Origin: a virus
DNA: 64,000 nt
Virus record (IMG/VR): IMGVR_UViG_3300044730_001016
Location: 1 to 64,000 of that record
Strand: one strand, 5' to 3'
Shown: in pieces, positions 1 through 64,000 of the stretch
Numbering within the stretch: position 1 is the stretch's first letter
How the letters are laid out: each line of letters begins with the position of its first letter
Position numbers and translations under genes: made by a program
Notes under the pieces: generated by a model
The model's database searches: none
The model's input: the letters and a program-made list of their open reading frames with translations, nothing else
What the model was told of the DNA's origin: nothing

Positions 1-321
1 CCCACACCAATCGAAACCCTTATCCCAAGCATTGAAGCCTGGGCAAATGCCAGAGGCATAACCTCCCCCCAATCCCAACTCCTAAAGTTCTTTGAGGAAG
101 GTGGTGAGCTTGCAAGCGCACTGCTTAAAAACAAAGAAGAAGAGGAAAAAGACGCTGTGGGAGACGTGCTTGTAACACTCATAATCTATTGTAAACTCCG
201 AAACATTAACCTCGCCGAATGTCTTTCCCTAGCATGGGAACAAATCAAAAACCGTACTGGCAAGACACAAGGTGGCATATTCGTAAAAGATGAAACAAGC
301 AGCACTACACCTACTAGCTAA
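1..321 (+). CDS. MazG-like NTP pyrophosphohydrolase, 5' end cut by window
   Basis: The open frame runs from base 1 to a TAA at 319-321, so the N-terminus lies outside the window. The visible 106 residues contain the MazG-type metal-binding pattern: EEGGE, then about 20 residues later EKDAVGD, in an all-alpha context, followed by a helix ending KNRTG. MazG-like enzymes hydrolyse (d)NTPs to the monophosphate and pyrophosphate using Mg2+. Phage versions are thought to affect nucleotide pools or (p)ppGpp. The next gene starts inside its 3' end, so the two are probably one transcript with the SSB-like gene. The family is fairly sure; the substrate is unknown. Confidence 0.75.
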   Translation, partial: PTPIETLIPSIEAWANARGITSPQSQLLKFFEEGGELASALLKNKEEEEKDAVGDVLVTLIIYCKLRNINLAECLSLAWEQIKNRTGKTQGGIFVKDETSSTTPTS

Positions 322-487
322 CATTGAGGACTTGTCCGTAGAGTTAAAACTCCACATTGAAGAAGCCGAAAATGGATGCAAAACTGCCCAGAAAACTATG
401 AGCAAAGCTTCCTTCCGGCTAGTTAGAAACGCCACAGCAATCAAAAACATTATCAAAGAACTAAAGCCCTACGGCAAAAAATTTTAA
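290..487 (+). CDS. small basic protein, possibly Hc1/histone H1-like
   Basis: A 65-residue ORF begins inside the end of the MazG-like gene (32-nt overlap) and stops 18 nt before the SSB-like gene. The N-terminal half reads as an amphipathic helix; the C-terminal half is basic (SFRLVRN, IIKELKPYGKK). Length and the basic helix recall the small histone H1/Hc1-like proteins of Bacteroidota and their phages, but the resemblance is weak and a DNA-binding role is inference. Tight placement between two replication-type genes supports it being real. Confidence 0.6.
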   Translation: MKQAALHLLANIEDLSVELKLHIEEAENGCKTAQKTMSKASFRLVRNATAIKNIIKELKPYGKKF

Positions 488-505
488 CCACTAATCCGTT
501 AAACT

Positions 506-1189
506 ATGAGCAGATTTAAGCCTCGTAACACAAACCAGCACCCTTGCACTCTTTGGTTAGAGTGGGGTGGTGCTGATGGTAACTTTCGCTACTATGATAA
601 AGCAGCAGGTACCAGAGTCCCATTTGAACTGGGGCGGTTTATTGTGCTAGATGTCCTTAGCACCATCACCGGTTTTGACGAAAGTTCAAACCAAGGCGTG
701 TATGCCAATGAGGTGAGGGACACCACAAAGCAAGAGATAACCGTCAGAACTAAGTCTGGGGTAATTAAAAAAGGGCTGTATAGCCAAATGAAAGAAAGCC
801 TGCCCAAAGGCATTAAGTTTACCTCCTCCATTTACATCGCAATAGAAGTCGATGGCGAGGTTAAACTTGGCAACATCAAACTCTCCGGCGCTGCCCTTAA
901 CTCATGGGTTGATTTCCAAAAGAACAACCGCATGTACGATGGAGCAGTTAAATTCTCAGAGGTTGGCTCCGGTAAGAAAGGCGCTGTATCCTACAAGTTC
1001 CCCAAGTTCACCCTAGAGCAAACAACCCCGCAAGAGGAAGAGTCTGGCAAGGGCGTGTGGCAACTCCTAGAGGATTACCTAGAGGCATACTTTGGCACAG
1101 CTCCCACCACCCCGGAAACAGATAAGCCTCTAACCCAAGGGGAAGAGGAACTCTTGGCCGAGAGCGATGATGAGGACTTCCCATTCTAA
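506..1189 (+). CDS. ssb: single-stranded DNA-binding protein-like
   Basis: This 227-residue protein has a beta-rich body consistent with an OB fold and ends in a long acidic tail finishing DDEDFPF. That is the classic SSB tip (acidic residues then P-F), used to recruit replication and repair partners. The tail starts at about residue 175 and is rich in E, D, T and P. The role would be coating ssDNA in replication and recombination. A strong intrinsic terminator follows 10 nt after the stop, so this is the last gene of its transcription unit. Phage SSBs diverge widely, so the call rests on the tail and the neighbourhood. Confidence 0.7.
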   Translation: MSRFKPRNTNQHPCTLWLEWGGADGNFRYYDKAAGTRVPFELGRFIVLDVLSTITGFDESSNQGVYANEVRDTTKQEITVRTKSGVIKKGLYSQMKESLPKGIKFTSSIYIAIEVDGEVKLGNIKLSGAALNSWVDFQKNNRMYDGAVKFSEVGSGKKGAVSYKFPKFTLEQTTPQEEESGKGVWQLLEDYLEAYFGTAPTTPETDKPLTQGEEELLAESDDEDFPF

Positions 1190-1198
1190 ATTAACCAC

Positions 1199-1228
1199 AG
1201 CCCCAGTGTAACAGCTGGGGCTTTTTAA
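1199..1228 (+). terminator. intrinsic terminator after the SSB-like gene
   Basis: An 8-bp perfect stem AGCCCCAG (1199-1206) / CTGGGGCT (1215-1222) has an 8-nt loop and is followed by a T run, 10 nt after the SSB-like stop codon. Confidence 0.9.
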
Positions 1229-1236
1229 CTTTTATC

Positions 1237-1635
1237 ATGAACCGAAGACAAAGAAAAATAAACGATAAGGCCGTAGAAAACGACCAGCAGATACTTGGCA
1301 AATTTATTGAGTCTGCCAAAAACATCACCTTCCAAGTGGCCGAAGGGGAAACCGATATGCAAGCCGCACAGAAGGCCATGCTTAAAAAAGGCATGGAGTT
1401 TAAAGCCCTCTGGAATAAACGCCACGCCGAAGGGAAACGTGCCAATGCACTAAGAGAGGATTTCCCATTACAACTACTACAACTATTTGGACTTTATGAA
1501 GAAGATACAACTCAAAACACTCAAATTCCTGATGAAGCACATGCTCCCGATGGAGGATTACGATCTGCTGACAATCCTAATAAACGGCGTAGAACCACTA
1601 AAAAAAAGAGTGAAGACTCCCCACCAACTCTTTAG
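1237..1635 (+). CDS. hypothetical charged protein
   Basis: A 132-residue ORF starts 9 nt after the terminator T run. The first 80 residues are predicted mostly helical and charged; the C-terminus is low-complexity and basic (NKRRRTTKKK) then SEDSPPTL. No family recognised. Its last part overlaps another ORF in a different frame, so either its C-terminus or the start of the next ORF may be wrong, or a frameshift joins them. Confidence 0.55.
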   Translation: MNRRQRKINDKAVENDQQILGKFIESAKNITFQVAEGETDMQAAQKAMLKKGMEFKALWNKRHAEGKRANALREDFPLQLLQLFGLYEEDTTQNTQIPDEAHAPDGGLRSADNPNKRRRTTKKKSEDSPPTL

Positions 1636-1783
1636 CATTACCCACTCCATATCCCCTATGCTAATAGTCAATAAGGAAGATTTGGTTAATGTAAAGAAAG
1701 ATGAAAAGGGAATGATTGTGTGGTTCGACAATCAAATATCGTGGACTGAATCCACCCACCTATCTACTATTTTAAACAAATGA
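1532..1783 (+). CDS. hypothetical protein overlapping the previous gene
   Basis: The open frame extends back to 1487, with ATGs at 1487, 1496, 1532 and 1541. I chose 1532 to limit overlap with the preceding ORF, which still overlaps by about 100 nt. The product is about 83 residues, starts MEDYDLL near residue 6, and has a C-terminal segment IVWFDNQISWTES that looks like real protein. No family recognised. It converges with the minus-strand late genes: its stop at 1783 lies inside the end of the next gene. Confidence 0.45.
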   Translation: MKHMLPMEDYDLLTILINGVEPLKKRVKTPHQLFSITHSISPMLIVNKEDLVNVKKDEKGMIVWFDNQISWTESTHLSTILNK

Positions 1784-2073
1784 CGATTGGCGCCATAGCC
1801 TATGATGTGAACCTTTCGGCGGATAAAAACCTTCCGAGACATGGTTATGGCCCTAATCTTTTTTATCATATACATAACCTCTATCCCCTTAAAGGAAATA
1901 CAAGAGAAATCTACAAAGTATAAATCTGGGGAAAACTTGTTGTCAAAGGAAACAATCATCTCAAACCCCCTCTTCCTAACGCAATATATCCCCTTGTCTG
2001 TTAAAACATCTTCATAGTGCTTCGCCATATTGGGGTCGGCACAAAGAACAGCACATTTAATCAGGCTTGACAC
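1732..2073 (-). CDS. hypothetical protein, possible degenerate receiver-like fold
   Basis: A 113-residue ORF is the last gene of the minus-strand region, overlapping the holin gene by 17 nt. The order of elements (LCADPN near the N-terminus, SPDLYFVDFS near residue 50, an amphipathic helix after) faintly resembles a response-regulator receiver domain. The conserved lysine and acidic pair are not convincing, so this is only a fold-level guess. It overlaps a plus-strand ORF tail by 52 nt, marking the convergent end of the two transcription blocks. Confidence 0.55.
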   Translation of the reverse strand: MSSLIKCAVLCADPNMAKHYEDVLTDKGIYCVRKRGFEMIVSFDNKFSPDLYFVDFSCISFKGIEVMYMIKKIRAITMSRKVFIRRKVHIIGYGANRHLFKIVDRWVDSVHDI

Positions 2074-2509
2074 TCCGGATAATACCTAATCCTTTCTTTG
2101 CCTTCTTGATAAAGTCAAATACCCTGTCTGTAATGCCATTTCCTGTTGCCCATTTGACTTTCTCATCTACCGAGGTATATTCTATCCAAATCAAAAATAA
2201 GGCCGTTAGAAGCGTTGAAAAGTGGTCTTTCGGGAAGTACATCATCACAAGCTCATTCAACACCCAAGAATCAAGCAAATAAACAAAGGTAAGGCCACCA
2301 CAATAGCTTACCATCTTGGCCGTAAAACCCTCCCTAGTTTTCTTGCTTGTTATCACTTCCCCTGTCCTCTTAGCATACCACCGGCCAACAAAGGTGTCAG
2401 CAACCACAGCGAAAAACACTAGCACTAATAAAGGGGCTAATGGGATAAAGAATGAAATCACTACCGAAATGTATGACAACAGCGTTGCCTTAAAAGTTAT
2501 CTTATCCAT
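2057..2509 (-). CDS. holin
   Basis: A 150-residue membrane protein with at least three hydrophobic segments (about residues 8-27, 27-42 and 68-105) and a basic C-terminal tail (FDFIKKAKKGLGIIRSVK). This matches the holin family of Bacteroidota phages in length and topology. It would form inner-membrane lesions that release the amidase. It follows amidase and spanin-like genes in one overlapping operon, overlapping the spanin-like gene by 13 nt. Confidence 0.75.
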   Translation of the reverse strand: MDKITFKATLLSYISVVISFFIPLAPLLVLVFFAVVADTFVGRWYAKRTGEVITSKKTREGFTAKMVSYCGGLTFVYLLDSWVLNELVMMYFPKDHFSTLLTALFLIWIEYTSVDEKVKWATGNGITDRVFDFIKKAKKGLGIIRSVKPD

Positions 2510-2928
2510 CGTTTCCCAATTACATATAGCATACTTGCTAACAACAAAAATAAAAAGAATTTACCAATCAAAATAAAGGCTTTCTCCCACCATGTCAATC
2601 CCTTTACTATGGTGCGTATCGTGTGGCGGTGGAGGTCTTGTAAGGTGGCTATAAAATCCTTCGGCGCCGTAACACAATCCACCCACATTCTACCCTTCTC
2701 ACGTATCACCCGAACCTTTCCCTTCTTGGTAATAAACACAGTATCCATATCCTGACACGTATCTATAAACGTAAAGGATATAGTGTCCGGAGGAATGATT
2801 ATAGTCGTATCGCGATACACAATAGAATCACGAACCTCAACACTTTCCCTTGGAGGAAACTTCTCATTACACTTCTTCTCAGTAATGCACGATGATAGTA
2901 AAAGGAAAAGAATGGCAATTCGGATCAT
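2497..2928 (-). CDS. unimolecular spanin-like lipoprotein
   Basis: I start at the ATG at 2928, which forms an ATGA overlap with the amidase stop; the longer frame from 2973 would add 15 residues before the signal peptide. From this start the protein has a signal peptide with lipobox LLLSSC, a charged periplasmic region with beta character, and a C-terminal transmembrane helix (FILIGKFFLFLLLASMLYVIG) with basic tail. An outer-membrane lipid anchor plus an inner-membrane C-terminal helix in one chain is the layout of a u-spanin, which fuses the membranes in the last lysis step. Placement between amidase and holin fits. Confidence 0.72.
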   Translation of the reverse strand: MIRIAILFLLLSSCITEKKCNEKFPPRESVEVRDSIVYRDTTIIIPPDTISFTFIDTCQDMDTVFITKKGKVRVIREKGRMWVDCVTAPKDFIATLQDLHRHTIRTIVKGLTWWEKAFILIGKFFLFLLLASMLYVIGKRWIR

Positions 2929-3353
2929 AACTCTTTTTTTACTTCTGCCCACCAAGCCCCAGCACCAAAACATGGGCAGGCTTTGTTGACATTCGGAAAG
3001 TCCCGATGCCCTAATACCTTAGCGTTTGGGAACTTATCGGTTAGCTTGGTAACCAGTTCTGCCATTGCTTGCTTCTGTTCTTTAGTACGGTTGTCGGTAG
3101 GCTTACCCTTGGCATCAATGCCGCCGATGTAGCTGATATGAATGCTATCGTGGTTATGGCCCTTTACCCCGTTGGTGGTCTTTTCAATTGGCCAGTTGTC
3201 CACTACCTTGCCGTCCCGTTCAATGATAAAATGGTAACCGGGCGAACCCCAGTTCAGTACCTTTTTATGGTATCGGTTAATGCTGTCAGCCGTGGCCGTT
3301 ATGTTGCTGGCTGTTGTGTGCAGAACGATGTGGTTAATTGGTCGCATCTTCAA
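2925..3353 (-). CDS. endolysin: T7 lysozyme-like N-acetylmuramoyl-L-alanine amidase
   Basis: This 142-residue protein matches the T7 lysozyme/PGRP-type amidase family in full length. Visible zinc ligands are His in IVLHTTAS, His in VLGHRDFPN, and Cys in ACPCF. The GYHFIIERDGKVV strand and NHDSIHISYIGG segment are characteristic. It cleaves the amide between MurNAc and L-Ala in peptidoglycan. There is no signal peptide, so release depends on the adjacent holin. A second Met six nt downstream is an equally possible start. Confidence 0.93.
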   Translation of the reverse strand: MKMRPINHIVLHTTASNITATADSINRYHKKVLNWGSPGYHFIIERDGKVVDNWPIEKTTNGVKGHNHDSIHISYIGGIDAKGKPTDNRTKEQKQAMAELVTKLTDKFPNAKVLGHRDFPNVNKACPCFGAGAWWAEVKKEL

Positions 3354-3606
3354 ATGGGTTTACTGGTGTAGGGGCAACCCAAGGAATCAAAGGCAAATCC
3401 TTAACCCACATAAATTCTTCGTTGGTTGTTTGGTCAATCTCCTCAACCGAAATCACCCAGTTGGGCGGCTCGTTGCCATCTTGAATTGGGTTGTAGTAGC
3501 TGTCAGGGGCAAATAGCTGCCCTACCAAACTATCCTTTTGCGTTTCGGTTAAGAGGCCAACAAACTCGGTTTCTTGGCCTAATGGTATTTCGTTTCGTGT
3601 TATCAT
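3334..3606 (-). CDS. hypothetical protein, tail region
   Basis: The open frame extends to 3708, but the ATG at 3606 sits in an ATGA overlap with the upstream stop and gives a cleaner N-terminus (MITRNEIPLG), so I use it. The product is 90 residues, acidic, with PNWVISVEEIDQ and VKDLPLIPWV and no membrane segment. It lies between a lectin-like tail gene and the endolysin. It may be a small tail or fibre-assembly component; no family recognised. Confidence 0.65.
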   Translation of the reverse strand: MITRNEIPLGQETEFVGLLTETQKDSLVGQLFAPDSYYNPIQDGNEPPNWVISVEEIDQTTNEEFMWVKDLPLIPWVAPTPVNPFEDATN

Positions 3607-4406
3607 ACTTGGCGGCCTAATGTGGTTTGAAATGCTTGTACGGTGGTGTAGTAGTTGGCAGCTTCGGTTGTTGTAAGTTTGCTGCCACCAAGTGAGGCAA
3701 ATGCACATTGTTTGTTACTAAACTGTCCAGCAGTTCCAGCTCCATTTGAGCCTCCAATGTATAGTGAAAACCCGCTTATCAGGTTATTTGGTATTGCAAT
3801 TGACCCTATTTGTGAAGAATTTCTAAATAAAATTTGATTTGTTAAATCAGTAAATGCTTGAAAAAAACCTCGGCTATCTGAATTTGAAACAAAAAGATTG
3901 TATGCACCATTTGCATAAAAAGACTGGTTAGTGTTAAATCTTACCAATAGACCATAAGGCCTTATATTATTACCCGAATTGTTCGCAGAAAAAATTTCAT
4001 AAGGATTGCCAAGATTTGATTGGGTTCTTGAATAAAATGACATTGAATTTTGCAATGAATCACATTCAGCATTTGGAACATAGAAGGTGTCCGCATACGC
4101 ATTTGTGCCGTTGCCCTGAATCCCGTTTGCAGAATGCGTCCAGCCGCCAGAAAAAACCAACCTAAACGCTGCGTTTGCATCTTGCGGGTCTTTTAAGTTA
4201 AACTTATGCGTAGTGGCCGTGCCCCCAACAAATGGGTAAATGGCTTTTAGTTTAGTCCAAATGCCGAAACTTTTGAGCGAAATAACCAAATTGTTTATTG
4301 CCGATGTTATTGTGCCGTCGGTAATGCCAGCCGCAGCCAAAAAAGCAACTGCATCAGGGTCAAGACCTATCTCTCCAGCCATCATTTCTAACCTCAACCG
4401 CCTCAT
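3603..4406 (-). CDS. tail protein with lectin-like (LamG-type) domain
   Basis: A 267-residue protein. After about 65 residues including a helical segment and KAIYPFVGG, the rest is beta-rich with many aromatic and N/G/S turns (NGIQGNGTNAYADT, PYGLLVRFN, SGFSLYIGG). This is the pattern of a concanavalin-like or LamG-like jelly-roll in phage receptor-binding or fibre-tip proteins. Gene position after other fibre genes fits a receptor-binding role. The start at 4406 is 2 nt from the upstream stop; an internal Met pair near residue 8 is an alternative. Confidence 0.65.
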   Translation of the reverse strand: MRRLRLEMMAGEIGLDPDAVAFLAAAGITDGTITSAINNLVISLKSFGIWTKLKAIYPFVGGTATTHKFNLKDPQDANAAFRLVFSGGWTHSANGIQGNGTNAYADTFYVPNAECDSLQNSMSFYSRTQSNLGNPYEIFSANNSGNNIRPYGLLVRFNTNQSFYANGAYNLFVSNSDSRGFFQAFTDLTNQILFRNSSQIGSIAIPNNLISGFSLYIGGSNGAGTAGQFSNKQCAFASLGGSKLTTTEAANYYTTVQAFQTTLGRQV

Positions 4407-4407
4407 G

Positions 4408-5229
4408 TTAAACCGCTGGTGTTATGATGTAACCTACATTCGTGCCCCCCATCCAAAAGAAAACAATCAGGTTCACTTTGGCAAGGTTGTAGTCAATCGG
4501 CCCGAACTTGATTGCCGTGCCCCCTGTTACCACAATTGTCGGTGCAACCGTATCATCGTGGTAAACTATTTGGTCAATGCCTCGCACCGCATTGGTCAAG
4601 CTAACTGCAATATTGCCCGTTTCGGGTGCGGCATAAGTGCCGTATTCTTGCGGCGTAACCAATGCAACAGCAACCCCCGTAGTGGTGGCAACAGTGTTCT
4701 GTTTGCCAGCCAATGCGCTATCCACGTAGCCTTTATTCGCCGCATCGCTGTTATTTGTTGGCGTGCCAAGGTTAGTAAGGCTTTGTGCCCCCATGTTCAA
4801 TGCCCCTGTCATTGTGCCGCCTGATTTGTCAAGTTTCAAGGCATCGGCGGTGTCAACGTATGTTTTGGTTGCCGCATCGGCGGGGCCAAACGGCGTACCC
4901 AAGTTTTCAATTTGGTTGTTACCCATATCCAAATCGCCAGTCATCGTATCGCCTGTCTTTTGAACTGCCGTGCCTACTTGCGAAAGGGCTGTATTGGCAA
5001 TAGTCAATGCAGTGTTTACATTTGCCAATGCACTAGTAGCCGTAGCCTGAGCGCTAGAAGCATCAGCAATGGCCTGTGTGGCATCTACCTGTGCTGCATT
5101 GGCAACTGCCAAGGTAGAAGCTACAAGCTGGTCTTTAGTAGCCCTTTTCGTGGTTCCACCCTGAACAATGGGTAGTAAATCTGGGCCGTTGACCGTAGAG
5201 GCCGGTGGTAAATTTGATATTCTTGGCAT
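4408..5229 (-). CDS. tail fibre protein with repeated TMTG...AATKxYVD motifs
   Basis: This 273-residue protein contains two copies of the tail-fibre repeat: DTMTGDLDMGNNQIENLG then DAATKTYVD, and TMTGALNMGAQSLTNLG then DAANKGYVD, at about residues 92-130 and 135-172. An alanine-rich coiled-coil stretch precedes them (about residues 40-88) and a beta-rich tip follows. Such repeats form trimeric shafts that bind the host surface. The N-terminus (SNLPPAST..GPDLLPIVQGG) is a common fibre attachment module. Confidence 0.82.
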   Translation of the reverse strand: MPRISNLPPASTVNGPDLLPIVQGGTTKRATKDQLVASTLAVANAAQVDATQAIADASSAQATATSALANVNTALTIANTALSQVGTAVQKTGDTMTGDLDMGNNQIENLGTPFGPADAATKTYVDTADALKLDKSGGTMTGALNMGAQSLTNLGTPTNNSDAANKGYVDSALAGKQNTVATTTGVAVALVTPQEYGTYAAPETGNIAVSLTNAVRGIDQIVYHDDTVAPTIVVTGGTAIKFGPIDYNLAKVNLIVFFWMGGTNVGYIITPAV

Positions 5230-5230
5230 A

Positions 5231-5545
5231 TTACACTAGTATTTCTTCGTCTAAATTGGTAAGGAGTGGCTCATCCCCCTCAGTTAATAAGGGTAAGCCT
5301 GAAAGTAAATATGAAGCCCTCGCACAAGCAAGATACTTTTCGGCGAGTTCCCACTTCCCAGAATGCAAAGCATCTAAATAACTGCAAACATTTACATACA
5401 AACTAACATTGGGGCCGATAACATTCGGGTCGGGAATAACAACAACAATGCCCTTCCTAGCACATGCCAAATACTCCTCAGCCTTCTCCCAGTTCCCTGA
5501 GTGCAAAGCATCTAAGTATTTACACACATACTTGTATGGCTCCAT
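5231..5545 (-). CDS. small protein made of two near-identical repeats
   Basis: A 104-residue ORF with an internal duplication. YVCKYLDALHSGNWEKAEEYLACAR (in two pieces: YLDALHSGNW and EKAEEYLACAR) recurs as YLDALHSGKW and ELAEKYLACAR about 50 residues later. Each repeat looks like a helical hairpin. It lies between two fibre genes with 1-nt spacing on each side, so it is probably a fibre-associated or chaperone-like small protein. Function unknown. Confidence 0.7.
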   Translation of the reverse strand: MEPYKYVCKYLDALHSGNWEKAEEYLACARKGIVVVIPDPNVIGPNVSLYVNVCSYLDALHSGKWELAEKYLACARASYLLSGLPLLTEGDEPLLTNLDEEILV

Positions 5546-7200
5546 TAGAACCCTAATTCAATGGTTTCTAACCGGCAATACCAAACAATGTTCTTGCTCC
5601 CCTCACCAGTTACCGTTATATCCAACGTGTCAGTAGCATTGTTTGCCACAGCATTCACGTCCCAACCAATAGTGGTGGACTGATAATGCTCTTGGGTAAC
5701 AATACGATACACAGAAGTATTGTCAGGGTTAACACTCCAGTTGGGAGATACCGTAGCAACCTTCGTAGTGCCATTGTACGCAGTAATCTCCCTATTCTGC
5801 CCAGAACCGGTACCGCTAATGATGTAAATGTAGGAGCGCTCAAACGCATTGGTAATGGAAGTAGCACCAGCCTGCAAGGTAATAGTGCCAGCAGCACCAG
5901 CCTGAGCCGTTCCCGCTTCGCGAATAGTACGCGACAAAGTAGTGTCGAAGTTAATACCATTCACAAGGGAAGTAGTACCCCCCACATTCTTAACCAAGCC
6001 AGTCAAATGCCAACTTGCACTATCTCCAGGGGCGCCACCGCCACCAGTATTATCCTGAACGGCGTTTACTAAAGCGCTAAACGCAACAGAAGAATTAGTG
6101 GGCACGTTAAACGATAAACCACTATCCCCCAAAAACATTATTGCTGGAGTAGCATTCGTAGTGGCAGATTGCAATAAGTTAATAGCATGCTTGCGGAGCG
6201 TTACAGTGTTCCCATTGTTTCGGGCAAATTCACCCTCCCGGCTAGCCGTTACATCTTCACCTAAAGCAATAGAATTATTGCCACTAGCAGTAACACCCTC
6301 CCCATACGCAAATGACTGAGTGCCACTCGCCGTAGAGCTTATACCCCCAGCGAAAGAATTAACCCCAGAAGCAACGTTGCTATCCCCCACAGCCTTTGAG
6401 TTAGAACCACTCGCTGTGTTGGCATTGCCACTAGCCGAAGCCCTAGCCCCACTCGTGGTGTTTCCGTTGCCCTGAGCAAAGGAATTAAGACCACTGGCAA
6501 CATTACTCTGCCCAACAGCCCCAGCATAATTGCCAGCAGCCGTAGAACCACTACCATTTTGCACAAAACTACTCGTGCCGGCAGCAGCAGTAAAGATTTG
6601 ACCCCCAAGCATCACCCATACCTGAGCTGCCGTAAGGTCAATGGGAGTGGAAGCGCCCCCCGTATTGTTGCCCTTAATAGTCAAGGTCGGCATGGTGGCC
6701 AACTGAGCATTTGTAATGCTCGCAGCAGCTAACCTGTCAGCAGGCATACTACCAACCGAAACCTTGCTTCCATCAATACCAGTCGCTATCTTGGCATTAG
6801 TAACCGCCAAGGCAGCAATATCTCCAGTTTCTATCCACTCAGTAGCATTTGCCGCCGGTAACACAGAAACACTAAAAGCAGAACCATTATACACCACCGC
6901 AATCACAGCGCCCTTCAACGCCTCAGTAGCACTCAACGCATACCCAAATATCGTGAAAGTATTTGCCCCCAAGGTAACACCCCCAGGGAAGAAAAACATT
7001 CCAACCATTCCCGTTGGAGGAGTACCTGCCCCACCATACGCAATCGTTAGCGGAGAAGATAAACTTACCCCAGCAGTAGTCATTACATAATACTTCAAAA
7101 GGTCATTCTCATCCAAGTTTAACGTGGAAGCAGAAGAAGCCCCCTCCAAAGTTAAATTGGCTACACCTATTGCAATCGTTTTGTAGGACTGGACTATCAT
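5545..7200 (-). CDS. tail fibre/adhesin with YadA-type head repeats
   Basis: A 551-residue protein starting in an ATGA overlap with the previous gene. About residues 200-310 carry a run of roughly 14-residue SxAxG repeats (NVASGLNSFAQGNGN, TASGSNSKAVGDSN, TASGNNSIALGED), the signature of the left-handed beta-roll head of trimeric autotransporter adhesins, also found in phage fibres. The N-terminal region resembles a fibre base; the C-terminal 200 residues are beta-rich. Probably a homotrimeric receptor-binding fibre. The repeats give a visible period in the DNA and could vary in copy number. Confidence 0.8.
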   Translation of the reverse strand: MIVQSYKTIAIGVANLTLEGASSASTLNLDENDLLKYYVMTTAGVSLSSPLTIAYGGAGTPPTGMVGMFFFPGGVTLGANTFTIFGYALSATEALKGAVIAVVYNGSAFSVSVLPAANATEWIETGDIAALAVTNAKIATGIDGSKVSVGSMPADRLAAASITNAQLATMPTLTIKGNNTGGASTPIDLTAAQVWVMLGGQIFTAAAGTSSFVQNGSGSTAAGNYAGAVGQSNVASGLNSFAQGNGNTTSGARASASGNANTASGSNSKAVGDSNVASGVNSFAGGISSTASGTQSFAYGEGVTASGNNSIALGEDVTASREGEFARNNGNTVTLRKHAINLLQSATTNATPAIMFLGDSGLSFNVPTNSSVAFSALVNAVQDNTGGGGAPGDSASWHLTGLVKNVGGTTSLVNGINFDTTLSRTIREAGTAQAGAAGTITLQAGATSITNAFERSYIYIISGTGSGQNREITAYNGTTKVATVSPNWSVNPDNTSVYRIVTQEHYQSTTIGWDVNAVANNATDTLDITVTGEGSKNIVWYCRLETIELGF

Positions 7201-8000
7201 ATCAAGTTTCTTTTAATTGTAAAGTATTCGGCAGTTATTGTGCCCGTAGTAGAGATAACACTCTGCAAAGTAATAGCAATGGCACCACCACTATCCAAGT
7301 TCGTAACAGCAGCAGAAGTAGTGTAGTAGTTTTCCGTAGTGATTAAGTTCCCGGAAACAGTAGATGTCTCAGACTTCACAGAAATTGCAACAGTTGTTGC
7401 ACTGAGCCTCGTAACCGTAGCATAGCCCCTCTGAACGAAAGTGCTTGAAGATAATCCTAAGTTCTGGAAAACAAAGGTAGTGGCCCCAATCCCAATACGC
7501 ATATTCCTTGTGTTTGGGCTGACAGAAGTGTTTATGTAAAATTCTAACTCTAGCTGTGATCCATTCGGCGCTAACGTGCCTTGGGGCATTGAGTAAGTGT
7601 ATAACGTGGCACTAGAAGTCGCAGTTTGCTGAGTGTGGTCGTTAAACAACAATACAGTGCCATTAACCCCAGAAGGGCCGGTAACCCCAGCTAACCCACC
7701 TGGGGACACATTGCCCCCAGAAGCAACCGTAGCGGCAGGGGCAGCATTGCCAGTATATCCCAAGTTTTTAAGCTGGATAGATACTAAGCTAGGGATACTA
7801 ACCACTTGGTAGTAACCACCACCCACAACATATAAAATCTGATTAACACCCACCCACCGGTTATTCAACTGGCCGAGGTTAGTGGTGGAAACGGTAACAT
7901 TTAACCCAACACCTGGCTGAGTGAAACTAGCCGCTAAAGTGGTAAACGAGTTCAACCCATCTACACACGAACAAGGAGTATCTTGACAATTACAGCTCAT
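7197..8000 (-). CDS. fibre-like structural protein with Cys-rich start
   Basis: The frame extends to a TTG at 8006, but the ATG at 8000 forms a TGATG junction with the upstream stop, so I start there (267 aa). The N-terminus has a cysteine cluster (MSCNCQDTPCSC), followed by a beta-rich body and a short collagen-like stretch (GPSGVNG near residue 110). The C-terminal half has strand-turn patterns typical of trimeric fibre tips. It lies in the fibre cluster, so a tail appendage role is likely. Confidence 0.6.
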   Translation of the reverse strand: MSCNCQDTPCSCVDGLNSFTTLAASFTQPGVGLNVTVSTTNLGQLNNRWVGVNQILYVVGGGYYQVVSIPSLVSIQLKNLGYTGNAAPAATVASGGNVSPGGLAGVTGPSGVNGTVLLFNDHTQQTATSSATLYTYSMPQGTLAPNGSQLELEFYINTSVSPNTRNMRIGIGATTFVFQNLGLSSSTFVQRGYATVTRLSATTVAISVKSETSTVSGNLITTENYYTTSAAVTNLDSGGAIAITLQSVISTTGTITAEYFTIKRNLI

Positions 8001-8539
8001 CAGCAATTACATTTTTTGGCACAACGCCTGGTTAATTCATTAAGTATCTTTTTGGCACAAACAATATCGCAACACTCATCGGCGGCCTTCATAGCCTCAA
8101 ACAACAGCAGCATATCTTCAAGCTCAGAGGTTTCACACAAACAATCCCCCTCAACATTCATCTTCTCAATGCAACAGAATACATTGCCGTAAAACAACAC
8201 GTTCTTACGCTCACTACTCAACACACCACTATTCCCACCAAACGTGCCCTGGACCTCATACCTTATGTCGTAATAGCCATCAGGCAACTTGGTAGTATAG
8301 CCTATTGAAGTGCCTAAGATAGTCTGCTCATCGTTTAGTAACGCTGTGGCGCCTATGATGTAGCTTATGCCACTTGGAGGGGTTATGTATATGTTTGACT
8401 GGGAAATGTTAGAGGTGGACGCATTCGGCGCCCCCCACCCTTCCGGATTGTTTACAGCATCATAATCCCCAGTAGTATCTACCAAGTTGATGTCCTTGCA
8501 ATTCTCTGCAAGATTGGCGGTGAAATTTATCTGTAACAT
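8000..8539 (-). CDS. hypothetical structural protein, Cys-rich C-terminus
   Basis: A 179-residue protein. The first 110 residues are beta-rich. The C-terminal part is cysteine-rich (FCCIEKM, GDCLCE, DECCDIVCAKK, CAKKCNC), with at least nine Cys suggesting a metal site or disulfide network. It abuts another protein whose N-terminus is also Cys-rich. A role in linking fibre to tail is inference; family not recognised. Confidence 0.6.
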   Translation of the reverse strand: MLQINFTANLAENCKDINLVDTTGDYDAVNNPEGWGAPNASTSNISQSNIYITPPSGISYIIGATALLNDEQTILGTSIGYTTKLPDGYYDIRYEVQGTFGGNSGVLSSERKNVLFYGNVFCCIEKMNVEGDCLCETSELEDMLLLFEAMKAADECCDIVCAKKILNELTRRCAKKCNC

Positions 8540-8844
8540 TAGCTTCCCTTAACCCATTTCTTAGATGGAGATTTTGTCTTGGAACTAGACCACTTTACCT
8601 TATCTGCCCAATACGCAGGACTCATTTTGCCCTTCGCAATGTTCTTGGCATGGCGAGACTTGAAAGCCTCCCTCTGCCCGACAGTTTGGTTGGTCTTGAC
8701 ATTCTGTTGACCAAAGCGCAAAGTCTTTACCTTATCACCCTCCTTAGCCACTACAATATGGCTCTTAGTAGGGTGGGAAGGTGTGGCCTTAGGTTTATTA
8801 AACCCAGCCACACCTGCACGCTCTATTCGAGAGTCTTTCTTCAT
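8539..8844 (-). CDS. DUF6321-like conserved phage protein
   Basis: A 101-residue basic protein with the pattern I know from many marine and freshwater phages: RIERAGVAGFNKPKATPSHP, then KSHIVVAKEG, KTLRFGQQ, REAFKSRHAKNIAKGKMS and AYWADKVKW. This matches my recollection of the DUF6321 family, whose function is unknown. It is rich in Lys/Arg and sits in a run of small basic proteins next to the cargo proteins, so a virion or DNA-packing role is plausible. Confidence 0.78.
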   Translation of the reverse strand: MKKDSRIERAGVAGFNKPKATPSHPTKSHIVVAKEGDKVKTLRFGQQNVKTNQTVGQREAFKSRHAKNIAKGKMSPAYWADKVKWSSSKTKSPSKKWVKGS

Positions 8845-8996
8845 TTTTTCTTAGACACCTTGGCAGCAGCCATTTTGCCCATAGCCTTGCCAGCCTTAGC
8901 GCCAGCCTTAGCACCAGCAACCATGCCAGCCATTTTGCCAGCCATTTTGCCCATTTTAGCGGTTTTGCTACCGCCAGCTTTCTTCATTCCGTACAT
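8841..8996 (-). CDS. small Gly/Lys/Ala/Met repeat protein
   Basis: A 51-residue ORF that begins MYGMKKAGGSK and continues as repeats of GKMAGKM / GAKAGAKAGKAMGKM, ending KVSKKK. It ends in an ATGA overlap with the downstream gene and starts 2 nt after the upstream stop, so the operon layout supports it. Short MYGMKK-type basic proteins occur in many phage structural regions. It is probably a virion or DNA-associated peptide. Confidence 0.65.
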   Translation of the reverse strand: MYGMKKAGGSKTAKMGKMAGKMAGMVAGAKAGAKAGKAMGKMAAAKVSKKK

Positions 8997-8998
8997 AA

Positions 8999-9097
8999 TT
9001 AACAGGATTTAGTGGTTACTTTTACTTTCTTTCCAGAGCCACCACTAGTGGTAACTTTTGTTTTGGTGGTTGAACCACCCTTGGTAGTTGCTTTCAT
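8999..9097 (-). CDS. 32-residue Thr/Lys/Gly-rich peptide
   Basis: The ORF encodes a duplicated pattern: TTKGGSTTKTKVTT then SGGSGKKVKVTTK. It is the first ORF after the promoter-like box at 9112-9119 and is tightly packed against the next gene. The composition matches its basic neighbours. Its size makes it uncertain. Confidence 0.5.
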   Translation of the reverse strand: MKATTKGGSTTKTKVTTSGGSGKKVKVTTKSC

Positions 9098-9111
9098 AAC
9101 AATTTTTGTTT

Positions 9112-9119
9112 CAAAGATA
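9112..9119 (-). promoter_or_regulatory. Bacteroidota -7 promoter box TATCTTTG
   Basis: Reads TATCTTTG on the minus strand, matching TAnnTTTG. The expected start is near 9107, 10 nt before the ATG of the 32-residue ORF. It would give an extra transcript for the small virion, fibre and lysis genes. Confidence 0.6.
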
Positions 9120-9293
9120 CTACTTTTTTTTCTTCTTTCCGGCAATGGATTTCTTAGTCATAACCTCCTTGCCATATTTCTTGACACCCTGCTTATACGC
9201 AACGGCAGCGCCAATCTCCATAGCTTTCTTACTACCCTTTTCGGCGTAGCCCTTGGCTACACTCTTTTGCAATTTCTTGAACTTACTTTCCAC
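9120..9293 (-). CDS. 57-residue basic protein with GTG start
   Basis: The frame is open from a GTG at 9293, overlapping the end of the DUF5872-like gene by 11 nt, to a TAG at 9120-9122. The product begins (M)ESKFKKLQKSVAKGYAEKG and ends in KKKKK, about one third Lys. No upstream ATG exists in frame; an internal ATG would give only 33 residues. Composition and position match the neighbouring basic virion-type genes. Confidence 0.6.
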   Translation of the reverse strand: MESKFKKLQKSVAKGYAEKGSKKAMEIGAAVAYKQGVKKYGKEVMTKKSIAGKKKKK

Positions 9294-9687
9294 GATATTT
9301 ACTTGTTTTGGTTGCTATTTTCTTGGGCTGACTACTAAACTGCTTGCCCTTGGCAGTATCACTACGCTTCTTGGCAGAAGTGGCAGCATACTCCTTCGGC
9401 GATAACGCCTCACGCGCTGCCTTTGGTAAATACCGCTCACCAGTAGCCTTCGGCCCCTGCGTAGAAGGCTTGCCACTCTTAGTACCCCACTCCTCCTTAG
9501 TCCACTTACTTAAACTCTTCTGGGCACCACTCTTGCCGCCACTATACCCCCCACCCTTCTTCTCATACTCCTGAGATAAAAGCTGTGCCTTCCGCGCTGA
9601 CCACTGGCCAGGCTTGCCACCCTTGCTAGAAGCCATTACCCTATCCTTAATGCTCTCCCTTAATTTCGGTTTGGTGTAGTTACTCAT
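9283..9687 (-). CDS. DUF5872-like basic protein
   Basis: A 134-residue basic protein with a pattern conserved in many marine phages: KGGKPGQWSARKAQLL near residue 23, KKGGGYSGGKSG, KWTKEEWGTKSGKPS, GERYLPKAAREALSPKEYAAT and GKQFSSQPKKIA. This matches my memory of DUF5872, of unknown function. It overlaps the giant gene by 8 nt and is probably made with it; a nucleic-acid or virion role is plausible. Confidence 0.78.
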   Translation of the reverse strand: MSNYTKPKLRESIKDRVMASSKGGKPGQWSARKAQLLSQEYEKKGGGYSGGKSGAQKSLSKWTKEEWGTKSGKPSTQGPKATGERYLPKAAREALSPKEYAATSAKKRSDTAKGKQFSSQPKKIATKTSKYRGK

Positions 9688-12600
9688 TTGTCAATAAATA
9701 TTTTAGCAGTATCAAATTGTTTATTGCAGACTCGGAGGATATTGGCTTTGAGCTTCTATTATCAGGACGAAGATAAAGTCGCTTGTACTTAGTTGCACTC
9801 GTAGTTTCTGTAATACCTTCTACAACAGACAAGTCCCTTTCGTGCGCCCCAATTTGTTGAACGATATTCTTAAAATCATCACCAGCAACAAACTTCAACG
9901 CAATAAGATATGACCTCCTATTCCTAGAACTGTCATACTCTTTAGCAATTTTGTTAATCATTTCGGCGTTTAAACCAACATAAGAATCCTCACTCTGCGC
10001 ATAACTCTTTAACGCCGGATGCTTGAAAACAAAGTTTGGTTTAAACTCTTCTAAAAGTCTCAACGACAAACGAGTTTGCTCTTTATTGATAACTTTATTA
10101 AGGTCATCTAAGTTCTCAGGAATATCTTTTATGCCTTGATCCTTTATCCCCTTAATCATTTGAGCATCAGAAATATAATTAAACACCTCCCTGTCAAAGA
10201 ATAAATCTATTTTAACATTCTTCGAGTTACCCTCTAACTTGTTAATATCCCGTATCGTCTTGGCAGCAAACTCAATAGCATCATCGTTCTTTTTTTGCCA
10301 AGAACCTATCTGGTCGCGAAGGAAATCAACCTGTTTCCTATCCTTCATATTCTTCTGCTGAACACTACTATTCGGCTCGCGATATACTCTGCTCCCAAAC
10401 GCATTTAAGGCAGCAAACTTCTCGTCCATAAGCGCATCTACCTCTTTCTTATTATCCTTGCCGTATAGCGAAGATATGGTCGCGTAGGTGGACGTAATGC
10501 CAAGGTAGTATGGATTGTTTGAAGATATTGCCTTCTCGAAAGCCGCTTGCCATTGCGCCGGCCCCGCCTCATCAAAACCTAAAACACCCTCATTCTCGCC
10601 ATCCTCATTGATTAAATCATACATAGCACCAAACAAATCACGATAAATAGCCTTCGTTTCCCCTGCGTTGAAACGCTCAGTTAATAACACGTCTGCCCTA
10701 CCACGATACACCGGAGCGCCCTTCCTAAACGCATCCCTATTGTAATTCAAAGCCATAAAAATCTGGGCGGTAGGAGATACAGAACCAATCTCAGGAACAT
10801 AACCACCCTCTAACGCACTTGCCATTTGGCCAATAGTATTCTCCGCCCCTTGGTCAGCAACCATACCGCTAACCAAAATGTTCGTGGCCTTTAACGCAGC
10901 AGGCAACTTAATTGATATGAACGGACGGACAATTTCCCCACGCTCATTCTTCTTAGTCCAAGGCATCATCATTACAAAGAAGTTCGACTTTATGTAATCG
11001 GTAATACCATTGTAGCCAACGATACCCTCTTTTTCATCTTCATCTCCGGAATTAGCATTGTACAGAGCAGCCCCAAGTGCCATACCTCCAAACTCTGCCA
11101 ATCTTGCAGCAGCAAGTAAAGGATTCTTGGATGCAAAATCAATCTCTGCCTTGGCACCTTGAATCATAGCGTTTAAGAAAGGCAGAAGGGTTTGGTCGAA
11201 CGCTTTTGTTGCTTCGGCGCCTTCCCTGAAATCAATCAAATCAGCAGAACTCGCCGCCGCAGACATCTTCATTAACGCTAAATCCTCCCCAACTGGGTCA
11301 ACACCATTCTTCTCCCTATACGCCGCTATGTTTTTATCCAATGCAGCCTCATAAACAATAACCCTAGTAATAAGCTCCGAACCCGATTGCAAAGAATTTA
11401 TTACGTCCAACACAGCAATAATACCATCCATAGCATCACCAAAGCTCCTACGCAAAGCACTACTAGACAGCTTATCACTATACATTCTTGACGAAGGATT
11501 GGAAAGGCCAGACATACCTCCACCATGCTCAAAGTAATCCTTTACAAGACGCTCGAACTTTGAATCCCTGGCAGTTCTACCAAAAAGGGAAGCACCATAC
11601 TTCACCGCCTTGCGATATATGTTCTCCGCAGTATATCCCGTAGCCTTTGCCAAAATAGTACCAAGGTTAAAAGTAAACGACTTATACAAATCCCTAGTAA
11701 CCATTGACGCATGAATTACGTCAAGGGCAAAGTTACCTATCGCAAACGCTGGGTTTACAAATACCGCCGAAGCCTTAATGACCGGAGTTAAAAGAAGCGC
11801 AGATATAGCCTTAATAGCAAAACTGTTCTCGTTAATACCCCTTCCACTTGGCGTTTGAAATATGTTTGCAATATCATTACGAACAGCAACCCTCTTCTCA
11901 ACACCATCTACAAAATACTTCTGCGCAGTAAACCCACTAGGAACCTTCGCATCATTACTCAAAGGAATAAATAACGTCTGCTCCTTTATGAATCTGTCTA
12001 TCTCGTCTTGAGTTAATGGCCTAGGACTAGAACGAAGATACCTCTCCGTTCTAGCACGAGCGTCCTTGAACTTTTCAAGCGCCTTGTCTAAATAATCCTG
12101 CTGCTTAGCTTCCGACCAACCAACAACCTTTTTAATGAAGTTGTTTTTAGCAACACTATCGAAAGTTATTTGAGCGTTAATCTGCAACAAAGCCTGAGTA
12201 TCCATCTCCAATATTGCGTCCTCACTACCTTCCTTGATAGCTTTTATCTCTTTAGATACAGGGGAATAATTTGCTTCATCTAAGGTTGTGTTTGAAAGGT
12301 CAACAAACAACCTGCGAACATAATCACGCTTCTGCATTGAATCGTAAGCCTCCTGAGATATTTCGCCTGAATCTAAACGCATTTTTAACAACTCATTGTT
12401 AGCCTCAGTGTACATTTCGGCGCGATTCCTAATTTTGATTGCCAAAGCATCATTACGAGCGTTTATGTCATTCACAAACGCCTCAGCAAGCGCAACAGTG
12501 TATTCCTCCTTCTTACCATCAACCATAATCGAACCACTCTTAACCTCACCCATGCCCGCCTTTTCAAGCTCCGCCATAGCCTCCTTAATCTCTTGCTTTC

Positions 12601-15600
12601 TTACCGGAGTAACGCCAGCCGCTAATTCAGCTTCGAGTTTCTTATACTCCGCAGCCCTTTGATTGCGTACCTCAGAAACCTCTACAATCCTACGATAAAT
12701 CAAATACTTGTCTAACTCTACCTTCTCAAACCAAGACAACCCACCATAAATCTTGTTGTGGATAGCATTGTACCAATTGCCTGCCTTGGTGGAAGCACCC
12801 ATACGATACTTACGTGCAGAATATACATCACGCTCTTGCGAAGTTCTGTAATCGGAAAACTTACCAGCCCTATACCCAAACGCACGATTAAAGTTTTTCA
12901 CAGGAGTAATAAACGCACGCTGGAACTTGTCAAAGTTTCTGCTCAACCAGTTACGCCTACGCTTTATCTCTTCGTTGATACGCGCCCTTTCCATGTCCCT
13001 CTCTAAGCCTAACAACTCTTCCTTGGTTTCGTGGAACTTCTTTACATCTTCTAGAGTAGTGTACGATTCGGCGCGGTTGGCAGCAGCACGTAACGCGTCT
13101 TGGTACATCTCTTGCACTAACATCATAGCTTGATCGTCTAAACCGTAAATGCTTTCGGCGCGATTCACAAATCCGTTAACCAATGCACTATTTGAAGATA
13201 TAAACTCCTGAAAATTCATATTCATTCGGCCAGACATAGCGGCAATAGAAAAGAGAAAATCATCTTTCAAATCCAATATCTCCTGAGCAAAAGCATCGTT
13301 TATCTCAAAACGAGACTGCGCTGAATGGAATATTGATTTATCAGAATTAGCAACCTCAATCTGCACACCAAAAATCCGCTTGCTGTTCTCCTTCATATCC
13401 TCCACAAAATCCTTGAAGGTGTATGCACCGGCAAGAACCTTTTGGTAAATGTAATCCTTAATCAACGCAAGGGTAGCCCTATCCACCTCCGCTAAACGCT
13501 TGGCGCGAGAAAAAGGCGTTATGCCTGTAATGCCGCCCCTACCTCTTAAATTCTTGCGTATCTTTTCGGCTATCTCTTCGGCGCGCTTGTTGGCTTGTTC
13601 TGCTTTCTCCTTAGAAGTTAAACCTTCGGCGCTGGGTTGCGCTTCGGCGCTGGGTTGCGTTTCGGCGCGATTCAACAACGGGTCAATCAACGCCCTAGTA
13701 AACGCTCCATCAACGCCATTCCCCAAAACTTCCTTCGCAATCTTTGGGTTGGAAGGTATAGGATAACTCTCAGGCAATCCCATAAGCCTACGCATCATCT
13801 CAGGAGTTACCCTCTTAACTGTGCCATCAGGCAAAATAATCCTTGGAACAGAACGCGAAGTGCTTAATAACGTAGGCGCAGGGCCGCCAGCATTGGCAGC
13901 AGCAGCCACACCGCTAGAAGCAGAACCACCCATAGTAATGATTGGCTTGGTTGCATCTAACTTACCCTTACGCACCATATCCTTAATCCTAGTCATCTCC
14001 CAATTCTCACTCTCACTCCTAGATTCAAACTTTGAATCCGGAGCGCCTTCAATCAAATCCTCTATTGCAGAATACCAATCCCCAGGAGCAGTTTTCTCTT
14101 GGATAGGTGGCAGTTCGCCACTCTTCACAGCACGAATTAACAGACGCTCCCTATTTTGAACACCACCGAAATCCGCAGAGTTGTAAACTCCAACATCAAA
14201 GGTGTAGCCCGCATCTTCTAACGCCTTTACTATTGTTTCAAATGGAACAGTGCCTTGGTAGTCAGGAACATTTTCTATCGTTACAATCGGTGGTTGTGCC
14301 TCACGAATAACCCTCGCAACAGCATCAGCCGATTCCATATCTGACTTCAAAACTGTTCGTTTATTCTTGGCCGCCGAAAAGTTCTTGCAAACAGGAGAAG
14401 CATGGAATATGTCCGGCTTAGAAGCTATCACTTCCTCAGGGTTAATATCCCTAACATCTTTGGCTTCATACTCAACACCAAAGGCTTTGTTGTACGCTTC
14501 AACGTACGCTGGGTTGAACTCAACAGCCATAACAGATTGGGCGTTGGGTAAAGACGCTTCCATTGTGCCTGCACCAGAGAAAAAGGTGGCTACACGACTT
14601 GGCTGCCTTTGCCCTTCGGCGGCTTCCACCACCCCAGGAACCTCTGGGGTAACACCCTCGGTAGATACCTCTTCGGGGGTAACTGTTTCGGCGGTTTCTA
14701 CCGCTTCGGGAGTTTCCACCTCAGGCACAACCGCACCACCAATAACCGCATCCTCCACCGCCATAACAACAGCGTCCTCAGCCTCAGTACGCTCCTCCTT
14801 GCCTATCGCTTCGTGGTAGATACGCGCACCTTCCTCGGCACTCTCTATGCCCTCAGGTAACACCTCTAGCGATTCTAACGCAATACGTGTGGTGTCCTCG
14901 GTTGATAACACTTCCGCTACCTCTGGGGAAATAACCTCGGCAGGTTGCCCTTCGGCGACTTCGGGCGTTTGGGTGGGTTTGCCTAACAACTCCTCTACCG
15001 CACTAACTAACTCAGGATTGCTTCCGTCCTCCTTCGCCTTGTGGTAGGCTTCGGAAAGTTGTTTTGGTTTGGAAGAAATTATAGATTTGATAAATGCCAA
15101 TCCAGATATGTAATCTTCTTTGTCGTAGTATTTCTCAAGCAGCTCTGTTTGCTCTTCACTAAACAATCCTATATTTAATTCTAAAAGCCTGATAAAATCT
15201 TGCCTTATTGTTTCATTTTTAAATTCAGTTGGGACTAAAACCTCTATCTCTCCACCTCCAATATAATTCACAGCACCATAAGTATCAATGGGCTTTATTT
15301 TAATTTCTTTAACTTGTCCTTTGCCTATGGCTTGTTCATCAGCGTATGCAGAAACCCTATTTTTTGTAGTAGAAAAAGCTGAAAATCCTTCTTGGCCAAC
15401 GCCCTTTTTATCAGCCAAAGTAACACCCCTATAAAGAGTAATTTCGGTATTTAAAAAATCATCAAAAGAGCCCTTGAAGTTTAACTCTGACTTATATACA
15501 TCAAAAAATAAAGAAAGCATTGCATTTCTTAATTTAGGGTCATTTTGTATATCTTCAACTATAAACTTTTTATTTGCTGCGTTTATAGATTGAAACCATC

Positions 15601-18600
15601 CCGCCCATCTTGTTGCTGGAGATTTTGAGTTCCCACTTTTATAATGAGTGTAACTTTCTATAATTTCCCTTGCTTCACCTTCTTCAATATATTCAACTTT
15701 GTCTATTTTTTTTGAAGCGTCAATAATTTCTTGTGGGTTTTTATTATTAACCCCCTCCAACGCCTCAGCCGTACTCTCTACATCTCTTAACGCAGGAACC
15801 TCAGGAGAAACCGCCTCAGGAGTAACAGCCTCCCCCTCAACTTTCGGAGTAGCCTCAACCGCCGAAACACTCTCAGGCAACACACCGCTATCCTTATATG
15901 CCTTATACTCAGCATCACTTAACTTAACCTCTCTATCCCCTACCTTTGCGAAATAATCAAAACCACCAGTAGGTACTAACTTAGTCCTGTCCTTGTTTAA
16001 CTTCTGCCTACGCTTGGCAATTATTTCAACCTTCGGCGCGCCCCCCGTTTCGGGAATAGGCTCGAAAGTTACCTCCAAAGGAGAAGTAGCCTCAGCAACC
16101 TGACGCGTACCAACACCAACAACACCCCTATCAAACTCAATAGCAGAACGCTCTAACATAGAAGTTACTAACTCCCTACCCTTACCATCTACCTTTAACT
16201 TAGGTAACTCATTCGCAATAAAATCACGCACCTTGGAAGGAGACTTCATAACCTCAGTTACAGCGTCCCAAACACCCTTGTTAATGGTTTCGGTAGTAGG
16301 CAGGTTGTTAATGTCCCTATACGTTACCGTAACGCCCTCAGGGGCTATTTTGTTGATAGCTAAACCACCCAAACTAACTGAACCGCCAGCAAGGCTAATA
16401 GGCAATAAGGTGCGAGCAATATCGGCCAAGTTCTCAGTATCAAACTCCCCGTCCTTAATGATGCCCTCCATTACCTTCGCATCACCAGTAATCAAATTGG
16501 TCAACGGTATGTTTACAAGCTCTTCGCCAAACTCCATCAAAAATCCATTCCAACCACCCATCTCCGCAATCTTCTTAAACGCAGTAGGTGTATCTAAATT
16601 GAACTTGCTCATATACCAACCCACATACGCCTTCTTCAAAAACTCATTCTGCAACATCTTACTCCCCAACGCTTTCATTGCCCTCGCTCCCGCAAAACCT
16701 AACCCCTCAGAGAAATACTCGGAAGCGGTTACACCAAAACCTTTTAACGCAGCCTCAAAGCCACCCTCAGCATCACTGCTGTCTAACATGGCAACCAAAT
16801 CATCACCCTCAGGAGAAAACGCAATAGTCATCTGGGGCGTCATACGCTTCAACGTTTCATCTACATAACGCTGAGGGTTTAACGTGGTTTGCGCTAACGA
16901 ACTAACAAGCGTTCCAGCAAGAACCTTAAACGACTTGCCAACCATCGTTTCTGCCTGTTTGCCAAGCAACTTTACAGCAACCTTTTCAGTTGCTATCCTT
17001 ACGCCACTACCTATCCCTGCGGTGGCAGCAAACTCCATCATAAAAGGTAAACTCTCGGCAGTACCCCTACCAGCCCTATACCAATCCGAAGCCATGTTGT
17101 TTACCTCATACATATTTTTGTATGTGGAATTTAACGCTTCGGCGTTTTTCAAATATCGGGCAGATTCAGTGTCCTTACCCACAGCACGATACAACGCCAA
17201 CGTGCCACTCAAATTCTTTAACCCAGAAACAAAAGGCAAATAATCAACAACCTTCCCAGAAGTTAACCCATTCCAAAAATTCGACCACTCATTATCCGAC
17301 ATCGTTTCAGGCATCTCAATTATCTCCTGTAACTTTTCCCTCGCTAACCGCAACTCCTGAACGTCAGTATCATCATAACCCATACCGCCAACACCAAACT
17401 CCGAACCATATATCCCAGAAGTGTATGTCTTAGTGCCAGTCTTTGCCTCACGCTCTTTAAGCATCTCGTCAAGACGTTCAGCCTCCTCAATAGCACGCGT
17501 CTTTACCATAAACAAAGAAGGAGTACCCTTCTTGGTAAAATACGCCCTATCCATAAACGCATCGTCAAACTCAGCACGCAACCCAGCAACAACACCATCG
17601 TTTATCTGAACACCACTACGCTTTAACTTAGATAAGGCAGTGCCAAACATAGTATCCAACGCAGCCTTCTTCTGGTCGAAAGGTAAGTAATCCCAACCCC
17701 TATTTCCCAAAATCTTGTCAATATTACCCTTTACCCCAGACTTGTTAAGCAAAGGAGTTTCACCCTTCATGCTATTCGTTATAGCACTCTCAATCTTAGA
17801 GTTGTACTTAGGGGCAATATTGTTGAACACCGCCTGCTGAATCTTTTGGTAATCGCCAGAAAAACTCTCAACAACCCCATTACGCAAGTCGTTCAACTCG
17901 TCCATGTAAGCCTTGAACTCTGGCTTATCCTTAACACCCTTTTGTACCCTTTCGGCCAAGGCGCTAACGCCGGAATTATACTCCCCCAACGCCTCATCAC
18001 TCTGCTTCTGCAACTCCGCACCATAAGCATCTAAATCACGCTTTAAGCCTTCATTGGCTTCGTTAACACCCATCTGCCCATTATTCACCTTGGTCTGATA
18101 GTCAAACTTCAACTCACTCGCCTTGGTTTCTAATTGCATAGGTAAAGCAAGCGTGGCAGATTCGTACTTGCCCAACAATTCCTTCTCGCCAACCTTAAAC
18201 TCCTCACCCATCAAAGCCTTAAAATCATACTTCTCATCAACACCTACTCGCTGACTATTAAACTCAGCATCTATCTTTCCCCTTAACGCTACATAATCTC
18301 TGTTGGATAATAACTCTTTTTGTATAGCCTCGTTGCGCTCTTTTTCGATTGGAGCATATAGCGTCTTGAACCTTTCAAACTGAGTAGTCTTGCCCGTTGC
18401 ACCCTTTTCTAAAAACATATTTATCTCTTCGGCGCCCTTCTTATCCCCGGCAGCCTCTTGACTTAAATACGTGGCTAAATTGTTCGTAGTGAAAAGACCA
18501 TTCTGCGAAGCCTTAATCACAAACTCAGGGTCAGCCTCCATAGCCCTACCTAAATCATTTATCTCTTCCTGAACATCCTTCGCAGCAGCCTTGCCAAATA

Positions 18601-19120
18601 ACCTAGTCAAAGCCGGTATCGTTTCCACCGCACGCTCCGTTACCCTGCGATAACGCTCCTCGCCAAAAAGACGCTCAAAGAAATTCCTATCGTCCTCCTC
18701 AACAATCGTGTAAGGGTCTAACTCCTGCCCAATAATCGTAGGCTCACCCTCTGAGCCAACCTCCCCAACCAACGCAGCAGCCTCAGCAACCGGCGCACCC
18801 TTTGGCTCAACACCGGGAGGCGTTCCCCCAGCAGGTGGCCCTACCTCAAATTCGCTCGATACGGATTCGGTAGGGGAAAAACTTTCTTCGGATTGCGCCC
18901 CAGCAAGTGGGGCCTCCACCTTTCCCAGGCTTCCAAACGCATTAGAATTAAACTCCTCAAATGTGGCCTCAGGCATACTCGGCTGGACGTAGTTCTCAAA
19001 TAAACCCACCTTGTACTCCTCGTTATCCCTAATCTTATCTACCCAACCCTCAAAGGTTATGTCTTCACGCACAGGAGCTATGTTCTCCTCAAATATGCCT
19101 TTTAGTATCTCTTTACTCAT
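9680..19120 (-). CDS. giant 3146-aa polyvalent virion (ejection) protein with ART and C5-MTase domains
   Basis: The largest gene here, overlapping the 542-aa gene at TAATG. N-terminal about 1100 residues are helical with coiled coil and hydrophobic stretches (about 690-720 and 760-860). About 1150-1310 is an arginine ADP-ribosyltransferase-like domain: LYRG near 1228, FSAFSTT near 1247, GEIEVLVP near 1288 (R-S-E order). About 1505-1810 is a full cytosine-C5 methyltransferase: FFSGAG near 1511, SPVCKNFS near 1577, ENV near 1618, C-terminal GNGV. QPSAEA repeats form a linker near 1825. About 2450-2690 is a hydrophobic, helix-rich segment resembling the LPD38-type domains of polyvalent proteins. 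Position after two cargo-like genes suggests an internal virion protein ejected with the DNA, like T7 gp16, delivering effectors early. Catalytic activity and ejection are inference. Confidence 0.85.
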   Translation of the reverse strand: MSKEILKGIFEENIAPVREDITFEGWVDKIRDNEEYKVGLFENYVQPSMPEATFEEFNSNAFGSLGKVEAPLAGAQSEESFSPTESVSSEFEVGPPAGGTPPGVEPKGAPVAEAAALVGEVGSEGEPTIIGQELDPYTIVEEDDRNFFERLFGEERYRRVTERAVETIPALTRLFGKAAAKDVQEEINDLGRAMEADPEFVIKASQNGLFTTNNLATYLSQEAAGDKKGAEEINMFLEKGATGKTTQFERFKTLYAPIEKERNEAIQKELLSNRDYVALRGKIDAEFNSQRVGVDEKYDFKALMGEEFKVGEKELLGKYESATLALPMQLETKASELKFDYQTKVNNGQMGVNEANEGLKRDLDAYGAELQKQSDEALGEYNSGVSALAERVQKGVKDKPEFKAYMDELNDLRNGVVESFSGDYQKIQQAVFNNIAPKYNSKIESAITNSMKGETPLLNKSGVKGNIDKILGNRGWDYLPFDQKKAALDTMFGTALSKLKRSGVQINDGVVAGLRAEFDDAFMDRAYFTKKGTPSLFMVKTRAIEEAERLDEMLKEREAKTGTKTYTSGIYGSEFGVGGMGYDDTDVQELRLAREKLQEIIEMPETMSDNEWSNFWNGLTSGKVVDYLPFVSGLKNLSGTLALYRAVGKDTESARYLKNAEALNSTYKNMYEVNNMASDWYRAGRGTAESLPFMMEFAATAGIGSGVRIATEKVAVKLLGKQAETMVGKSFKVLAGTLVSSLAQTTLNPQRYVDETLKRMTPQMTIAFSPEGDDLVAMLDSSDAEGGFEAALKGFGVTASEYFSEGLGFAGARAMKALGSKMLQNEFLKKAYVGWYMSKFNLDTPTAFKKIAEMGGWNGFLMEFGEELVNIPLTNLITGDAKVMEGIIKDGEFDTENLADIARTLLPISLAGGSVSLGGLAINKIAPEGVTVTYRDINNLPTTETINKGVWDAVTEVMKSPSKVRDFIANELPKLKVDGKGRELVTSMLERSAIEFDRGVVGVGTRQVAEATSPLEVTFEPIPETGGAPKVEIIAKRRQKLNKDRTKLVPTGGFDYFAKVGDREVKLSDAEYKAYKDSGVLPESVSAVEATPKVEGEAVTPEAVSPEVPALRDVESTAEALEGVNNKNPQEIIDASKKIDKVEYIEEGEAREIIESYTHYKSGNSKSPATRWAGWFQSINAANKKFIVEDIQNDPKLRNAMLSLFFDVYKSELNFKGSFDDFLNTEITLYRGVTLADKKGVGQEGFSAFSTTKNRVSAYADEQAIGKGQVKEIKIKPIDTYGAVNYIGGGEIEVLVPTEFKNETIRQDFIRLLELNIGLFSEEQTELLEKYYDKEDYISGLAFIKSIISSKPKQLSEAYHKAKEDGSNPELVSAVEELLGKPTQTPEVAEGQPAEVISPEVAEVLSTEDTTRIALESLEVLPEGIESAEEGARIYHEAIGKEERTEAEDAVVMAVEDAVIGGAVVPEVETPEAVETAETVTPEEVSTEGVTPEVPGVVEAAEGQRQPSRVATFFSGAGTMEASLPNAQSVMAVEFNPAYVEAYNKAFGVEYEAKDVRDINPEEVIASKPDIFHASPVCKNFSAAKNKRTVLKSDMESADAVARVIREAQPPIVTIENVPDYQGTVPFETIVKALEDAGYTFDVGVYNSADFGGVQNRERLLIRAVKSGELPPIQEKTAPGDWYSAIEDLIEGAPDSKFESRSESENWEMTRIKDMVRKGKLDATKPIITMGGSASSGVAAAANAGGPAPTLLSTSRSVPRIILPDGTVKRVTPEMMRRLMGLPESYPIPSNPKIAKEVLGNGVDGAFTRALIDPLLNRAETQPSAEAQPSAEGLTSKEKAEQANKRAEEIAEKIRKNLRGRGGITGITPFSRAKRLAEVDRATLALIKDYIYQKVLAGAYTFKDFVEDMKENSKRIFGVQIEVANSDKSIFHSAQSRFEINDAFAQEILDLKDDFLFSIAAMSGRMNMNFQEFISSNSALVNGFVNRAESIYGLDDQAMMLVQEMYQDALRAAANRAESYTTLEDVKKFHETKEELLGLERDMERARINEEIKRRRNWLSRNFDKFQRAFITPVKNFNRAFGYRAGKFSDYRTSQERDVYSARKYRMGASTKAGNWYNAIHNKIYGGLSWFEKVELDKYLIYRRIVEVSEVRNQRAAEYKKLEAELAAGVTPVRKQEIKEAMAELEKAGMGEVKSGSIMVDGKKEEYTVALAEAFVNDINARNDALAIKIRNRAEMYTEANNELLKMRLDSGEISQEAYDSMQKRDYVRRLFVDLSNTTLDEANYSPVSKEIKAIKEGSEDAILEMDTQALLQINAQITFDSVAKNNFIKKVVGWSEAKQQDYLDKALEKFKDARARTERYLRSSPRPLTQDEIDRFIKEQTLFIPLSNDAKVPSGFTAQKYFVDGVEKRVAVRNDIANIFQTPSGRGINENSFAIKAISALLLTPVIKASAVFVNPAFAIGNFALDVIHASMVTRDLYKSFTFNLGTILAKATGYTAENIYRKAVKYGASLFGRTARDSKFERLVKDYFEHGGGMSGLSNPSSRMYSDKLSSSALRRSFGDAMDGIIAVLDVINSLQSGSELITRVIVYEAALDKNIAAYREKNGVDPVGEDLALMKMSAAASSADLIDFREGAEATKAFDQTLLPFLNAMIQGAKAEIDFASKNPLLAAARLAEFGGMALGAALYNANSGDEDEKEGIVGYNGITDYIKSNFFVMMMPWTKKNERGEIVRPFISIKLPAALKATNILVSGMVADQGAENTIGQMASALEGGYVPEIGSVSPTAQIFMALNYNRDAFRKGAPVYRGRADVLLTERFNAGETKAIYRDLFGAMYDLINEDGENEGVLGFDEAGPAQWQAAFEKAISSNNPYYLGITSTYATISSLYGKDNKKEVDALMDEKFAALNAFGSRVYREPNSSVQQKNMKDRKQVDFLRDQIGSWQKKNDDAIEFAAKTIRDINKLEGNSKNVKIDLFFDREVFNYISDAQMIKGIKDQGIKDIPENLDDLNKVINKEQTRLSLRLLEEFKPNFVFKHPALKSYAQSEDSYVGLNAEMINKIAKEYDSSRNRRSYLIALKFVAGDDFKNIVQQIGAHERDLSVVEGITETTSATKYKRLYLRPDNRSSKPISSESAINNLILLKYLLTNE

Positions 19121-20748
19121 TATGCTATATTATCAAATTCTAACAAACTAAAACCACTCTTAGGTTGCCTTTCGGCGCCCTTCGTTGCTGCGCCGATTAT
19201 CCTACCATCACCAAGCTTTTGCCTGCCAGTATTAATATCTTCAAGCATCTTTCTTGTTTCCTTGTCTGATGGAGTAAGCTTTGAAATAATGGCACTTATA
19301 TTTTGCTTAGTAGCAGGAACATACACAGTACCACCACTATCCCTTGTCCCTACATTTGTTTTATATGAAGTTTGCACCTCTCCGACAACAAAAACCCTTT
19401 TTTCTGTTTTATCAGAAGGAACGTATTTTGATATTTCTGGGGGTATAATGTCCCCCTTTTCCATTCTAAATAAACCAACAGTCAAAATCTTATCACCAGT
19501 ATAAGTTTCCACAGTTTCCAACCTATTAACTTTCATATTGAAAGTATTAGACTCAACATTTTCACCATAACCAGTACGAGAACCCTCCTCGCCAATAGTA
19601 AAGGACTTTTCACCAGCAGGAATTGTAATGCCAACAGGAGGAATATCTAAGTTTAAAGTTTTAATAGCTTCATAATCAAACTTGCTATTATTGACAAGAT
19701 ATTCTTCTGCCTCTTTTTGGCTTTCAAACTTTAATGGATTTCCATTTACATCACTAGCGACAAGATTCTTGTTGCCAAACCCTTCCGCAAATTGTAAAAC
19801 ATAGTGGCCTTCTGGCCTTGCCGATGGACTCCAGTTATAACTAGTATCAGCAGTTAGAGAAGCTTGAGAAACAACTGGAGAAGTTGTCGTTTTACTTCCG
19901 TCGCCAATATTAATATTCATTGCAGGCCGAGAGGTAACCGCTGACCTTTCTGGCGCAACAAATGTCTCGTAAACTTTTTGCTTTCCTTCAGGTGTTGTAA
20001 TGTCAACGTTATACTTTTTCTTCCAATTAAACACAGCACTTTTTCCTCCAACAGGATCCGAAGAGATTAAATCTAAATAAGCATCAGACCTTTCTTTGGT
20101 TATCACCTGAGAAAGCTCTTGCCTAGTTGTCCCGCCAACCCTAAACTTTTCAGCCAACTTAGGAGCAAATTGGTTTATAATATCGCCCTGAAAAGTATTG
20201 TACTCCTTCCTTACATCAAAACTTTTTATATCCGAAAAGTTTATGGATACCCTACCGTTTGGGTCAACATTTATTTGCCAATCATAATCTTGAAGCTCTT
20301 TCTGTACCGCAGGGTCTTTAATCGCTTCACGAATATCCTTGCTATTCAGCGCCCTAAATGTAGCATCCGGACGAAGGTATGTAGAAGTGTAAGTAGGCTT
20401 TTCCCTTTCAAAAAGTTGATTGCTTGCGTTTGCCATCCCAGCTAAATCTATAAGCAAATCTCGCTTTATATCATTAGCCGTGTTTATACCTCTTACAGGG
20501 TCTTCAGCCATTACCTTTCTCATCTTTGTTAGAGCTTCGGAAGCCTTTTCCTTCACAAGAGGTTGCATTGAAAAATGATACTTTGAAGGGTCAACATTTA
20601 TTGACTTTTCAATATCCTCCGCTGCCTTTGCTTTTTCCTTCGCCTTGGCCGTCTCACCAGCTGCCTTTTGTTTAAGCCCTGCCATATATACGTTTTCGTA
20701 CACTGGGGCTTTTCCTGTTAATGCTATACCTGCTACTAGTGGTGTCAT
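19120..20748 (-). CDS. internal virion/cargo protein (ejection protein-like)
   Basis: A 542-residue protein between the 218-aa and 3146-aa genes. The N-terminus is Ala/Lys-rich and helical (KQKAAGETAKAKEKAKAAEDIEK), then a mixed alpha/beta body. No membrane segment or catalytic motif seen. By place and size it corresponds to the second of three cargo/ejection proteins found after the tail-tube genes in T7-like and crAss-like phages (T7 gp15 position). The assignment is by synteny, not sequence. Confidence 0.65.
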   Translation of the reverse strand: MTPLVAGIALTGKAPVYENVYMAGLKQKAAGETAKAKEKAKAAEDIEKSINVDPSKYHFSMQPLVKEKASEALTKMRKVMAEDPVRGINTANDIKRDLLIDLAGMANASNQLFEREKPTYTSTYLRPDATFRALNSKDIREAIKDPAVQKELQDYDWQINVDPNGRVSINFSDIKSFDVRKEYNTFQGDIINQFAPKLAEKFRVGGTTRQELSQVITKERSDAYLDLISSDPVGGKSAVFNWKKKYNVDITTPEGKQKVYETFVAPERSAVTSRPAMNINIGDGSKTTTSPVVSQASLTADTSYNWSPSARPEGHYVLQFAEGFGNKNLVASDVNGNPLKFESQKEAEEYLVNNSKFDYEAIKTLNLDIPPVGITIPAGEKSFTIGEEGSRTGYGENVESNTFNMKVNRLETVETYTGDKILTVGLFRMEKGDIIPPEISKYVPSDKTEKRVFVVGEVQTSYKTNVGTRDSGGTVYVPATKQNISAIISKLTPSDKETRKMLEDINTGRQKLGDGRIIGAATKGAERQPKSGFSLLEFDNIA

Positions 20749-20774
20749 TGATTATTGCTTTTCGGCGCGTTTTG

Positions 20775-21431
20775 TTATTCGGCGGGGAATTTCAAAGGGA
20801 AACCTCCACTATAAATTTTCTGAAAGCCAACTCCCCCAAAGTTAGGTGCGCTAGTTTTTCCACCAAGGAAATCAAGTCCACCACCACCACTAGCCCCACT
20901 CATACCCTGCTTGCCATAAAAATTCATCGCTTGGCTAAAGTTCGCCGCACCAGCCATACCTGTCAAACCCGAACTAATAGCCTGCCCTGTTGCCTGTTGC
21001 TCTCTGTCATACTGTGCCATATCCGCCTGCGTTTGCATATCAGCTCTACGCTGCCTTTCCCTTGAAAACTGGTCGGAATACTGAATGTTCTGCCTACGCA
21101 ACGCGGCGTCCTGAGCGGCAAACCGGTTATACGCACCCATCGTCCTAGCAGTGCTTATACCCCCCAACGCCCTCGCCATATTGCCACCAGACATATCAAT
21201 CCCCCTACGATAATCCCCAGCGGTCTGAGAAGCTATATCGCCTTGAAACGCGGCACGCTCCTGAGGCATATACCCCATTCCAGCCATGTATTCGGCGCGA
21301 CCTGCCGCCTGGGCAAATCGTGGGTCCTCGGCAAACCTTGGGCGCCTACCCATCGAAAGCGCAGCAGCCAAACCACCTATGGTCTGGATACCACCTAAAA
21401 CTAATGAACCTATTGCTAATGGTGCTGGCAT
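20775..21431 (-). CDS. small internal virion/cargo protein
   Basis: A 218-residue protein with a hydrophobic Gly/Ala-rich N-terminus (IGSLVLGGIQTIGGLAAALS), a long Gln/Arg/Ala-rich helical middle (RQNIQYSDQFSRERQRRADM) and a Gly-rich C-terminus. It resembles T7 gp14-type or cargo-1 proteins, which insert into the host envelope to make the DNA channel. It follows the muzzle-like gene by 4 nt and precedes the two larger cargo proteins, the usual order. Two TTCGGCG heptamers flank its stop codon. Confidence 0.65.
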   Translation of the reverse strand: MPAPLAIGSLVLGGIQTIGGLAAALSMGRRPRFAEDPRFAQAAGRAEYMAGMGYMPQERAAFQGDIASQTAGDYRRGIDMSGGNMARALGGISTARTMGAYNRFAAQDAALRRQNIQYSDQFSRERQRRADMQTQADMAQYDREQQATGQAISSGLTGMAGAANFSQAMNFYGKQGMSGASGGGGLDFLGGKTSAPNFGGVGFQKIYSGGFPLKFPAE

Positions 21432-21435
21432 AATA

Positions 21436-24400
21436 CTATGTTTGTAAATATCGTGAATTAAATTGTAAGCGCACTCTTATGTTACGCAAAGATTGGAATT
21501 TTTTGGGAGAAAAGAAAACCTTGACCAGTAAGTACCGACCAAACAGCCTGCTAGTATCCCCATCGTTTATGCCATTCGGCGCGGTTAAAATATCGTTTTT
21601 AATAGTGCTTACCCACATACCTTCCCTACTCTCAAAATCACTCAACACCAAAAAACTCTCATGCTCAGGAGTGAAAAACTCAACCCTGTCAGGAGCAACC
21701 TCACTATCAACATACAACGCCGAAAACTTCTTAATCACATCGCTATTGTAATTGATAACCGGAATGACAAAACCATCTTCGGCCAACTCCCCTTCCTCAG
21801 AAGAATACCAAGTGTTGTAATCACCGAAATTCTCTAAGTAATTTGGATACTGACTCCACTCACCATAACGCTGTGTCAATAAATTATTCCTCCAACGATG
21901 ATATATCAACGGCTTCGGAGATAAGAAACTCGTAAAGCCATCTTTCATCTCATTATACACCAATGTAAATACATTGTAATAACGTGAATCTTTTTCGGAA
22001 ATAGCCTCCCACGTTACAGTGTTTCCCCCAGGAATGTTCGCAGGAGAACTAATATGGTCAACCCTAGACAAATACAACTGCACAGGAACAAACCCATTAC
22101 CGCCATAAATAACCACATCACCCTTATCGTAAGTATTACCTACACCCCACTCAGGGCTATTCTTGTAACCCCTAAAGGTATAACGCAACTCTTGGAAACG
22201 CTCGTTCCAACCACCACATATCCCCCTGCCTGCTGCCGGAGTGTTGTGGCTGTAAACAAATTTGCTGTTCTCATTGAACCACTGGTTTAACCCCTTCGCC
22301 ATACTTAATGGCTCTGCACCCCTTCCGCCATACTTTAAGAATAAACCATTCTCAGCATTGAACCAATACAACACATCTCGGCCAGAAGCACTACGCCCCT
22401 TAACGCAAGACCACTTGTGAAGCGAACCATAAGAGGTAATGGTAGCACCCTTGCGAGCAAGAACACCAGCATTACCCAATATCACCAACTCATCGGTGTC
22501 AGAGCTTATCGTGCCGGTAGTGTTGAAATACTCCCTGCTGAAATTCCTGTGCTGCATTACAAAAAACTCATCATCAATAGTTTCTATGTGTACCACCGGA
22601 CCGTAATTCCTTGAATAATCATTGAACTGGCCGGGAGGGAAAAACCTGTATGAATCAAAGAAACTACCATCAGGCTTTAAGTCGCTCCATATTACGCGAG
22701 AGGGGAACTCCTCAACGAAAGTTCTTGTTTCATTGTATGCGTTTGAATTACCTACCGCGTGGAAATTATAGCTAGTATCATACTCCGTAGAATCTAAAGT
22801 CAAGTTTGTTAGCCATGTCTTATAGTCATTGGTTGGCGTGGCAGGGAAAGAAGCTGGAGCAATTTGGCCTATATCAGTACGCATTTCTGGGCTTACCGTA
22901 CTTTGAGCAACAAACGACATAGCATAAGTTTCATCGGTATAATCAATACCAAGCGTTTCTGTCAAGTGATTCCAGAATTTCAACTGAGTTCTGCCAATAA
23001 ACGTGTCCCCACCAAAAACCTTTAGGTTAAATAAGGAAGGAACATTGTCATTGACAATCTGGCTTATGCCAGTAGAAATGTACTGCGAACTCTCCCTATC
23101 CCCAAACTTTGAAGCGTCTGGCGTAGTGTATATCCTTGGTCGATAATAACTCACCCAATAAACGCCCTCGTTAGTGTTGGTGTAATTTGCATCTGGATAA
23201 AGCGGATCGTTTGGCCCGCGAGACCAACTTCCGGGTAAAAGTAAATCTGCCAACGAAACAGCGATGCTAGACTCAAATGCGTATGTTCTTTCTGCAACAT
23301 CTTGAGGCAGAACTCCATTGTCAGAAGATTTAGCACTTGAAACATAGTGGCAATTTATACCGCTTGTCAACATAATCTCTAATGAATCCCTAGGCAACAA
23401 TTTTGCATCTTGTATGTTGTGAAAATATGGGTTTGGAGTACCATTAACACCCAAATTCAACAACCTGAAATCTCTTATGAAATTAAAAAGATTTATTGTT
23501 GTTCCCGGAAATGGAGCGCCAGCTTCTGCCAATGGCCTTCCAAAGTTTATTATTTGGTCTCCAGGCTGAAACTCAATAGTATCCTTACCAAAAACAACAT
23601 CGTTAGAAACAATAAAAATAGAATCCCTTGGCTTATAGTTTTGCTGATATGCATACTGGTCGGAACTATCCATTCCATTTGTTGCATACATATACCTAAA
23701 TCCGTAAAAAGCACTTGTAGGTTGATATGCTACGTTAAAAGGAAGTGTTCCAACATTACCAGTTCCCAAAAGTCCAAAAGAACCTTGCCCTGAAAAAAAC
23801 GGAAAAGGATACCTTACTCCATAATTTGGAGTTGTCGTTTGATTTACATTTGGGTATCCGTTCCTTACATTTCCAATTATTTTCGAGTTAGAATTAAAAT
23901 GACCAGACATACCAATTATCCCCATGCCATTAACCAAAACCTCCTTGGTATTATCCCCAAGCTCCACCCTCATAAACTCAACCTTGCCGACAATATCCCT
24001 CAACCTTCTGCCATCAATTAAATAGTCGAAATCTATGTTGCTAAAATCTACCCCAGGAACAAAGAAGTTGTCGTCTAATGCTTGTACGTTTAACTCATAG
24101 TTGGGGGGAGGTGTGCCTACTCTTCTATTCGGCGTGGTTACATTCGTGGGAGTAATATCAAACTTTATATCATCAATCCAAAAGGTTTCGGTAACACCAC
24201 CCTCCTTCAAATACAACCTAATGCCAAACCTGTACGTTTCAAACCACTTGTAGCCAACAGTCCTAAACGTGTTCTGAGGGTTCTGATAACCTCCATACAC
24301 CTTTCCCGAAGCTACAAATCCATTACCGGTAATCTCTTCCTTGATAATTGTGTGGTTAATCCTTTCGGCCCAAGCCCTAAAATCCTTGCGCTCTTCGTAA

Positions 24401-25956
24401 GTAATGTCATGCATCACCAACCGATTGTCAACAATACGCTGGCCGCCAATGTTCTTAATCAATGAGTTTAACCGCAACACCTCCTCAGTGGAAAGTGGCG
24501 TGGCAACCTCAAAACCAGTATGCTCAATCTCAAATGTCTCCTCAGTAAACTCCTCCCTGCGAACAGTGGAAAAAGTTACTGAATCCCCAAACCACTCGGC
24601 AACACACAACTCCAGAAATCCAAACAAAGCCGGCTGGGCATTCTCAACCCTCAACGTAACCTTCTTGGAAGTAATCGTGCCGGAAACATTGCCAGCAATC
24701 TTGTTTGGATCGCCAGTGGCAAACGCCTTATATATATTCACGTTGCCAGTAAACGCATGATAATCAGTGCCCGACAACGCATCTTCGGAAGTTAGAAACC
24801 TAATGAAATACTGCTTATTCCCAGCCTTCAAATTACCGCCCTCGCTCACACTTACCAAATCTAACTTTGCAGTTTGTATGTTCAAGATTGTCCTTGTCTC
24901 CAAGTCAATAGTGCCATACTCATATCGATTCTCAGGGATAACATAAGTCAAAGCCCCATCAGTTACATACGCCCCAGAATAATAAAATACCCTAGGTGGG
25001 TTGTACTTGTACTGATTAAAATAAAGCGACTTACCTAATGGGTTAATCTCCCCATCGCAGTCTATCTGGTGCAGCGTGTTAAAGCCGAACTCTTTACTCC
25101 TCAACAATCTTGTGTAAGTTCCCGTTTCGGCCTGCTCATTAAATTGGGCAACCCCAATCTCCCCTACACCAGTGTAATTCTTTGTCAATATACCCCCAGT
25201 GCCAGTAACACCAGCAGGGTAATGGTAAGTGAATGAAGTGGGAGTAAGCACAACCTGAACCAACAAAATACCATCGTTGGTCCCATTGCCGGCAAGCCGA
25301 ACCTCATTGCCAGAAACTAAGCCATGTGGCAACAAAGTAGTTACCACTCCGAGAGAACTTACGCTCACAATACCCAACTCCTCAGGCAACTCTTCCTGAG
25401 GGGTTGAAAATAAAAACAAATCGCCATTCAAATCAAAACTCCCAATGTCTTTCAAAAAGCCAGTGAAGTTGTTGGCAATGCTCTCCTGGGTAACAATAAC
25501 CCTCACACCACTTACCCTAAACTGATAGTCATACGTTGCCACAGAGGTTATCTCCACGTTCAAATGGTCAGAGCCTATCGTGATAGTAGAAGAAAGGCCA
25601 GCGCTCGTTAAAAAGCCTTGAATAGCACTCCTATACGCCGCATAAGATGCGTTGGAAGGAACGCTGAACAAACTACTTATCTGCTGGGAATTGTTGGCGG
25701 AAAACACTTGAAAAGTGAACGTATCGCCCAAATCAAAGAAAAGCCGAAACCGCTTGTTCTGTACCTCTACACTCCCCTTGTCAAATAATAACTTATTGCC
25801 TATGAAAGGTTGCTTGGGAATACTCTCGTTACCCTCCTTGCTAATAAATTGTACGTTTTCGGCGCCTACATAATTCCCGGAACGCACCTCCCCAAACTCG
25901 CTATCTAAATCTAACGTGCCCTTAATGTTATTCTGCACAGGTAATATATTCGCCAT
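21436..25956 (-). CDS. tail muzzle/hub (stabilization) protein
   Basis: A 1506-residue mostly beta protein. The N-terminal signature (LPVQNNIKGTLDLDSEFGEVRSGNYVGAENVQF) and the closing region (WSCVKGRSASGRDVLYWFNAENGLFLKYGG) resemble the large tail-stabilization/muzzle proteins of crAss-like phages, the functional equivalent of T7 gp12 nozzle. A HGLxxGNxVxLxG module (E1_FCCH-like) lies near residue 210. It would close the short tail and hold DNA until infection. It sits 3 nt after the ring-protein genes. The exact family should be confirmed by structure comparison. Confidence 0.72.
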   Translation of the reverse strand: MANILPVQNNIKGTLDLDSEFGEVRSGNYVGAENVQFISKEGNESIPKQPFIGNKLLFDKGSVEVQNKRFRLFFDLGDTFTFQVFSANNSQQISSLFSVPSNASYAAYRSAIQGFLTSAGLSSTITIGSDHLNVEITSVATYDYQFRVSGVRVIVTQESIANNFTGFLKDIGSFDLNGDLFLFSTPQEELPEELGIVSVSSLGVVTTLLPHGLVSGNEVRLAGNGTNDGILLVQVVLTPTSFTYHYPAGVTGTGGILTKNYTGVGEIGVAQFNEQAETGTYTRLLRSKEFGFNTLHQIDCDGEINPLGKSLYFNQYKYNPPRVFYYSGAYVTDGALTYVIPENRYEYGTIDLETRTILNIQTAKLDLVSVSEGGNLKAGNKQYFIRFLTSEDALSGTDYHAFTGNVNIYKAFATGDPNKIAGNVSGTITSKKVTLRVENAQPALFGFLELCVAEWFGDSVTFSTVRREEFTEETFEIEHTGFEVATPLSTEEVLRLNSLIKNIGGQRIVDNRLVMHDITYEERKDFRAWAERINHTIIKEEITGNGFVASGKVYGGYQNPQNTFRTVGYKWFETYRFGIRLYLKEGGVTETFWIDDIKFDITPTNVTTPNRRVGTPPPNYELNVQALDDNFFVPGVDFSNIDFDYLIDGRRLRDIVGKVEFMRVELGDNTKEVLVNGMGIIGMSGHFNSNSKIIGNVRNGYPNVNQTTTPNYGVRYPFPFFSGQGSFGLLGTGNVGTLPFNVAYQPTSAFYGFRYMYATNGMDSSDQYAYQQNYKPRDSIFIVSNDVVFGKDTIEFQPGDQIINFGRPLAEAGAPFPGTTINLFNFIRDFRLLNLGVNGTPNPYFHNIQDAKLLPRDSLEIMLTSGINCHYVSSAKSSDNGVLPQDVAERTYAFESSIAVSLADLLLPGSWSRGPNDPLYPDANYTNTNEGVYWVSYYRPRIYTTPDASKFGDRESSQYISTGISQIVNDNVPSLFNLKVFGGDTFIGRTQLKFWNHLTETLGIDYTDETYAMSFVAQSTVSPEMRTDIGQIAPASFPATPTNDYKTWLTNLTLDSTEYDTSYNFHAVGNSNAYNETRTFVEEFPSRVIWSDLKPDGSFFDSYRFFPPGQFNDYSRNYGPVVHIETIDDEFFVMQHRNFSREYFNTTGTISSDTDELVILGNAGVLARKGATITSYGSLHKWSCVKGRSASGRDVLYWFNAENGLFLKYGGRGAEPLSMAKGLNQWFNENSKFVYSHNTPAAGRGICGGWNERFQELRYTFRGYKNSPEWGVGNTYDKGDVVIYGGNGFVPVQLYLSRVDHISSPANIPGGNTVTWEAISEKDSRYYNVFTLVYNEMKDGFTSFLSPKPLIYHRWRNNLLTQRYGEWSQYPNYLENFGDYNTWYSSEEGELAEDGFVIPVINYNSDVIKKFSALYVDSEVAPDRVEFFTPEHESFLVLSDFESREGMWVSTIKNDILTAPNGINDGDTSRLFGRYLLVKVFFSPKKFQSLRNIRVRLQFNSRYLQT

Positions 25957-25959
25957 ATC

Positions 25960-26628
25960 TTAACTATTTCCAAAAGGCTTGTAAACAACATACGCATTCC
26001 ACAAATCCTGTATCTTACCCCTATTCTGACGATAACTATTCACCACAGCATCAGCCCTCAAAAATCTCTTCTGATTCTCCCACTCCTTCTTGAAATCTCC
26101 AATCATTCCCCTATCATACAGCGTGGGGAACCTCCGAGCAAACTTGTAACAAATATACGCCGAAACACCACGCTCCTCCATCTCGTGCATTAAACTCACA
26201 CCATACTTATCCACTAACCTACCCTCCCAGAAAAGTCTTACCTTCTCCGTTGGTAAATCAATAGAACAATCAAACACAATCTGCCCACCATCATTCGCCT
26301 GGATACTATACCCAAAGTCAAAAAAACCGCCAACAGGACCCCTTAATATCTTGGTCTCATCAACATAGCCAGAACTTGTAGGGCAACCATCATCATCTAC
26401 AAAAATAAACGCAACAAGCGAAACAAGGCCAGCAGGTAACGCTACCTTGTTGTCCACAATGTCATACACAGCACTATGCTCACTTATCTGGTCAACACTG
26501 CCTATGTGCATTAACGCATCGTTGGCTAGTATCAATAGGTAAGGGTCATACTCCTGAGTATGCTCCAAGTTTAATTCCATCTTCGCCCTTGATATGGCGT
26601 TGGATATGGGTATCGTTGTGTATCTCAT
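25960..26628 (-). CDS. ring/adaptor protein of the short tail
   Basis: A 222-residue protein with an alpha-helical N-terminus (ISRAKMELNLEHTQEYDPYLLILANDALMHIG), a central beta sandwich (about 50-140) and a helical C-terminus with a long WENQKRFLRADAV helix. This helix-beta-helix layout matches the head-tail adaptor or tail-tube ring proteins of podoviruses (T7 gp11 or crAss ring type). Overlaps the upstream gene by 4 nt. Confidence 0.65.
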   Translation of the reverse strand: MRYTTIPISNAISRAKMELNLEHTQEYDPYLLILANDALMHIGSVDQISEHSAVYDIVDNKVALPAGLVSLVAFIFVDDDGCPTSSGYVDETKILRGPVGGFFDFGYSIQANDGGQIVFDCSIDLPTEKVRLFWEGRLVDKYGVSLMHEMEERGVSAYICYKFARRFPTLYDRGMIGDFKKEWENQKRFLRADAVVNSYRQNRGKIQDLWNAYVVYKPFGNS

Positions 26629-27275
26629 CTATTCGGCGTTTTTAACAAATCCGCGTCGGTATTGCCATTCGATACCTTGTCCTGTGGAACCCGAAGGATA
26701 TAGTTTATAGTGCCCTTGGAAATCGCTTCTTCAAGTATCTCCAAGCCCTTCGCACTAAAAGGATAATCATCAATATCAACATTGAACGTAGGTACATCTT
26801 CCGGCCTTAAAAACACCGCCCGAACCAAACCCCTCTTAACCGGCTGGTTTAACTTCATCATTTCCTCCTCCCAATCATACGCAGCAGAAATCTTGTTGCC
26901 CAACTTCGTAAACCTATGCCCCTGGGCAACAGCAAAACGCTCTGGACTTGTAAATAAATTGTACTGGCTCATGCCATCTTCACTCCCAACATACCCAAAG
27001 CCACTATCCCTATTGGTTAATTGCAAAATCCTTGGGCAGCGGAAAAGGTAAAACCGGCAATCATCTTGGTTCAACTCCTCATCATACTCCAACCAATGGT
27101 TCTGGTAATTCGCTGGGTTGATAACCCCATCACGCCGAAACTCCTCCCGCAAAGCAAATTCACGCATAGAATGTAATCGAGAAAGGTAATACTGGTAGGA
27201 AGGTACAGCCTCATCGGTCGATACCCCACCACCCTTATACACAGACAATCTATCTAATATGTCGCTACGCTTCAT
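26625..27275 (-). CDS. ring/tail-tube-associated protein
   Basis: A 216-residue protein joined by 4-nt overlaps to both neighbours. It has mixed alpha/beta content (HSMREFALREEFRRDG, CRFYLFRCPRILQLTN, KRGLVRAVFLRPEDVP). No named domain recognised; place between two other ring-type genes suggests a tail-ring component. Confidence 0.55.
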   Translation of the reverse strand: MKRSDILDRLSVYKGGGVSTDEAVPSYQYYLSRLHSMREFALREEFRRDGVINPANYQNHWLEYDEELNQDDCRFYLFRCPRILQLTNRDSGFGYVGSEDGMSQYNLFTSPERFAVAQGHRFTKLGNKISAAYDWEEEMMKLNQPVKRGLVRAVFLRPEDVPTFNVDIDDYPFSAKGLEILEEAISKGTINYILRVPQDKVSNGNTDADLLKTPNR

Positions 27276-28381
27276 GGATTCTCAATGGTTTCTTGGGTTT
27301 GGGCCTGATACTGGCTTAAATCCCTTTGTTGTAAACTGAATAGGTCGGCAGCTTCGTTCACTAGCCGTACCAAAAACTTCTTGTTGTAGTACAACTCTAA
27401 GTCTGTGGCATCATCATTCACGTCTATCCTTGGTGTGGGAGATACCTGCCCCTCAGTCATGTAGTCAATTCTTATCTTGTTCGGCGCCGGCTCGAAAACC
27501 AAATACCCCTCACTCACTTGAAACTTAGGGAACTCAACAGTAGCATCACTGAAAATACTAATCTTCTGGTCGGAAATACGCTGAACAGCATAGTTGTCAA
27601 ACTCCTTCTTAATCTCCCCACCACTATTGTACGGCCCGAAGCCAGCAACAGGAATCGTTAAATCCTTGTCCTGATACAACGAATACTTACTGTACCCCTC
27701 ATAAGCATACAACCTCTTCAAATAGTAAATTCCATTCGCCGTTAAGTTGCCGGTAACACCAGTAATCGTTACCTTCTCCCCACTCCGTAAATCTGTCCTA
27801 CCCTCAACCTTAATAACTATCGGAGTAGCATTGGTGGCATCTACAATGTTGTTCTTAATGTACTGCCGAACATAAATACACTCAACAGTCAGTAAGTGGT
27901 GGTAATCAAAAATAATCTTGTCCGAGGTAACATTCCCAGTATTGGGAACATACACCCCAGAAAATGTCTGCTGGGAAACGGTAAACTGCTTGGGGGTTAA
28001 TACCTGCTGAATGGTGAAGTTCCCCGAAATACCAAGAACCCCTTGAACATTGTTAATCTGAATAACATCTCCAGCTAGCAAACCATGATCCAACACTGTC
28101 GTAATGGTAGATGTGCCGGGCGCATAGGTTAGAACTGAAATTTGCAGCGGAGATGTATATATCTTTCCATTCCTTATCTCATACTCCTTGTCAACTTTTA
28201 AGAAGTGAGTAAGCTCATCATATACTTGCTGCCGGTCTAAACCATTGTATTTCTTTTCGGCCAAATTGATATAAGCCATTAAAAATAGCCTATTCTTCTT
28301 GGCAGGGCTTAAATAGCCGGAGTAATCCTTGTCAATCTGCAAGTCTAACTCCCTTGATAATTCTAATCCGGTTGTTGGCAT
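27272..28381 (-). CDS. ring/tail connector protein with HGL-GD module
   Basis: A 369-residue protein, first gene of the tail block. Residues about 90-160 contain TTVLDHGLLAGDVIQINNVQG and later QQVLTPKQFTV, an E1_FCCH-like beta module also present in the muzzle-like and head-fibre proteins here. The C-terminus is helical (LELYYNKKFLVRLVNEAADLFSLQQRDLSQYQAQ). Probably a portal-proximal ring or stabilization protein. The -7 box at 28390 would start its mRNA only a few nt upstream of the ATG. Confidence 0.6.
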   Translation of the reverse strand: MPTTGLELSRELDLQIDKDYSGYLSPAKKNRLFLMAYINLAEKKYNGLDRQQVYDELTHFLKVDKEYEIRNGKIYTSPLQISVLTYAPGTSTITTVLDHGLLAGDVIQINNVQGVLGISGNFTIQQVLTPKQFTVSQQTFSGVYVPNTGNVTSDKIIFDYHHLLTVECIYVRQYIKNNIVDATNATPIVIKVEGRTDLRSGEKVTITGVTGNLTANGIYYLKRLYAYEGYSKYSLYQDKDLTIPVAGFGPYNSGGEIKKEFDNYAVQRISDQKISIFSDATVEFPKFQVSEGYLVFEPAPNKIRIDYMTEGQVSPTPRIDVNDDATDLELYYNKKFLVRLVNEAADLFSLQQRDLSQYQAQTQETIENP

Positions 28382-28389
28382 AGTAGAGA

Positions 28390-28397
28390 CAAAGATA
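28390..28397 (-). promoter_or_regulatory. -7 promoter box for the tail operon
   Basis: TATCTTTG on the minus strand, ending 9 nt before the start codon of the 369-aa gene. Transcription would begin about 4 nt upstream of the ATG, implying a nearly leaderless message for the tail operon. Confidence 0.65.
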
Positions 28398-28417
28398 CAA
28401 AAAAAGAATTTGGATAA

Positions 28418-28723
28418 TTACCCAAACATGCTCTCCATATCTTGCAGACTAAGCTTGCCAACAGTGTCCTTTACAAGCTCCCCATTCTCAAATTGCATAG
28501 ACTTTGGTACTCCCATTATACGATACTTACCCTTAATCTCTTCGGCGAGGTCGCTGTCGCACTTGTCAATGTTTATCTTGGCTACATTCCTCCCCTCAGA
28601 ATACTTTTCTAGGGCTGGACCCATAAGCATGCATGGGCCACACCATGTAGCTCCAATAACTAAAAAGGCGGAGGGGTTGGTTAAGAACTCTTCTAGTTCA
28701 GATTTTGTTTCTATGTGCTTCAT
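28418..28723 (-). CDS. thioredoxin-like protein
   Basis: A 101-residue thioredoxin-fold protein with redox motif WCGPC at about residues 27-31 and cis-Pro region GVPKSM near residue 71. Length equals a minimal thioredoxin. It could act as a reductant for ribonucleotide reductase or as a host-factor mimic, as thioredoxin does for T7 DNA polymerase; neither partner is visible here. It lies between accessory genes and the tail operon. Confidence 0.9.
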   Translation of the reverse strand: MKHIETKSELEEFLTNPSAFLVIGATWCGPCMLMGPALEKYSEGRNVAKINIDKCDSDLAEEIKGKYRIMGVPKSMQFENGELVKDTVGKLSLQDMESMFG

Positions 28724-28741
28724 CTTTTCGGCGTTTTTGGG

Positions 28742-28978
28742 CTATCGCAACAACTCATCAATGTTTTGCTCAGAAAGATACTCCCGTATCTGCTCCGCAA
28801 GTAGAACCTCTTGCTCGCTTGCTGTTCTGCCGATAAAGGGGTTATTCCCGTACTTGGTAATATCCCTCAGCTTTTGGCAAAGGTCATGCAGGACCAAGAA
28901 GTATTCCCCACCCTTTAATGCAAAGTTGGCCTCGGTTTCTTCTTCGGGAAGGTTAAATTTTAGAATTAGTTGGCTCAT
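28742..28978 (-). CDS. hypothetical acidic helical protein
   Basis: A 78-residue acidic protein beginning MSQLILKFNLPEEETEANFAL, then helical (EYFLVLHDLCQKLRDITKYG) and a C-terminal amphipathic helix. Similar short ORFs, starting with an xLxFxLPEE motif, occur in other phages but have no assigned role that I know. A TTCGGCG heptamer lies in the 18-nt gap before the thioredoxin gene stop-start region. Confidence 0.6.
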   Translation of the reverse strand: MSQLILKFNLPEEETEANFALKGGEYFLVLHDLCQKLRDITKYGNNPFIGRTASEQEVLLAEQIREYLSEQNIDELLR

Positions 28979-28991
28979 AATATCTCGTTTA

Positions 28992-29015
28992 TTTCGCCTA
29001 TACGATAGTTATGCC
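28992..29015 (-). repeat. attC-half-like motif at cassette end (copy 1)
   Basis: On the minus strand this reads GGCATAAC, 5 nt, then GTATAGGCGAAA, directly over and after the stop codon of the small ORF. It matches the copies at 34015-34037 and 58857-58879 in 18 of 20 compared bases. A mirror GTTATGCC lies at the ORF start (29220-29227 on the plus strand reads GGCATAAC). Confidence 0.55.
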
Positions 29016-29224
29016 TCATTTTCAACAGCCGACAATTCTGACAATTTATAAGTGAAGCTAACCCACTTAATACCTTCTTCAAACGCTCTTTCTGTGCTGT
29101 ACCAAACAACTGCTTCGGCTCTTTCGGGTTGCAAATAAAGTCCGTTGTGTGGCATTTCAATAGCTACTATAATACCAATACCATGTTCTGTTTTGACTTC
29201 CTGTCCGATAAAAAAACAAGGCAT
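29009..29224 (-). CDS. hypothetical protein in a cassette-like unit
   Basis: The frame is open to 29281, but an ATG at 29224 sits inside GTTATGCC and the stop TAA lies inside the mirror motif GGCATAAC, so I use 29224 (71 aa: PCFFIGQEVKTEHGIGIIVAI...). The product has a compact beta start reminiscent of small KOW/SH3-like or YopX-like folds; no family is certain. Start and stop inside an inverted pair of core-like motifs is what integron cassettes look like. The longer start at 29281 cannot be excluded. Confidence 0.55.
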   Translation of the reverse strand: MPCFFIGQEVKTEHGIGIIVAIEMPHNGLYLQPERAEAVVWYSTERAFEEGIKWVSFTYKLSELSAVENEA

Positions 29225-29398
29225 AACAGCAGTTTGGCGCAAGCTGCGAGTGTAGTCTGATAATTTAGTTTCCGTTTCCATATTTTATATTTGTTGTTTT
29301 ATGCTTAATTCTTTGTTTTTGTTCTTCTTTCATAATCATATTTGCATCATTTTTGCGTCATTAAAGGTACAAAATAGGGTTAATGAATGGTTTATTGG

Positions 29399-29725
29399 TC
29401 ATGGCTTTACCCCTTTTCCCATTTGCAACAAATTCCACAAGTCTGTGGGCGTTTGGAGCTTTATGTCCTTACCCCCAAACATTACAGCACCCTCCAGCCA
29501 ATCATCACCAAAGCTAAGCTCCCAAACATAATACCCAATCCAATCACTCTTGTCCCCAGTAAGCTCAGCCAATACCTTTACCATCTGCTCAATTAAAACA
29601 TCATTGTTGTAACCAATCATCTGGCAGTCAGTAAACAACTTGCTTATCTTCCTAGCAAACTTGGTGTCGTGCCGGACTTGCTTCTTTAAAGCTAAAATTG
29701 TCTCTATAAATAAATCCTGTGTCAT
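29399..29725 (-). CDS. hypothetical phage protein
   Basis: A 108-residue protein, helical N-terminus (DLFIETILALKKQVRHDTKFARKI) then a segment IGYYVWELSFGDDW resembling the yxYElxFG pattern of small phage proteins of unknown role. It precedes the cassette-like unit and follows a terminator. No function assigned. Confidence 0.6.
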   Translation of the reverse strand: MTQDLFIETILALKKQVRHDTKFARKISKLFTDCQMIGYNNDVLIEQMVKVLAELTGDKSDWIGYYVWELSFGDDWLEGAVMFGGKDIKLQTPTDLWNLLQMGKGVKP

Positions 29726-29738
29726 TTCCTTTAGGGTT

Positions 29739-29770
29739 AAAAAAAAGGCCCCGGCACTATTGCCGAGGCC
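29739..29770 (-). terminator. intrinsic terminator after the 282-aa gene
   Basis: Stem 29747-29756 / 29761-29770 (10 bp with one G.T pair, 4-nt loop) followed on the minus strand by a run of eight T. It sits 8 nt after the stop codon of the upstream gene. Confidence 0.9.
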
Positions 29771-29777
29771 CTATCTC

Positions 29778-30626
29778 CTACTTCGCCTTTCCTCTTGTTT
29801 TTTTCTCTTCGGCGCTGCTCACCAATCCGCCAATCAATGAATCAAACAAACGCTTGTTCTCATCAAAGAATGCCAAAATAGTGTCAACATCCTTGCCTAC
29901 ATAAGTCTCCCCATGATAATAGTTGCCCTCACGATAATCCAATGGCTCCTGGTCAGACTGAGACATAATCATCGCCTTCTTAATGGCAATAACCCTCGCA
30001 GTGTAAGCATCACCCAAAGAAGCTGTCTCTACAAACTTGCTGATGTAACGCTTCGCATTCTCCTCACCATACAACTTTCCACCATCCCCGGCCATCTCAA
30101 CTAGCATATCATCATCACTCATTTCCCTTGGGTCAACCTCAAAGTACCAACATACCTCGCGCTTTTCATCCTCAGTCAAAACAACAAAGGAAGCTAATAT
30201 CGTGGCCTTAGTCTTAGTGTCAGTTGCCTTCCGGCTAACATACAGCGAGGGAATCTCTAAGATAAACCTCGGAGAATACTTCTTCTTCAACCCTCCAACC
30301 AATATGTCAGCATCACACTGAACCAACGGGTCTTGGGCTAAAGCCTTGAAAAAGGATAACGCCTCCTTGTTTTCCAATACCTCACTGAAATCCTCAAATT
30401 GATAAGGCAACTGAGAACCCGCTAAAATTGGCTGGTTCCGGTCTAACGTGGCACGAAACAAAGAGTTCAAAATGCCAGGGTCAGTAGTCTCGGTCTTTGT
30501 CTCCGTTACCGTTCCCCTGCCCAATAAATAAACAAACATTCGCTTGTCCTCAGAGTAATACACCCCAGGATAATGCTGGCCTCCATTTGGATTGGCCGTT
30601 TTGAAAATAACAGCTGGCTGTTTCAT
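29778..30626 (-). CDS. hypothetical protein of a single-gene transcription unit
   Basis: A 282-residue mixed alpha/beta protein with no membrane segment or catalytic motif I recognise; it ends KKTRGKAK. It has its own promoter box at 30658-30665 and its own strong terminator, so it is expressed independently. Such a monocistronic unit in a phage often marks an abundant protein, for example a DNA-binding or recombination factor, but the sequence does not tell. Residues EVCWYFEVDPREMSDDDM stand out as conserved-looking. Confidence 0.65.
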   Translation of the reverse strand: MKQPAVIFKTANPNGGQHYPGVYYSEDKRMFVYLLGRGTVTETKTETTDPGILNSLFRATLDRNQPILAGSQLPYQFEDFSEVLENKEALSFFKALAQDPLVQCDADILVGGLKKKYSPRFILEIPSLYVSRKATDTKTKATILASFVVLTEDEKREVCWYFEVDPREMSDDDMLVEMAGDGGKLYGEENAKRYISKFVETASLGDAYTARVIAIKKAMIMSQSDQEPLDYREGNYYHGETYVGKDVDTILAFFDENKRLFDSLIGGLVSSAEEKKTRGKAK

Positions 30627-30657
30627 TAAATCTCGTTTTAGTTAAAAAATTCTAGTG

Positions 30658-30665
30658 CAAATATA
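30658..30665 (-). promoter_or_regulatory. -7 promoter box TATATTTG
   Basis: Minus-strand TATATTTG, 32 nt upstream of the ATG at 30626. With the terminator at 29739-29770 it defines a single-gene transcription unit. Confidence 0.6.
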
Positions 30666-30691
30666 CAAGTAAATTCACAATTACAAATAAT

Positions 30692-31381
30692 CTAAAAATC
30701 AAATGATTGTTGTACTGAATCATAATTCGTTCTTTGATTTGACCATATTGCTTCCGTTGTTTTATACATTGCACCTTGCATATCAATCATTGGTTTAAAT
30801 GGTAGCCAAGTTGCTTTTGTGTTTTCGCATACTATCACTTGTCCGTTTCTGCTTTTACACCAATTACCCAAGCTATCAAAATCAATATGCTTTGTGCTTT
30901 TTACATACCATTCGCCACCTACTTGATATGGTGGGTCAATAAACCAAGTTGCATCTTCGTTTTCAAGTTCTTCATAGCTTCCAAGCTGCACCTTCCAATG
31001 TTTTATCTTTTCAATATCATTAGCAATTCTTGTTTTTGCTTCACCCCAAGTATTGTAGTCTTTTGCAGTTTTCTTAGGTGATGCTGAACCACCATTTATA
31101 CAAAATCCTATTAGCCATTTTTCAACTTGTGTAATATCAAAATCATCTACATTTTGCCCTGTAACAATATCGGGTAAGTTTAAAATATCTGCTTTTGTAG
31201 CTTTGATTAAGTATTCCCATATTGATACAATCACAGGGTATTTATCTACGAGCAAAACATCATTCTGCCAATATTTCAAACTATACCTTGCACTTCCAGC
31301 AAAAGGTTCAATTATCCTTTTGTGTTTCGGCGGTGGATAGTAATCCACTATTTTTGATTTGCTTCCGTAATAACTAAACAT
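30692..31381 (-). CDS. D12-class DNA adenine-N6 methyltransferase
   Basis: A 229-residue protein with family motifs in D12 order: FSYYGSKSK at the N-terminus (FxGxK-like), EPFAGSARYSL (motif I, SAM binding) near residue 22, and FIDPPYQVG near residue 140 (motif IV, catalytic DPPY). It is shorter than Dam (about 278 aa). It would methylate adenine N6 in a short target, protecting phage DNA or marking it for regulation. It overlaps the upstream gene by 1 nt (TAATG). AT-rich composition differs from the neighbouring structural genes and suggests recent acquisition. Confidence 0.9.
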   Translation of the reverse strand: MFSYYGSKSKIVDYYPPPKHKRIIEPFAGSARYSLKYWQNDVLLVDKYPVIVSIWEYLIKATKADILNLPDIVTGQNVDDFDITQVEKWLIGFCINGGSASPKKTAKDYNTWGEAKTRIANDIEKIKHWKVQLGSYEELENEDATWFIDPPYQVGGEWYVKSTKHIDFDSLGNWCKSRNGQVIVCENTKATWLPFKPMIDMQGAMYKTTEAIWSNQRTNYDSVQQSFDF

Positions 31382-32754
31382 TACAAATAATCCTCTATTT
31401 TATACTTGCACTCAAAACCTATCTCAGCAAAATATCCTTCGGCGATCCGCTCTATCTCCCCAGCATCCCCCGCCCGGTAAATAATGCTGTCATGCTTCGT
31501 GAAACACAAATACCCCAGCACCTTAATGCGGCGGAGCAACCCATCAACAAATATCTTGCTCTCCTCCCTCTGCAACATCACCGCAAACATATTATCCCCA
31601 TGCTCCAACTTATACCCATCTACCCACGCCATTACCGAAGGGAATACCTCTCGCATACGCTTCAAATAAACACTCCTGTTGCCCCTTGCACTAAACAACA
31701 TTTCAAAGGAAACGATTTTAGCCTCTTTCCTTGATTTTAAGCCTAGCAACTGCTGAACTGACTCGTAGAACGTGCCATCTACCGAAATGCTCTTAAACAG
31801 CTCGGAATCGGCTGTGTTGAGGTCGGGCATTACTCTTGACATTAACGCTATCTGGGAATTTACAATGTCTAAGGTTTTTAAGTTGTTCGCCTTGCATATC
31901 TCAGCCATAAACTCGTTTGGTAAGTTGGTGAAGTTCGTGTCTAGCCTTTGGTTGGTAGTGTTTCGGGCCGCTCGCAAATTCCCAGATTCTATCTTATTCA
32001 ACGCATCACTATCCGACAACTCCACCGCAGAACGCTTGAACCTCAAATACTCCCCCTCAGTCATTATGTAACACGCAGACTTATCCTGTATGAGTAACCG
32101 ATTGTGAAGGTTTGCCCTACCCATTGCCACCTCTTTACTCGCCCTATATGAGAAATTTGTGCGAATATCAACTATCTCAACTACATTTTCCCTTATCTCA
32201 GTACCTACTTTGCAGTTGGTAAGGCTTACATTTTCCTTTCGGCGCTTCGCAATCGCCCGAAGCTCATTCATTGGCATAACTAAACTCTTAAAATCCCCCT
32301 CAAACCACTCTTGAAACACTTGTGTTTGCAAGGCTTCTGATGATTTAGTAGAAGAATATGATACCGCGACCACTTTATCCCTAGAATATCTCTCCTTAAA
32401 TACCAACTTATACCTATAACACCTCCCACTCTTATTAAGTGTCATAACCTTAAAGTAGTCGCAAGTGATTATCCCTAACTTTTCTAAATGTGTGATTATC
32501 CTTTTGTAAGTGCCTGCCCCTAACACCCTCTTTAAGTAGTTGAACGCTAACGCCACCTCCCTGTAAATATCCCCTTCCTTCTTTGCCTTGGAGATGAGTA
32601 TCATTAAGAATTTGTAAATGTTATCCTTGTCGCAGCGCTTAATGTCTAAGGCTTCTACTTTGAGTTTAATGTCCTTGGGTAGGTAGATTGTTCTTTGTAC
32701 CTTTTTTCGGCTCTTCGGCGGGGTTGGGGTTTTCGGCGGATAAACATTATTCAT
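31381..32754 (-). CDS. replication-like protein with polymerase-type palm motifs
   Basis: The frame opens at 32808, but the promoter box at 32779-32786 lies inside that extension, so I start at the ATG at 32754 (457 aa, MNNVYPPKTP). The N-terminal third has a ribbon-helix or winged-helix look (VQRTIYLPKDIKLKVEAL; AGTYKRIITHLEKLGIITCDY). The C-terminal part has NFTNLPNEF, then TLDIVNSQIALMSRVMPD, and later FAVMLQREESKIFVDGLL and FTKHDSIIY. That order recalls plasmid or phage replication proteins with a minimal family A-like palm (D, QxxE, HD). Function as primase, polymerase or initiator is inference. Confidence 0.6.
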   Translation of the reverse strand: MNNVYPPKTPTPPKSRKKVQRTIYLPKDIKLKVEALDIKRCDKDNIYKFLMILISKAKKEGDIYREVALAFNYLKRVLGAGTYKRIITHLEKLGIITCDYFKVMTLNKSGRCYRYKLVFKERYSRDKVVAVSYSSTKSSEALQTQVFQEWFEGDFKSLVMPMNELRAIAKRRKENVSLTNCKVGTEIRENVVEIVDIRTNFSYRASKEVAMGRANLHNRLLIQDKSACYIMTEGEYLRFKRSAVELSDSDALNKIESGNLRAARNTTNQRLDTNFTNLPNEFMAEICKANNLKTLDIVNSQIALMSRVMPDLNTADSELFKSISVDGTFYESVQQLLGLKSRKEAKIVSFEMLFSARGNRSVYLKRMREVFPSVMAWVDGYKLEHGDNMFAVMLQREESKIFVDGLLRRIKVLGYLCFTKHDSIIYRAGDAGEIERIAEGYFAEIGFECKYKIEDYL

Positions 32755-32778
32755 AAGAAATTTATTTGTGTTCCGCCA

Positions 32779-32786
32779 CAAAGATA
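32779..32786 (-). promoter_or_regulatory. -7 promoter box for the replication-like gene
   Basis: TATCTTTG on the minus strand; expected start near 32774, 20 nt before ATG 32754. A second box, TACATTTG, lies at 32864-32871. Both exclude the longer ORF start at 32808 for the proximal promoter. Confidence 0.6.
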
Positions 32787-32880
32787 AGAAAAAAAAACAA
32801 CCCACCAAACCCTATTAGTTGGAACACAAAGGTTATGAAAAAATGCTCAGGTGGGTTGCGGTACAAATGTACTCTTTTCT

Positions 32881-33621
32881 TTAGAATATCCCTCTATGTT
32901 CTGCCACTCTCTTCAAAATAATTTCGTAATACTTCTCCTCCTTCTCCATTACAATAAATTGGCGGTTGGTATTAAAACACGCTATCGCAGTCGTTCCGCT
33001 CCCTGCTGTGTTATCCAAAACTAAATCACCCTCATTGGTGTAGGTTTTGATTAAATACTCAAATAGTTCAGTTGGTTTTTGCGTTGGGTGCATACCTCTA
33101 TCGCATTTGAAAAATTGAACTGAACTCGGAACTCTTAAATCAGAAATGCTATCTGCTTTTTTTTCTTCCATTACCCTGTAATTCTCGCTTTTTGGCTTCC
33201 AATGGAATTTTTGTTTTGCCCTTGCCAATCCACTCCCTTTGCGTTCTTCCATTTGCTTATTGTAAGTCCATTTGCCATTACTAAATATTAAAACGCTTTC
33301 GTGTTCTTTCATTGGCTCTCTTACTGTATTTGCAAAATTACTTCCTCTATCTTTGTTCCAAATCCACTCGTGTCTAAACATTTCAAAATTTGACGAAACA
33401 AGTTTTGAAGTAAATGGCTGTCCTGCTGTTAGTGCTATTACTCCATTTGGCTCTATAATCCTTTTATATTGCTTCCAAAGTTCAGTTAAATCAATTTCAC
33501 AATCCCACTTATTACTTGTCATTCCATAAGGTAAATCACAAAGTATCATATCAATACTTCCGTTTGGTATGTCCTTCATAAGTTCTAAGCAATCTCCTAA
33601 TAGTATTTCTTGCTTGCTCAT
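32881..33621 (-). CDS. N4/N6-type DNA methyltransferase
   Basis: A 246-residue beta-class methyltransferase: GDCLELMKDIPNGSIDMILCDLPYGM at the N-terminus (motif IV as LPYG), then NTAGSGTTAIACFNTNRQFIVMEKEEKYYE near the C-terminus (motif I with GSGTT). This order is typical of N6-adenine or N4-cytosine methyltransferases. The canonical DPPY is DLPY here. No restriction partner is nearby, so it is an orphan methyltransferase. Its first codon overlaps the stop of a 33-codon remnant that resembles the start of a second methyltransferase. Confidence 0.92.
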   Translation of the reverse strand: MSKQEILLGDCLELMKDIPNGSIDMILCDLPYGMTSNKWDCEIDLTELWKQYKRIIEPNGVIALTAGQPFTSKLVSSNFEMFRHEWIWNKDRGSNFANTVREPMKEHESVLIFSNGKWTYNKQMEERKGSGLARAKQKFHWKPKSENYRVMEEKKADSISDLRVPSSVQFFKCDRGMHPTQKPTELFEYLIKTYTNEGDLVLDNTAGSGTTAIACFNTNRQFIVMEKEEKYYEIILKRVAEHRGIF

Positions 33622-33722
33622 TAGAAATTAAATTTGAGTTGAGTAGGTATAGCGTCAAAATGATTGTCTGGGTACTCCCTTAATAGGTCAATGTTATTGC
33701 CACAAATTACGTTTTGATCCAT
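33621..33722 (-). pseudogene. truncated N-terminus of a second DNA methyltransferase
   Basis: A 33-codon ORF with a typical beta-class methyltransferase start (VICGNNIDLLREYPDN then HFDAIPT), which normally continues into DPPYG, but here runs into QLKFNF and stop. The TAATG junction overlaps the start of the intact methyltransferase. The simplest reading is a deletion that removed the body of an adjacent paralogue, possibly by recombination between the two similar starts. It may still be translated. Confidence 0.6.
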
Positions 33723-33741
33723 AGTGTTGCGTTGAAAAAAT

Positions 33742-33775
33742 CCCCCCACCTCAAAATCAAAAAAAAGGTGGGGGG
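33742..33775 (-). terminator. strong hairpin terminator in a leader
   Basis: Perfect 10-bp stem CCCCCCACCT (33742-33751) / AGGTGGGGGG (33766-33775), followed on the minus strand by ATTTTTTC. It lies between the promoter box at 33838 and the methyltransferase genes, so it can act as an attenuator. Confidence 0.8.
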
Positions 33776-33785
33776 AGGGATAACC

Positions 33786-33834
33786 AAAAAGCCAGCTTAA
33801 ATTATGAAAGGTAAAAGAACGCGGATAAGCTGGC
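33786..33834 (-). ncRNA. candidate short RNA hairpin between promoter and terminator
   Basis: A promoter box (TATATTTG, 33838-33845) predicts transcription starting near 33834. The transcript begins with GCCAGCTT (33827-33834), has a 28-nt loop, then AAGCTGGC (33791-33798) and TTTTT. The whole RNA would be a single hairpin of about 49 nt. A second terminator follows 15 nt later. Confidence 0.45.
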
Positions 33835-33837
33835 AGT

Positions 33838-33845
33838 CAAATATA
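33838..33845 (-). promoter_or_regulatory. -7 promoter box TATATTTG
   Basis: Minus-strand TATATTTG upstream of a hairpin RNA and the methyltransferase genes; expected start near 33834. Confidence 0.55.
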
Positions 33846-33904
33846 CCTAACTTTTCCGATTTACCAAAACCGCCGAAGGAATTAATGGCGAGATACTTAA
33901 TACA

Positions 33905-33925
33905 AAAAGCCCCAAGGCTGGGGCT
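33905..33925 (-). terminator. intrinsic terminator
   Basis: Stem AGCCCCA (33908-33914) / TGGGGCT (33919-33925), 4-nt loop, followed on the minus strand by TTTTTG. It ends the small-gene unit coming from 34.8 kb. A plus-strand ORF through this area is not credible. Confidence 0.85.
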
Positions 33926-34014
33926 AATTGTTTGGGTTCTAAACGGAAACGAAATTCGTACCCTATCGGTAGTTGGATGCTTGGTTTCTAATGCAGCCGC
34001 ACCCTATCGGGGGT

Positions 34015-34037
34015 TGTTTCGCCTATACATTAGTTAG
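34015..34037 (-). repeat. attC-half-like motif (copy 2)
   Basis: These 23 bases are an exact reverse complement of 58857-58879. On the minus strand they read CTAAC, 5 nt, then GTATAGGCGAAACA, starting 9 nt after the stop of the 69-aa ORF. Copy 1 is at 28992-29015. Confidence 0.75.
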
Positions 34038-34177
34038 CGGTAAGTTTAAGGGACATTTTGTCCTTTATTTTGTCCTTTATAAAATCTACGGTAGTCTTTG
34101 TAAAAATCTATTCCGCAAACAACCCAACAAAAAAACTCGGTTATGTAATAGCGAATAGGAACAAACCTACCGCTAAC
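34033..34177. repeat. 145-bp unit with 15-bp inverted ends
   Basis: 34033-34047 (GTTAGCGGTAAGTTT) and 34163-34177 (AAACCTACCGCTAAC) are inverted repeats matching in 14 of 15 positions. The unit covers the C-terminal half of the 69-aa ORF, implying that this half arrived by insertion. The end motifs look like the complementary core boxes of a small cassette. Confidence 0.6.
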
Positions 34178-34255
34178 ATCGGTTTGTTGCAAGGCGGGTT
34201 TTTGTGCTTCTTTTGCCATTTTAGCGAAGTGTTTCCAATCTCTTTCGTCTGCCAT
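34046..34255 (-). CDS. small chimeric protein (MADERDW-type N-terminus)
   Basis: A 69-residue ORF. The first 25 residues (MADERDWKHFAKMAKEAQ) look like a small phage protein family found in Bacteroidota phages. From about residue 27 (VSGRFVPIRYY) the sequence lies within the 145-bp inverted-repeat unit and has a different character, with a hydrophobic stretch ITEFFCWVVCGIDFY. Probably a fusion created by insertion; the original C-terminus may be lost. Confidence 0.5.
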   Translation of the reverse strand: MADERDWKHFAKMAKEAQKPALQQTDVSGRFVPIRYYITEFFCWVVCGIDFYKDYRRFYKGQNKGQNVP

Positions 34256-34277
34256 TTTGTTTCAGTTTAATTTCGTG

Positions 34278-34574
34278 TTAGCAAGCCGTATAGCACGTAT
34301 CGGCTTCGGGTTTTTTGAAAGAATTAACAAGCGTTTGCAAAGAATTGGTATCGATAACAGGGATGCGTTGATAGATATGCCCATCTTCGGGGCGAATTAC
34401 AAACAGTTGGCAAAGGCGTGTTTCTTGATTCCAGTCCAGCATCAGCGTGGGGGCAAGCATCTTGGTAAAGATTTTGTACTCGTAGCCGTGTTGTCTTTCA
34501 AACACAGGGTCGTGCCCGCTTTCCATGTTGAAGCCAAGGGCCATAATGTCGCAAAAGTTAATTGGTTGTTGCAT
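34278..34574 (-). CDS. hypothetical protein
   Basis: A 98-residue protein (NFCDIMALGFNMESGHDPVF, TRLCQLFVIRPEDGHIYQRIP). No domain recognised; length and tight packing with neighbours support it. Its last codons (ACGGCTTGCTAACACG) again place the stop inside a CTAAC core-like motif, as in the cassette-like units nearby. Confidence 0.6.
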   Translation of the reverse strand: MQQPINFCDIMALGFNMESGHDPVFERQHGYEYKIFTKMLAPTLMLDWNQETRLCQLFVIRPEDGHIYQRIPVIDTNSLQTLVNSFKKPEADTCYTAC

Positions 34575-34577
34575 GGG

Positions 34578-34793
34578 TTATTTGTTAAAGGTTTCTTTGT
34601 AGTATTCTTCAAATGTCATAATCTCATCATAGCATTTACAACCTCCGTGAGATATCGCTGCATGCCATAAATTCTTCATTTTATCCTTCTCCATTTCTTT
34701 GGCTTGGGCTAAATGTTTATAATCAAAAGGTTCGTTACTTGCAAAATATCTTTCAATTAGCCATTCCACTGCGGTTTGTTGTTTGTTGCTCAT
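34578..34793 (-). CDS. KQQTAVEWL-family small protein (paralogue 1)
   Basis: I start at ATG 34793, because the promoter box at 34811-34818 lies downstream of the longer start at 34838. The 71-residue product begins MSNKQQTAVEWL, has HLAQAKEMEKDKM in the middle and EYYKETF at the end. Two further paralogues with the same three blocks lie at 61657-61902 and 61899-62105. Function unknown; the pattern is common in Bacteroidota phages. Confidence 0.75.
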   Translation of the reverse strand: MSNKQQTAVEWLIERYFASNEPFDYKHLAQAKEMEKDKMKNLWHAAISHGGCKCYDEIMTFEEYYKETFNK

Positions 34794-34810
34794 GGGTGTT
34801 TTTGTTTCTG

Positions 34811-34818
34811 CAAACCTA
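34811..34818 (-). promoter_or_regulatory. -7 promoter box TAGGTTTG
   Basis: Minus-strand TAGGTTTG; predicted start near 34806, 13 nt before ATG 34793. It drives the small minus-strand genes down to the terminator at 33905-33925. Confidence 0.55.
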
Positions 34819-34856
34819 AATAAAAAACCAACACGCAAATGTTAATAAGTGTTAAA

Positions 34857-34925
34857 AATAAAAACTCCCCCCACTTACGCGGAGGGAGCTAAACCTTAAC
34901 CTATGAGCAAAAAACACAAAACTCA
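34857..34925 (-). ncRNA. candidate short terminated RNA
   Basis: A -7 box TATATTTG at 34930-34937 predicts a start near 34925. About 40 nt later comes a hairpin (CTCCC 34865-34869 with GGGAG 34884-34888, extended stem) followed by TTTTTATTTT on the minus strand. The predicted RNA is about 65-70 nt and has no ORF of note. It lies between the capsid operon terminator and the accessory genes. Confidence 0.4.
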
Positions 34926-34997
34926 CATGCAAATATAGTAATTTAATCAGTACAAAAGCCAGCACTGCAAATACTAAAAAACCCCCAACCAAATACA

Positions 34998-35030
34998 ATA
35001 AAAAAGCCCCAACCAAAAAGGAAGGGGCTA
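34998..35030 (-). terminator. terminator of the capsid operon
   Basis: Stem AGCCCC (35005-35010) / GGGGCT (35024-35029) followed on the minus strand by a TTTTTT run, 23 nt after the stop of the head-fibre gene. Confidence 0.85.
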
Positions 35031-35052
35031 ATTTTATTCAATCCGATATTAC

Positions 35053-36342
35053 TCAGGGAGCAATAGAAGCTGGATTGGCAAGGGTGGTGTTAGGCGCCCA
35101 GTTGCTTAGAATCTCTTGAAGAGCCTTCACAGAAGCACCATAACCAGTAGCACCCTCATTCAACAAGATATACACTTGCTGGCTTTGAGCCTGACGAATA
35201 GAAATGTTGTCAACAACATCATTCGCATACTCAAGACCTAACAAAGTGTAACCTTGGTTGGCAGTAACAGCTCCAGAGCCATCAGCAGCACGCCACTCGG
35301 AATTAACTCCAGTACCAACCTTAGTGCCATAGTTGTAACCCTTGGCAGGTTGGGCAATCCGGGTAATTACGATAGTGCCTGAGTTGGTAGAACCATTTCC
35401 AGCACCCAACAACACAAGTTTGTCGGTGGCAGGTACGCTACGAACAAGTGAAGTGAAGGCAGCACCTCCATTCACAGTCAAAGTAGCAACACCACTCACG
35501 CTAACTGCGTTTCCAACAACCAAACCATGAGCAGCTAAAGTAGTAACAGTAACTACGTTCTTGGTGGTGATTGTCAAAGTGCCAGCGTTGGTGCTTCCGT
35601 TACCTCTCACACCTTGCAAGGTGAAAGTGGTAGAAGTTGGTACGCTAGCAACGATAACATTGTCAACAGAAGCAGCAGCAGTTTGAAGGGAACCAGGGCG
35701 AACATCAACGAAAAGGAAGGTGGCAGCACCAGCCAAATCTACAACGTCGCCAGGAAGCAATCCATGAGCAGCAGCAGTGGTAACAGTTACGGTAGCAGTA
35801 CCAGCAACAGCAGTAGCAGCAGTACCATTCGGAGCGATGCTCTGAGTGATAGCAGTGCTAGCCGTGGCATTGGGGGCAATAACAGCATTGCCAGAGGTAA
35901 CAGTAGTGTTACCAGCATCAACAACAACCAAAGACGCTAAACCGGAAATGGTAACAGGAGTACCTGTGCCAGTGGCGGTAGCGCCGAAAGGCAAAGAGTT
36001 CACCAAGTTAACCAAAGCAGCAGCAATTCCAGCAGCACTAAAAGTTACACCAGAAGTGAAAGACACTTTGCGAGCCTCAGTAAGGCCAGTTAAAGTGTTC
36101 ACACCAGTTACATTAAGTGCATAGGTTGTGCTAGCAGCTGCGGTAAAAGCAACGCTGAAATTAGAAGTCTGGGCAACTTGGCTCTCCTCCAACCCCTCAG
36201 TCAAAAGACGAAGGGTAGAAAATTTAGGAAGCGCATCGGTCAAACCAGAAATGCTAATCAGGCCGTTCGCAACGCTAAAGTTAGTGGCAACGGGAGCATT
36301 CATTACAAATGCTAAAGGACGGGGATTTGATAATAGTGACAT
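35053..36342 (-). CDS. head fibre / capsid decoration-like protein
   Basis: A 429-residue protein directly downstream of the major capsid gene, last of its operon. It is rich in A, T, V, S and G and almost free of charged residues in the middle. Two HGLxxGDxVxLxG modules lie near residues 193 and 272 (AAHGLLPGDVVDLAG; AAHGLVVGNAVSVSG), each followed by VPxTxxF. They resemble the E1_FCCH-like beta modules often seen in phage surface proteins. Likely an abundant capsid accessory or head-fibre protein. The C-terminus (QQVYILLNEGATGYGASVKALQEIL) is helical. Confidence 0.68.
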   Translation of the reverse strand: MSLLSNPRPLAFVMNAPVATNFSVANGLISISGLTDALPKFSTLRLLTEGLEESQVAQTSNFSVAFTAAASTTYALNVTGVNTLTGLTEARKVSFTSGVTFSAAGIAAALVNLVNSLPFGATATGTGTPVTISGLASLVVVDAGNTTVTSGNAVIAPNATASTAITQSIAPNGTAATAVAGTATVTVTTAAAHGLLPGDVVDLAGAATFLFVDVRPGSLQTAAASVDNVIVASVPTSTTFTLQGVRGNGSTNAGTLTITTKNVVTVTTLAAHGLVVGNAVSVSGVATLTVNGGAAFTSLVRSVPATDKLVLLGAGNGSTNSGTIVITRIAQPAKGYNYGTKVGTGVNSEWRAADGSGAVTANQGYTLLGLEYANDVVDNISIRQAQSQQVYILLNEGATGYGASVKALQEILSNWAPNTTLANPASIAP

Positions 36343-36361
36343 ATCTTATTAGTTTTAAAAA

Positions 36362-37771
36362 TTAGAACAAATAACCAATTTTACCAGAGAACTCACCGGT
36401 AATCATGTTCATACCACCTTTGTACATCAAATGCAAAGCCGAACCTTCAACGGGAGTAACCACATTGTTGGCAGAAGCAGAAATGATGTCAGCAGAGCTA
36501 ACAACAGCATTGTTCATACCATTGATCATACCAGCATAGAAGGGTTGACCACCACCAGGGGTGCCATCGGGAGACCAGTGCAACATCTCAACGGCTGGCT
36601 TGAAGCCCATGCCATTGTCAGTTTTGATTGGCTCAGTGTCGATGTAATAGATGTCATTGGACTTGATAGTTCCATTCACACCAGCAATCGTAGAGGTTTC
36701 TGGGAAGAAGAAACGGTTGTCAAGAACATCGGCAATGTAAAGAGCAAACCGGCGACCGGAAATCTCTACATATTGGAAGTTTACACCCAGAGTCTTATCG
36801 CCATCGCTCAAATCACGTTGGTAACGGATAAAGTCTCCATTTCCGAAAGAACTGATGCGGTTGAAGGCTTGAGTACCCATAACAAGAAGACCAATGTTCT
36901 GTCTGTTACCACTCTTGCGAAGAGTAACCTCAGTCAAGAAATCGTCAAACTGACCACGAGTCATTGCATTTTGCAAGTCAACAACATAGCCATTGCGGTT
37001 ACGCAAAGCCCAATCAAGACCTCCGAAGGTATCTTGCTCACCCAAAGCATTGTTGGATTGTGCGCGCTGAGAGATTAACATCGCCTTGTCAATGCTCGTA
37101 AGCATGCGCTGAGAGGTTAGGTTAATCTGGGCGTTTTGCCACAAGCCACCATCGCCAACCTTTGAAATCAAAGAGGCTACATTGGTGTTTTGCAAAGACC
37201 ATTCAAAAGAATCCCGAATGGTAGAAATGGTATTCCAATCGGTACGAGGGGTAACGGTTAGAGAAGTCTTACCGGTAGAACGTACTACGTTGGAAGAGTC
37301 AAACGCTACACGCACGAAAGCACCAACAGCAAAGTCGGTAACGGCGAAAGCATTCAAAGGCTGGAAAGGAGCAATCTCAATAGTGCCAGCGGTAGCGGTT
37401 ACCACCTGCCCTAAGCGAGAGAAATCCATTCCTCCAAGCACAACGTCCCCACGACGGAAAGCATCGTTGTTCACACCAGTGATGGTAAGAACTAAATTTA
37501 CCCCAACAACAGTTCTGCTTTGGATAGTGGCAATGATGCTTAAATCATCAAGGTAAGTGGTTTGGAACCGGCGGTCGGTAGAGTTGTAACCCACAGAGTA
37601 GGGAACCTCAGGTGAACCGGGGAATTGTTTAGTAGTGTTTGAGATGATACTCATAACGTAGTATAGAGAGCGATACCCTCCACTAACGTCATAGACAGCT
37701 TGTGGGCGATTTACATCGTTTAGGCCACGAAGCGTCAGGTTTGTTGATAAATCAAGCGACTGAAAAGCCAT
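36362..37771 (-). CDS. major capsid protein
   Basis: A 469-residue protein after the scaffold-like gene and before the head-fibre gene. Length and content fit a crAss-like HK97-fold capsid protein: helical N-terminal arm, a beta insertion (about 55-150: DAFRRGDVVLGGMDFSR), a long spine helix near TDWNTISTIRDSFEWSLQNTN, and the conserved-looking end HLMYKGGMNMITGEFSGKIGYLF. Position between portal/scaffold and decoration protein is diagnostic. Confidence 0.82.
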   Translation of the reverse strand: MAFQSLDLSTNLTLRGLNDVNRPQAVYDVSGGYRSLYYVMSIISNTTKQFPGSPEVPYSVGYNSTDRRFQTTYLDDLSIIATIQSRTVVGVNLVLTITGVNNDAFRRGDVVLGGMDFSRLGQVVTATAGTIEIAPFQPLNAFAVTDFAVGAFVRVAFDSSNVVRSTGKTSLTVTPRTDWNTISTIRDSFEWSLQNTNVASLISKVGDGGLWQNAQINLTSQRMLTSIDKAMLISQRAQSNNALGEQDTFGGLDWALRNRNGYVVDLQNAMTRGQFDDFLTEVTLRKSGNRQNIGLLVMGTQAFNRISSFGNGDFIRYQRDLSDGDKTLGVNFQYVEISGRRFALYIADVLDNRFFFPETSTIAGVNGTIKSNDIYYIDTEPIKTDNGMGFKPAVEMLHWSPDGTPGGGQPFYAGMINGMNNAVVSSADIISASANNVVTPVEGSALHLMYKGGMNMITGEFSGKIGYLF

Positions 37772-37782
37772 GTTAGTTAATT

Positions 37783-38739
37783 TTAACGTTTAGCACCAGA
37801 TTGACTCCTTACCCAAGACTCATACGGATCATCGATTCGTTTTGTTGACTGTGGGTTTTCAGAGCCGCCAGGAGAGGTACTTTTATCTCCGGCGTTATGG
37901 ACTTCTTTAACAACGTTTCGTACACCTTTTCTAACACCTTCGTTTAACTTAGCACTTGCTAATCTGGGAAGGTCTAGAAGGGCAACTACCGCAGTGTGGA
38001 AGTTCCGAGCATTTAAGCTTCCATCAGAATTGATGAAAATTAGGCCATTGGTTTCCTTGACAAACTGACGAACCTTGCCCGCCATTTGCTTGTCATAGTT
38101 CAAGCCAAAGTATTTACCTTTCTTTTCCCACTTCTCAATTTCAGCCTCAAATTCTTTATTAAAGTTTGCAAGCACCTGCTGTTCTTGTTGCTTGGATTTC
38201 TCCACAGAGCTTACTAGCTCATCAGCACCTTTGTTGCGGCTACGCTCTAGCCTTTCCCGAATATCGGCAGCTAAACGCTTACGCTGAACAGCAGACATAT
38301 CCTCAAAGCGCTCAAGCTCATCGTCTATCTCCTCTTGAGTTACCCCAGGAACACTTGCTAAGTCTAAGCGGTAAAGCTCAACCTCACTCATCTTGGTGTA
38401 ATCACGAGTGTCAAAACGTGCCGCTAGCTGCTCCGCAGTACCTCCACTTGTGAAGTGGTTAAGCACCGCCAAGGCAGTAGGGTTGTTTTTGAGCTGCTCT
38501 AACTCTGAGGCAGCTTGCTTCAAAGAACTATACTCCTCTGGGGAGATACTAACCTTATCGCCTTCCGCTGGGGCTTTTGGCCCAGTGTAGAAGTCCTTGT
38601 AGTCAGGGTCCTCCTCAAATGATTCGACTTCTACCTCATCTGCAACCTCTGGGGTTGTTTCAGGGGCGCCTGCCGATGTCTCTTCGGTGGTGTTTGCCAC
38701 CTGAGGTACTAATACCTCTTCGTCTGTTGTCTCTGCCAT
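37783..38739 (-). CDS. scaffolding-like protein
   Basis: I start at ATG 38739 (318 aa, MAETTDEEVLV), because the box at 38758-38765 lies at the longer start 38760. The protein is highly charged: an acidic N-terminal 60 residues (TTEETSAGAPETTPEVADEVEVE), a long central helical region (LEQLKNN, RKRLAADIRERLERSRNK, EAEIEKWEKKGKY) and a basic C-terminus. This is the typical pattern of a capsid scaffold between portal and major capsid genes. Confidence 0.72.
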   Translation of the reverse strand: MAETTDEEVLVPQVANTTEETSAGAPETTPEVADEVEVESFEEDPDYKDFYTGPKAPAEGDKVSISPEEYSSLKQAASELEQLKNNPTALAVLNHFTSGGTAEQLAARFDTRDYTKMSEVELYRLDLASVPGVTQEEIDDELERFEDMSAVQRKRLAADIRERLERSRNKGADELVSSVEKSKQQEQQVLANFNKEFEAEIEKWEKKGKYFGLNYDKQMAGKVRQFVKETNGLIFINSDGSLNARNFHTAVVALLDLPRLASAKLNEGVRKGVRNVVKEVHNAGDKSTSPGGSENPQSTKRIDDPYESWVRSQSGAKR

Positions 38740-38757
38740 ATTTGTCGTTTTAGATTG

Positions 38758-38765
38758 CAAAGTTA
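38758..38765 (-). promoter_or_regulatory. -7 promoter box TAACTTTG
   Basis: Minus-strand TAACTTTG; start near 38753, 14 nt before ATG 38739 of the scaffold-like gene. It overlaps the last codons of the portal gene and would boost capsid expression. Confidence 0.6.
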
Positions 38766-40997
38766 CATATTATTATTTAACATCAATTTTTCCCCAGTTT
38801 CTAGCCCCAACTTAGTAGCATCAAGCTCCATCTTATCGGCATGGCGAGCATCTTGGCCATCTTGCTTCATAGCCTCTAGCTGTGCTAACTGCTGCCCTTG
38901 GGCTTCAATAGCGGCCATCTGCTGCATTTGCTGCATAGCCTTCATCTGAGCCTCTTCCTTCTTCTTCCTGCGGATTGCAGCCTCAAAGTAATTCATAAGC
39001 TCGTTGTAAGTGTTGGCAGTCTCTATGCGTAAATAATCAAGCATATCCATCTGGCCACTCTGAGCCATTGCCACAGCCATTTGCATTAACCTTCCCTTAC
39101 TCTCCGAGTTGATAACATCTTCAACAACTATCCGGACATTCAACTTGGTAAAAGAGAAATCTTTATTAAGTTTCAAATACTCCGAGCCACGCTCACTGAG
39201 TATCTCTCTTTCAAGTTCCTTGTCGCCATCGTTAATTAAAACAAGCTTCTGCTTCTCTATGCTATACTGCATAACATCGGCATAGAGCTTAATCACTGAG
39301 GCAAAGTAGTATTCCACGCCTTTAGCATTTTGGGCGATGGTGTTCACTTGGGTGTTCATACCTACATAGGTCTGCTGCTGCCCAAGGGCTATCTTGCTCA
39401 CTGAGGCAATAGCCTCCATCTCTGCTTGCTTCTCCTTTTTCAGGTTTATGTAGTGCATGATGTTCTGGGTAATACCCATATCAAGCTTTTCCATTACCCT
39501 TTGGAAGTCGCTTTGGTCTAAGTCCTCACCGGTACTCCTACGCAAAAAGGTAAAGCGATTCTTCTTAATATCGCTCATAAACTCATCGGCATCAGTTTCA
39601 ATGGCATCGCCATAAAACACATACACATTCCCTAAGTCATGGGCTATGGCATCGGTAATCTTTGCCTCCATGACATCTATCTTGTCTTGGGCAGCACGAA
39701 GCCTATCCACTAAGCTTTTGTTGTAACCAATGCGAGTGTACGGCCGAACAGAAAGAATGGGAAGGACAGCCTCTTTAGGCTTAAAGGGATTCCTTACGAT
39801 ATTCTTATCCTCGCCAAAGTTCTTTAGGATTTGGTTTCCGATTAGGGTACCGCGCCGAATAGTTTGAAACATAAAGTCTCCTTTCTTCCGGCGGCCTTTC
39901 CCCTCGATTAAATCCCCAATATCAACATTCTTGTAAGACTTCCAAAAAGCAGTAACACAAGCCACACGCCCTTCACCTTCACTCCACCACCAAGGGAAAT
40001 AATACCCTTGTGCTGAACCATAAAAATCATTGGCCGTAGGTACCGTACCCCCAGCCATAGAATAAATAGTGTTACGCTCTTCCTCATCAGTTATCTTGTA
40101 CTTGGAGATAACCTCCTCAGGAGATAAAAACTCAATGTACCCAGCAAACCTATCCCTATCGGAAAAATCCTCATCACCAACTTGGTCAATGATTACCTGC
40201 TGCGGCTGTACCACATGGTGGCGAACATAACCCTCTTCATCAGTATCAACGAGCATCGCACCAATGCGATTTATAATCGTGTTTGAAAATATCTTCTCTA
40301 TAAGCGCTGGGGTGTTGTTCCTAAAGATAATATCCTTCATCAACTTTAACGCCTCAATCTCTTGGGGGAAGTTGTTGATGTATTCCATTAGGTCTTCAAA
40401 TTCGGCGTCTGAGGCAGCCGGGAAAGGGTTATACTCCACACCCAAATTAGCAAGCTCATCAAGTATGCCAGTCTTTTTCATCATGGCAAACATATAGGCT
40501 TGCATACGCTCACTTTCGGCCTTTGCCCTACCTTCCTTGCTATTGTTCTGAATAGATAGCTTTGAATAGGCTATACGGCCCGAAAAGCTGCCAATCAAGT
40601 GAGTAATCAAATTATACACCTGATGCCCCCTTTCCCAAGGGGTAGGGATAATAAGCGAACCACCACCCCCAGGCAATACCTTATTCTGCAAAGGGTCCTC
40701 AAACAAATAGGAAAACCTATCGTTTGGCTGGTCCCCATGAAAATACATGTAGTTGTTAATCATCTGCTGCACCGGAGTGTTTTGAAACAAAGCACTATTG
40801 GTGAAGGAAGATACCACACTGCCATCTGGCCGGCCAGTATTGTAGTTGGGGCGGTTATACATTCCAGCCACAAACCGAACACATTGGGCATACCACTCTT
40901 CCAAAGAATGATACTTTTGAGTTATCTGCTCATCGCTCAATGCCTGCTCAGGCAAGCTGCTAATATAAACCCCAGAAGTAGGTGAAGTTAAAATCAT
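38763..40997 (-). CDS. portal protein
   Basis: A 744-residue protein between the terminase and scaffold-like genes. The length matches crAss-like portals. Visible features: NLITHLIGSFSGRIAY (about 160) in the wing region, DRLRAAQDKIDVMEAKI and LKKEKQAEMEAIASVSKIALGQQQTYVGMN (crown/stem helices near 440 and 560), and a Gln/Met-rich C-terminal helix (KAMQQMQQMAAIEAQGQQLAQLE). The portal forms the dodecameric DNA gate and binds TerL. Confidence 0.82.
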   Translation of the reverse strand: MILTSPTSGVYISSLPEQALSDEQITQKYHSLEEWYAQCVRFVAGMYNRPNYNTGRPDGSVVSSFTNSALFQNTPVQQMINNYMYFHGDQPNDRFSYLFEDPLQNKVLPGGGGSLIIPTPWERGHQVYNLITHLIGSFSGRIAYSKLSIQNNSKEGRAKAESERMQAYMFAMMKKTGILDELANLGVEYNPFPAASDAEFEDLMEYINNFPQEIEALKLMKDIIFRNNTPALIEKIFSNTIINRIGAMLVDTDEEGYVRHHVVQPQQVIIDQVGDEDFSDRDRFAGYIEFLSPEEVISKYKITDEEERNTIYSMAGGTVPTANDFYGSAQGYYFPWWWSEGEGRVACVTAFWKSYKNVDIGDLIEGKGRRKKGDFMFQTIRRGTLIGNQILKNFGEDKNIVRNPFKPKEAVLPILSVRPYTRIGYNKSLVDRLRAAQDKIDVMEAKITDAIAHDLGNVYVFYGDAIETDADEFMSDIKKNRFTFLRRSTGEDLDQSDFQRVMEKLDMGITQNIMHYINLKKEKQAEMEAIASVSKIALGQQQTYVGMNTQVNTIAQNAKGVEYYFASVIKLYADVMQYSIEKQKLVLINDGDKELEREILSERGSEYLKLNKDFSFTKLNVRIVVEDVINSESKGRLMQMAVAMAQSGQMDMLDYLRIETANTYNELMNYFEAAIRRKKKEEAQMKAMQQMQQMAAIEAQGQQLAQLEAMKQDGQDARHADKMELDATKLGLETGEKLMLNNNM

Positions 40998-41013
40998 TCA
41001 GGTAAAATTACAA

Positions 41014-41021
41014 CAAAGATA
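41014..41021 (-). promoter_or_regulatory. -7 promoter box for the portal gene
   Basis: Minus-strand TATCTTTG... read as TATCTTTG across 41021-41014, 17 nt before the portal ATG. It lies immediately after the stop codon of the TerL nuclease ORF. Confidence 0.6.
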
Positions 41022-41795
41022 TTAAAAAAATCCATCTGACTTTGGGTTGTGGGTAAGCCTCAAGTCCATGTCTATACCCTCGTGGCCTTGGATACCCCTT
41101 AGTTTAATCCTTTTCGCCACTGGCCTGCCGCCCTCACTCACATACACAGTCTTGTAGATTGGCTTCTGCTCTTGGTACTTAATCTCCCTGATGTTGTAGT
41201 GGTGCTTCCAGTCTAACAGGGCAGCGATAAGCGCCCAGGCAATATCGGTATTCTCTACCCCCAACTTTTCAATGTCTTCAATAATCTCATATCCCCAGCA
41301 GTAATCCATGCCATAGATTATCCATTCCACCAATACTTTGATTGCTGGCCCTTTGGTGCTGTTATCGTTGTTCCAGCCTCTAAGCCTTTTCTTTTCTTTC
41401 CCTAGCTTGGCATTCCGCCAATTAGCCAAAAGCGCCGAATAGGGATAATGGCTTAAATACCTGCTCAACCCTGAATCATCATACCTCTGCATAAACACAC
41501 CCCCAGCATTACGCTCTAAGTTGTTCTTGCAATCATTATAAGCCTTCTGCAAAGCAAAGGTCTCATTAAACACAAAGTCCACATCATTAGTCCTAGCAAG
41601 GTAATACGCCACAGGATAGGGAGCCTTTTCATTCTCTGGGTTCTCCCGAATAATCACAGAGCATTGTTTACTTCGCTCCTCAGTCTCTAGGTGTGCCTGC
41701 CCCCTATCTCCAAAAGGTATAGGGTCAGTGCCCATGTAATAAATCCCATCAGCCTGAGGGTGTTCTAGTATCATTAACTTACTTAGTGTCTTCAT
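41022..41795 (-). CDS. terL: terminase large subunit, nuclease part (split TerL)
   Basis: A 257-residue ORF carrying the RNase H-like nuclease half of TerL. Motif I is IYYMGTDPIPFG at about residues 18-29 (first catalytic Asp). The last acidic motif is NTDIAWALIAALLDW near 205-220. The C-terminus is basic (KPVAKRIKLRG-like). It starts in an ATGA overlap with the ATPase ORF, so it is translationally coupled. Together the two give 697 residues, a normal TerL size. It cuts the concatemer during packaging. The split could be natural, a frameshift site, or a sequencing error. Confidence 0.85.
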   Translation of the reverse strand: MKTLSKLMILEHPQADGIYYMGTDPIPFGDRGQAHLETEERSKQCSVIIRENPENEKAPYPVAYYLARTNDVDFVFNETFALQKAYNDCKNNLERNAGGVFMQRYDDSGLSRYLSHYPYSALLANWRNAKLGKEKKRLRGWNNDNSTKGPAIKVLVEWIIYGMDYCWGYEIIEDIEKLGVENTDIAWALIAALLDWKHHYNIREIKYQEQKPIYKTVYVSEGGRPVAKRIKLRGIQGHEGIDMDLRLTHNPKSDGFF

Positions 41796-43114
41796 AGCGG
41801 CACGATTTTAAGCTGACCATCTATCTGCTTGAACTTATACTCGATAAACGCCTTGTCCTTTTGGTTTAGGATAGCCTTCTTCTGCCTCCTAGCATACTCC
41901 ATAATATCATCAGAGAGCAAACTATCGCCACTGGCCTCTAGCAACTCGTCCAAAGTAATTGGATAGGCTTTCATAAACTGACGAAACTTTGTTGGATCGC
42001 TGCTTCTTGATAACTTCTCCCTAGTGCTTAGGATATAATCCCTAGCCTTTTTCTCATCGCTGTATGCCGGCTGGTGTATTCTCCTAGAGCCAACATAGTG
42101 ATGCCCAGCGTTGCCATGCATGAAGGAAACTATCTTGCCGGTCTCATTGCCAAACTCATCAAACTCTGGGGCTTTATCCACACAAGCATAACCGGGGATA
42201 AAGAACACACTCTCCTTGCTCCCATCGGTGCTGTCTTTGATAACCCTTCTGGCATTGGCAATACCTTGATGGGACATCTCCCCACAAGAACCGCCAGTGA
42301 TAAACATTCCAGTTCTCACAAAGCCATCTGAAAGGGAAGCCTCCGCCGAAGCATACACCCTATTTGCGTATGGGTGAAGGAAAAACTCATCTACAAACAA
42401 ATAGTTCATGGTAAAACCCTCAAAGGCGGCAGCATCGCTTTCCTTCCTAGATGTCTGGGCATAGGTTATTTCGCTTATATCTGTCGTTTCCCGAAACTTC
42501 TCCAGAGTGCCTACCTTTTCCTTCTTCATAAACTGAATACGCAATTTGGTGCCATCTCTAGTGCCTGGGGCAGTGCGGAACACTTCCCAATCCGGCAAGC
42601 CATTATCCTTCTCCAAATCCTTCAAGTCTTTAGCGTCTAGGTTGGTGTAGTTCCACTGAGCATCAAAGTTGCTAAAGGCTACCATTAGCTTCTCCCTGTA
42701 CGCGGTGTTGCCGCGAGGGACATCGCAAGAGGTAAAGCCACACACCGAACCCTTATCGGTAAGGGCTATGCGCAACGGCTCAAAGCCAACAAAGTATGTG
42801 GTAAGGGCGTATCGCCTACGCTTAAAGACATATAGGGAGTTGTGTTTCTTCCTATCGTTCTCATATTGTTCGTGCAATCCAGCGTCCCAATCCCTCCACC
42901 AAGGTCTTACGGTTTTCCCTGATGGGAGCTTGATGAAGCCTTGGCTTAGGGCGAAATAGTGGGAAGGCATAATGCCGTTGTACCCTTCTCGCCACCTTCG
43001 TATCTCCTCTTCCCTCCAAGCGATTTCTTGCTTCTTGGTCATTTTTGATACCTCTGGGTCTTGCCAGATGTAGGGGGCAGACTTTTTCTCAGGGGATTTG
43101 TCTATGATTATCAT
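41792..43114 (-). CDS. terL: terminase large subunit, ATPase part (split TerL)
   Basis: A 440-residue ORF with the packaging ATPase domain. Divergent Walker A at about residues 97-106 (VFKRRRYALT in place of GxGKS/T-type), adenine-binding-like PSHYFALSQGFIKLP upstream, and Walker B MNYLFVDEFF at 237-245 with catalytic Glu. It ends at QLKIVPL before the nuclease domain. It powers DNA translocation into the procapsid through the portal. The promoter box at 43136 lies 22 nt upstream. Confidence 0.85.
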   Translation of the reverse strand: MIIIDKSPEKKSAPYIWQDPEVSKMTKKQEIAWREEEIRRWREGYNGIMPSHYFALSQGFIKLPSGKTVRPWWRDWDAGLHEQYENDRKKHNSLYVFKRRRYALTTYFVGFEPLRIALTDKGSVCGFTSCDVPRGNTAYREKLMVAFSNFDAQWNYTNLDAKDLKDLEKDNGLPDWEVFRTAPGTRDGTKLRIQFMKKEKVGTLEKFRETTDISEITYAQTSRKESDAAAFEGFTMNYLFVDEFFLHPYANRVYASAEASLSDGFVRTGMFITGGSCGEMSHQGIANARRVIKDSTDGSKESVFFIPGYACVDKAPEFDEFGNETGKIVSFMHGNAGHHYVGSRRIHQPAYSDEKKARDYILSTREKLSRSSDPTKFRQFMKAYPITLDELLEASGDSLLSDDIMEYARRQKKAILNQKDKAFIEYKFKQIDGQLKIVPL

Positions 43115-43385
43115 AATCTATGCCGTCTTCTTTGGCAAAGATACGACAATACTTGATGTTTTCAGCGTAAAAGGATTCCTTTTCGGCGCCTAAAAACTCT
43201 CGGAGCTTCTCAACATTACACACTAACGGCCTGTCATTATACACCTTACACTGATTATCTACAAGGTTTTCACACACACCATTAGTGTTCTTGTAGGGAA
43301 AGTGTAGAGGGTGGTCTTCGGGGAACTTTTGTATGCTACCAACCCTTCGGCAACACGCACCACAACCTATGCAGGGGAAGGTCAT
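43089..43385 (-). CDS. YkgJ-type CxxCxxCC metal-cluster protein
   Basis: A 98-residue protein with the YkgJ family pattern: CIGCGACCRR at residues 5-14, then CENLVDNQCKVYNDRPLVCNVEK near 37-60. Members bind a metal cluster (zinc or iron) and have no settled function. It overlaps the serine recombinase by 4 nt at its start and terL at its end (26 nt). In phages it appears as a single accessory gene. Confidence 0.88.
   Translation of the reverse strand: MTFPCIGCGACCRRVGSIQKFPEDHPLHFPYKNTNGVCENLVDNQCKVYNDRPLVCNVEKLREFLGAEKESFYAENIKYCRIFAKEDGIDYDNHRQIP
43136..43143 (-). promoter_or_regulatory. -7 promoter box for terL
   Basis: Minus-strand TATCTTTG, about 17 nt from predicted start to ATG 43114. 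It lies within the end of the CxxCxxCC gene. Confidence 0.6.
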
Positions 43386-44032
43386 ACCGCGCCGAAACGA
43401 ATAAGCCTTTGAACAGTCATAGGCAAAAACCCTTTACCCCTAGAACTCTTCATGCCAAGAGCATTAAACTCCTCGGCAATAGCAGCATAACTCATACCCG
43501 AATCCTTAAACCTCCTAGCAAGCCTAACAGCATTACTAAGCCTAGCCTTAGACCTCTCCCTACGAACCTCAACACTACGCTCCTGCATATAGTTAAAATG
43601 CTCCCTAGGTAACTCCTGCTTGTGGGAATAATAACCCAACTTCTTGCCATTCTGCTTTAAGATGTTAAGGGCTTCCTTTGTCCGCTTGGAAATGGTCTCA
43701 GCCTCATCTTGGGCGATAACAGCAAAAATACCAAATACCATCGTGTTAATCTCCGGCATGGTGTGGCAGCGTAACTTTACACCAGAGTTCTTAATCTTTA
43801 GTGCATATTCGGCGTCCCTAGCCAATCGGTCAATCTTATAGAATAACAACGTGCAATCATGCTCCTTGCAATACTCTAACGCTGCAAGAAGCTGAGGCCG
43901 CTCCTTATTCTTACCACTCTCCTGCTCAATAAACCACTTCTCAGGGTTGTAGGTCTGCAATGCCTGGCGCTGAACCTCAATGCCATTGTCCTGTTTGTTG
44001 GTAGATGTCCTACCATAAGCTATGTATCTCAT
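43382..44032 (-). CDS. small serine recombinase (resolvase/invertase type)
   Basis: A 216-residue serine recombinase: IAYGRTSTNKQ at residues 3-13 with the nucleophile Ser, EVQRQAL, then LLFYKIDRLARDAEYALK near 70-85, and a C-terminal Hin-like helix-turn-helix (SGMSYAAIAEEFNALGMKSSRGKGFLPMTVQRLI). It lies at the divergent switch region, next to the tRNA-like element. It could resolve genome multimers, invert DNA or integrate. No inverted DNA segment was noticed nearby. It is short for a large serine integrase, so integration is less likely. Confidence 0.9.
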   Translation of the reverse strand: MRYIAYGRTSTNKQDNGIEVQRQALQTYNPEKWFIEQESGKNKERPQLLAALEYCKEHDCTLLFYKIDRLARDAEYALKIKNSGVKLRCHTMPEINTMVFGIFAVIAQDEAETISKRTKEALNILKQNGKKLGYYSHKQELPREHFNYMQERSVEVRRERSKARLSNAVRLARRFKDSGMSYAAIAEEFNALGMKSSRGKGFLPMTVQRLIRFGAV

Positions 44033-44127
44033 GCCACAAATGTAAATAACATTTCTTTAATGCTGCCATGCAGTTAACATTTTTTAACACTTTTAAGGTT
44101 TGGTTTCTTTTATTAGTTTTGTGTCAT

Positions 44128-44243
44128 AGTCAGGTGGCGGAATTGGTAGACGCTAAGAAAGAAATTAACTTTGTATCTAAGTGGAAACACATGATGGTAC
44201 ACTAAAGCATAATTTCATACAGGTTCGAATCCTGTCTTCGGCT
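44128..44243 (+). tRNA. degenerate tRNA-Leu-like element
   Basis: 44135-44153 match a tRNA-Leu D arm (TGGCGGAATTGGTAGACGC) and 44219-44235 a T arm (ACAGG, TTCGAAT, CCTGT). Between them are about 65 nt, roughly 30 more than a class II tRNA allows, and no normal anticodon stem-loop is visible. The flanking 7-nt acceptor strands (AGTCAGG and CTTCGGC) do not pair. It may be a pseudo-tRNA, a recombined tRNA or an intron-bearing form. Confidence 0.35.
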
Positions 44244-44254
44244 ATGTAAGATGC

Positions 44255-44282
44255 ATGAAGGAGGTAGAAATGCCTCCTTCAT
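44255..44282 (+). repeat. perfect hairpin containing AAGGAGG and CCTCCTT
   Basis: 10-bp stem ATGAAGGAGG (44255-44264) / CCTCCTTCAT (44273-44282), 8-nt loop, 12 nt after the tRNA-like element. No T run follows. One arm equals a perfect Shine-Dalgarno sequence, the other a 16S 3' tail. Such sites are otherwise absent from this phage's start regions. 44283-44449 holds no gene. Confidence 0.55.
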
Positions 44283-44449
44283 CTCTTGACTACTAACTTG
44301 TCATTAAAGACGCAAAAACAAAGCGTTTTATCCCTTTTCTTACAAGTTGTTACGTTAGGTTATGGTAATCGGTTTTATCTCGATTATCGTAACAAATATT
44401 GGCAATAAATGTTACGAATACCCCACCGCGCCGAAAAGTAAAAATTAAG

Positions 44450-44457
44450 TATCTTTG
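44450..44457 (+). promoter_or_regulatory. -7 promoter box opening the rightward region
   Basis: TATCTTTG; expected start near 44462. A TTCGGCG-type heptamer (reverse orientation) lies just upstream at 44427. It is the first rightward promoter after the divergent switch. Confidence 0.65.
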
Positions 44458-44477
44458 TGATGTCTCCTGTCGTCTTT

Positions 44478-44518
44478 ACCAGCCCCCATCTTGAAAAAGT
44501 GGGGGTTGGTTTTTTTTT
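44478..44518 (+). terminator. leader terminator between promoter and first rightward gene
   Basis: An 11-bp stem (44478-44488 / 44500-44510, one G.T pair) is followed by nine T. It lies 16-50 nt after the expected start at 44462 and before the ATG at 44546, so transcripts would stop at about 57 nt unless read-through occurs. Confidence 0.85.
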
Positions 44519-44545
44519 GCATATCTTAGTCCCCAAAAAAAACCT

Positions 44546-45583
44546 ATGACCGAACAACAAGTAAAAATCATAGACAGCTACGTTGATACCCAAGAACCGG
44601 GTTTTTTTAAACGTACATTAGCCCGCAAAATTGTAATGGAAAACCCCGGTGCATTTGAGCAAACGAACAAAGAGGTTGATAGGGTGCGATGTTCAATCCG
44701 CTACCGAACGGGTGCGGTAGGCGAAAAGCTTAAAGCTCATGCAACAATCAGCGGGTCGTTTCGGGAAAAGCTATACAACCCTGAGCAAATGAAGCCCAGC
44801 GAATACATGCAAGCGTTCATGGGCCGAGGGGAAAAGACCAGCAAAGAGGTATGGCATCTGCCGAACAACATACGCAAGCCCTTGGTTTTGTCCGACCTTC
44901 ATTTCCCGTACCACGAACTGCCAGCAATCGAAACGGCTATCGACTACGGGTTCAAAAACGGGGTTGATGCGATATACCTAAACGGCGATGTAATCGACTT
45001 CGCTAAGATTAGCCGATGGGAAAAAGACCCAGCGTTGATGTCGGCCCCCGTTGAGGTGCAAATGGTTCGGGATTTCTTGGCTGGGCTTGTAAGCCTTGGG
45101 CTGCCTGTTTTTTACAAGCTGGGCAACCACGAAGACCGCTGGGATAGGTACATACTTCAAAACGCACCTGAGTTGATTACCTTGCCCGGGCTTCAACTAA
45201 AGGCTGCATTGGGACTTGATGAACTTGATATTGAGTTAATCGACAGCCGCCAACACGCCAAGTTCGGCAAGCTAAGTGTACTGCATGGCCACGAATTTGG
45301 TGATAGCATATTCAGCCCGGTAAACCCAGCACGGGGATTGTTTCTGCGGGGCAAGGCATCTGTATTGGCTGGCCACAACCATCAAACATCGGAGCATCAC
45401 GAAAGCGACCTGAACAGCAAAGGAGTTGCTTGCTTTTCTACGGGTTGCCTTTGCGACTTGCAACCAGCATACCGCCCATTCGCATACACGAAATGGAATC
45501 ACGGTGCTGCAATTGTTGAGATTGATGAAGATGGGGATTTCAGCGTTGAAAACTTTCGCATTGATAACCGTAAAGTACGATGA
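44546..45583 (+). CDS. calcineurin-like metallophosphoesterase
   Basis: A 345-residue protein. The N-terminal 110 residues are helical and basic, possibly DNA binding. From 110 on, all metallophosphoesterase motifs appear in order: LSDLHFPYH (DxH), YLNGDVIDF (GD), LGNHEDR (GNHE), LHGHEF (GH) and LAGHNHQ (GHxH). It probably cleaves phosphodiester or phosphomonoester bonds with two metal ions. Phage members are often DNA phosphatases or nuclease-like. It opens the early rightward operon. Confidence 0.9.
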   Translation: MTEQQVKIIDSYVDTQEPGFFKRTLARKIVMENPGAFEQTNKEVDRVRCSIRYRTGAVGEKLKAHATISGSFREKLYNPEQMKPSEYMQAFMGRGEKTSKEVWHLPNNIRKPLVLSDLHFPYHELPAIETAIDYGFKNGVDAIYLNGDVIDFAKISRWEKDPALMSAPVEVQMVRDFLAGLVSLGLPVFYKLGNHEDRWDRYILQNAPELITLPGLQLKAALGLDELDIELIDSRQHAKFGKLSVLHGHEFGDSIFSPVNPARGLFLRGKASVLAGHNHQTSEHHESDLNSKGVACFSTGCLCDLQPAYRPFAYTKWNHGAAIVEIDEDGDFSVENFRIDNRKVR

Positions 45584-45819
45584 GAGCTAGAATCCTTCCC
45601 CTAGACAACAACTACCTAGGCACAGAGCTAGAAATAACCTCTGGAGACAAGGTAAGCGTTATAGAGTTCTACACCAACCTGGGCACTGCCCCTTCCCAAA
45701 GATGGCTAAGGGTGTGGGGGAAGCCTGCCCCCAGCCACAAGTATGAAACCCAGCAAGATTACGATCTAGCCAAACATTTATGCGATTCAATAAATGCAGC
45801 ACCTACTAATCAAATTTGA
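45580..45819 (+). CDS. hypothetical protein
   Basis: A 79-residue ORF in an ATGA overlap with the phosphoesterase. N-terminal beta strands (RARILPLDNNYLGTELEITSGDKVSVIEFYT) and a C-terminal helix. No family recognised. A third ORF starts inside its 3' end. Confidence 0.6.
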   Translation: MRARILPLDNNYLGTELEITSGDKVSVIEFYTNLGTAPSQRWLRVWGKPAPSHKYETQQDYDLAKHLCDSINAAPTNQI

Positions 45820-45952
45820 ACAGGAAGGGGATAAAATGACTGTGGAGTATAACCTAGACTGCTCAGTTCTCCAAGCCATTGAAGGGATAAAGATTCTTGT
45901 TGAACAGCTACAACTCGAACCCCACGACATCTTTCCATTTGTTAACAATTAA
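45794..45952 (+). CDS. small hypothetical protein
   Basis: A 52-residue ORF overlapping the previous one by 26 nt: MQHLLIKFEQEGDKMTVEY, then a helix LQAIEGIKILVEQLQLEP. The tidy ATG-to-TAA frame and clean composition suggest it is real. No family recognised. Confidence 0.5.
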   Translation: MQHLLIKFEQEGDKMTVEYNLDCSVLQAIEGIKILVEQLQLEPHDIFPFVNN

Positions 45953-46087
45953 TAAAAAAAGCAAATAAAAAAGGCTTGCATCGGGAATTTTTGTATAAAA
46001 CCCCCCTTTTCGTTTTTGTACTTTTGGGATAGACATTTAATATAAAATTGGAATATCGTTCCAAAAGGGCAATTTGGCCGAAAGGCT

Positions 46088-46095
46088 TATCTTTG
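46088..46095 (+). promoter_or_regulatory. -7 promoter box giving a possibly leaderless mRNA
   Basis: TATCTTTG ends 4 nt before the ATG at 46100. With the usual spacing the start would fall at or next to the A of the ATG. A TTTGG stretch lies 10-15 nt upstream. Confidence 0.55.
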
Positions 46096-46099
46096 TAGC

Positions 46100-46345
46100 A
46101 TGAAATCAGCCGAATACTTCAAGCAAAACCCAGAGGCCCGAAAGAAGAAAAACGCCTATAACAAAGAATACCACTCCACCCCAGAGCGTAGAAAGTATCG
46201 TGCAGCCCTAAATAAAGCCAATAGAGCCAACCCAGCACCTAAAGGCATGGATAAGTCCCATACCAAGTCTGGGAAGCTCGTAAACGAAGCTAAAAGCACC
46301 AATAGGGCAAGGAACGGCAAGGGAGGGAAATCTTCCAAAAAATAG
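46100..46345 (+). CDS. lysine-rich small DNA-binding-type protein
   Basis: An 81-residue very basic protein (MKSAEYFKQNPEARKKKNAYNKEYHSTPERRKYRAALNKANR in two pieces: NPEARKKKNAYNKEYHSTPE and RRKYRAALNKANR). This YH(S/T)xxERRKYR pattern is shared by small phage proteins in several lineages; function is not known to me. It has its own promoter and lies directly upstream of the origin-like gap, so a role in replication or DNA packing is plausible. Confidence 0.7.
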   Translation: MKSAEYFKQNPEARKKKNAYNKEYHSTPERRKYRAALNKANRANPAPKGMDKSHTKSGKLVNEAKSTNRARNGKGGKSSKK

Positions 46346-47260
46346 CCCATTACCCAACCGCGCCGAAAAGCACCCCTGCCAAAAAAACACCCCCCCCCCA
46401 CAACCCCACCCCCCCCAACCAAAGAGAACCCAATAAGGTAACCAAGAGAAAAGGTAACCCAATAGACAACTACCAACAAGGTAACCCAGAGAGAAGCAAA
46501 CAGCCCCCATGTACGCCAAACAGCCTTGGGGAAGTAAAGAAGCCTTGGGAAGTGGTAAAGGGGTGTGGTAAAGGGGTTGTGGTAAACAGCTTATCCCCTT
46601 GGGTTCGTGGTAAAGGGGTGTGGTAAAGAGCCTTGGGGTTGTGGTAAAGGTAAACAGCTTATCCCTTTGTGTTCCCGGTGTATATGTAGAAGCCAGCCGA
46701 TGCGCCCGCGCCCAAAAGTACCGGCGGCCTTGCACCCCACCCCACCCCACGCGCGCACCTATACGCGCACGCACCCCCACGCACGCACATACGCGCGAAA
46801 AGAAACGCGAAACGAAACGCACCTGCCACGCCCTGATCCATACGCGAAAAGTTTTACGCGCACGCACGCACACGCACACACACGCGCACACCTGGGCGCA
46901 TACCTGGACGCGGGTGTATCTTTACGCAATAACATTTCCCTTTTGTTCGTTTCGCAAATGTTATTTAGATGCATACCTACTCTCAAAAAACTCCATTAGC
47001 TTCATTCAGGTGCGCAACGGTTGGCAATTTTGCACCTATTTTGATGCCTGAGTATGGTCAACGGTTCACTTTTTCTTTATCCTACACTCCCCCAACCCCT
47101 ACCTTTATACCTTCCAACCCTTAAAAAATGTACACTTTTCAAAAATTATTCTCGTTCTGTATGCCTTGCAAATAAAGGGCTTTTAAAAAAAGATTAAAAA
47201 AAGATGCATTTTTTTTGCTTTTATTTCTTGCGGGGTATTGTTTTTTAAAAAAAACGTTTG
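46346..47260. other. gene-free repeat region, candidate replication origin
   Basis: No credible ORF: the long frames here are low-complexity on both strands. Visible parts in order: a poly-C run (about 46388-46416), three copies of AAGGTAACC (about 46434-46485), repeated AGCCTTGGG, a tandem pair of about 55-65-bp units built from GTGGTAAAGGGGTGTGG and TAAACAGCTTATCCC (46552-46673), a 170-bp alternating CG/CA tract prone to Z-DNA (about 46738-46910), and an A/T-rich stretch (about 47100-47260) that could unwind. Iteron-like repeats plus an AT-rich block are standard origin parts; the assignment is inference. Confidence 0.55.
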
Positions 47261-47268
47261 TAGGTTTG
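47261..47268 (+). promoter_or_regulatory. -7 promoter box of the small-gene early operon
   Basis: TAGGTTTG, 28 nt before ATG 47297, with TTG about 20 nt upstream. First promoter after the origin-like region. Confidence 0.6.
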
Positions 47269-47296
47269 TCTTGTTCAATAATCAAAATCAAAAACC

Positions 47297-47551
47297 ATGA
47301 ACGCAAAAATCAAAATCACGCGGCAAATTTTACCGCAACATTCCCAAACCACAACGTTGCTTTACGTTACTAAAGCGGGTGAACCTGATTACAAGGAAGA
47401 CATTCTATTTGAGTGCAGGGGATATACTAATCTAGATGAGCTTGAGAGGGCGGGTATTGCTTATGCTGAGAAAAATAACATTGACCGCCTGCGCATAGCT
47501 GTATTAGATATGCGGGTTGCCCCTGACTTTTCTAAAGCTGTTAACATTTAA
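47297..47551 (+). CDS. hypothetical protein
   Basis: An 84-residue ORF: beta-rich start (KIKITRQILPQHSQTTTLLYVT) and a helix ERAGIAYAEKNNIDRL, then a final strand IAVLDMRVAPDF. It is the first gene of the small-gene operon whose members share AACCATG-type start contexts. No family recognised. Confidence 0.6.
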   Translation: MNAKIKITRQILPQHSQTTTLLYVTKAGEPDYKEDILFECRGYTNLDELERAGIAYAEKNNIDRLRIAVLDMRVAPDFSKAVNI

Positions 47552-47561
47552 GCCTAAAACC

Positions 47562-47792
47562 ATGACCACAATTAGAAACGCAAACGGCAGGCGCATCCAA
47601 CAAACAGTTGACGGCATCACCTTTAATTGGCAATACGATGAGCGCGGTAATTGCACCCGCTTTGAAGCTTCAACCGGTTACTTTAGCAATAGAGTTTACG
47701 ATAAAAAGGATCGGGTTGTATCGCTTACTGATTCCCTAGGCGTTACTATTAAGTATAAATATGACCGGTACGGGAATGTATCTTACATTTAA
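47562..47792 (+). CDS. free-standing YD-repeat (Rhs-like) mini-protein
   Basis: The frame opens at 47517, but I use ATG 47562 (76 aa), which follows an AAAACC start context. The sequence is two YD repeats: WQYDERGNCTRFEASTGY, then YDKKDRVVSLTDSLGV and YKYDRYGN. These are the G-x-Y-x-YDxxGRxxxxTD units of Rhs/teneurin barrels, normally hundreds of residues long. Here the protein is only two repeats. Function unknown. Confidence 0.75.
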   Translation: MTTIRNANGRRIQQTVDGITFNWQYDERGNCTRFEASTGYFSNRVYDKKDRVVSLTDSLGVTIKYKYDRYGNVSYI

Positions 47793-47847
47793 GCCTTTCG
47801 GCGCCTTACAATAATTCAGAAACCTTTAACCCTTAATACCAAAAACC

Positions 47848-48096
47848 ATGACAAAAGCTCAAAGTTTTATCAACAATCTAAGCCCTGAATTGCAGGACGT
47901 TATTAAAAAATTAGCGGAAGACTTGGCTCCAGCCCTTGACGCTATTCATGCCGCCCCCCAAACAACTAAAAACTATTATGGGGACTACATGGGAATCTTA
48001 TCTTATCAGCCAAAGTACAAAAAAACAATAGCCATCGCCATGCTTTATGCAGGCTGCAATCCGGACGGAGTGGCTGCCGCTGTTAATCTTGTTTAA
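47848..48096 (+). CDS. hypothetical protein
   Basis: An 82-residue ORF after the leader AATACCAAAAACCATG. Helical start (AQSFINNLSPELQDVIKKLAEDLAPALDAIHA), then YGDYMGILSYQP and a small helix. No family recognised. Confidence 0.6.
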   Translation: MTKAQSFINNLSPELQDVIKKLAEDLAPALDAIHAAPQTTKNYYGDYMGILSYQPKYKKTIAIAMLYAGCNPDGVAAAVNLV

Positions 48097-48114
48097 CCCT
48101 TAATACCAAAAACC

Positions 48115-48384
48115 ATGTTAAAAATCACGTTAAAAACAGAAAGCTTCGACAAAAACCCAAACACAAAAACGACGTATCTTTTACGCGAAACGGAGACCAA
48201 AGAAATAAGCGAGAAGCAGTACACGAATATCATCGATTCCGCTTCGTTCTTTAGGCGCCTAGGCGGATCAGTTTCTCAGCAGCGCTCTTACACTTGTTAT
48301 GGGTACAAAGTTGTAAAAGATACAGCAACAAGCCCCGACAAGCAAACCAAAACGGTGCGGACCTTTAACTTTGAGTATATCTAA
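48115..48384 (+). CDS. hypothetical protein
   Basis: An 89-residue protein, mostly beta with polar strands (TLKTESFDKNPNTKTTYLLRE, GYKVVKDTATSPDKQTKTV). Same start context as the previous gene. No family recognised. Confidence 0.6.
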   Translation: MLKITLKTESFDKNPNTKTTYLLRETETKEISEKQYTNIIDSASFFRRLGGSVSQQRSYTCYGYKVVKDTATSPDKQTKTVRTFNFEYI

Positions 48385-48447
48385 ATTAATCCCAGAGGGG
48401 CGCGGCTCTGTTAACGCGCAACCTTTAACCCTTTAATACAAAAACAC

Positions 48448-48714
48448 ATGAAAACCTACACCACAGGCGACAAACCAATACCGAAAACTTGGAACTACAT
48501 TTCCAAGGACAAAAACGAGAAAGCAAATAGGATTTTTGCCAAAGTAATTAACAAAGTATGCCCAGGCTGCGAGAGAGCATATTTACAAAGCTCTTGGCCG
48601 GTGAACTTTGGGGATGACAGCAAAATAATAGAGGTTGCAGGCTTCAAGCTCGTGTACTCTGAATATCTACTCCGCCCAGGTGCCTATCTTTTTTCATTCA
48701 TTCAAACCCCTTAA
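48448..48714 (+). CDS. hypothetical protein
   Basis: An 88-residue ORF. Helical and basic near residues 20-40, with two Cys (NKVCPGCERAY) that could bind a metal, then a strand SKIIEVAGFKLVYSEY. Preceded by the ACCCTTTAATAC-type leader. Confidence 0.55.
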   Translation: MKTYTTGDKPIPKTWNYISKDKNEKANRIFAKVINKVCPGCERAYLQSSWPVNFGDDSKIIEVAGFKLVYSEYLLRPGAYLFSFIQTP

Positions 48715-48725
48715 TACCAAAAACC

Positions 48726-48935
48726 ATGCTTTTGATCCTTTTATCTTTCTTAAACCGCAAAGTTCAGCAGCTTATTTACGTTTTATTTTTTGCCGGTGCC
48801 CTTGGACTTTTTCTCCAGGTGCTTTATTGGGCGGTAATGAAGGAAGATTGGTTTTTACTCTTTATGAGTGCTTGTCTTGCTTTACTTAGTATTGTTTTGG
48901 CCGCTAATTTAGGTAATGCCCTTCGGCGCGACTGA
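48726..48935 (+). CDS. small two-helix membrane protein
   Basis: A 69-residue ORF with two hydrophobic helices (VQQLIYVLFFAGALGLFLQVLYW and WFLLFMSACLALLSIVLAANLG) and a basic tail. Probably inner membrane. Its stop is at the end of a TTCGGCGCG heptamer region. Role unknown; small early membrane proteins may alter the host envelope. Confidence 0.6.
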   Translation: MLLILLSFLNRKVQQLIYVLFFAGALGLFLQVLYWAVMKEDWFLLFMSACLALLSIVLAANLGNALRRD

Positions 48936-48952
48936 AAAATCCGATAACATTT

Positions 48953-48985
48953 AAACCTTTAACCCTTTAACCCTTTAACCCTTTA
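48953..48985 (+). repeat. tandem TTTAACCC octamers
   Basis: Four near-perfect copies of CTTTAACC/TTTAACCC in the leader of the 156-aa gene. Single or double copies of the same octamer precede most small genes from 47.8 to 52.3 kb. Confidence 0.75.
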
Positions 48986-48991
48986 TCAATT

Positions 48992-49462
48992 ATGAACCAT
49001 TTAACCATTAACACCATGAACACTCTACAAGCAACCTCAATGCTAAGAAACTTTGTTAACCAACGCCCAGGCTTCGACCTTTGCAACTATGGAAGTATGA
49101 AAGACTACCGGCAAGACTACAACGAGGCACTTAAAGACCGAAACAGCTTTTACGAGCTATTAGAACTCGCATCAGACCGGTACGGCGCAAACATTGACGA
49201 AGTATTAAGTAAACACCTCACCAGCACCTCAGGGCGCCTATCTTTGGAGGGCGGTAAGCTTCAGTATATCACTGGGCAGTATTTTCCTACTGAGTACAGA
49301 ACGGCGGCTTGCAGAGCTTTAGCTTCTGTAATTTGGGAAAGTTACAGAGGCGAAAAGTATGAAGACGGCAGCAACGTGTACAAAGATGGGAACGAAATAC
49401 GCGCCGCGATTAAACGTAATTGGCGTATTAAAACACGCAACACTAAACTGTATTTCTCATAA
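48992..49462 (+). CDS. conserved hypothetical phage protein
   Basis: A 156-residue ORF; alternative starts at Met 9. The middle reads FVNQRPGFDLCNYGSMKDYRQDYNEALKDRNSFYELLELA, a pattern I know from small proteins of Bacteroidota phages and plasmids, all of unknown function. The C-terminus is basic (KRNWRIKTRNTK). Followed by a GC-rich hairpin. Confidence 0.65.
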   Translation: MNHLTINTMNTLQATSMLRNFVNQRPGFDLCNYGSMKDYRQDYNEALKDRNSFYELLELASDRYGANIDEVLSKHLTSTSGRLSLEGGKLQYITGQYFPTEYRTAACRALASVIWESYRGEKYEDGSNVYKDGNEIRAAIKRNWRIKTRNTKLYFS

Positions 49463-49470
49463 ATTAACCC

Positions 49471-49507
49471 TTCGGCGCCGGCCTAAAAACCGGCGCTCCT
49501 TTTCAAA
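49471..49507 (+). terminator. hairpin of the TTCGGCGCCGG repeat type (1 of 3)
   Basis: Stem GCGCCGG (49475-49481) / CCGGCGC (49490-49496), 8-nt loop, then TCCTTTTC. Nearly the same element recurs after the next two genes (50819-50851 and 51303-51336). The weak T run suggests partial termination or transcript-end stabilisation. Confidence 0.65.
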
Positions 49508-49533
49508 CCTTTAACCCTTTAATCCTTTAAACC

Positions 49534-50808
49534 ATGTTACAGATTCAAATTGAAAATTACAGCGAAAAAGCTATCAAAATTCACGGAGACACTAAGCCCA
49601 TAAAGGACGCGCTCAGGGATGCCGGCGCGAAGTTCAACCCATACTTAAAGGGAGGCCCTGGCTGGATTGCTTCAGCAAAGAAACGGGAGACCTTTGAGGC
49701 CATCATTTACTCCGCACCCACCGCCGCACCCATTACCCTCGCAAGTGTTACAATGGAAGCGCCCAAGGTAGTGGTACACGAAGCGCCTAAGGTAGTTATC
49801 CAGGACGCGCCGGTTATACCATCAACGCCACCAACACCACCAACCCCTCCGCGAGCTAAGCGCTCCGCAAAGTTTGGGGTAAAAGAACTATTCAGGATCT
49901 TACCTATAAGCAAGGCGGCACCATACGCAATCCTGGAGGGTAACGTGCTAAGCTATTTCTCTAAGATAGGGCCGGTTCACTACGAACTGGACGCCACCTT
50001 TGGCAAAGTAAGTATTGAAGCTTCGTTTATTAAGGACAACGGCATACCGGTAAACATTCAGGAAGGAATCGCCACCTTTGAGAATGGAATGAAGGCAGGC
50101 GTAACACCCACCGAGGAAAGCTTTAATATCGACAAAGCGGGTAAACTACTTATCAGCTCCAGCGCGCTTAACGCTTTTGACACCCTCAAAACATTCCTAA
50201 GCAAGAACGAATTAAAACCAGCAATGAACGGCGCCTACTTTGCTAATGGTAAGATATGCGCCACCGATGCCCACCGTTTACGCGTCCTAGAGGCACAATT
50301 TGAGAGCGAGGGGGTGATCCTATCAAAGGCAGCCCTAGAGCTTCTTAAACATTCGCAAATTAAGGGACATACTGATTACGCCACCTTTGAAGATATTGGA
50401 GTTACTTTAGGAAGGGAATGGTTGGTTGATGCGATATATCCAAAGTATGAAGCAATCATGCCGAATCCAGACAGCGCCGAATCGACCTTAACCTTTAGCA
50501 AAAAGGCGCTTTTACCTTTGCTAGAAAATGCCCTTAAAGCAGCGCACAAAGATACAAAGCTAGTGGTATTGACCTGCGAGGGCGAAAGGCTGAATGTAAG
50601 CGCCTCCGACCTTGACAGAGGTACGAACTTTGCCGCCACCGCTCCCGCCTCTGGAAGTATTAAGATAGGGTACAATGCTGCGCTCCTTATCGACGTGCTA
50701 AAGAGTATTGAGGCGGACGAGGTTACAATCCACTACTTTGGTGAGCCTAGGCCTTCGCTCTTTAACCTTACCTCTTTGTTAATGCCTGTAATGATTAACA
50801 ACGATTAA
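49534..50808 (+). CDS. sliding-clamp (DnaN-like) protein with extra N-terminal domain
   Basis: A 424-residue protein. Residues 1-55 form a separate domain (IQIENYSEKAIKIHGDTKPI, AGAKFNPYLKGGPGWIASAKK), known as a small stand-alone module in Bacteroidota phage and plasmid proteins. A Pro-rich linker follows (about 80-105). From about 115 on it resembles beta clamp domains: MNGAYFANGKICATDAHRLRV near 228-250 (DnaN TDGHRL motif), YPKYEAIMPNP near 300, and the end LLMPVMI (DnaN MPMRL). It would tether a polymerase to DNA. The fused N-terminal domain is unusual. Confidence 0.78.
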   Translation: MLQIQIENYSEKAIKIHGDTKPIKDALRDAGAKFNPYLKGGPGWIASAKKRETFEAIIYSAPTAAPITLASVTMEAPKVVVHEAPKVVIQDAPVIPSTPPTPPTPPRAKRSAKFGVKELFRILPISKAAPYAILEGNVLSYFSKIGPVHYELDATFGKVSIEASFIKDNGIPVNIQEGIATFENGMKAGVTPTEESFNIDKAGKLLISSSALNAFDTLKTFLSKNELKPAMNGAYFANGKICATDAHRLRVLEAQFESEGVILSKAALELLKHSQIKGHTDYATFEDIGVTLGREWLVDAIYPKYEAIMPNPDSAESTLTFSKKALLPLLENALKAAHKDTKLVVLTCEGERLNVSASDLDRGTNFAATAPASGSIKIGYNAALLIDVLKSIEADEVTIHYFGEPRPSLFNLTSLLMPVMINND

Positions 50809-50818
50809 ATTAACCCCT

Positions 50819-50851
50819 TCGGCGCCGGCCTAAAAATCGGCGCTCTTTTTC
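50819..50851 (+). terminator. hairpin of the TTCGGCGCCGG repeat type (2 of 3)
   Basis: GCGCCG / CGGCGC stem (50822-50827 / 50838-50843) with 10-nt loop, followed by TCTTTTTC. Confidence 0.65.
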
Positions 50852-50870
50852 AAACCTTAAATAAATAACC

Positions 50871-51299
50871 ATGACACCTGAACTAACCATCAAAAAAACA
50901 AAAACCGACTTTCCAAAGGTCAAGATAACCACTAGCAAAGCAGCAGAAGAATTTATCCGGCAGTTTTACTCCGATGATATTGGAATCTACGAGAGCTTTT
51001 TTATGCTCCTAGTCAACCGAGCAAACAGCACAGTAGGCTTCGTAAAGATTAGCCAAGGCGGCGTGGCCGGGACCTATGTTGATATTAAAATCATCGCCAA
51101 GTACATCGCCGAAACAATGTGCTATGGGGTTATCTTAGCCCACAACCACCCATCTGGGAACCTTACGCCAAGCCAACAGGACAAGGACATAACAAAGAAA
51201 ATTAAAGACATGGCAGCATTCTTTGATTGCCAAGTACTTGACCACATTATTCTAACCGAGGAGGATTATTACTCCTTTGCTGATAATTTTAACCTTTAA
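50871..51299 (+). CDS. radC: RadC-like JAB/MPN-domain protein
   Basis: A 142-residue protein with the JAMM zinc motif ILAHNHPSGNLTPSQQDKDITKK (in parts: AHNHPSGN then PSQQDKD) and upstream ...GGVAGTYVD. It matches the C-terminal JAB domain of RadC, without the N-terminal helix-hairpin-helix. It begins with a short basic helix. Free-standing RadC domains are common in mobile elements. A role in DNA repair or resolving recombination is often suggested but unproven. Confidence 0.9.
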   Translation: MTPELTIKKTKTDFPKVKITTSKAAEEFIRQFYSDDIGIYESFFMLLVNRANSTVGFVKISQGGVAGTYVDIKIIAKYIAETMCYGVILAHNHPSGNLTPSQQDKDITKKIKDMAAFFDCQVLDHIILTEEDYYSFADNFNL

Positions 51300-51302
51300 T
51301 AT

Positions 51303-51336
51303 CTTTCGGCGCCGCTACCCATTCCGGCGCTTTATT
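51303..51336 (+). terminator. hairpin of the TTCGGCGCCGG repeat type (3 of 3)
   Basis: GCGCCG (51309-51314) / CGGCGC (51325-51330), loop 10 nt, then TTTATTC. Starts 4 nt after the radC-like stop codon. Confidence 0.6.
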
Positions 51337-51362
51337 CAAACCTTAAATTAACCCTTAACCCT

Positions 51363-51584
51363 ATGAACGAACTGCAATCACTCCAGAACGCCGCCGATAA
51401 ATGCGGCCTAGTGGTACACGAATGGCACCACCTAGACAGGCGGAAAAAGATTAAACACTACTACGCCACGAAGGAAGGTATATGTATAAGCCCCTCCCTA
51501 GGCTACGAGCATCTTAACTTTTTCCTACTCGGATATATCAAGGCAACCGAACACCATCTAAAATCAACCCTTTTGCACATTTAG
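51363..51584 (+). CDS. hypothetical protein
   Basis: A 73-residue ORF (ELQSLQNAADKCGLVVHEWHH, then KIKHYYATKEGICISPSLG). No family recognised. Start has the AACCCTATG context of its operon. Confidence 0.55.
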   Translation: MNELQSLQNAADKCGLVVHEWHHLDRRKKIKHYYATKEGICISPSLGYEHLNFFLLGYIKATEHHLKSTLLHI

Positions 51585-51660
51585 TAGATGAATATGATAC
51601 CGCTCCTTTAACCCTTAACATTTAACCACTAACCATTAACCACCTTTAATACTTACAACT

Positions 51661-52272
51661 ATGCCTAATCACGTTTATTGCCACCTTAGTTCTGACTCAG
51701 AACTATTAAAAGAAATTGCAAAAGTAGGGCTACCACAGTTCCTTGTGCCTATGCCACAAGAACTGGTAAACACTACCGCTCCAACACGAATCATTTCCCA
51801 ACTTGAAAAGGAAAATGGGGAGATTGGAATAACACAAGAAGAAAGCCAAGAGCTTATTAAAAAGTACGGACAAAATAATTGGTATGAATGGGCGCATCAA
51901 AATTGGGGTACCAAGTGGGGCGCCTATGACAACGAAATGGATGGAGACACATATCGTTTTACCACAGCTTGGTGTCCGGTTTCACTAAACATACTTGAGA
52001 TGCTATCCAAAATTATCCCAAACTTTACTTTTGAATGGGAAGAAGAGCAAGGTTTTGGAGCTTCTTTCGTTTGCGAAAACGGAGAGATTAACGAAGTTTT
52101 ATCTTGGGATACACCTCCTTTTGAGCATGCTGAAGATGAGATATTTTTTCTTAAAGAACCTTACTCAAATGGAACAGGGGATTATGATGCTGGATACTAT
52201 TTTTCCTTGAACTTACATGAATACCTTGGGGAAACTTTAGAAGACGCAAGGCTTGCTTGTAAAAACTATTAA
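51661..52272 (+). CDS. Api92/YubB-like ferredoxin-fold protein (DUF1281-like)
   Basis: A 203-residue protein, MPNHVYCHLS start and NNWYEWAHQNWGTKWGAYDN near residue 78 with TAWCPVSLNILEMLSK after. This W-rich motif set matches the Api92-like / YubB family with a ferredoxin-like fold, widespread in phages and plasmids. Function unknown. The C-terminal half is acidic and AT-rich, with codon use slightly different from its neighbours. Confidence 0.8.
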   Translation: MPNHVYCHLSSDSELLKEIAKVGLPQFLVPMPQELVNTTAPTRIISQLEKENGEIGITQEESQELIKKYGQNNWYEWAHQNWGTKWGAYDNEMDGDTYRFTTAWCPVSLNILEMLSKIIPNFTFEWEEEQGFGASFVCENGEINEVLSWDTPPFEHAEDEIFFLKEPYSNGTGDYDAGYYFSLNLHEYLGETLEDARLACKNY

Positions 52273-52290
52273 CCCTTAAACAATTCAACC

Positions 52291-52515
52291 ATGAAAATTG
52301 AAATCAGCACCACCTATTTCCTGTTTGGTTTAGATGCCGTTGAGCAGTATCGCTCCGGCAAACAGGTAACCTCTAAACTAGGCAACGTGTACGCCTTTAT
52401 CAACGGCGTAACACCCCCCTCTAAGCTCTTGGAAGCCTTTGACGGTTACCACGATTTCACCGAAATAAGCAGGGAGGATTACCACGCCCTAAAACCTTTA
52501 TTCTCAAACCATTAA
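52291..52515 (+). CDS. hypothetical protein
   Basis: A 74-residue ORF (YFLFGLDAVEQYRSGKQVTS, GVTPPSKLLEAFDGYHDFTEIS). Small alpha/beta fold likely. No family recognised. Confidence 0.55.
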   Translation: MKIEISTTYFLFGLDAVEQYRSGKQVTSKLGNVYAFINGVTPPSKLLEAFDGYHDFTEISREDYHALKPLFSNH

Positions 52516-52525
52516 CCCTTATTAG

Positions 52526-52714
52526 TTGAAAGATATGATACTGCTGCTTATTATCCCCCTTTGGTCATTAGCCATTGGGATTGTTATCCACCTATTGTTT
52601 ACCTCACCTTCTAATTATACCTTTACCCAGAATCAAATAAAGGTAGCGCGGGAAAGGTATAAGCGCCGAAGGGCAAACCCTGAGAATTTTATTAACCATT
52701 ACATTGAGTTATGA
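52526..52714 (+). CDS. small single-pass membrane protein
   Basis: A 62-residue ORF with an N-terminal helix (ILLLIIPLWSLAIGIVIHLLF) and a basic cytosolic tail (RYKRRRANPENF). Ends in an ATGA overlap with the next start (52711). Confidence 0.55.
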   Translation: MKDMILLLIIPLWSLAIGIVIHLLFTSPSNYTFTQNQIKVARERYKRRRANPENFINHYIEL

Positions 52715-52783
52715 TAAAAGTACAATCAACCGTTAACGCTAACCCAGCTAAAGATTTTAATGACTTCGCAAATACTTTGAAAA

Positions 52784-53155
52784 ATGAAAACACCTTTAAG
52801 AGTTTTAATCAGCCTGGAGGAAACACCTCAGGAAGCTATCTACCGGATAATCTTTGCAGGCTCCGGCCCGGAAAGCAACTTATTCTTGATCCGACTCCTC
52901 GCCTCGAAGGGAATTGTGAGGAGTGGGCAGGATTGGATTTTACCCAGCAACGAGGTAACCCCGCTGATAGACTTGCAAGCCGGCAAGGTAACACTCCCCA
53001 ACCTTAATGTTGAAAGATATGGCAGGCAGGATATTAACAACCTTGGGCTTTCGGCTGAAAGCGTCAAGGCGTTTGTCAAGGGTGCGGATGTATCTTTACG
53101 GGTTGATAAAGAGACCGGCGGTACTAGCGTTATTGTTAGTTCTTTGCCTTCTTAA
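52784..53155 (+). CDS. hypothetical protein
   Basis: A 123-residue ORF (PLRVLISLEETPQEAIYRIIFAG, QDWILPSNEVTPL, VERYGRQDINNLGLSAESVKAFVKGADVSLRVDK). A second frame opens at 52711 in ATGA overlap with the previous gene and gives MIKVQSTVNANPAKDFNDFANTLK in its first 24 residues before losing coding character. A ribosomal frameshift joining the two frames is possible but not shown. No family recognised. Confidence 0.55.
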   Translation: MKTPLRVLISLEETPQEAIYRIIFAGSGPESNLFLIRLLASKGIVRSGQDWILPSNEVTPLIDLQAGKVTLPNLNVERYGRQDINNLGLSAESVKAFVKGADVSLRVDKETGGTSVIVSSLPS

Positions 53156-53182
53156 ACTTTACATAATTGCAATCATACTACT

Positions 53183-53605
53183 ATGGCCGACACTAGCAAG
53201 CATAGAGCAAGAGGATGGCGGGAGAATAAATGGAATCAACAGCCTCTAAAGTACGATGCACTCCTTAATGCTGAGGTTATGCTCCTAAAGATAGAGGAGA
53301 ATGTAAGGGCTATTCTTATGACTAGCGGCACGCCTCCGGTGTTCCTCACTAGGTATCTGAAAAGGAATAAACTAGGGATATGTAGGTACTTGTTGAAAGA
53401 TAGGAAAGGCTACTACCCTAGGATTGAACTCTCGGAACTTATTGTGCTGAGCTGGTATCTTAAAGTGCCCTTGCAAGAAATACTTTTCGGCGACCTTGCC
53501 GATTCGATAAAAGATTCCATTGCACTCACTAAAGGAATTAACTCAAAGAAAACTGCTGCTAAGATGCTGAGGGACAATAAGTTAAGTACAGAAGATACTT
53601 ATTAG
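53183..53605 (+). CDS. hypothetical protein
   Basis: A 140-residue basic protein with helices near 25-60 (EVMLLKIEENVRAILMTSG) and ELSELIVLSWYLKVPLQEILFGD. It reads like a helix-turn-helix or adaptor protein without a clear match. It is the last gene before a strong terminator. Confidence 0.6.
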   Translation: MADTSKHRARGWRENKWNQQPLKYDALLNAEVMLLKIEENVRAILMTSGTPPVFLTRYLKRNKLGICRYLLKDRKGYYPRIELSELIVLSWYLKVPLQEILFGDLADSIKDSIALTKGINSKKTAAKMLRDNKLSTEDTY

Positions 53606-53638
53606 AGTATTAACAATAAGTGTTTGCAGGTAAGGGTA

Positions 53639-53677
53639 AGATACTCCCCCTTGAAAGATAGGGGGGTATTTTTTTGC
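53639..53677 (+). terminator. intrinsic terminator
   Basis: Stem ATAC-CCCCC / GGGGG-GTAT (one bulged T) with a 10-nt loop, followed by seven T, 35-70 nt after the stop of the 140-aa gene. A promoter follows immediately. Confidence 0.85.
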
Positions 53678-53705
53678 AAATACTTGGTAACCCTGAATAA
53701 ATTTA

Positions 53706-53713
53706 TACCTTTG
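53706..53713 (+). promoter_or_regulatory. -7 promoter box TACCTTTG
   Basis: TACCTTTG, with TTGG about 20 nt upstream (53683 area); start near 53718, 21 nt before ATG 53739. It restarts transcription after the terminator. Confidence 0.65.
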
Positions 53714-53738
53714 TTCCAAACCTTTAAATTTTTAACCA

Positions 53739-53969
53739 ATGGCAAAAGATAAAAAGAGATCCAGAGTTTATGGCGAAAAACTGCAAGTGGGTGATGTTGT
53801 AGTCATCAGCGCTTGGCAAGGCGAAATGAGAATTACAATCGACCAAGTAGATGCTACCACAGCCTCTAAAGGGGGCTTTATGTTCCCTAGGGTTTATGAC
53901 CGAGGCTTTAAGGCAATCAACCCAAAGATTGATAGCTCAGAGTACAGTATATGGGAACCATTACCGTAA
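53739..53969 (+). CDS. hypothetical basic protein
   Basis: A 76-residue protein, basic start (MAKDKKRSRVYGEKLQVGDVVVISAW) then beta strands. The compact GDVVVIS pattern suggests a small SH3- or KOW-like fold. Not otherwise recognised. Confidence 0.6.
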   Translation: MAKDKKRSRVYGEKLQVGDVVVISAWQGEMRITIDQVDATTASKGGFMFPRVYDRGFKAINPKIDSSEYSIWEPLP

Positions 53970-54208
53970 CGATTAACGGCACAGAGCTAACCGATGAGTT
54001 CGACTCGCCGAATGAGTTAACCGGCCACTACCTTGCCGCCAGGGCCGCCCTAGAGAATTTTGAAGGGGAAGATGTGTTTGTTATCTATGATGTTCAGCAC
54101 AACGGCAAGAAGTACGGCCACATGGACTACTGCAAAAAAAAGAACCTGGGGGTGCTTATCGCCATCCAGACTTCAATTTATCGAATGCGATTAAAACAAA
54201 CACAATGA
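53951..54208 (+). CDS. hypothetical protein
   Basis: An 85-residue ORF overlapping the previous one by 19 nt. Beta start (TITVTINGTELTDEF) and helix ELTGHYLAARAALENFEG. No family recognised. Overlaps the next gene by 4 nt. Confidence 0.55.
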   Translation: MGTITVTINGTELTDEFDSPNELTGHYLAARAALENFEGEDVFVIYDVQHNGKKYGHMDYCKKKNLGVLIAIQTSIYRMRLKQTQ

Positions 54209-54681
54209 CATTCAAAGAACTTTTAATCGAATTAGACGCTTGCGAAAGTGCAAGAGAATGGGCAGGTGATATGCCCATTGAAGAAGTAGTTGCAACCTGC
54301 CACCAAGGGGATTGGTTGCTGTGGCTTGCCAAAAAAGTTGATGCAGATTTGCGACTTTGCACATTAGCAAAAGGGCATTATGCCAATACAATAAGGCATT
54401 TAATGAAAGACGAGCGAAGTATAAACGCTGTTAATGTAGCTATTGCATTTGGCGAAGGCAAAGCTACTCGTGAAGAGTTAGACGCTGCTGCTGCTGCTTC
54501 TCGTGCTGCTGCTGATGCTGCTTATGCTGCTGCTGCTGATGCTTATGCTGCTGCTGCTTATGCTGCTTATGCTGCTGCTGCTGATGCTTATAGTGATGCC
54601 TTAAACCGCCAACAAACCGCAGACATTTGCCGAGAGTATATCGGCGAAAGTTTAATCCAAAAAGTAAACCAACTACTATGA
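54205..54681 (+). CDS. Ala-repeat protein with GCT-rich microsatellite
   Basis: A 158-residue protein. The first 90 residues are a conserved-looking helical domain (MTFKELLIELDACESAREWAGDM, LRLCTLAKGHYAN). Residues about 93-128 are an almost pure A-A-Y/D-A repeat coded by GCTGCT/GCTTATGCT units (54481-54590). Similar Ala-repeat proteins occur in bacteria and phages. The DNA repeat is likely to vary in length by slippage. The tail (RQQTADICREYIGESL) is a helix. Function unknown. Confidence 0.7.
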   Translation: MTFKELLIELDACESAREWAGDMPIEEVVATCHQGDWLLWLAKKVDADLRLCTLAKGHYANTIRHLMKDERSINAVNVAIAFGEGKATREELDAAAAASRAAADAAYAAAADAYAAAAYAAYAAAADAYSDALNRQQTADICREYIGESLIQKVNQLL

Positions 54682-55076
54682 CAGAAAGTGGTATGGCACT
54701 AGGCCGAAACCTACAAGCCCTTCGCAAGGCTAGGAACATGACCTTGAAAGAGGTTGATAGTTCTTCCGGCCCAAGGATTGAAAGTGGTGAAGATGTTGAT
54801 ATGAAGCTTGTGGTAAGGTATCTCAAAGCCATGAGCATAGCCTTAGAGTTTAAGGTGAAGTTCAGGGGCACGTACACTCCCCACACCGACCGGCCATTCC
54901 TAGAGGTTATCCGCTATGCAATGGTAGCCAAGAAGCTAAAGGTAGCCCAAGTGGCTAACCTGCTGGATATGTCTTACGACAAGTTCTTTCGGCTGCATGG
55001 TGGCTACCGGCCAATACGGTTCAAAGATTGCGAAAAGATTTTTAAGTTACTTGGAATTACAACGAAGTTTATGTAA
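54678..55076 (+). CDS. helix-turn-helix (XRE-type) regulator-like protein
   Basis: I start at ATG 54678, which forms an ATGA overlap with the Ala-repeat gene; the longer frame starts at 54627. The 132-residue product has an XRE-like HTH at 8-55 (ALGRNLQALRKARNMTLKEVDSSSG) and a second helical region that also resembles an HTH (LKVAQVANLLDMSYDKFFRL). A two-HTH regulator of early gene expression is plausible. It ends next to the IS605-type element. Confidence 0.65.
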   Translation: MTESGMALGRNLQALRKARNMTLKEVDSSSGPRIESGEDVDMKLVVRYLKAMSIALEFKVKFRGTYTPHTDRPFLEVIRYAMVAKKLKVAQVANLLDMSYDKFFRLHGGYRPIRFKDCEKIFKLLGITTKFM

Positions 55077-56345
55077 ACTACCCACCCACGCTAAAGCGAT
55101 GGGATGGGCTTTAAACCTAAGAACGAATGCACTTGACAGTACAACATACTCGGCTTTTCAGGATGGTTTACATTCATCCCCAACAATGCTATGTTCTTTG
55201 CTGCATTTTCATCAGCATCAAACACAGAATTGCAGTTTTTACAAGTAAATTTTTTGCCTTGTCTATTGCCTATATGCAGACAATTATGGCAAGTCTTACT
55301 CGTATAAGCAGGTGGCACATCTACCAATTTAACGCCATTAAGCAAACACTTGTAAGTAAGAAAACTTCTGAGTTGATTGAAGTTCCATTTTCCTACTCTG
55401 CTTCTAAATTTTTTGCCTTTCTTGTTAGCAGAAAATCTAATGCCTTTCAAATTCTCAATTGCAATTCCTTTACCTTCGGATTTTGCAAGTTGAACAATTT
55501 GTTTGCTTATTGTGTGATTGATAATTGTACTTGTAGTTCGTTCTTTGCCAGACAATCGTTTCAGGACTTTTTTACAGCCTTTCGTACCTTTGCTTTGAAG
55601 CGAACTCCTTACTTTTTGTCGTTTTTCTCTATAATCGTTAAGTTTTTTAGAATTAAAAGATTTGCCATTACTAAGTGCCGCTATTTCCAACAGCCCCATA
55701 TCAACTCCGATAAATTCTTCAATATCTTTTACTTCTTCTTCGGGAACATCAACGGTTTGAAACAAGTAAAATTTACCTTTCTTGTAAACCAAATCCGCCT
55801 CACCTTTAATGTAAGGCAAATAATTTCGGTTATGGCACACAAAAGGTATTTTAATCCTACCACCAATAGCCCAAAGAGATACAATATCATTCGGCTTGTA
55901 GGTCATAATCCTACTGTCATAACCAATACTTCCAAGTGGACGAAACTCTCTCTTGGTTTTCTTATCAAGTTTGTAGGCATCAGCAACTTTTGCAATACAA
56001 CGTACAAGAATTTGAGAAGAAAGTTTGAATGTAGCTTTGTAAGAATGGTAAACTTCGTGATGGAGTTTAAAATTATTGAAAATACGCTTCTCCCAAGCCA
56101 CCTCAGAAATGGCATTGCAAACAGTATTAGCTTCCTTCATCGTATCGAGAAGCAAGTTAGCCTGTTCATCAGTAGGCAAAAGTTTAATTTTCAAAGTGAG
56201 TTTCATACAATAATAAATACGTACAAAAATACTAAAAGTTTCTTATATCAGAAAATAGTTTTAAATTTGTTTAACTTTAAAGGCGTTAGCGTGTCGCTTA
56301 CCTCCCATCCACACTACGTGATGAATGGGTTTCACGCTCCAATAC
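55077..56345 (-). mobile_element. IS605-type tnpB-only insertion element
   Basis: A TnpB gene is flanked by subterminal hairpins. The left end (minus orientation) at about 56303-56335 has GTGAAACCCAT...GTGTGGATGGG, and the right end at about 55079-55110 has CCATCCCATC...GTGGGTGGG. Both are typical of IS200/IS605 left and right ends. No TnpA gene is present, so it depends on a transposase elsewhere. The right end should also encode the omega RNA that TnpB uses as its guide. It sits between the HTH gene and the next ORF without breaking either. Confidence 0.85.
55091..56206 (-). CDS. tnpB: TnpB (IS605 OrfB) RNA-guided nuclease
   Basis: A 371-residue TnpB with RuvC-I GVDMGL near 178, RuvC-II IAIENLKGI near 262, a zinc ribbon (CHNCLHIG...FTCKNCNSVFDA) and RuvC-III DADENAAKN near 335. 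The D-E-D triad appears intact, so it may be active as an omega-RNA-guided nuclease, the ancestor type of Cas12. The N-terminal region has the usual helix-turn and lysine-rich face (MKLTLKIKLLPTDEQ). In a phage it may promote its own retention or target competing phages. Confidence 0.93.
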   Translation of the reverse strand: MKLTLKIKLLPTDEQANLLLDTMKEANTVCNAISEVAWEKRIFNNFKLHHEVYHSYKATFKLSSQILVRCIAKVADAYKLDKKTKREFRPLGSIGYDSRIMTYKPNDIVSLWAIGGRIKIPFVCHNRNYLPYIKGEADLVYKKGKFYLFQTVDVPEEEVKDIEEFIGVDMGLLEIAALSNGKSFNSKKLNDYREKRQKVRSSLQSKGTKGCKKVLKRLSGKERTTSTIINHTISKQIVQLAKSEGKGIAIENLKGIRFSANKKGKKFRSRVGKWNFNQLRSFLTYKCLLNGVKLVDVPPAYTSKTCHNCLHIGNRQGKKFTCKNCNSVFDADENAAKNIALLGMNVNHPEKPSMLYCQVHSFLGLKPIPSL

Positions 56346-56346
56346 T

Positions 56347-56745
56347 ATGAAGATAGTTGTTGAAAATAACACGCTAAAGGCTGTTATCCCTATGAATTTG
56401 TTCCGGTTGGTTCAGGTGCCGAGCATGAACGCTATGCTTGCATCTTTCGGCCCGATTATGGTATTGGTTTATCAGCACTTGGAAGAGATTTACGGCGCCG
56501 TTGAACACGCCGGAGAGATACTCCATGCCAAAGAAACCCTAGACAAGTTTAGGTGGGAACAGACAAGCAAAAACTATCACCCAGAGGAATACTTTGTGAG
56601 AATGAAAGAACTCATATCTAACTACCACACCCTATACACCAACTCCTTTAAACCCAATAGGTACATAGAGGAAAACTTTGCCAATATCCACCAACTCCTT
56701 GAACTCCATGAATCACTACAACACAAGCTCAGGGAGAGTGTCTAA
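56347..56745 (+). CDS. hypothetical protein
   Basis: A 132-residue protein with a mixed start (MKIVVENNTLKAVIPMNLFRL) and long helical segments (HAGEILHAKETLDKFRWEQT). It starts 2 nt after the transposon end. The upstream promoter region is probably displaced by the insertion. No family recognised. Confidence 0.55.
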   Translation: MKIVVENNTLKAVIPMNLFRLVQVPSMNAMLASFGPIMVLVYQHLEEIYGAVEHAGEILHAKETLDKFRWEQTSKNYHPEEYFVRMKELISNYHTLYTNSFKPNRYIEENFANIHQLLELHESLQHKLRESV

Positions 56746-57076
56746 GAGCATCATTGATGCCAAGATAAAGGAAGCCAAGCAATCTCTGGTGGATAGCGTA
56801 GAGCATTACTGCCACGCCTCAGGGCGGACAGATGAAAGGCTAGACTGTTCCCACATAATCAGCGTTAAGCGATGCCAAGAAATGGGTAAGAGTGAACTTG
56901 CTTGGGACGTGAATAACATTCAGCTGGAAGGCAGAACTGCCCACCACCAATGGGAAAGCTGGGAGGCTTATGCCCAGGAGGTGAAGGGGCATAACAATTT
57001 AAGAGTTAAACTAGACTACATACAAAAACACGATCCACAATCTTATGAGCGCTTTAAGGCTTTCGGAATTGAATAA
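56708..57076 (+). CDS. HNH-type nuclease-like protein
   Basis: I start at ATG 56708 (122 aa); a longer frame begins at 56678. The core reads CHASGRTDERLDCSHIISVKRCQEM then LAWDVNNIQLEGRTAHHQWE. It has the phage HNH arrangement: Cys/His pair, then N...H-H. It lacks a second CxxC pair, so metal binding is not certain. Such small HNH proteins often cut DNA near the terminase or act as nicking endonucleases. Overlaps the next gene by 32 nt. Confidence 0.7.
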   Translation: MNHYNTSSGRVSKSIIDAKIKEAKQSLVDSVEHYCHASGRTDERLDCSHIISVKRCQEMGKSELAWDVNNIQLEGRTAHHQWESWEAYAQEVKGHNNLRVKLDYIQKHDPQSYERFKAFGIE

Positions 57077-57392
57077 GTTGCAACTCATTGAGCTTGGGTT
57101 GGAGATACAGAACAGGATAAGGCAGATGGATGCCGCCCAGAACTCTGTTGACCATATTTTGGCCTACTACAATGTTACCTTGGAGGATATTCGTGGGAAG
57201 AAAAAGAACCGGGAGCTTGTAAAAGCCCGAATAGCAATATACTTTTACCTTTCCTCCCTAAAGATTGCCAGAAAAGTTGTCTGGGCATTCATAGGTAAAG
57301 ATAGAACTACCTTGCTATACTACGACAAGCAAATATCCAATGCCAAAGAGTTTGACAGAGGCTTTTACCAAGAGTTAAAACAATTCGCATGA
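57045..57392 (+). CDS. DnaA domain IV-like DNA-binding protein
   Basis: A 115-residue protein, with a C-terminal 75-residue helical part that reads like the DnaA C-terminal DNA-binding domain: VDHILAYYNVTLEDIRGKKKNRELVKARIAIYFYLSSLK and then GKDRTTLLYYDKQI, comparable to the DnaA signature GxDHTTVxxA. The upstream half lacks AAA+ motifs. It may bind DnaA-box-like sites at the phage origin (46346-47260) or host promoters. Overlaps the HNH-like gene and the next gene by 4 nt. Confidence 0.7.
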   Translation: MSALRLSELNKLQLIELGLEIQNRIRQMDAAQNSVDHILAYYNVTLEDIRGKKKNRELVKARIAIYFYLSSLKIARKVVWAFIGKDRTTLLYYDKQISNAKEFDRGFYQELKQFA

Positions 57393-57799
57393 CCATCTAC
57401 GCCACGATAAAGGAAGGGAGGATTATTGTTGATGAGGACTTTAAGAAGTTCCTGCCCAAAATGACTGGCAGGGTAGTTATTACCACCGCGAATAGGGGCA
57501 AGGAGGCTATGTATGCCTACTACCACGCTGTTGTGCTGGAAGTTTGCATGGCTTTCCTGAGAGAGATGGGCGAGCCGGCAGATGAGAGCTATGCAGATGA
57601 TTTTTTGAAGTTTCAATTTGCAAAAAGAAATGTGCATAACCCTTTGACTGGGGAGGAAACCCCTGTGCTAATGGGAAAGAGGGATATGAGCTTTAATAGG
57701 CTCAAAACCTTTGTTAGCGATTGCGTTTTGTACCTGGAGAGAATGGGTTATGAAGTACCAACAAGTGAAGATTATAGACATGAAAAAAGTATTGACTAA
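57389..57799 (+). CDS. hypothetical protein, possibly NinB-like
   Basis: A 136-residue protein. Central helix EAMYAYYHAVVLEVCMAFLREMGEPA and later a loop and helix MSFNRLKTFVSDCVLYLERMGYEVP. The spacing of Y and helix pattern vaguely recalls phage NinB/recombination accessory proteins; I would not rely on it. Downstream genes are coupled. Confidence 0.55.
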   Translation: MTIYATIKEGRIIVDEDFKKFLPKMTGRVVITTANRGKEAMYAYYHAVVLEVCMAFLREMGEPADESYADDFLKFQFAKRNVHNPLTGEETPVLMGKRDMSFNRLKTFVSDCVLYLERMGYEVPTSEDYRHEKSID

Positions 57800-57914
57800 G
57801 GCATTTATGCTGTTGCTCTGGGCAGGGATTATTGTCCTGAGCGTAAAGATTTATTTTATCCCCTTGACTATTTTTGCCATAGGGAGAGTTAACGGTGTAA
57901 TTTTTAACGTATGA
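57780..57914 (+). CDS. small membrane protein
   Basis: The frame opens earlier, but ATG 57780 gives MKKVLTKAFMLLLWAGIIVLSVKI, a clean membrane helix or signal, and limits the overlap with the upstream gene to 20 nt (44 aa). No family recognised. Confidence 0.5.
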   Translation: MKKVLTKAFMLLLWAGIIVLSVKIYFIPLTIFAIGRVNGVIFNV

Positions 57915-58054
57915 AAATGTTGATATTGATTATCGTTTCGGCGGCCTTGGGCATTCCAGAATATGAAGTTAAAACCATTGATGGGGAGTGCGGAAAACTA
58001 TACACCTCCGAGCCACATGAAGTTGGAGATACAATAATAATCTGCATGCCATGA
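57911..58054 (+). CDS. small exported or membrane peptide
   Basis: A 47-residue ORF with a hydrophobic start (MKMLILIIVSAALGIP) and a polar tail with a CGKLYTSE motif and two Cys. It overlaps both neighbours by 4 nt (ATGA type). Probably exported or membrane-attached; role unknown. Confidence 0.55.
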   Translation: MKMLILIIVSAALGIPEYEVKTIDGECGKLYTSEPHEVGDTIIICMP

Positions 58055-58212
58055 TTGCCATAGCTGTTTTACTCATGGTATCAGTGTTTATCTACTATGA
58101 CAACAAAGTGGTAAACTGCGAGCATCTTGATGTTGAAGATGTTGCCGTTATAATGCTATCCGTTGTGGCCGCTTTTCTTTTAACTATTATTAACATTTGT
58201 GTATTGAAATAG
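58051..58212 (+). CDS. small two-helix membrane protein (target of cassette insertion)
   Basis: A 53-residue ORF with two hydrophobic helices (MIAIAVLLMVSVFIYY and AVIMLSVVAAFLLTIINICVL). The DNA coding for its last helix (58161-58198) is duplicated at 58889-58926, on the other side of the cassette-like unit. This suggests the cassette inserted at or near the 3' end of this gene. Confidence 0.6.
   Translation: MIAIAVLLMVSVFIYYDNKVVNCEHLDVEDVAVIMLSVVAAFLLTIINICVLK
58161..58198 (+). repeat. 38-bp direct repeat, left copy
   Basis: Matches 58889-58926 in 37 of 38 positions (one A/T difference). Distance between copies is 728 bp. Confidence 0.9.
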
Positions 58213-58216
58213 TTTG

Positions 58217-58224
58217 TAGGTTTG
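58217..58224 (+). promoter_or_regulatory. possible -7 box TAGGTTTG
   Basis: TAGGTTTG just after the stop of the small membrane gene and just before the attC-like hairpin. It could drive the cassette gene. Confidence 0.35.
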
Positions 58225-58232
58225 GGGTGTAA

Positions 58233-58324
58233 ATAACGTTTTGCGTGTTTATGTCAGGCGGGCATAGCACGAACTTAATTACTAATCGCAAGTTGTCCGC
58301 CCGCTTGCATAAACACGCTGTTAT
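58233..58324 (+). repeat. attC-like imperfect hairpin
   Basis: Paired blocks in order: ATAAC (58233-58237), GCGTGTTTATG (58243-58253), GCGGGC (58258-58263), AACTT (58272-58276), then AAGTT (58290-58294), GCCCGC (58299-58304), CATAAACACGC (58308-58318) and GTTAT (58320-58324). Each block pairs with its mirror, with unpaired bulges of unequal length on the two arms. This is the layout of a folded integron attC site of about 92 nt. The core boxes do not match the RYYYAAC/GTTRRRY consensus exactly. Confidence 0.75.
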
Positions 58325-58362
58325 ACGCAGCCTTTTATTTGTTAAATTTTAAAATCAAGAAT

Positions 58363-58848
58363 ATGAAAAACTTAGAAAATAAAGAAATCCTTTCAGATGA
58401 AATATTCAACGCAATTTCACTGATTATTAAACAAACTCCAAATGCCGTTTTCGGCGGATCAATTGCCTTAAATGCTGTTGGATTAATTAATAGACCTATT
58501 TCTGATATTGATTTGTTTTTTGGAATGAATGAAAGTTTATCTAAAAATGGATATTTATCAGTTGAAACTATTGGAGAAATAACTTCCGATACGGTTACTA
58601 ATACAAATGGCATTGAAATACAAAGAACTGGGGCTAAAATAGCAGGTGTAAAAACCTGTTGTTTTAAAGTATCTGATGAAGAATTGCAATGCTCGAAACA
58701 CAAATTTACCAGGAATGAAACTGAAATAAGTATTTGCATTCAAAACGTGAATTATGCAATTGAAGCAAAAAAATCTTATTCAAGTCTAAATCCAAAGCAT
58801 AAAAAAGATTTAGAAACTATCTCGAATGTGCTGGACTGTCTTTTTTAA
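58363..58848 (+). CDS. nucleotidyltransferase-fold protein on a cassette-like unit
   Basis: I start at ATG 58363 (161 aa), which lies after the hairpin; the longer frame needs a TTG. The motif FGGSIALNAVGLINRPISDIDLFF (GGS, then R, then DIDL) at about residues 30-55 is the nucleotidyltransferase core seen in AbiEii/MNT-type and related toxins or tRNA-modifying enzymes. It is short; the rest is beta-rich with three Cys (VKTCCF, ELQCSKH). AT content is higher than in the flanking genes. Possible roles are toxin, antitoxin partner or anti-phage function; none is shown. No partner gene is adjacent. Confidence 0.72.
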   Translation: MKNLENKEILSDEIFNAISLIIKQTPNAVFGGSIALNAVGLINRPISDIDLFFGMNESLSKNGYLSVETIGEITSDTVTNTNGIEIQRTGAKIAGVKTCCFKVSDEELQCSKHKFTRNETEISICIQNVNYAIEAKKSYSSLNPKHKKDLETISNVLDCLF

Positions 58849-58854
58849 GGTTGT

Positions 58855-58879
58855 GCCTAACTAATGTATAGGCGAAACA
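58855..58879 (+). repeat. attC-half-like motif at cassette end (copy 3)
   Basis: GCCTAAC (58855-58861, exact RYYYAAC) then GTATAGGCGAAACA. GCCTA (58855-58859) pairs with TAGGC (58869-58873). It starts 7 nt after the stop codon of the nucleotidyltransferase-like gene. 58857-58879 is the exact reverse complement of 34015-34037. Confidence 0.8.
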
Positions 58880-58888
58880 GCCCTACTT

Positions 58889-58926
58889 CGTTGTGGCCGC
58901 TTTTCTTTTAACTATTTTTAACATTT
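58889..58926 (+). repeat. 38-bp direct repeat, right copy
   Basis: Second copy of 58161-58198, 37 of 38 identical. No ORF uses it in frame here beyond a short remnant. Confidence 0.9.
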
Positions 58927-58956
58927 TGATGTGAAAATAATACTTAACATTGCACA

Positions 58957-59997
58957 ATGCTAACCAACAAACACAACCTCCCAGAGGTAATCTTCAAAGC
59001 CGCCCATTGCGAAACGTACATTAGCAAGGGGGATATAAGCGTTACCAGTCTTATTGACAGCCCAAAGATTCGGCAGTTCAAAAAGAAATATGCCAACAAG
59101 GTACACAAAGACGTGGTAGATATGCTCCCAGCTATTGAGGGCACAGCACTACACTATGTACTTGAAATGGCCGATGTGTATAACGCCGATGCCAGAACCT
59201 TGCACCGAGCCATAGAAGTTCTTGACAAGCTAGTCAGCCAGTTCAACAACCGAGAGCAGATGCCCCTATATTTCAAATCAAAAGAAATTAGGGAAGGGCT
59301 GCAAGAAGTGTTAACTTCCGGCTTCCCATATTACCGCAAGTATGTTATCACTGAGGAGATAATGCAAGTTGAAGTGTTGGGCTGGCATCTAAAGGGGCAG
59401 TTTGATAGGGTAGAGCTTGATAAGAGGAAGCTCATTGACTTTAAGAAGGTGTCGGTATGGTCTTATGCCAACAAGTACGAATCTCGGCAGCACAACCTTC
59501 AACAGAACATTTACCGGTGGATGATTAAAAAGGAACTTGACATAGACATTGCCCAATCGGTACTTGTTAAGTGGTTCAGGGATTGGCAGAAAAGTAAGGC
59601 ACAGTCCACATCTTCATCTGTATATCCACCCCAAAGGGTAATGGAAATTGAGGTCCCGCTAATGGGCTTTAAGGAGGTTGAGGAGTATGTTACCGAAAGG
59701 ATCGCCTTGCACCAGAAGGTAGAGCTTGAAGGGCCGGACTCTTACCAATGCACCCCAGAGGAGAAGTGGCAGAGTGCAAGTGCCTGGAAGGTGTATAATG
59801 CCAACCCAGAGAAGCAGAAGAGGTCTTTAGCGAGTGAGTTTTACCGCGAGAACGATGCTTTGCAGTGGGTGTTGGAGAATGAGCATAAGCACCCAGAGGG
59901 CGTGATAGTAAAAAAGATTGAGGGCGAGAACAAGCGCTGCAACGATTACTGTGAGTTTAAAGATTTTTGCAAACAATATAAATTAGAAAACCAATGA
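58957..59997 (+). CDS. PD-(D/E)XK nuclease (Cas4/RecB-like)
   Basis: A 346-residue protein. The nuclease core reads GTALHYVLEMADVY (N-terminal helix with His), then GQFDRVELDKRKLIDFKKV near 150 (D...DxK) and the QHNLQQNIYRWM helix near 175. This matches the RecB/Cas4-like PD-(D/E)XK family. The C-terminus has three Cys (CNDYCEFKDFC), too few for a full Fe-S site as seen. It probably acts as a recombination exonuclease with the downstream RecF/SMC-like ATPase. Confidence 0.88.
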   Translation: MLTNKHNLPEVIFKAAHCETYISKGDISVTSLIDSPKIRQFKKKYANKVHKDVVDMLPAIEGTALHYVLEMADVYNADARTLHRAIEVLDKLVSQFNNREQMPLYFKSKEIREGLQEVLTSGFPYYRKYVITEEIMQVEVLGWHLKGQFDRVELDKRKLIDFKKVSVWSYANKYESRQHNLQQNIYRWMIKKELDIDIAQSVLVKWFRDWQKSKAQSTSSSVYPPQRVMEIEVPLMGFKEVEEYVTERIALHQKVELEGPDSYQCTPEEKWQSASAWKVYNANPEKQKRSLASEFYRENDALQWVLENEHKHPEGVIVKKIEGENKRCNDYCEFKDFCKQYKLENQ

Positions 59998-60143
59998 GTT
60001 ACTACTTCCACAAAAATGCGTTTTACCTATTGCCATGCGTGAGGGTAGATTACTTCCAGAGAATGAATGTGCTGTTGCATTTGGAGTTTAGCGTTAGCTG
60101 GCTTTGTTTCAGTTTTTATTATGAAGTAAGGAACTGGAAATGA
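59994..60143 (+). CDS. small aromatic-rich ORF
   Basis: A 49-residue ORF linking the nuclease gene and the next gene with ATGA overlaps at both ends (59994-59997 and 60140-60143). Sequence rich in F, Y, W, L (LLHLEFSVSWLCFSFYY), so possibly membrane associated. No family recognised. Confidence 0.5.
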   Translation: MSYYFHKNAFYLLPCVRVDYFQRMNVLLHLEFSVSWLCFSFYYEVRNWK

Positions 60144-60367
60144 GTGGCGTTGATTTCTTAGAAGAGATGTTATTGCCAAATATGTACGGTGGTAAGGAGT
60201 TGTTTAAGGTTGCTAGGGAGAGGGAAAACGCCGAAAGGCTACGCTTCGCCATTGAGCAGTTAAGCCTTGCCCTCGGCTATATGCCTGTTGAGGCTGAGTT
60301 TGCCAAGGGCAGAGTATCATCAATGATTAGCAGCTTGCAAATTGAACTTAACGAGATAAACAATTAA
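60140..60367 (+). CDS. small coiled-coil protein
   Basis: A 75-residue ORF, helical and charged (ELFKVARERENAERLRFAIEQLSLALGYMPVE). Coupled to the preceding ORF. No family recognised. Confidence 0.55.
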   Translation: MSGVDFLEEMLLPNMYGGKELFKVARERENAERLRFAIEQLSLALGYMPVEAEFAKGRVSSMISSLQIELNEINN

Positions 60368-60378
60368 CAACAAACACC

Positions 60379-60609
60379 ATGATTTACGCAAACCACCTTT
60401 ACAACTTGGCAACCATCAAGCCAAGAATTTCAATGGCTGAAATCGAAGCCATCTGCATTGACAAAGCCAAGCAAGGCGAATTGTACTGCTGGGTACATAA
60501 CCCGATTGCTGAAAAAGACATTATAAGGCTTATAATGAACGGCTTTAAGGTTGAAAATCAGAACAACGCAAGCTACCGCATTGACTGGTCAAACCCTACT
60601 AACCTTTAA
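60379..60609 (+). CDS. hypothetical protein
   Basis: A 76-residue ORF (KPRISMAEIEAICIDKAKQGEL, then IRLIMNGFKVENQN). AACACCATG start context as in neighbouring small genes. No family recognised. Confidence 0.55.
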   Translation: MIYANHLYNLATIKPRISMAEIEAICIDKAKQGELYCWVHNPIAEKDIIRLIMNGFKVENQNNASYRIDWSNPTNL

Positions 60610-60620
60610 TACCAAACACC

Positions 60621-60887
60621 ATGACAAACATCGTTCAATGCAAGGATATACCAGATGAGTTAATATTGCAATTTTTGCTAAAGGCAAAAGGCAATCTTTG
60701 TAGCTGGTATTCTGTACGAAATTCAATGCCTGAAAACAAAGCAATCTTTTTTGCACCCAAGAAATTAATTTTAGCTAAAATGAGCCAGCTTATTAAAAAG
60801 GGCTTAATAAATGGTTGCACTTGCGGTTGTAGGGGCGATTTTGAAATAACACCCAAAGGCGAAGAATATCTATCCATTAACATTTAA
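60621..60887 (+). CDS. small winged-helix-like phage protein
   Basis: An 88-residue protein, ending KMSQLIKKGLINGCTCGCRGDFEITPKGEEYL. I recognise this CxCGCRGDFxITxKG ending from other small phage proteins with a winged-helix look. It may bind DNA; function unknown. Confidence 0.65.
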   Translation: MTNIVQCKDIPDELILQFLLKAKGNLCSWYSVRNSMPENKAIFFAPKKLILAKMSQLIKKGLINGCTCGCRGDFEITPKGEEYLSINI

Positions 60888-60905
60888 CCCTTAATACACA
60901 AAACC

Positions 60906-61598
60906 ATGAGAAACGTACATTTAATTACAAAAGAGCAAGAGGGCGCTGATGTTCTGCATCAATACCTCTACATCACTTCTGATGAAGAAATTAAAGATGT
61001 AAGACCACACAAAGGTAAATGGCAATTAGAAAAAGGGCAAATTTTAAACAAGTTCCCTAATTATCTAACTGATTTGTCAGAGTGTAAATTAGTTATAATG
61101 ACAACAGACCCAGACCTAATCGCAGAAGGGGTACAAGCTATTGACAATGAGTTCTTAGAATGGTTTGTAAAGAATCCAAGTTGTGAGAGGGTTGAGGTTA
61201 GAAAATATCATCAAAGAGGTGATGTTTCATTTAAAGATAGATACAAAATCATCATTCCACAAGAAGAACCTAAACAAATTAAATGTTATTGTGGTCATAC
61301 TATAACTTGTGATTGTGAACCTTTACAAGAAAGACTTGAAGAACCTACCGAAGAAGCTAAGCAAAGAGCTGAAAACTATATGAGGTTGAAGGGTGCGTTA
61401 GAATCTAAACAAACAGCGTTAGAATTGGTAATTAGCCAGCTAAAAGAAGAAATAAGAAAATCTGCCCACAATCAACTTGGCACAAATCGTACAGGGGATT
61501 ATAGAATTGGATTAGTCAAAGCTATTAACTTTTGCGAACAAGCCAAAGAACTGGAGAAGGAGCAGATAATCCGCCTATTCAAACAACGGTTGGAATGA
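60906..61598 (+). CDS. hypothetical protein with KEMEKEQ-like end
   Basis: A 230-residue protein. The N-terminal part is mixed; near 140-150 it has four Cys and His (KCYCGHTITCDCE), a possible metal site. The C-terminus NFCEQAKELEKEQIIRLFKQ resembles the middle block of the KQQTAVEWL family, but the frame closes before the YYNETF block, which continues in another frame at about 61600-61653. A frameshift is likely to have cut the C-terminus. Confidence 0.6.
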   Translation: MRNVHLITKEQEGADVLHQYLYITSDEEIKDVRPHKGKWQLEKGQILNKFPNYLTDLSECKLVIMTTDPDLIAEGVQAIDNEFLEWFVKNPSCERVEVRKYHQRGDVSFKDRYKIIIPQEEPKQIKCYCGHTITCDCEPLQERLEEPTEEAKQRAENYMRLKGALESKQTALELVISQLKEEIRKSAHNQLGTNRTGDYRIGLVKAINFCEQAKELEKEQIIRLFKQRLE

Positions 61599-61599
61599 T

Positions 61600-61653
61600 G
61601 ATGACCCAATGGCAGACGCTGAAAAATACTACAACGAAACCTATAACAAATAA
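61600..61653 (+). pseudogene. out-of-frame tail of the KQQTAVEWL family
   Basis: The frame beyond the stop of the 230-aa gene reads DDDPMADAEKYYNETYNK and stop, matching the C-terminal block of the paralogue family (EHYYNETF). It is one frame off the upstream gene, so it is a frameshifted remnant or a sequencing slip. Confidence 0.5.
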
Positions 61654-61656
61654 CTT

Positions 61657-61902
61657 ATGAGCAACAACAAACAACAAACAGCGGTTGAGTGGCTTCAAGA
61701 TATATTAGAATCATTTGGTAATAAACACGAGATTCAAATGACGTGGAGTACTTTAGAAGGATTACTTAGCCGAGCCAAAGAAATGGAGAAGGAGCAGATT
61801 ATTGATGCACACTTAACAGGACTTATACACCCATTAGAAATGGAAGCTACTAAGCAAGCAGAACATTACTACAACGAAACCTTTAAAACCAAAAAACCAT
61901 GA
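61657..61902 (+). CDS. KQQTAVEWL-family small protein (paralogue 2)
   Basis: An 81-residue protein with the family blocks KQQTAVEWLQDIL, SRAKEMEKEQII and AEHYYNETF. Its last codons overlap the next paralogue by 4 nt. Function unknown; three copies or remnants in 61.5-62.1 kb point to tandem duplication. Confidence 0.75.
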   Translation: MSNNKQQTAVEWLQDILESFGNKHEIQMTWSTLEGLLSRAKEMEKEQIIDAHLTGLIHPLEMEATKQAEHYYNETFKTKKP

Positions 61903-62105
61903 CACCAAAGCAAACAGCAGTAGAATGGTTGGAAGTGCAACTAAATGAAAATGGTAAACTTTCAGCAGTTGATTTTTATCAAGCCAAAGAAATGGAGAAG
62001 GAGCAGAGTAATGAGGCTTTTAAACACGGAGAATTTTGGATATTACAAACAATTGCAGCAGCGGTGAACGATAGTACAACGAAACCTTTAACCAATAAAC
62101 CATGA
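61899..62105 (+). CDS. KQQTAVEWL-family small protein (paralogue 3)
   Basis: A 68-residue version: KQTAVEWLEVQLNE, then YQAKEMEKEQS. Its C-terminus is altered (DSTTKPLTNKP), again suggesting frame loss, since the DNA there resembles the code for YYNETF in a different frame. Confidence 0.65.
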   Translation: MTPKQTAVEWLEVQLNENGKLSAVDFYQAKEMEKEQSNEAFKHGEFWILQTIAAAVNDSTTKPLTNKP

Positions 62106-62359
62106 TAGGCATTTATTTAACCCAAGAGGGTAAACAAGAGATTGAAGCTAAGATAGCTGAACTTGAAGGAATAAATATCCATTTAATGAAACCAAGTCAT
62201 ACATTAGGTTCATTAGAAGGAAGAATATCTACTTTAAAAGAAATCCTATCCTCAGCAACAATACTACCTGTTGAAGAAAGTTGGGGTAATATGCCAATAG
62301 GAGTGAATGAAAGTGAATTATCATATCCACAAGGAGTAATCATACAACCTAAACAATAA
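62102..62359 (+). CDS. hypothetical protein, GreA-like start
   Basis: An 85-residue ORF beginning MIGIYLTQEGKQEIEAKIAELEGIN, a coiled-coil start like GreA-type N-termini, then a small C-terminal segment. Full GreA is about 158 aa, so this is at most a related fragment. It overlaps the previous gene by 4 nt. Confidence 0.55.
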   Translation: MIGIYLTQEGKQEIEAKIAELEGINIHLMKPSHTLGSLEGRISTLKEILSSATILPVEESWGNMPIGVNESELSYPQGVIIQPKQ

Positions 62360-62364
62360 AAACC

Positions 62365-63615
62365 ATGAAGCTACAAAGCGCACACATTAAGAACTACAAG
62401 GGCATATCCGAAGCCCAGATAAACGTAGATGGCAAGTCGTTCATTGTTACCGCGCCCAATGGTGCCGGTAAGACATCAACCATTCAAGCCTTCCTCTCCA
62501 CCCTTTCCGGCCAAGGCCACCCCACAGAGGTAATCCGTAAAGGGGAAACTATGGCAGAGGTAATCGTGGAGGTGGGAGATGAGCAAGATACCTACAAGGT
62601 AAGGGCTGTATGGTCTAACAACACCGGTAAAACCGAAGGGAATATCACAGTGCATAACTCCCAAGGCCAGAAGTTAGGTATAAAGGCCTTTCGGCAGATG
62701 CTTGGCACTATCTCCTTTGACGTAGTGGAAAACTTCCTTAGACGCAAGAAAAACGAGCAAATTGAGCTTCTTAAAACTTTGTCTGGTAGGAAGAAAGAAT
62801 TAGACCTGTTAGATATTGAAAGGAAAAAGGCCTATGAGGATCGTACAGATGTTAACCGAAAGGTTTCTGAGTACGAAGGTAAGCTCAAAGGTCAGGAGTT
62901 GGGGGAAATGCTAAAGGCTATTGACACCTCGGATATTTATTCCCAGATGCAGAATGTAGGGAAAGAAGTTGAGCTTTATGTTAGGGCTGAGAGTGGCAAG
63001 GCGGAGAGGCTTGATAAGCTCAATGATAACCTTTCGGCGATTGATGGCTACCGGGAAAAGATTAAGGCATTAGAGCTTGAAAACACAACCCTAAAGGTAG
63101 AGATTGAAAAGGCTGATGCTTGGTTAAAGAAAAGGGAAAAGCCTTCGGCAGGGCATCTATCCGAAAAGCTAAAGGCCGCCGAAGAGCATAACGCCAAAGT
63201 AAAAATCCAAGAGGCACTCATAGCCCAACACCAAGAACTCCAACACTACAAAAAGGCAAGTGTTTCCTTAACCAATAAACTCGCTGACATAGATAGGGAA
63301 AAGGCAGAGATACTCTCTAGCAGTTCCTTGCCAGTGGAAGGCTTATCGTTTGATGATGATGGTGTTTACCTAAACGGCCTACCCTTTGAGGAAGGGCAGA
63401 TAAACACTGCCAAGATATACGAGGTAGGCTTCCATATCTTCCGGGCTTTAGGCTCAAACTTTAGGGTAATGAAGCTAGACATGAACTCAATGGACAAAGA
63501 TACCTTTGAGCGGATTGTTGACTTGGCCGGAGAGGATATTCAGCTTATCTTTGAAAAGGTTGGCTGGGACACAGAGGAAGGTGTAGAGATTAAATTCACA
63601 GAGGAAATACTTTAA
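62365..63615 (+). CDS. SMC/RecF-like ATPase (Rad50-type head)
   Basis: A 416-residue protein. N-terminus MKLQSAHIKNYKGISEAQINVDG with Walker A APNGAGKTST near residue 30, typical of RecF/Rad50/SbcC heads. A coiled coil covers about 130-310. The C-terminal part has a short head (FDDDGVYLNGLPFEEGQI, signature-like) and FRVMKLDMNSMDKDTFERIV (Walker B/D-loop region). It is about a third the size of SbcC. Together with the upstream PD-(D/E)XK gene it could form a recombination nuclease pair. Confidence 0.85.
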   Translation: MKLQSAHIKNYKGISEAQINVDGKSFIVTAPNGAGKTSTIQAFLSTLSGQGHPTEVIRKGETMAEVIVEVGDEQDTYKVRAVWSNNTGKTEGNITVHNSQGQKLGIKAFRQMLGTISFDVVENFLRRKKNEQIELLKTLSGRKKELDLLDIERKKAYEDRTDVNRKVSEYEGKLKGQELGEMLKAIDTSDIYSQMQNVGKEVELYVRAESGKAERLDKLNDNLSAIDGYREKIKALELENTTLKVEIEKADAWLKKREKPSAGHLSEKLKAAEEHNAKVKIQEALIAQHQELQHYKKASVSLTNKLADIDREKAEILSSSSLPVEGLSFDDDGVYLNGLPFEEGQINTAKIYEVGFHIFRALGSNFRVMKLDMNSMDKDTFERIVDLAGEDIQLIFEKVGWDTEEGVEIKFTEEIL

Positions 63616-63618
63616 ACC

Positions 63619-64000
63619 ATGATAAAAATTGTAATCAACAAGTTAAGCGACTATCGAGATGATGAGTACGTTTACACCGCAATGGGCAAGGTTTCTTACT
63701 CTGCCACCCCCCACAACCAGCACGACTTTGACACCCTCGTAAGGGGAAGTAAAGACTGCCTGATTGTTACCTCTGCCGGATATGTTAATTTCGATGGCTA
63801 TGGCACGATTGAAACGTATGGCGATGTGATTGTAGATACAGACAATTCTAGCTTCGCTGAGGTGTATTGCAGAGGGATTGACTTAGTGTTTGTGCGTGAA
63901 GGGGACAGGTGGTTGGCAGATGGCTCTTCCGAGGCTTCCGACCTTATGTATGCTGTATTCAAAGATGCTATTGATACTATGCTGGAAAAGAAATGGACTG
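63619..64000 (+). CDS. hypothetical protein, 3' end cut by window
   Basis: The frame is open to the window edge (127 codons visible): MIKIVINKLSDYRDDEYVYTA, then KDCLIVTSAGYVNFDGYGTIETYGDVIVD. Beta-rich. No family recognised. It is 4 nt downstream of the ATPase gene and so probably in the same operon. Confidence 0.6.
   Translation, partial: MIKIVINKLSDYRDDEYVYTAMGKVSYSATPHNQHDFDTLVRGSKDCLIVTSAGYVNFDGYGTIETYGDVIVDTDNSSFAEVYCRGIDLVFVREGDRWLADGSSEASDLMYAVFKDAIDTMLEKKWT

Follow-up and report, generated by a model that had tools for sequence, protein, structure and literature searches.

In PLE, a phage satellite of Vibrio cholerae, the origin is a repeat-bearing noncoding region that is needed for replication, and one of its repeat families is the binding site of the initiator; these semi-palindromic RepA_N iterons have been proven by binding and by genetics (PMC7145576). 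The ori of phage lambda consists of iterons for the O protein that are located inside the initiator gene and are directly flanked by an A/T tract (PMC7466680). Iterons of plasmid origins such as those of RK2, P1, and R6K are usually 17–22 bp in length and occur together with a Rep initiator and often with DnaA boxes (PMC4980987). The bases of the DnaA box are read by residues R399, P423, D433, H434, T435, and H439 of DnaA (E. coli numbering; PMC7561715). Here, we compare with these systems a gene-free stretch in the genome of an uncultivated phage, in which a repeat array, an alternating tract, and promoter signals are real and conserved, beyond what chance would produce.

The DNA analysed (hereafter the window) comprises 64,000 of the 65,101 bases of the uncultivated virus record IMGVR_UViG_3300044730_001016. 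A sister record of 65,909 bases has a map that is circularly permuted relative to that of the window record, each lacking part of the other, and the two together imply a circular map of ~70 kb. The leftward block from 44.0 kb holds structural genes (portal, 38763–40997), and the rightward block from 44.5 kb holds early and replication genes. No near relatives of the phage were found among the phage records searched. The phage is tailed. Its host probably belongs to the Bacteroidota, as judged from TTG-N20-TAnnTTTG promoters, a BT4734-like primase-type domain encoded by the sister record, and the relatives of the N-terminal domain of a clamp-like protein, which occur in Parabacteroides, Dysgonamonadaceae, and Alistipes assemblies (n = 3; the alignment reached the N-terminal domain only). 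The phage may carry two sliding-clamp-like genes, one at 49534–50808 and a second recognised by eye in the sister record (reversed coordinates 7231–8280). No match to a DNA polymerase was obtained among all five window ORFs of >500 aa and the 531-aa helicase of the sister.

Several further observations were made along the genome. The structural block encodes a 3,146-aa protein (9680–19120, - strand) with a DNA-methyltransferase-like segment at residues ~1498–1861, perhaps an injected or virion-borne methylase. Between a resolvase/invertase gene and the divergent early genes lies a 31-bp near-perfect palindrome (44387–44417; 15-nt arms, 87% complementary), a possible recombination or operator site. 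A TnpB-like ORF (55091–56206, - strand), of the IS605 OrfB type by eye and with a CxxC zinc-finger motif, is inserted in the orientation opposite to that of the surrounding early genes. At 58161–58926, an insert of ~0.7 kb (ORF 58339–58848, 169 aa) is located between 38-bp direct repeats that are 97% identical, and includes an imperfect hairpin of ~100 nt (58235–58330) resembling an integron attC site. Two related contigs, L092 (at 11119) and L093 (at 10587), have one copy of the 38-bp repeat and no insert, and the contig L005 carries other small-gene inserts at the equivalent site (15171–16317). The locus looks like a gene-cassette site within the phage; no integrase was seen.

The longest gene-free stretch found in the window extends over 951 bp (46346–47296), from the stop codon of the upstream ORF at 46345 to the ATG of the next ORF at 47297. 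Its array is covered by only two other independent lineages, L012 (the L005 family) and L021; the contig of a further relative, L003, starts inside the stretch. The features of the stretch and of its surroundings are as follows.

46100–46345, + strand: upstream gene, 81 aa, phrog_6437.
46346–46423, + strand: C-rich tract, poor in G and T, that starts right behind the upstream stop codon (44 C, 5 G, and 3 T in 78 nt).
46435–46486, + strand: left repeat group, three copies of AAGGTAACC (46435, 46451, 46478).
46518–46668, + strand: main repeat group, six copies of GTGGTAAA (46552, 46565, 46579, 46607, 46620, 46641).
46736–46912, + strand: alternating CA/CG tract, C-rich and T-poor, ~177 bp.
46794–46812, + strand: CGCGAAAAGAAACGCGAAA block, which breaks the tract and is identical in three lineages.
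46917–46924, + strand: TATCTTTA, a weak -7-like box.
46930–46963, + strand: dyad TAACATTT-N18-AAATGTTA, 3' of TATCTTTA, the only such dyad in the window.
47238–47268, + strand: putative Bacteroidota-type promoter TTG-N20-TAGGTTTG, inside an A/T-rich block.
47297–47551, + strand: downstream gene, 84 aa, absent from L012 and L021.
49534–50808: clamp-like protein, phrog_947, near the gene-free stretch.
50871: RadC-like protein, in the replication neighbourhood.
57045–57392, + strand: stand-alone DnaA-domain-IV-like protein, 115 aa, a candidate reader of the repeats.

A preliminary description of this DNA had reported no gene in the stretch, and we likewise found no credible gene in it. Two + strand ORFs (46607–46999 and 46620–47051) were rejected as genes; their frames are not kept in the relatives, where indels are many. 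Stop codons require T, and these frames stay open because T is nearly absent, amounting to 4.7–6.7% of the + strand across them. Among all 150-bp windows of the 64 kb, those starting at 46352 and 46684 contain the least T on this strand. No tRNA and no Rfam match was found in the window.

The repeat families of the array have GGTAA as their common core. Ten GGTAA cores occur within ~220 bp, all on the + strand, a number reached by none of 2,000 shuffles, while elsewhere at most five fall into any 250-bp window. In the main group, three copies of GCCTTGGG and two of GGTAAACAGCTTATCCC are interleaved with GTGGTAAA, and this group holds six of the ten + strand copies of GTGGTAAA in the record. 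GTGGTAAAGGGGTGTGG occurs twice (46552 and 46607), and TGTGGTAAA four times in the gene-free stretch. The counts of AAGGTAACC, GCCTTGGG, GTGGTAAA, TGTGGTAAA, and GTGGTAAAGGGGTGTGG were all far above those in dinucleotide shuffles, so that the several repeat families noted before are indeed present. The units, with a core of 5–8 bp, are spaced 13–16 nt apart with gaps of 21–28 nt. The array is the densest cluster of 9-mer repeats in the window, setting aside an alanine-rich (GCT/GCA) coding repeat at 54484–54591 within ORF 54205–54681. Expectation-maximisation, applied to the arrays in search of a motif, failed to converge on anything useful. In our tentative reading, the array is a binding site for a sequence-specific, probably phage-encoded, protein.

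In the tract that follows, purines and pyrimidines alternate at 70% of steps, compared to 47% genome-wide, and its alternating runs include the three longest in the window, at 46855–46891 (37 nt), 46778–46797 (20 nt), and 46760–46774 (15 nt). The 170-bp alternating CG/CA tract previously proposed is thus present, but it is not continuous, being interrupted by CGCGAAAAGAAACGCGAAA. Exact matches to CGCGAAAAGAAACGCGAAA were restricted to four related contigs in the viral collection. Most of the dyad helix persists in L012 and L021, where one pair is broken and others have changed to wobbles. The larger hairpin (46915–46973) is partly kept in the relatives, the changes being mostly one-sided among the few sequences compared.

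The A/T-rich block, at about 47104–47268, belongs to the least stable 0.3–0.7% of positions. Such a segment had been pointed out before; it exists but is ordinary, as about a dozen other places in the window equal or exceed it in weakness. It begins more than 430 bp beyond the last repeat, and the GC-rich tract, the most GC-rich stretch, lies in between. The promoter within the block has equivalents in L012, L003, and L021 (one base shorter in L021), ~30 nt upstream of the downstream ATG. This conserved promoter would account for the A/T block equally well as an unwinding element would. The order of repeats, Z-DNA tract, and A/T block, which the preliminary description had taken for an origin with an unwinding element, is real as an anatomy and kept in the sister phages, but its A/T block is distant and promoter-bearing.

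Comparison with sister phages, suggested earlier as a check, showed that the array and the tract both recur in L012 and L021. The two relatives have eight and six GGTAA cores, numbers again reached by none of 2,000 shuffles for each. Identity between L012 and the window record is 97–100% in the 0.8 kb preceding 46346 and falls to ~74–92% precisely where the upstream gene stops, so that the control region forms part of a module that can be exchanged; two of the three AAGGTAACC copies are kept. In L021, the array is barely alignable (39–63% identity), yet six GGTAA and three TTACC remain, and its units, GGTAACt, are regularly spaced ~15 nt apart (14–16 nt) with different flanks. Since GGTAA persists in L021 while the surrounding sequence has diverged, the core is probably under constraint, and this retention is the best evidence for a function of the array. 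Alternation in the tract is retained as well (0.77 in L012 and 0.75 in L021), and the CGCGAAAAGAAACGCGAAA block, the dyad, and the downstream promoter are recognisable in the sister lineages. Indels are commoner in the gene-free stretch than in its flanks. Neither L012 nor L021 has the downstream genes g47297, g47848, and g48115, and the L021 clamp shows only 40% identity; the region thus stays in place although neighbouring genes are swapped, which we counted in favour of an origin. More distant relatives of the upstream gene (L097–L140) have neither array nor tract, and an exact search for the conserved blocks in 2.9 million viral contigs matched only the sister group.

The protein encoded at 57045–57392 matched the Pfam family Bac_DnaA_C (PF08299) with 32.2 bits, narrowly over the curated cut-off of 31.5, which was exceeded in 4 of the 7 records searched; it also matched DnaA sequences of solved structures. 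An AlphaFold2 model (pLDDT 88.7) had DNA-bound DnaA domain IV as its top PDB matches in Foldseek (3PVP and 1J1V; TM 0.62–0.65, probability 1.00, E about 0.005–0.01). By sequence and predicted fold, the protein is a genuine relative of DnaA domain IV; the AAA+ domain is absent. Every related record whose contig extends far enough encodes it; in the G003 lineage, where the contig ends before the array, its identity is 47%. A search of genome contigs for host or prophage relatives returned none. In a HMMER alignment to 3PVP, the equivalents of R399, D433, and T435 are kept, and P423, H434, and H439 are replaced by R, R, and Y, respectively, the change at H434 being invariant in five homologues. 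Because of these three changes, the protein probably reads a site other than the DnaA box. A single step separates the relaxed DnaA box TTWTNCACA from TTTACCACA, the sequence of TGTGGTAAA on the opposite strand; exact copies of TTTACCACA are few in L012, and L021 has none. Of the earlier proposal that this protein reads the repeats, the domain-IV fold stands, but no link to the repeats could be shown, since the gene is 10 kb away, three of the six base-contacting residues differ, and MT835476.1, which encodes a distant homologue (35% identity), lacks any similar array within 20 kb. We therefore treat the pairing of protein and repeats as a hypothesis only. In its fullest form, this idea would have a phage origin read by a stand-alone DnaA-domain-IV protein through an array of diverged boxes (TTTACCACA/GGTAA core), drawing in the host machinery with neither an AAA+ initiator nor a polymerase of its own; we consider this unlikely. 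A literature search for phage-encoded DnaA-domain-IV initiators yielded no paper.

On present evidence, we read the stretch as an intercistronic control region of the rightward early/replication block, in which the array most likely serves the initiation or control of replication; this is a tentative reading, to which we assign a probability of roughly 0.42. Ten or so directly repeated sites would be bound cooperatively by a protein, and the resulting complex would wrap or bend the DNA, with the alternating tract taking up torsion. The strands would then open in the A/T-rich segment, where transcription from the promoter of the next operon may aid opening or priming, and the host replisome would be recruited, a step proposed because no phage polymerase was recognised. 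An origin is favoured by the conserved iteron-like array, by its place beside replication genes (clamp-like, 49534; RadC-like, 50871; and the DnaA-domain-IV-like gene of the related records), and by the lack of a polymerase match among the ORFs of >500 aa. Points against it are the wide separation of A/T block and repeats, the 10 kb to the DnaA-domain-IV-like gene, a C-over-G bias and promoter boxes that allow a simple transcriptional reading, and the small number of lineages covering the array. GC skew, named earlier as a check, did not single out the stretch: the cumulative minimum lies ~6 kb away, at 52.9 kb in the record and at an equivalent ~52 kb in the sister, and third-position skew is negative throughout 44–52.6 kb, with no sign change at 46–47 kb. 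The cumulative curve is, however, nearly flat between 44 and 58 kb, a broad plateau that includes the gene-free stretch, so that the distant minimum weakens, without excluding, an origin here. No exact DnaA box (TTWTNCACA) is present in the stretch. Its four near-boxes, TTTACCACA with one mismatch each, are equalled in density at several other places, and an origin built on host DnaA boxes was rejected as a strong claim. The gap at 57800–58338, considered as an alternative origin, has no direct repeats, and its last part belongs to the inserted cassette. We found no account of a replication origin in this phage group.

The stretch might instead be a transcription boundary and no origin at all, with the C-rich tract loading Rho, the repeats acting as operators or RNA elements, and the A/T block as a promoter. 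Rho loading (rut) sites are C-rich and G-poor in the transcript. The 78-nt window with the highest C-over-G excess on the + strand of the 64 kb begins exactly at the upstream stop codon (46346–46423), the equivalent ranks first in L012 and tied first in L021, and no + strand intrinsic terminator-like site was found between 46346 and 47297; a C-rich, G-poor segment of this kind suggests transcription termination, a reading absent from the preliminary description. The conserved TAnnTTTG promoter with a TTG upstream of it, which precedes the next gene by ~30 nt, and the unique conserved dyad adjoining the TATCTTTA box fit such a boundary. Against it, the RNA folds no more stably than shuffles (z 0.57 for 46346–46915 and 0.60 for 46915–47296), and termination and promoter alone leave the ten same-strand GGTAA repeats and the alternating tract unexplained. 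Because of these repeats we rank a boundary second, close behind an origin, as a possibility of some weight but still doubtful.

Packaging offers another explanation, in which a small terminase binds the repeats and starts headful packaging at a pac site. The circular permutation of the two records, each missing a different piece, is compatible with this, a weak large-terminase match lies 4–5 kb away (41022–41795), and the contigs of two relatives start inside the stretch (L002 at 46398, L003 at about 46946). These breaks fall, however, at a poly-C run and at the edge of the alternating tract, ordinary places for assembly to fail; a small terminase was not recognised in the vicinity of the repeats, and the stretch lies in the early block, which is oriented opposite. 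A pac site therefore appears improbable to us. No likelier is low-complexity DNA of little function, its repeats and CA/CG tract produced by slippage and local duplication and shared by descent, even though the tandem GTGGTAAAGGGGT copies resemble recent duplications and indels exceed those in the flanks. Phages have compact genomes, and no gene-free stretch found in the window is longer than this one; moreover, GGTAA persists in L021 at its regular ~15-nt spacing with different flanks amid diverged sequence. The serine recombinase gene nearby (43382–44032) and the dyad at 46930–46963 could mark a recombination or partition site, for example a target of that resolvase/invertase-like protein, but a tighter near-palindrome (44387–44417) adjoins the recombinase gene itself and no ParA/ParB match was obtained among the proteins scanned, which makes such a site very improbable, the least favoured reading of all.

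If the array is an origin, it provides a model that is compact and testable, in which repeats, alternating GC tract, and promoter/A-T block follow each other in an unusual order; if the DnaA-domain-IV protein reads it, the phage would have pared down the initiator used throughout bacteria to the domain that reads DNA. Should the stretch be a transcription boundary instead, it would still be a clean candidate for Rho-type termination in Bacteroidota phages.

Compared to known systems, the locus is a composite. With the RK2, P1, and R6K origins it shares multiple same-strand direct repeats of one unit and a possible unwinding element; unlike in these, the core is 5–8 bp in length, no Rep protein was recognised, and there is no exact DnaA box. 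In its A/T element, which does not adjoin the repeats, and in its initiator, the layout departs from the known iteron origins, and we did not file it in that family. The presence of both direct repeats and an A/T-rich segment in the early region also recalls lambda ori; here, in contrast, the repeats are intergenic with a short core, and the A/T block follows them only after more than 430 bp, part of which is a GC-rich tract. The protein encoded at 57045 resembles DnaA domain IV (PF08299; 1J1V, 3PVP) in sequence, predicted fold, and the R399, D433, and T435 equivalents, and differs from DnaA in lacking the AAA+ domain and in the changed equivalents of P423, H434, and H439. The C-rich, G-poor segment directly after the stop codon, with no intrinsic terminator, is similar to rut sites, although a G-rich repeat array and an alternating tract follow this putative, sequence-based rut. 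Like the origin of PLE, finally, the stretch is a gene-free region with several repeat families, although its repeats are plain direct ones with a candidate initiator at most; as a precedent for a repeat-bearing noncoding origin, PLE was counted in favour of reading this stretch as an origin.

Follow-up and report, generated by a model that had tools for sequence, protein, structure and literature searches.

Integrons and CALINs have already been described in phages, and laboratory work has shown IntI1 to recombine attC sites of phages (PMC9892861); the platform reported here is a variant of these phage integrons. In the work of Qi et al. 2023 (PMC9892861), which includes Polaribacter phage P12002L, attC-like sites and small cassettes, methyltransferases among them, likewise occur in phages without an integrase, a Bacteroidota phage among them. 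The loci analysed here differ from those in their conserved attI-terminator and promoter modules, in the XerA-type recombinases that lie next to the same attI-like site in relatives and in the cassettes that read towards attI. A similar overlap of gene start and box is visible by eye in P12002L; the covariance model used below finds no match there.

With the classical integron these loci share hairpin attC sites with RYYYAAC / GTT-like boxes, a single attI-like site, a putative common promoter, exchangeable cassettes and a recombinase gene that points away from the array, whereas the recombinase here is devoid of the IntI-specific insert, the genes of the phage arrays point towards attI and the R' box is often GTTATNN instead of GTTRRRY. 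In the atypical integrons of Treponema (PMC3607928) integrase and cassette genes also lie on one strand, but there the integrase gene is directed at attI, with the cassettes behind it, whereas here the array comes first and the recombinase stands after attI, reading away. Complete integrons are reported to be very rare in Bacteroidota, IntegronFinder 2.0 having found one in Bacteroidetes proper, in Salinibacter (PMC9024848). In Riemerella, aph(3')-IVb is taken up independently of homology and carries an attC-like stem-loop, the mechanism being given there as unknown (PMC13148043). This is likewise a Bacteroidota gene with an attC-like stem-loop that integrates without flanking homology, but the stem-loop lies downstream of the gene and no recombinase is named. 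The Xer pdif module, in which 28-bp dif-like sites surround a gene, is unlike the hairpin attC architecture. In the openly accessible journal literature searched, attC arrays with a XerA-type recombinase, orphan attI-terminator platforms and the erm(F) unit described below were not found to have been reported.

The sequence analysed (hereafter the window) comprises 64,000 of the 65,101 bases of the IMG/VR virus record IMGVR_UViG_3300044730_001016, a tailed-phage-like genome that encodes a portal protein and an exonuclease. Its promoter style and its relatives suggest a host among the Bacteroidota. The comparison sequences are metagenomic contigs, GenBank records excepted.

The cassette and its platform

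The attC-like site occupies positions 58231–58330 of the plus strand and consists of the box AAATAAC (58231–58237), a long imperfect hairpin with a 1-nt T bulge and the box GTTATAC (58320–58326). Folded as DNA, this segment reached −25.8 kcal/mol (z = −4.1), and none of 200 shuffles was as stable. It was also the top-scoring AAC...GTT hairpin of the window, with 21.0 against 20.4 for the best of 40 shuffled windows, a difference that is modest when taken alone. An attC covariance model was built from 18 sites of other phages and plasmids with the window hairpin left out; one training sequence, a different attC, came from the sibling phage L015. Over the 64 kb searched, this model recognised the hairpin with 48.5 bits (E = 5.6e-10, E-values being rough because of the short calibration), the next match in the window being 34302–34167 (E = 0.025). 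Beyond the training loci, matches were obtained in L073, L071, L069 and L075 and at two sites in Polaribacter phage Leef_1. The complete attC-like hairpin claimed in the preliminary description was thus confirmed by fold, shuffles and covariance search. Rfam at gathering thresholds yielded no match in the window, and the DNA of the hairpin region found none in plasmids and phages. Complementarity between GTT...AAC cassette ends was too weak to serve as evidence by itself, shuffles scoring equally.

When compared with RYYYAAC / GTTRRRY, the box GCCTAAC at 58855–58861 (plus strand) fits, and GTTATAC and AAATAAC are not exact. The usual boxes of this attC family are GTTATNN / NNATAAC, and the imperfect core boxes, which had been raised against a cassette, are real but normal for the family. 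Alignment of the attC sites showed that their loops share AGCAC...TTTAATAGAA...AGCAC and that either arm can carry the 1-nt T bulge; the arm varies among sites, and the recombining strand is therefore not fixed by it.

As in an integron cassette, the imperfect palindrome is accompanied by a single gene (58363–58848, plus strand), which starts after the attC and encodes a small nucleotidyltransferase-fold protein of 161 amino acids with a G-G-S...D-x-D motif. Its stop codon (58846–58848) is followed 6 bases later by GCCTAAC, gene and exact box lying where they had been placed before. Fold matches were weak (JHP933; MenT1 with TMq 0.55; no E-value below 0.001). Membership of the AbiEii / MNT-type toxins was not found, as PF08843 scored 12 bits against a cut-off of 22.5, PADLOC returned no match and the cassette holds no partner gene; a defence-toxin role for the gene is therefore not supported. 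Relatives of the gene with 66–94% identity are present in the phage contigs L005–L008, the copy of L007 being without a recognisable attC. Searches of the phage and plasmid collections with the protein gave no match, and a search of genome contigs with its alignment gave no relative. L005 contains a Dam-like ORF (EKFYDLFGGGGLF) that is interrupted at about 3600, immediately ahead of CGCTGTTATATG and the nucleotidyltransferase gene, and two more attC-like sites lie at 1506–2033 of the same contig.

The edges of the cassette were located by comparison with two relatives. The sibling L015 (98.8–99% identical) matches the window on the left as far as 58240 and on the right from 58857 onwards; the interval is filled by about 1 kb of different small genes, with two or three attC-like sites among them. 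Both variable regions begin and end at AAC, the left AAC being AGC in L015. The gene copy of L008 (94% protein identity over the available part) ceases to match the window right after 58861, where AAC ends. Both comparisons, which are independent of each other, put the edge of the cassette at the AAC of the inverse core and its attC ahead of the gene, so that the cassette extends from AAC 58235–58237 to AAC 58859–58861.

The upstream position of the hairpin, which had been regarded as an objection, is real; it does not count against a cassette, since the cassettes are bounded at AAC and read towards attI, as in the arrays of related phages. In L008, L040, L042, L045, L047 and L051 the cassette genes are oriented towards attI, beyond which the recombinase gene lies on the same strand. 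Several ORFs have predicted starts inside an attC and extend across the right arm of this site (MQKDSINHETPAIGNVLLCEG and MKKAELTTETPADAKPVLCEV in L015, MNDLPQNPQSNIGAVMRS and MNIEKLSNEAENPALNKGAVRRS in L045). For such predicted starts, a unit bounded at R' would sever the start, whereas a unit bounded at AAC keeps the gene whole.

The 38-bp direct repeat around the insert was found as previously described, its copies at 58161–58198 and 58889–58926 (both plus strand) being identical at 37 of 38 positions. The left copy runs from the 3' end of a small membrane-protein ORF (58051–58212) into the platform promoter; the right one overlaps a terminator-like module and precedes the exonuclease gene (58957–59997). 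Two relatives, L016 and L017 (about 90 and 87% identical), each carry a single copy of the repeat and no insert, which provides the empty site. The slot is hence empty in two relatives and filled with other cassettes in a third (L015), and the captured-cassette reading is supported by the empty site, the covariance match and these other cassettes. The 690-bp insert is real, but it is not the cassette as such, since it also contains the attI-like site and the greater part of the promoter module. The repeat does not mark the cassette boundary, but the edges of a platform composed of promoter, cassette, attI-like site and terminator-like sequence. It belongs to a terminator-promoter module found at other platforms, a further related copy lies within the L015 array, and it is not produced by cassette integration.

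The putative platform promoter (58196–58224, plus strand), of the Bacteroidota type by its consensus, was read from the sequence as TTTG (58196–58199), 17 nt and TAGGTTTG (58217–58224). The left module to which it belongs, TTGAAATAGTTTGTARGTTTGGGGT, recurs in L015, L072 (twice), L085 and L086.

The attI-like site and the recombinases of related phages

The motif that closes the cassette opens an attI-like site, AACTAATGTATAGGCGAAACA, in which AAC is followed by TAATGTATAGGCGAAACAG. In the window this site is AACTAATGTATAGGCGAAACAG (58859–58880, plus strand; short form AACTAATGTATAG), and no recombinase gene stands beside it. The alternative that the end motif is what remains of a second, truncated attC belonging to this cassette was given up, because the motif also occurs next to recombinase genes. 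There is one copy of AACTANTRTAT in each of the loci L040, L042, L043, L044, L045 and L051, at most about 80 bases upstream of the recombinase start (the site sequences of L043 and L044 are identical), and the window contains only two copies, at 58859 and 34035, each at a cassette end. In L040, a 60-kb phage contig, the cassette array closes with GGTAACTAATGTATAGCCCAATG and the tyrosine recombinase starts about 50 bases further on. The motif is inexact in L008, L047, L052 and L060, where a diverged but related sequence takes its place. The attI-like site and the promoter of the platform are thus assigned by sequence, the attI motif being common to the recombinase loci.

A scan with a longer attI motif returned 21 stretches, several of them redundant. 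The motif stands alone in about a dozen distinct related phages, where a terminator-like or other short conserved sequence follows and no recombinase was seen within the 110 bases read. The last genes before these sites differ, and their stop codons either overlap AAC by 2 bases or lie 8–22 bases ahead. Since non-recombinase sequence follows the motif and varied genes precede it, we refer to such loci as orphan attI platforms. In L072 three attI-bearing units are arranged in tandem, and two of these are preceded by the promoter module that the window also has. The terminator-like module of the window (58880–58909, plus strand), GCCCTACTTCGTTGTGGCCGCTTTTCTTTT, is degenerate and was not called by a simple terminator scan; relatives have it intact as GCCCTACTTCGGTGGGGCTTTTTT. 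Promoter and terminator sequences recur within the phage.

The lack of an integron integrase, noted earlier for the window, was confirmed and extended to the whole 65,101-base record, in which the PF00589 profile and the L040 recombinase as queries revealed no tyrosine recombinase or integrase. An integrase gene next to attI is, by contrast, present in L008, L040, L042, L043, L045, L047 and L051. As an objection to the cassette, the missing integrase holds for the record itself, but it fits an orphan platform, relatives encoding the enzyme beside the same attI-like site. These recombinases are 266–287 amino acids long and their best profile is NF040815 (XerA / 'integron integrase'; 182–234 bits, cut-off 220), whereas TIGR02249 gave partial matches of 117–205 bits (cut-off 265). 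The IntI-specific insert is missing, residues 181–240 of IntI4 (2A3V) being unmatched. The L008 enzyme found only distant relatives (23–36% identity) in the genome contigs, and L053 has no cassette array. The isolate Polaribacter phage Leef_1 has the same layout of array, attI-like site and recombinase, and is recognised by the attC model.

In Leef_1 (L047, MT732473; 2600–4755), the 'integrase' used for the call of a potentially temperate phage sits at the end of the array and may be a cassette recombinase. The same may be true of some other 'integrases' of flavobacterial phages, which have been taken as a marker of temperate phages (PMC8776804).

Related units in the window and on plasmids

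A second platform was identified on the minus strand (34011–34862), with a promoter module at about 34860–34811, the attC-like site 34302–34167 (E = 0.025), an ORF (34255–34046) that starts inside this attC, the end CCGCTAAC and an attI-like site at 34035–34014. A third cassette-like unit (28992–29281, minus strand) consists of an ORF (29281–29009) that passes through CTG^TTATGC (GTT at 29227) and ends with GGCATAAC (29008), after which TATCGTATAGGCGAAA follows. This unit is absent from the sibling G009, in which 28979–29335 is missing. Single-gene insertions of 0.2–0.9 kb in which an obvious attC is absent were also observed, in the window at 32887–33734 and in siblings at window positions 43385, 44288 and 51299.

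Similar units are carried by plasmids. Two Bacteroidota plasmids are identical from AAC TACTGGATATCC to the end of the recombinase gene; upstream of this stretch they diverge, one of them having an erm(F) unit there. The attC that precedes erm(F) recurs on plasmids of several Bacteroidota genera, and the segment common to the loci read runs from AAC^G to CCGCATAAC between differing flanks. Plasmids of Flagellimonas, Bacteroides, Sphingobacterium and Myroides provided the left edge, and those of Flagellimonas, Bacteroides, Riemerella and Myroides the right one; in Bacteroides the two edges come from two neighbouring copies, with the gene in view in only one. On Bacteroidota plasmids (L059, about 2574–3866, and L061–L065) erm(F) appears as an AAC-to-AAC unit with the attC upstream. 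Such attC sites adjoin tet(X), OXA-347, ere(D) and estT, the last on an Acinetobacter plasmid. tet(X) and OXA-347 are neighbouring units oriented opposite to erm(F) on plasmids; hence, the notion that all cassettes of the family are reversed was dropped, and orientation is considered a trait of the phage arrays, not of the family.

Proposed mode of exchange and alternative explanations

Comparison of the sequences shows that what lies between the two AAC edges has been exchanged among phages that are otherwise almost identical, and that edges of this kind are found again in other phages and on plasmids. We read the locus, with a probability of roughly three in four, as a one-gene integron-like cassette in an integrase-less platform whose content would be exchanged by a XerA/integron-type tyrosine recombinase acting in trans, in a phage that probably infects Bacteroidota. 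Since the record encodes no recombinase, supply in trans is what we infer; the enzyme could come from a co-infecting phage, like L008 or L040, or from the host. It would join the folded attC hairpin to the attI-like site, so that cassettes enter beside attI, read in its direction and have the platform promoter as the source of their transcription. In the phage contigs that encode the recombinase, its gene lies just beyond the attI-like site. Such Xer-type enzymes are not known to use folded attC sites.

An ordinary CALIN, that is, a fragment of a classical host array gained by illegitimate or homologous recombination and now inert, is unlikely, although CALINs of phages have been published (PMC9892861) and the record has no integrase. 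A CALIN has by definition at least two attC sites close together and no integrase; the window has a strong site (58231–58330) and a weak one (34302–34167) 24 kb apart. Against this reading, one set of promoter and attI-terminator modules is found with varying cargo, phages that are otherwise almost identical differ by swapped content, and the cassette edges are exact. Another possibility is that genes are swapped through ordinary homologous recombination at the conserved sequences (terminator, promoter and attI-like), the hairpins being incidental; it is favoured by the recurrence of promoter and terminator sequences in the phage. Close relatives also differ by many small-gene insertions or deletions free of attC signs, so that other gene exchange is active. 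This explanation is nevertheless improbable, as the breakpoints fall at AAC instead of being scattered along the common sequence, these units have attC sites according to the covariance model and the attI-like site adjoins a tyrosine recombinase in relatives.

The inverse core after the stop codon and the pairing of GTTATAC with GCCTAAC as R' and R'' would suit a classical IntI cassette with its attC downstream of the gene, the upstream hairpin being left by a lost neighbour. However, the sequence after the box differs between the window and L008, some ORFs start within the upstream attC and read through it, and the erm(F) attC stays upstream on plasmids of several genera, which makes this arrangement very improbable. 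A transposon-like insertion with a 38-bp target-site duplication, the slightest of these chances, was rejected: a direct repeat does surround an insert missing from relatives, but there is no transposase, the content varies between fixed edges, and the repeat is part of the terminator-promoter module of other platforms, with the extra copy of L015 inside an array.

Exchange of AAC-bounded cassettes by a recombinase in trans, if it occurs, would give phages a plug-in slot for accessory genes and account for the movement of erm(F)-type resistance genes as exact units through Bacteroidota. It would also bear on the homology-independent uptake in Riemerella, which is still without an enzyme (PMC13148043). 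These data suggest a little-noticed gene-capture system common to phages and resistance plasmids. The further proposal of a distinct integron class of Bacteroidota and their phages, with an insert-less Xer-type recombinase acting on folded attC sites, orphan attI platforms through which phages that lack the enzyme borrow it in trans, and mobilisation of erm(F), tet(X) and related resistance genes, has in our judgement an even chance of being correct; standard integron searches keyed on the IntI insert would miss such a class.

The slots and arrays of these phages contain DNA methyltransferases of the Dam, D12 and C5 types, which might serve in restriction evasion. A DNA methyltransferase domain (about residues 1497–1860) is also present in a 3,146-amino acid ORF of the window (9680–19120, minus strand).
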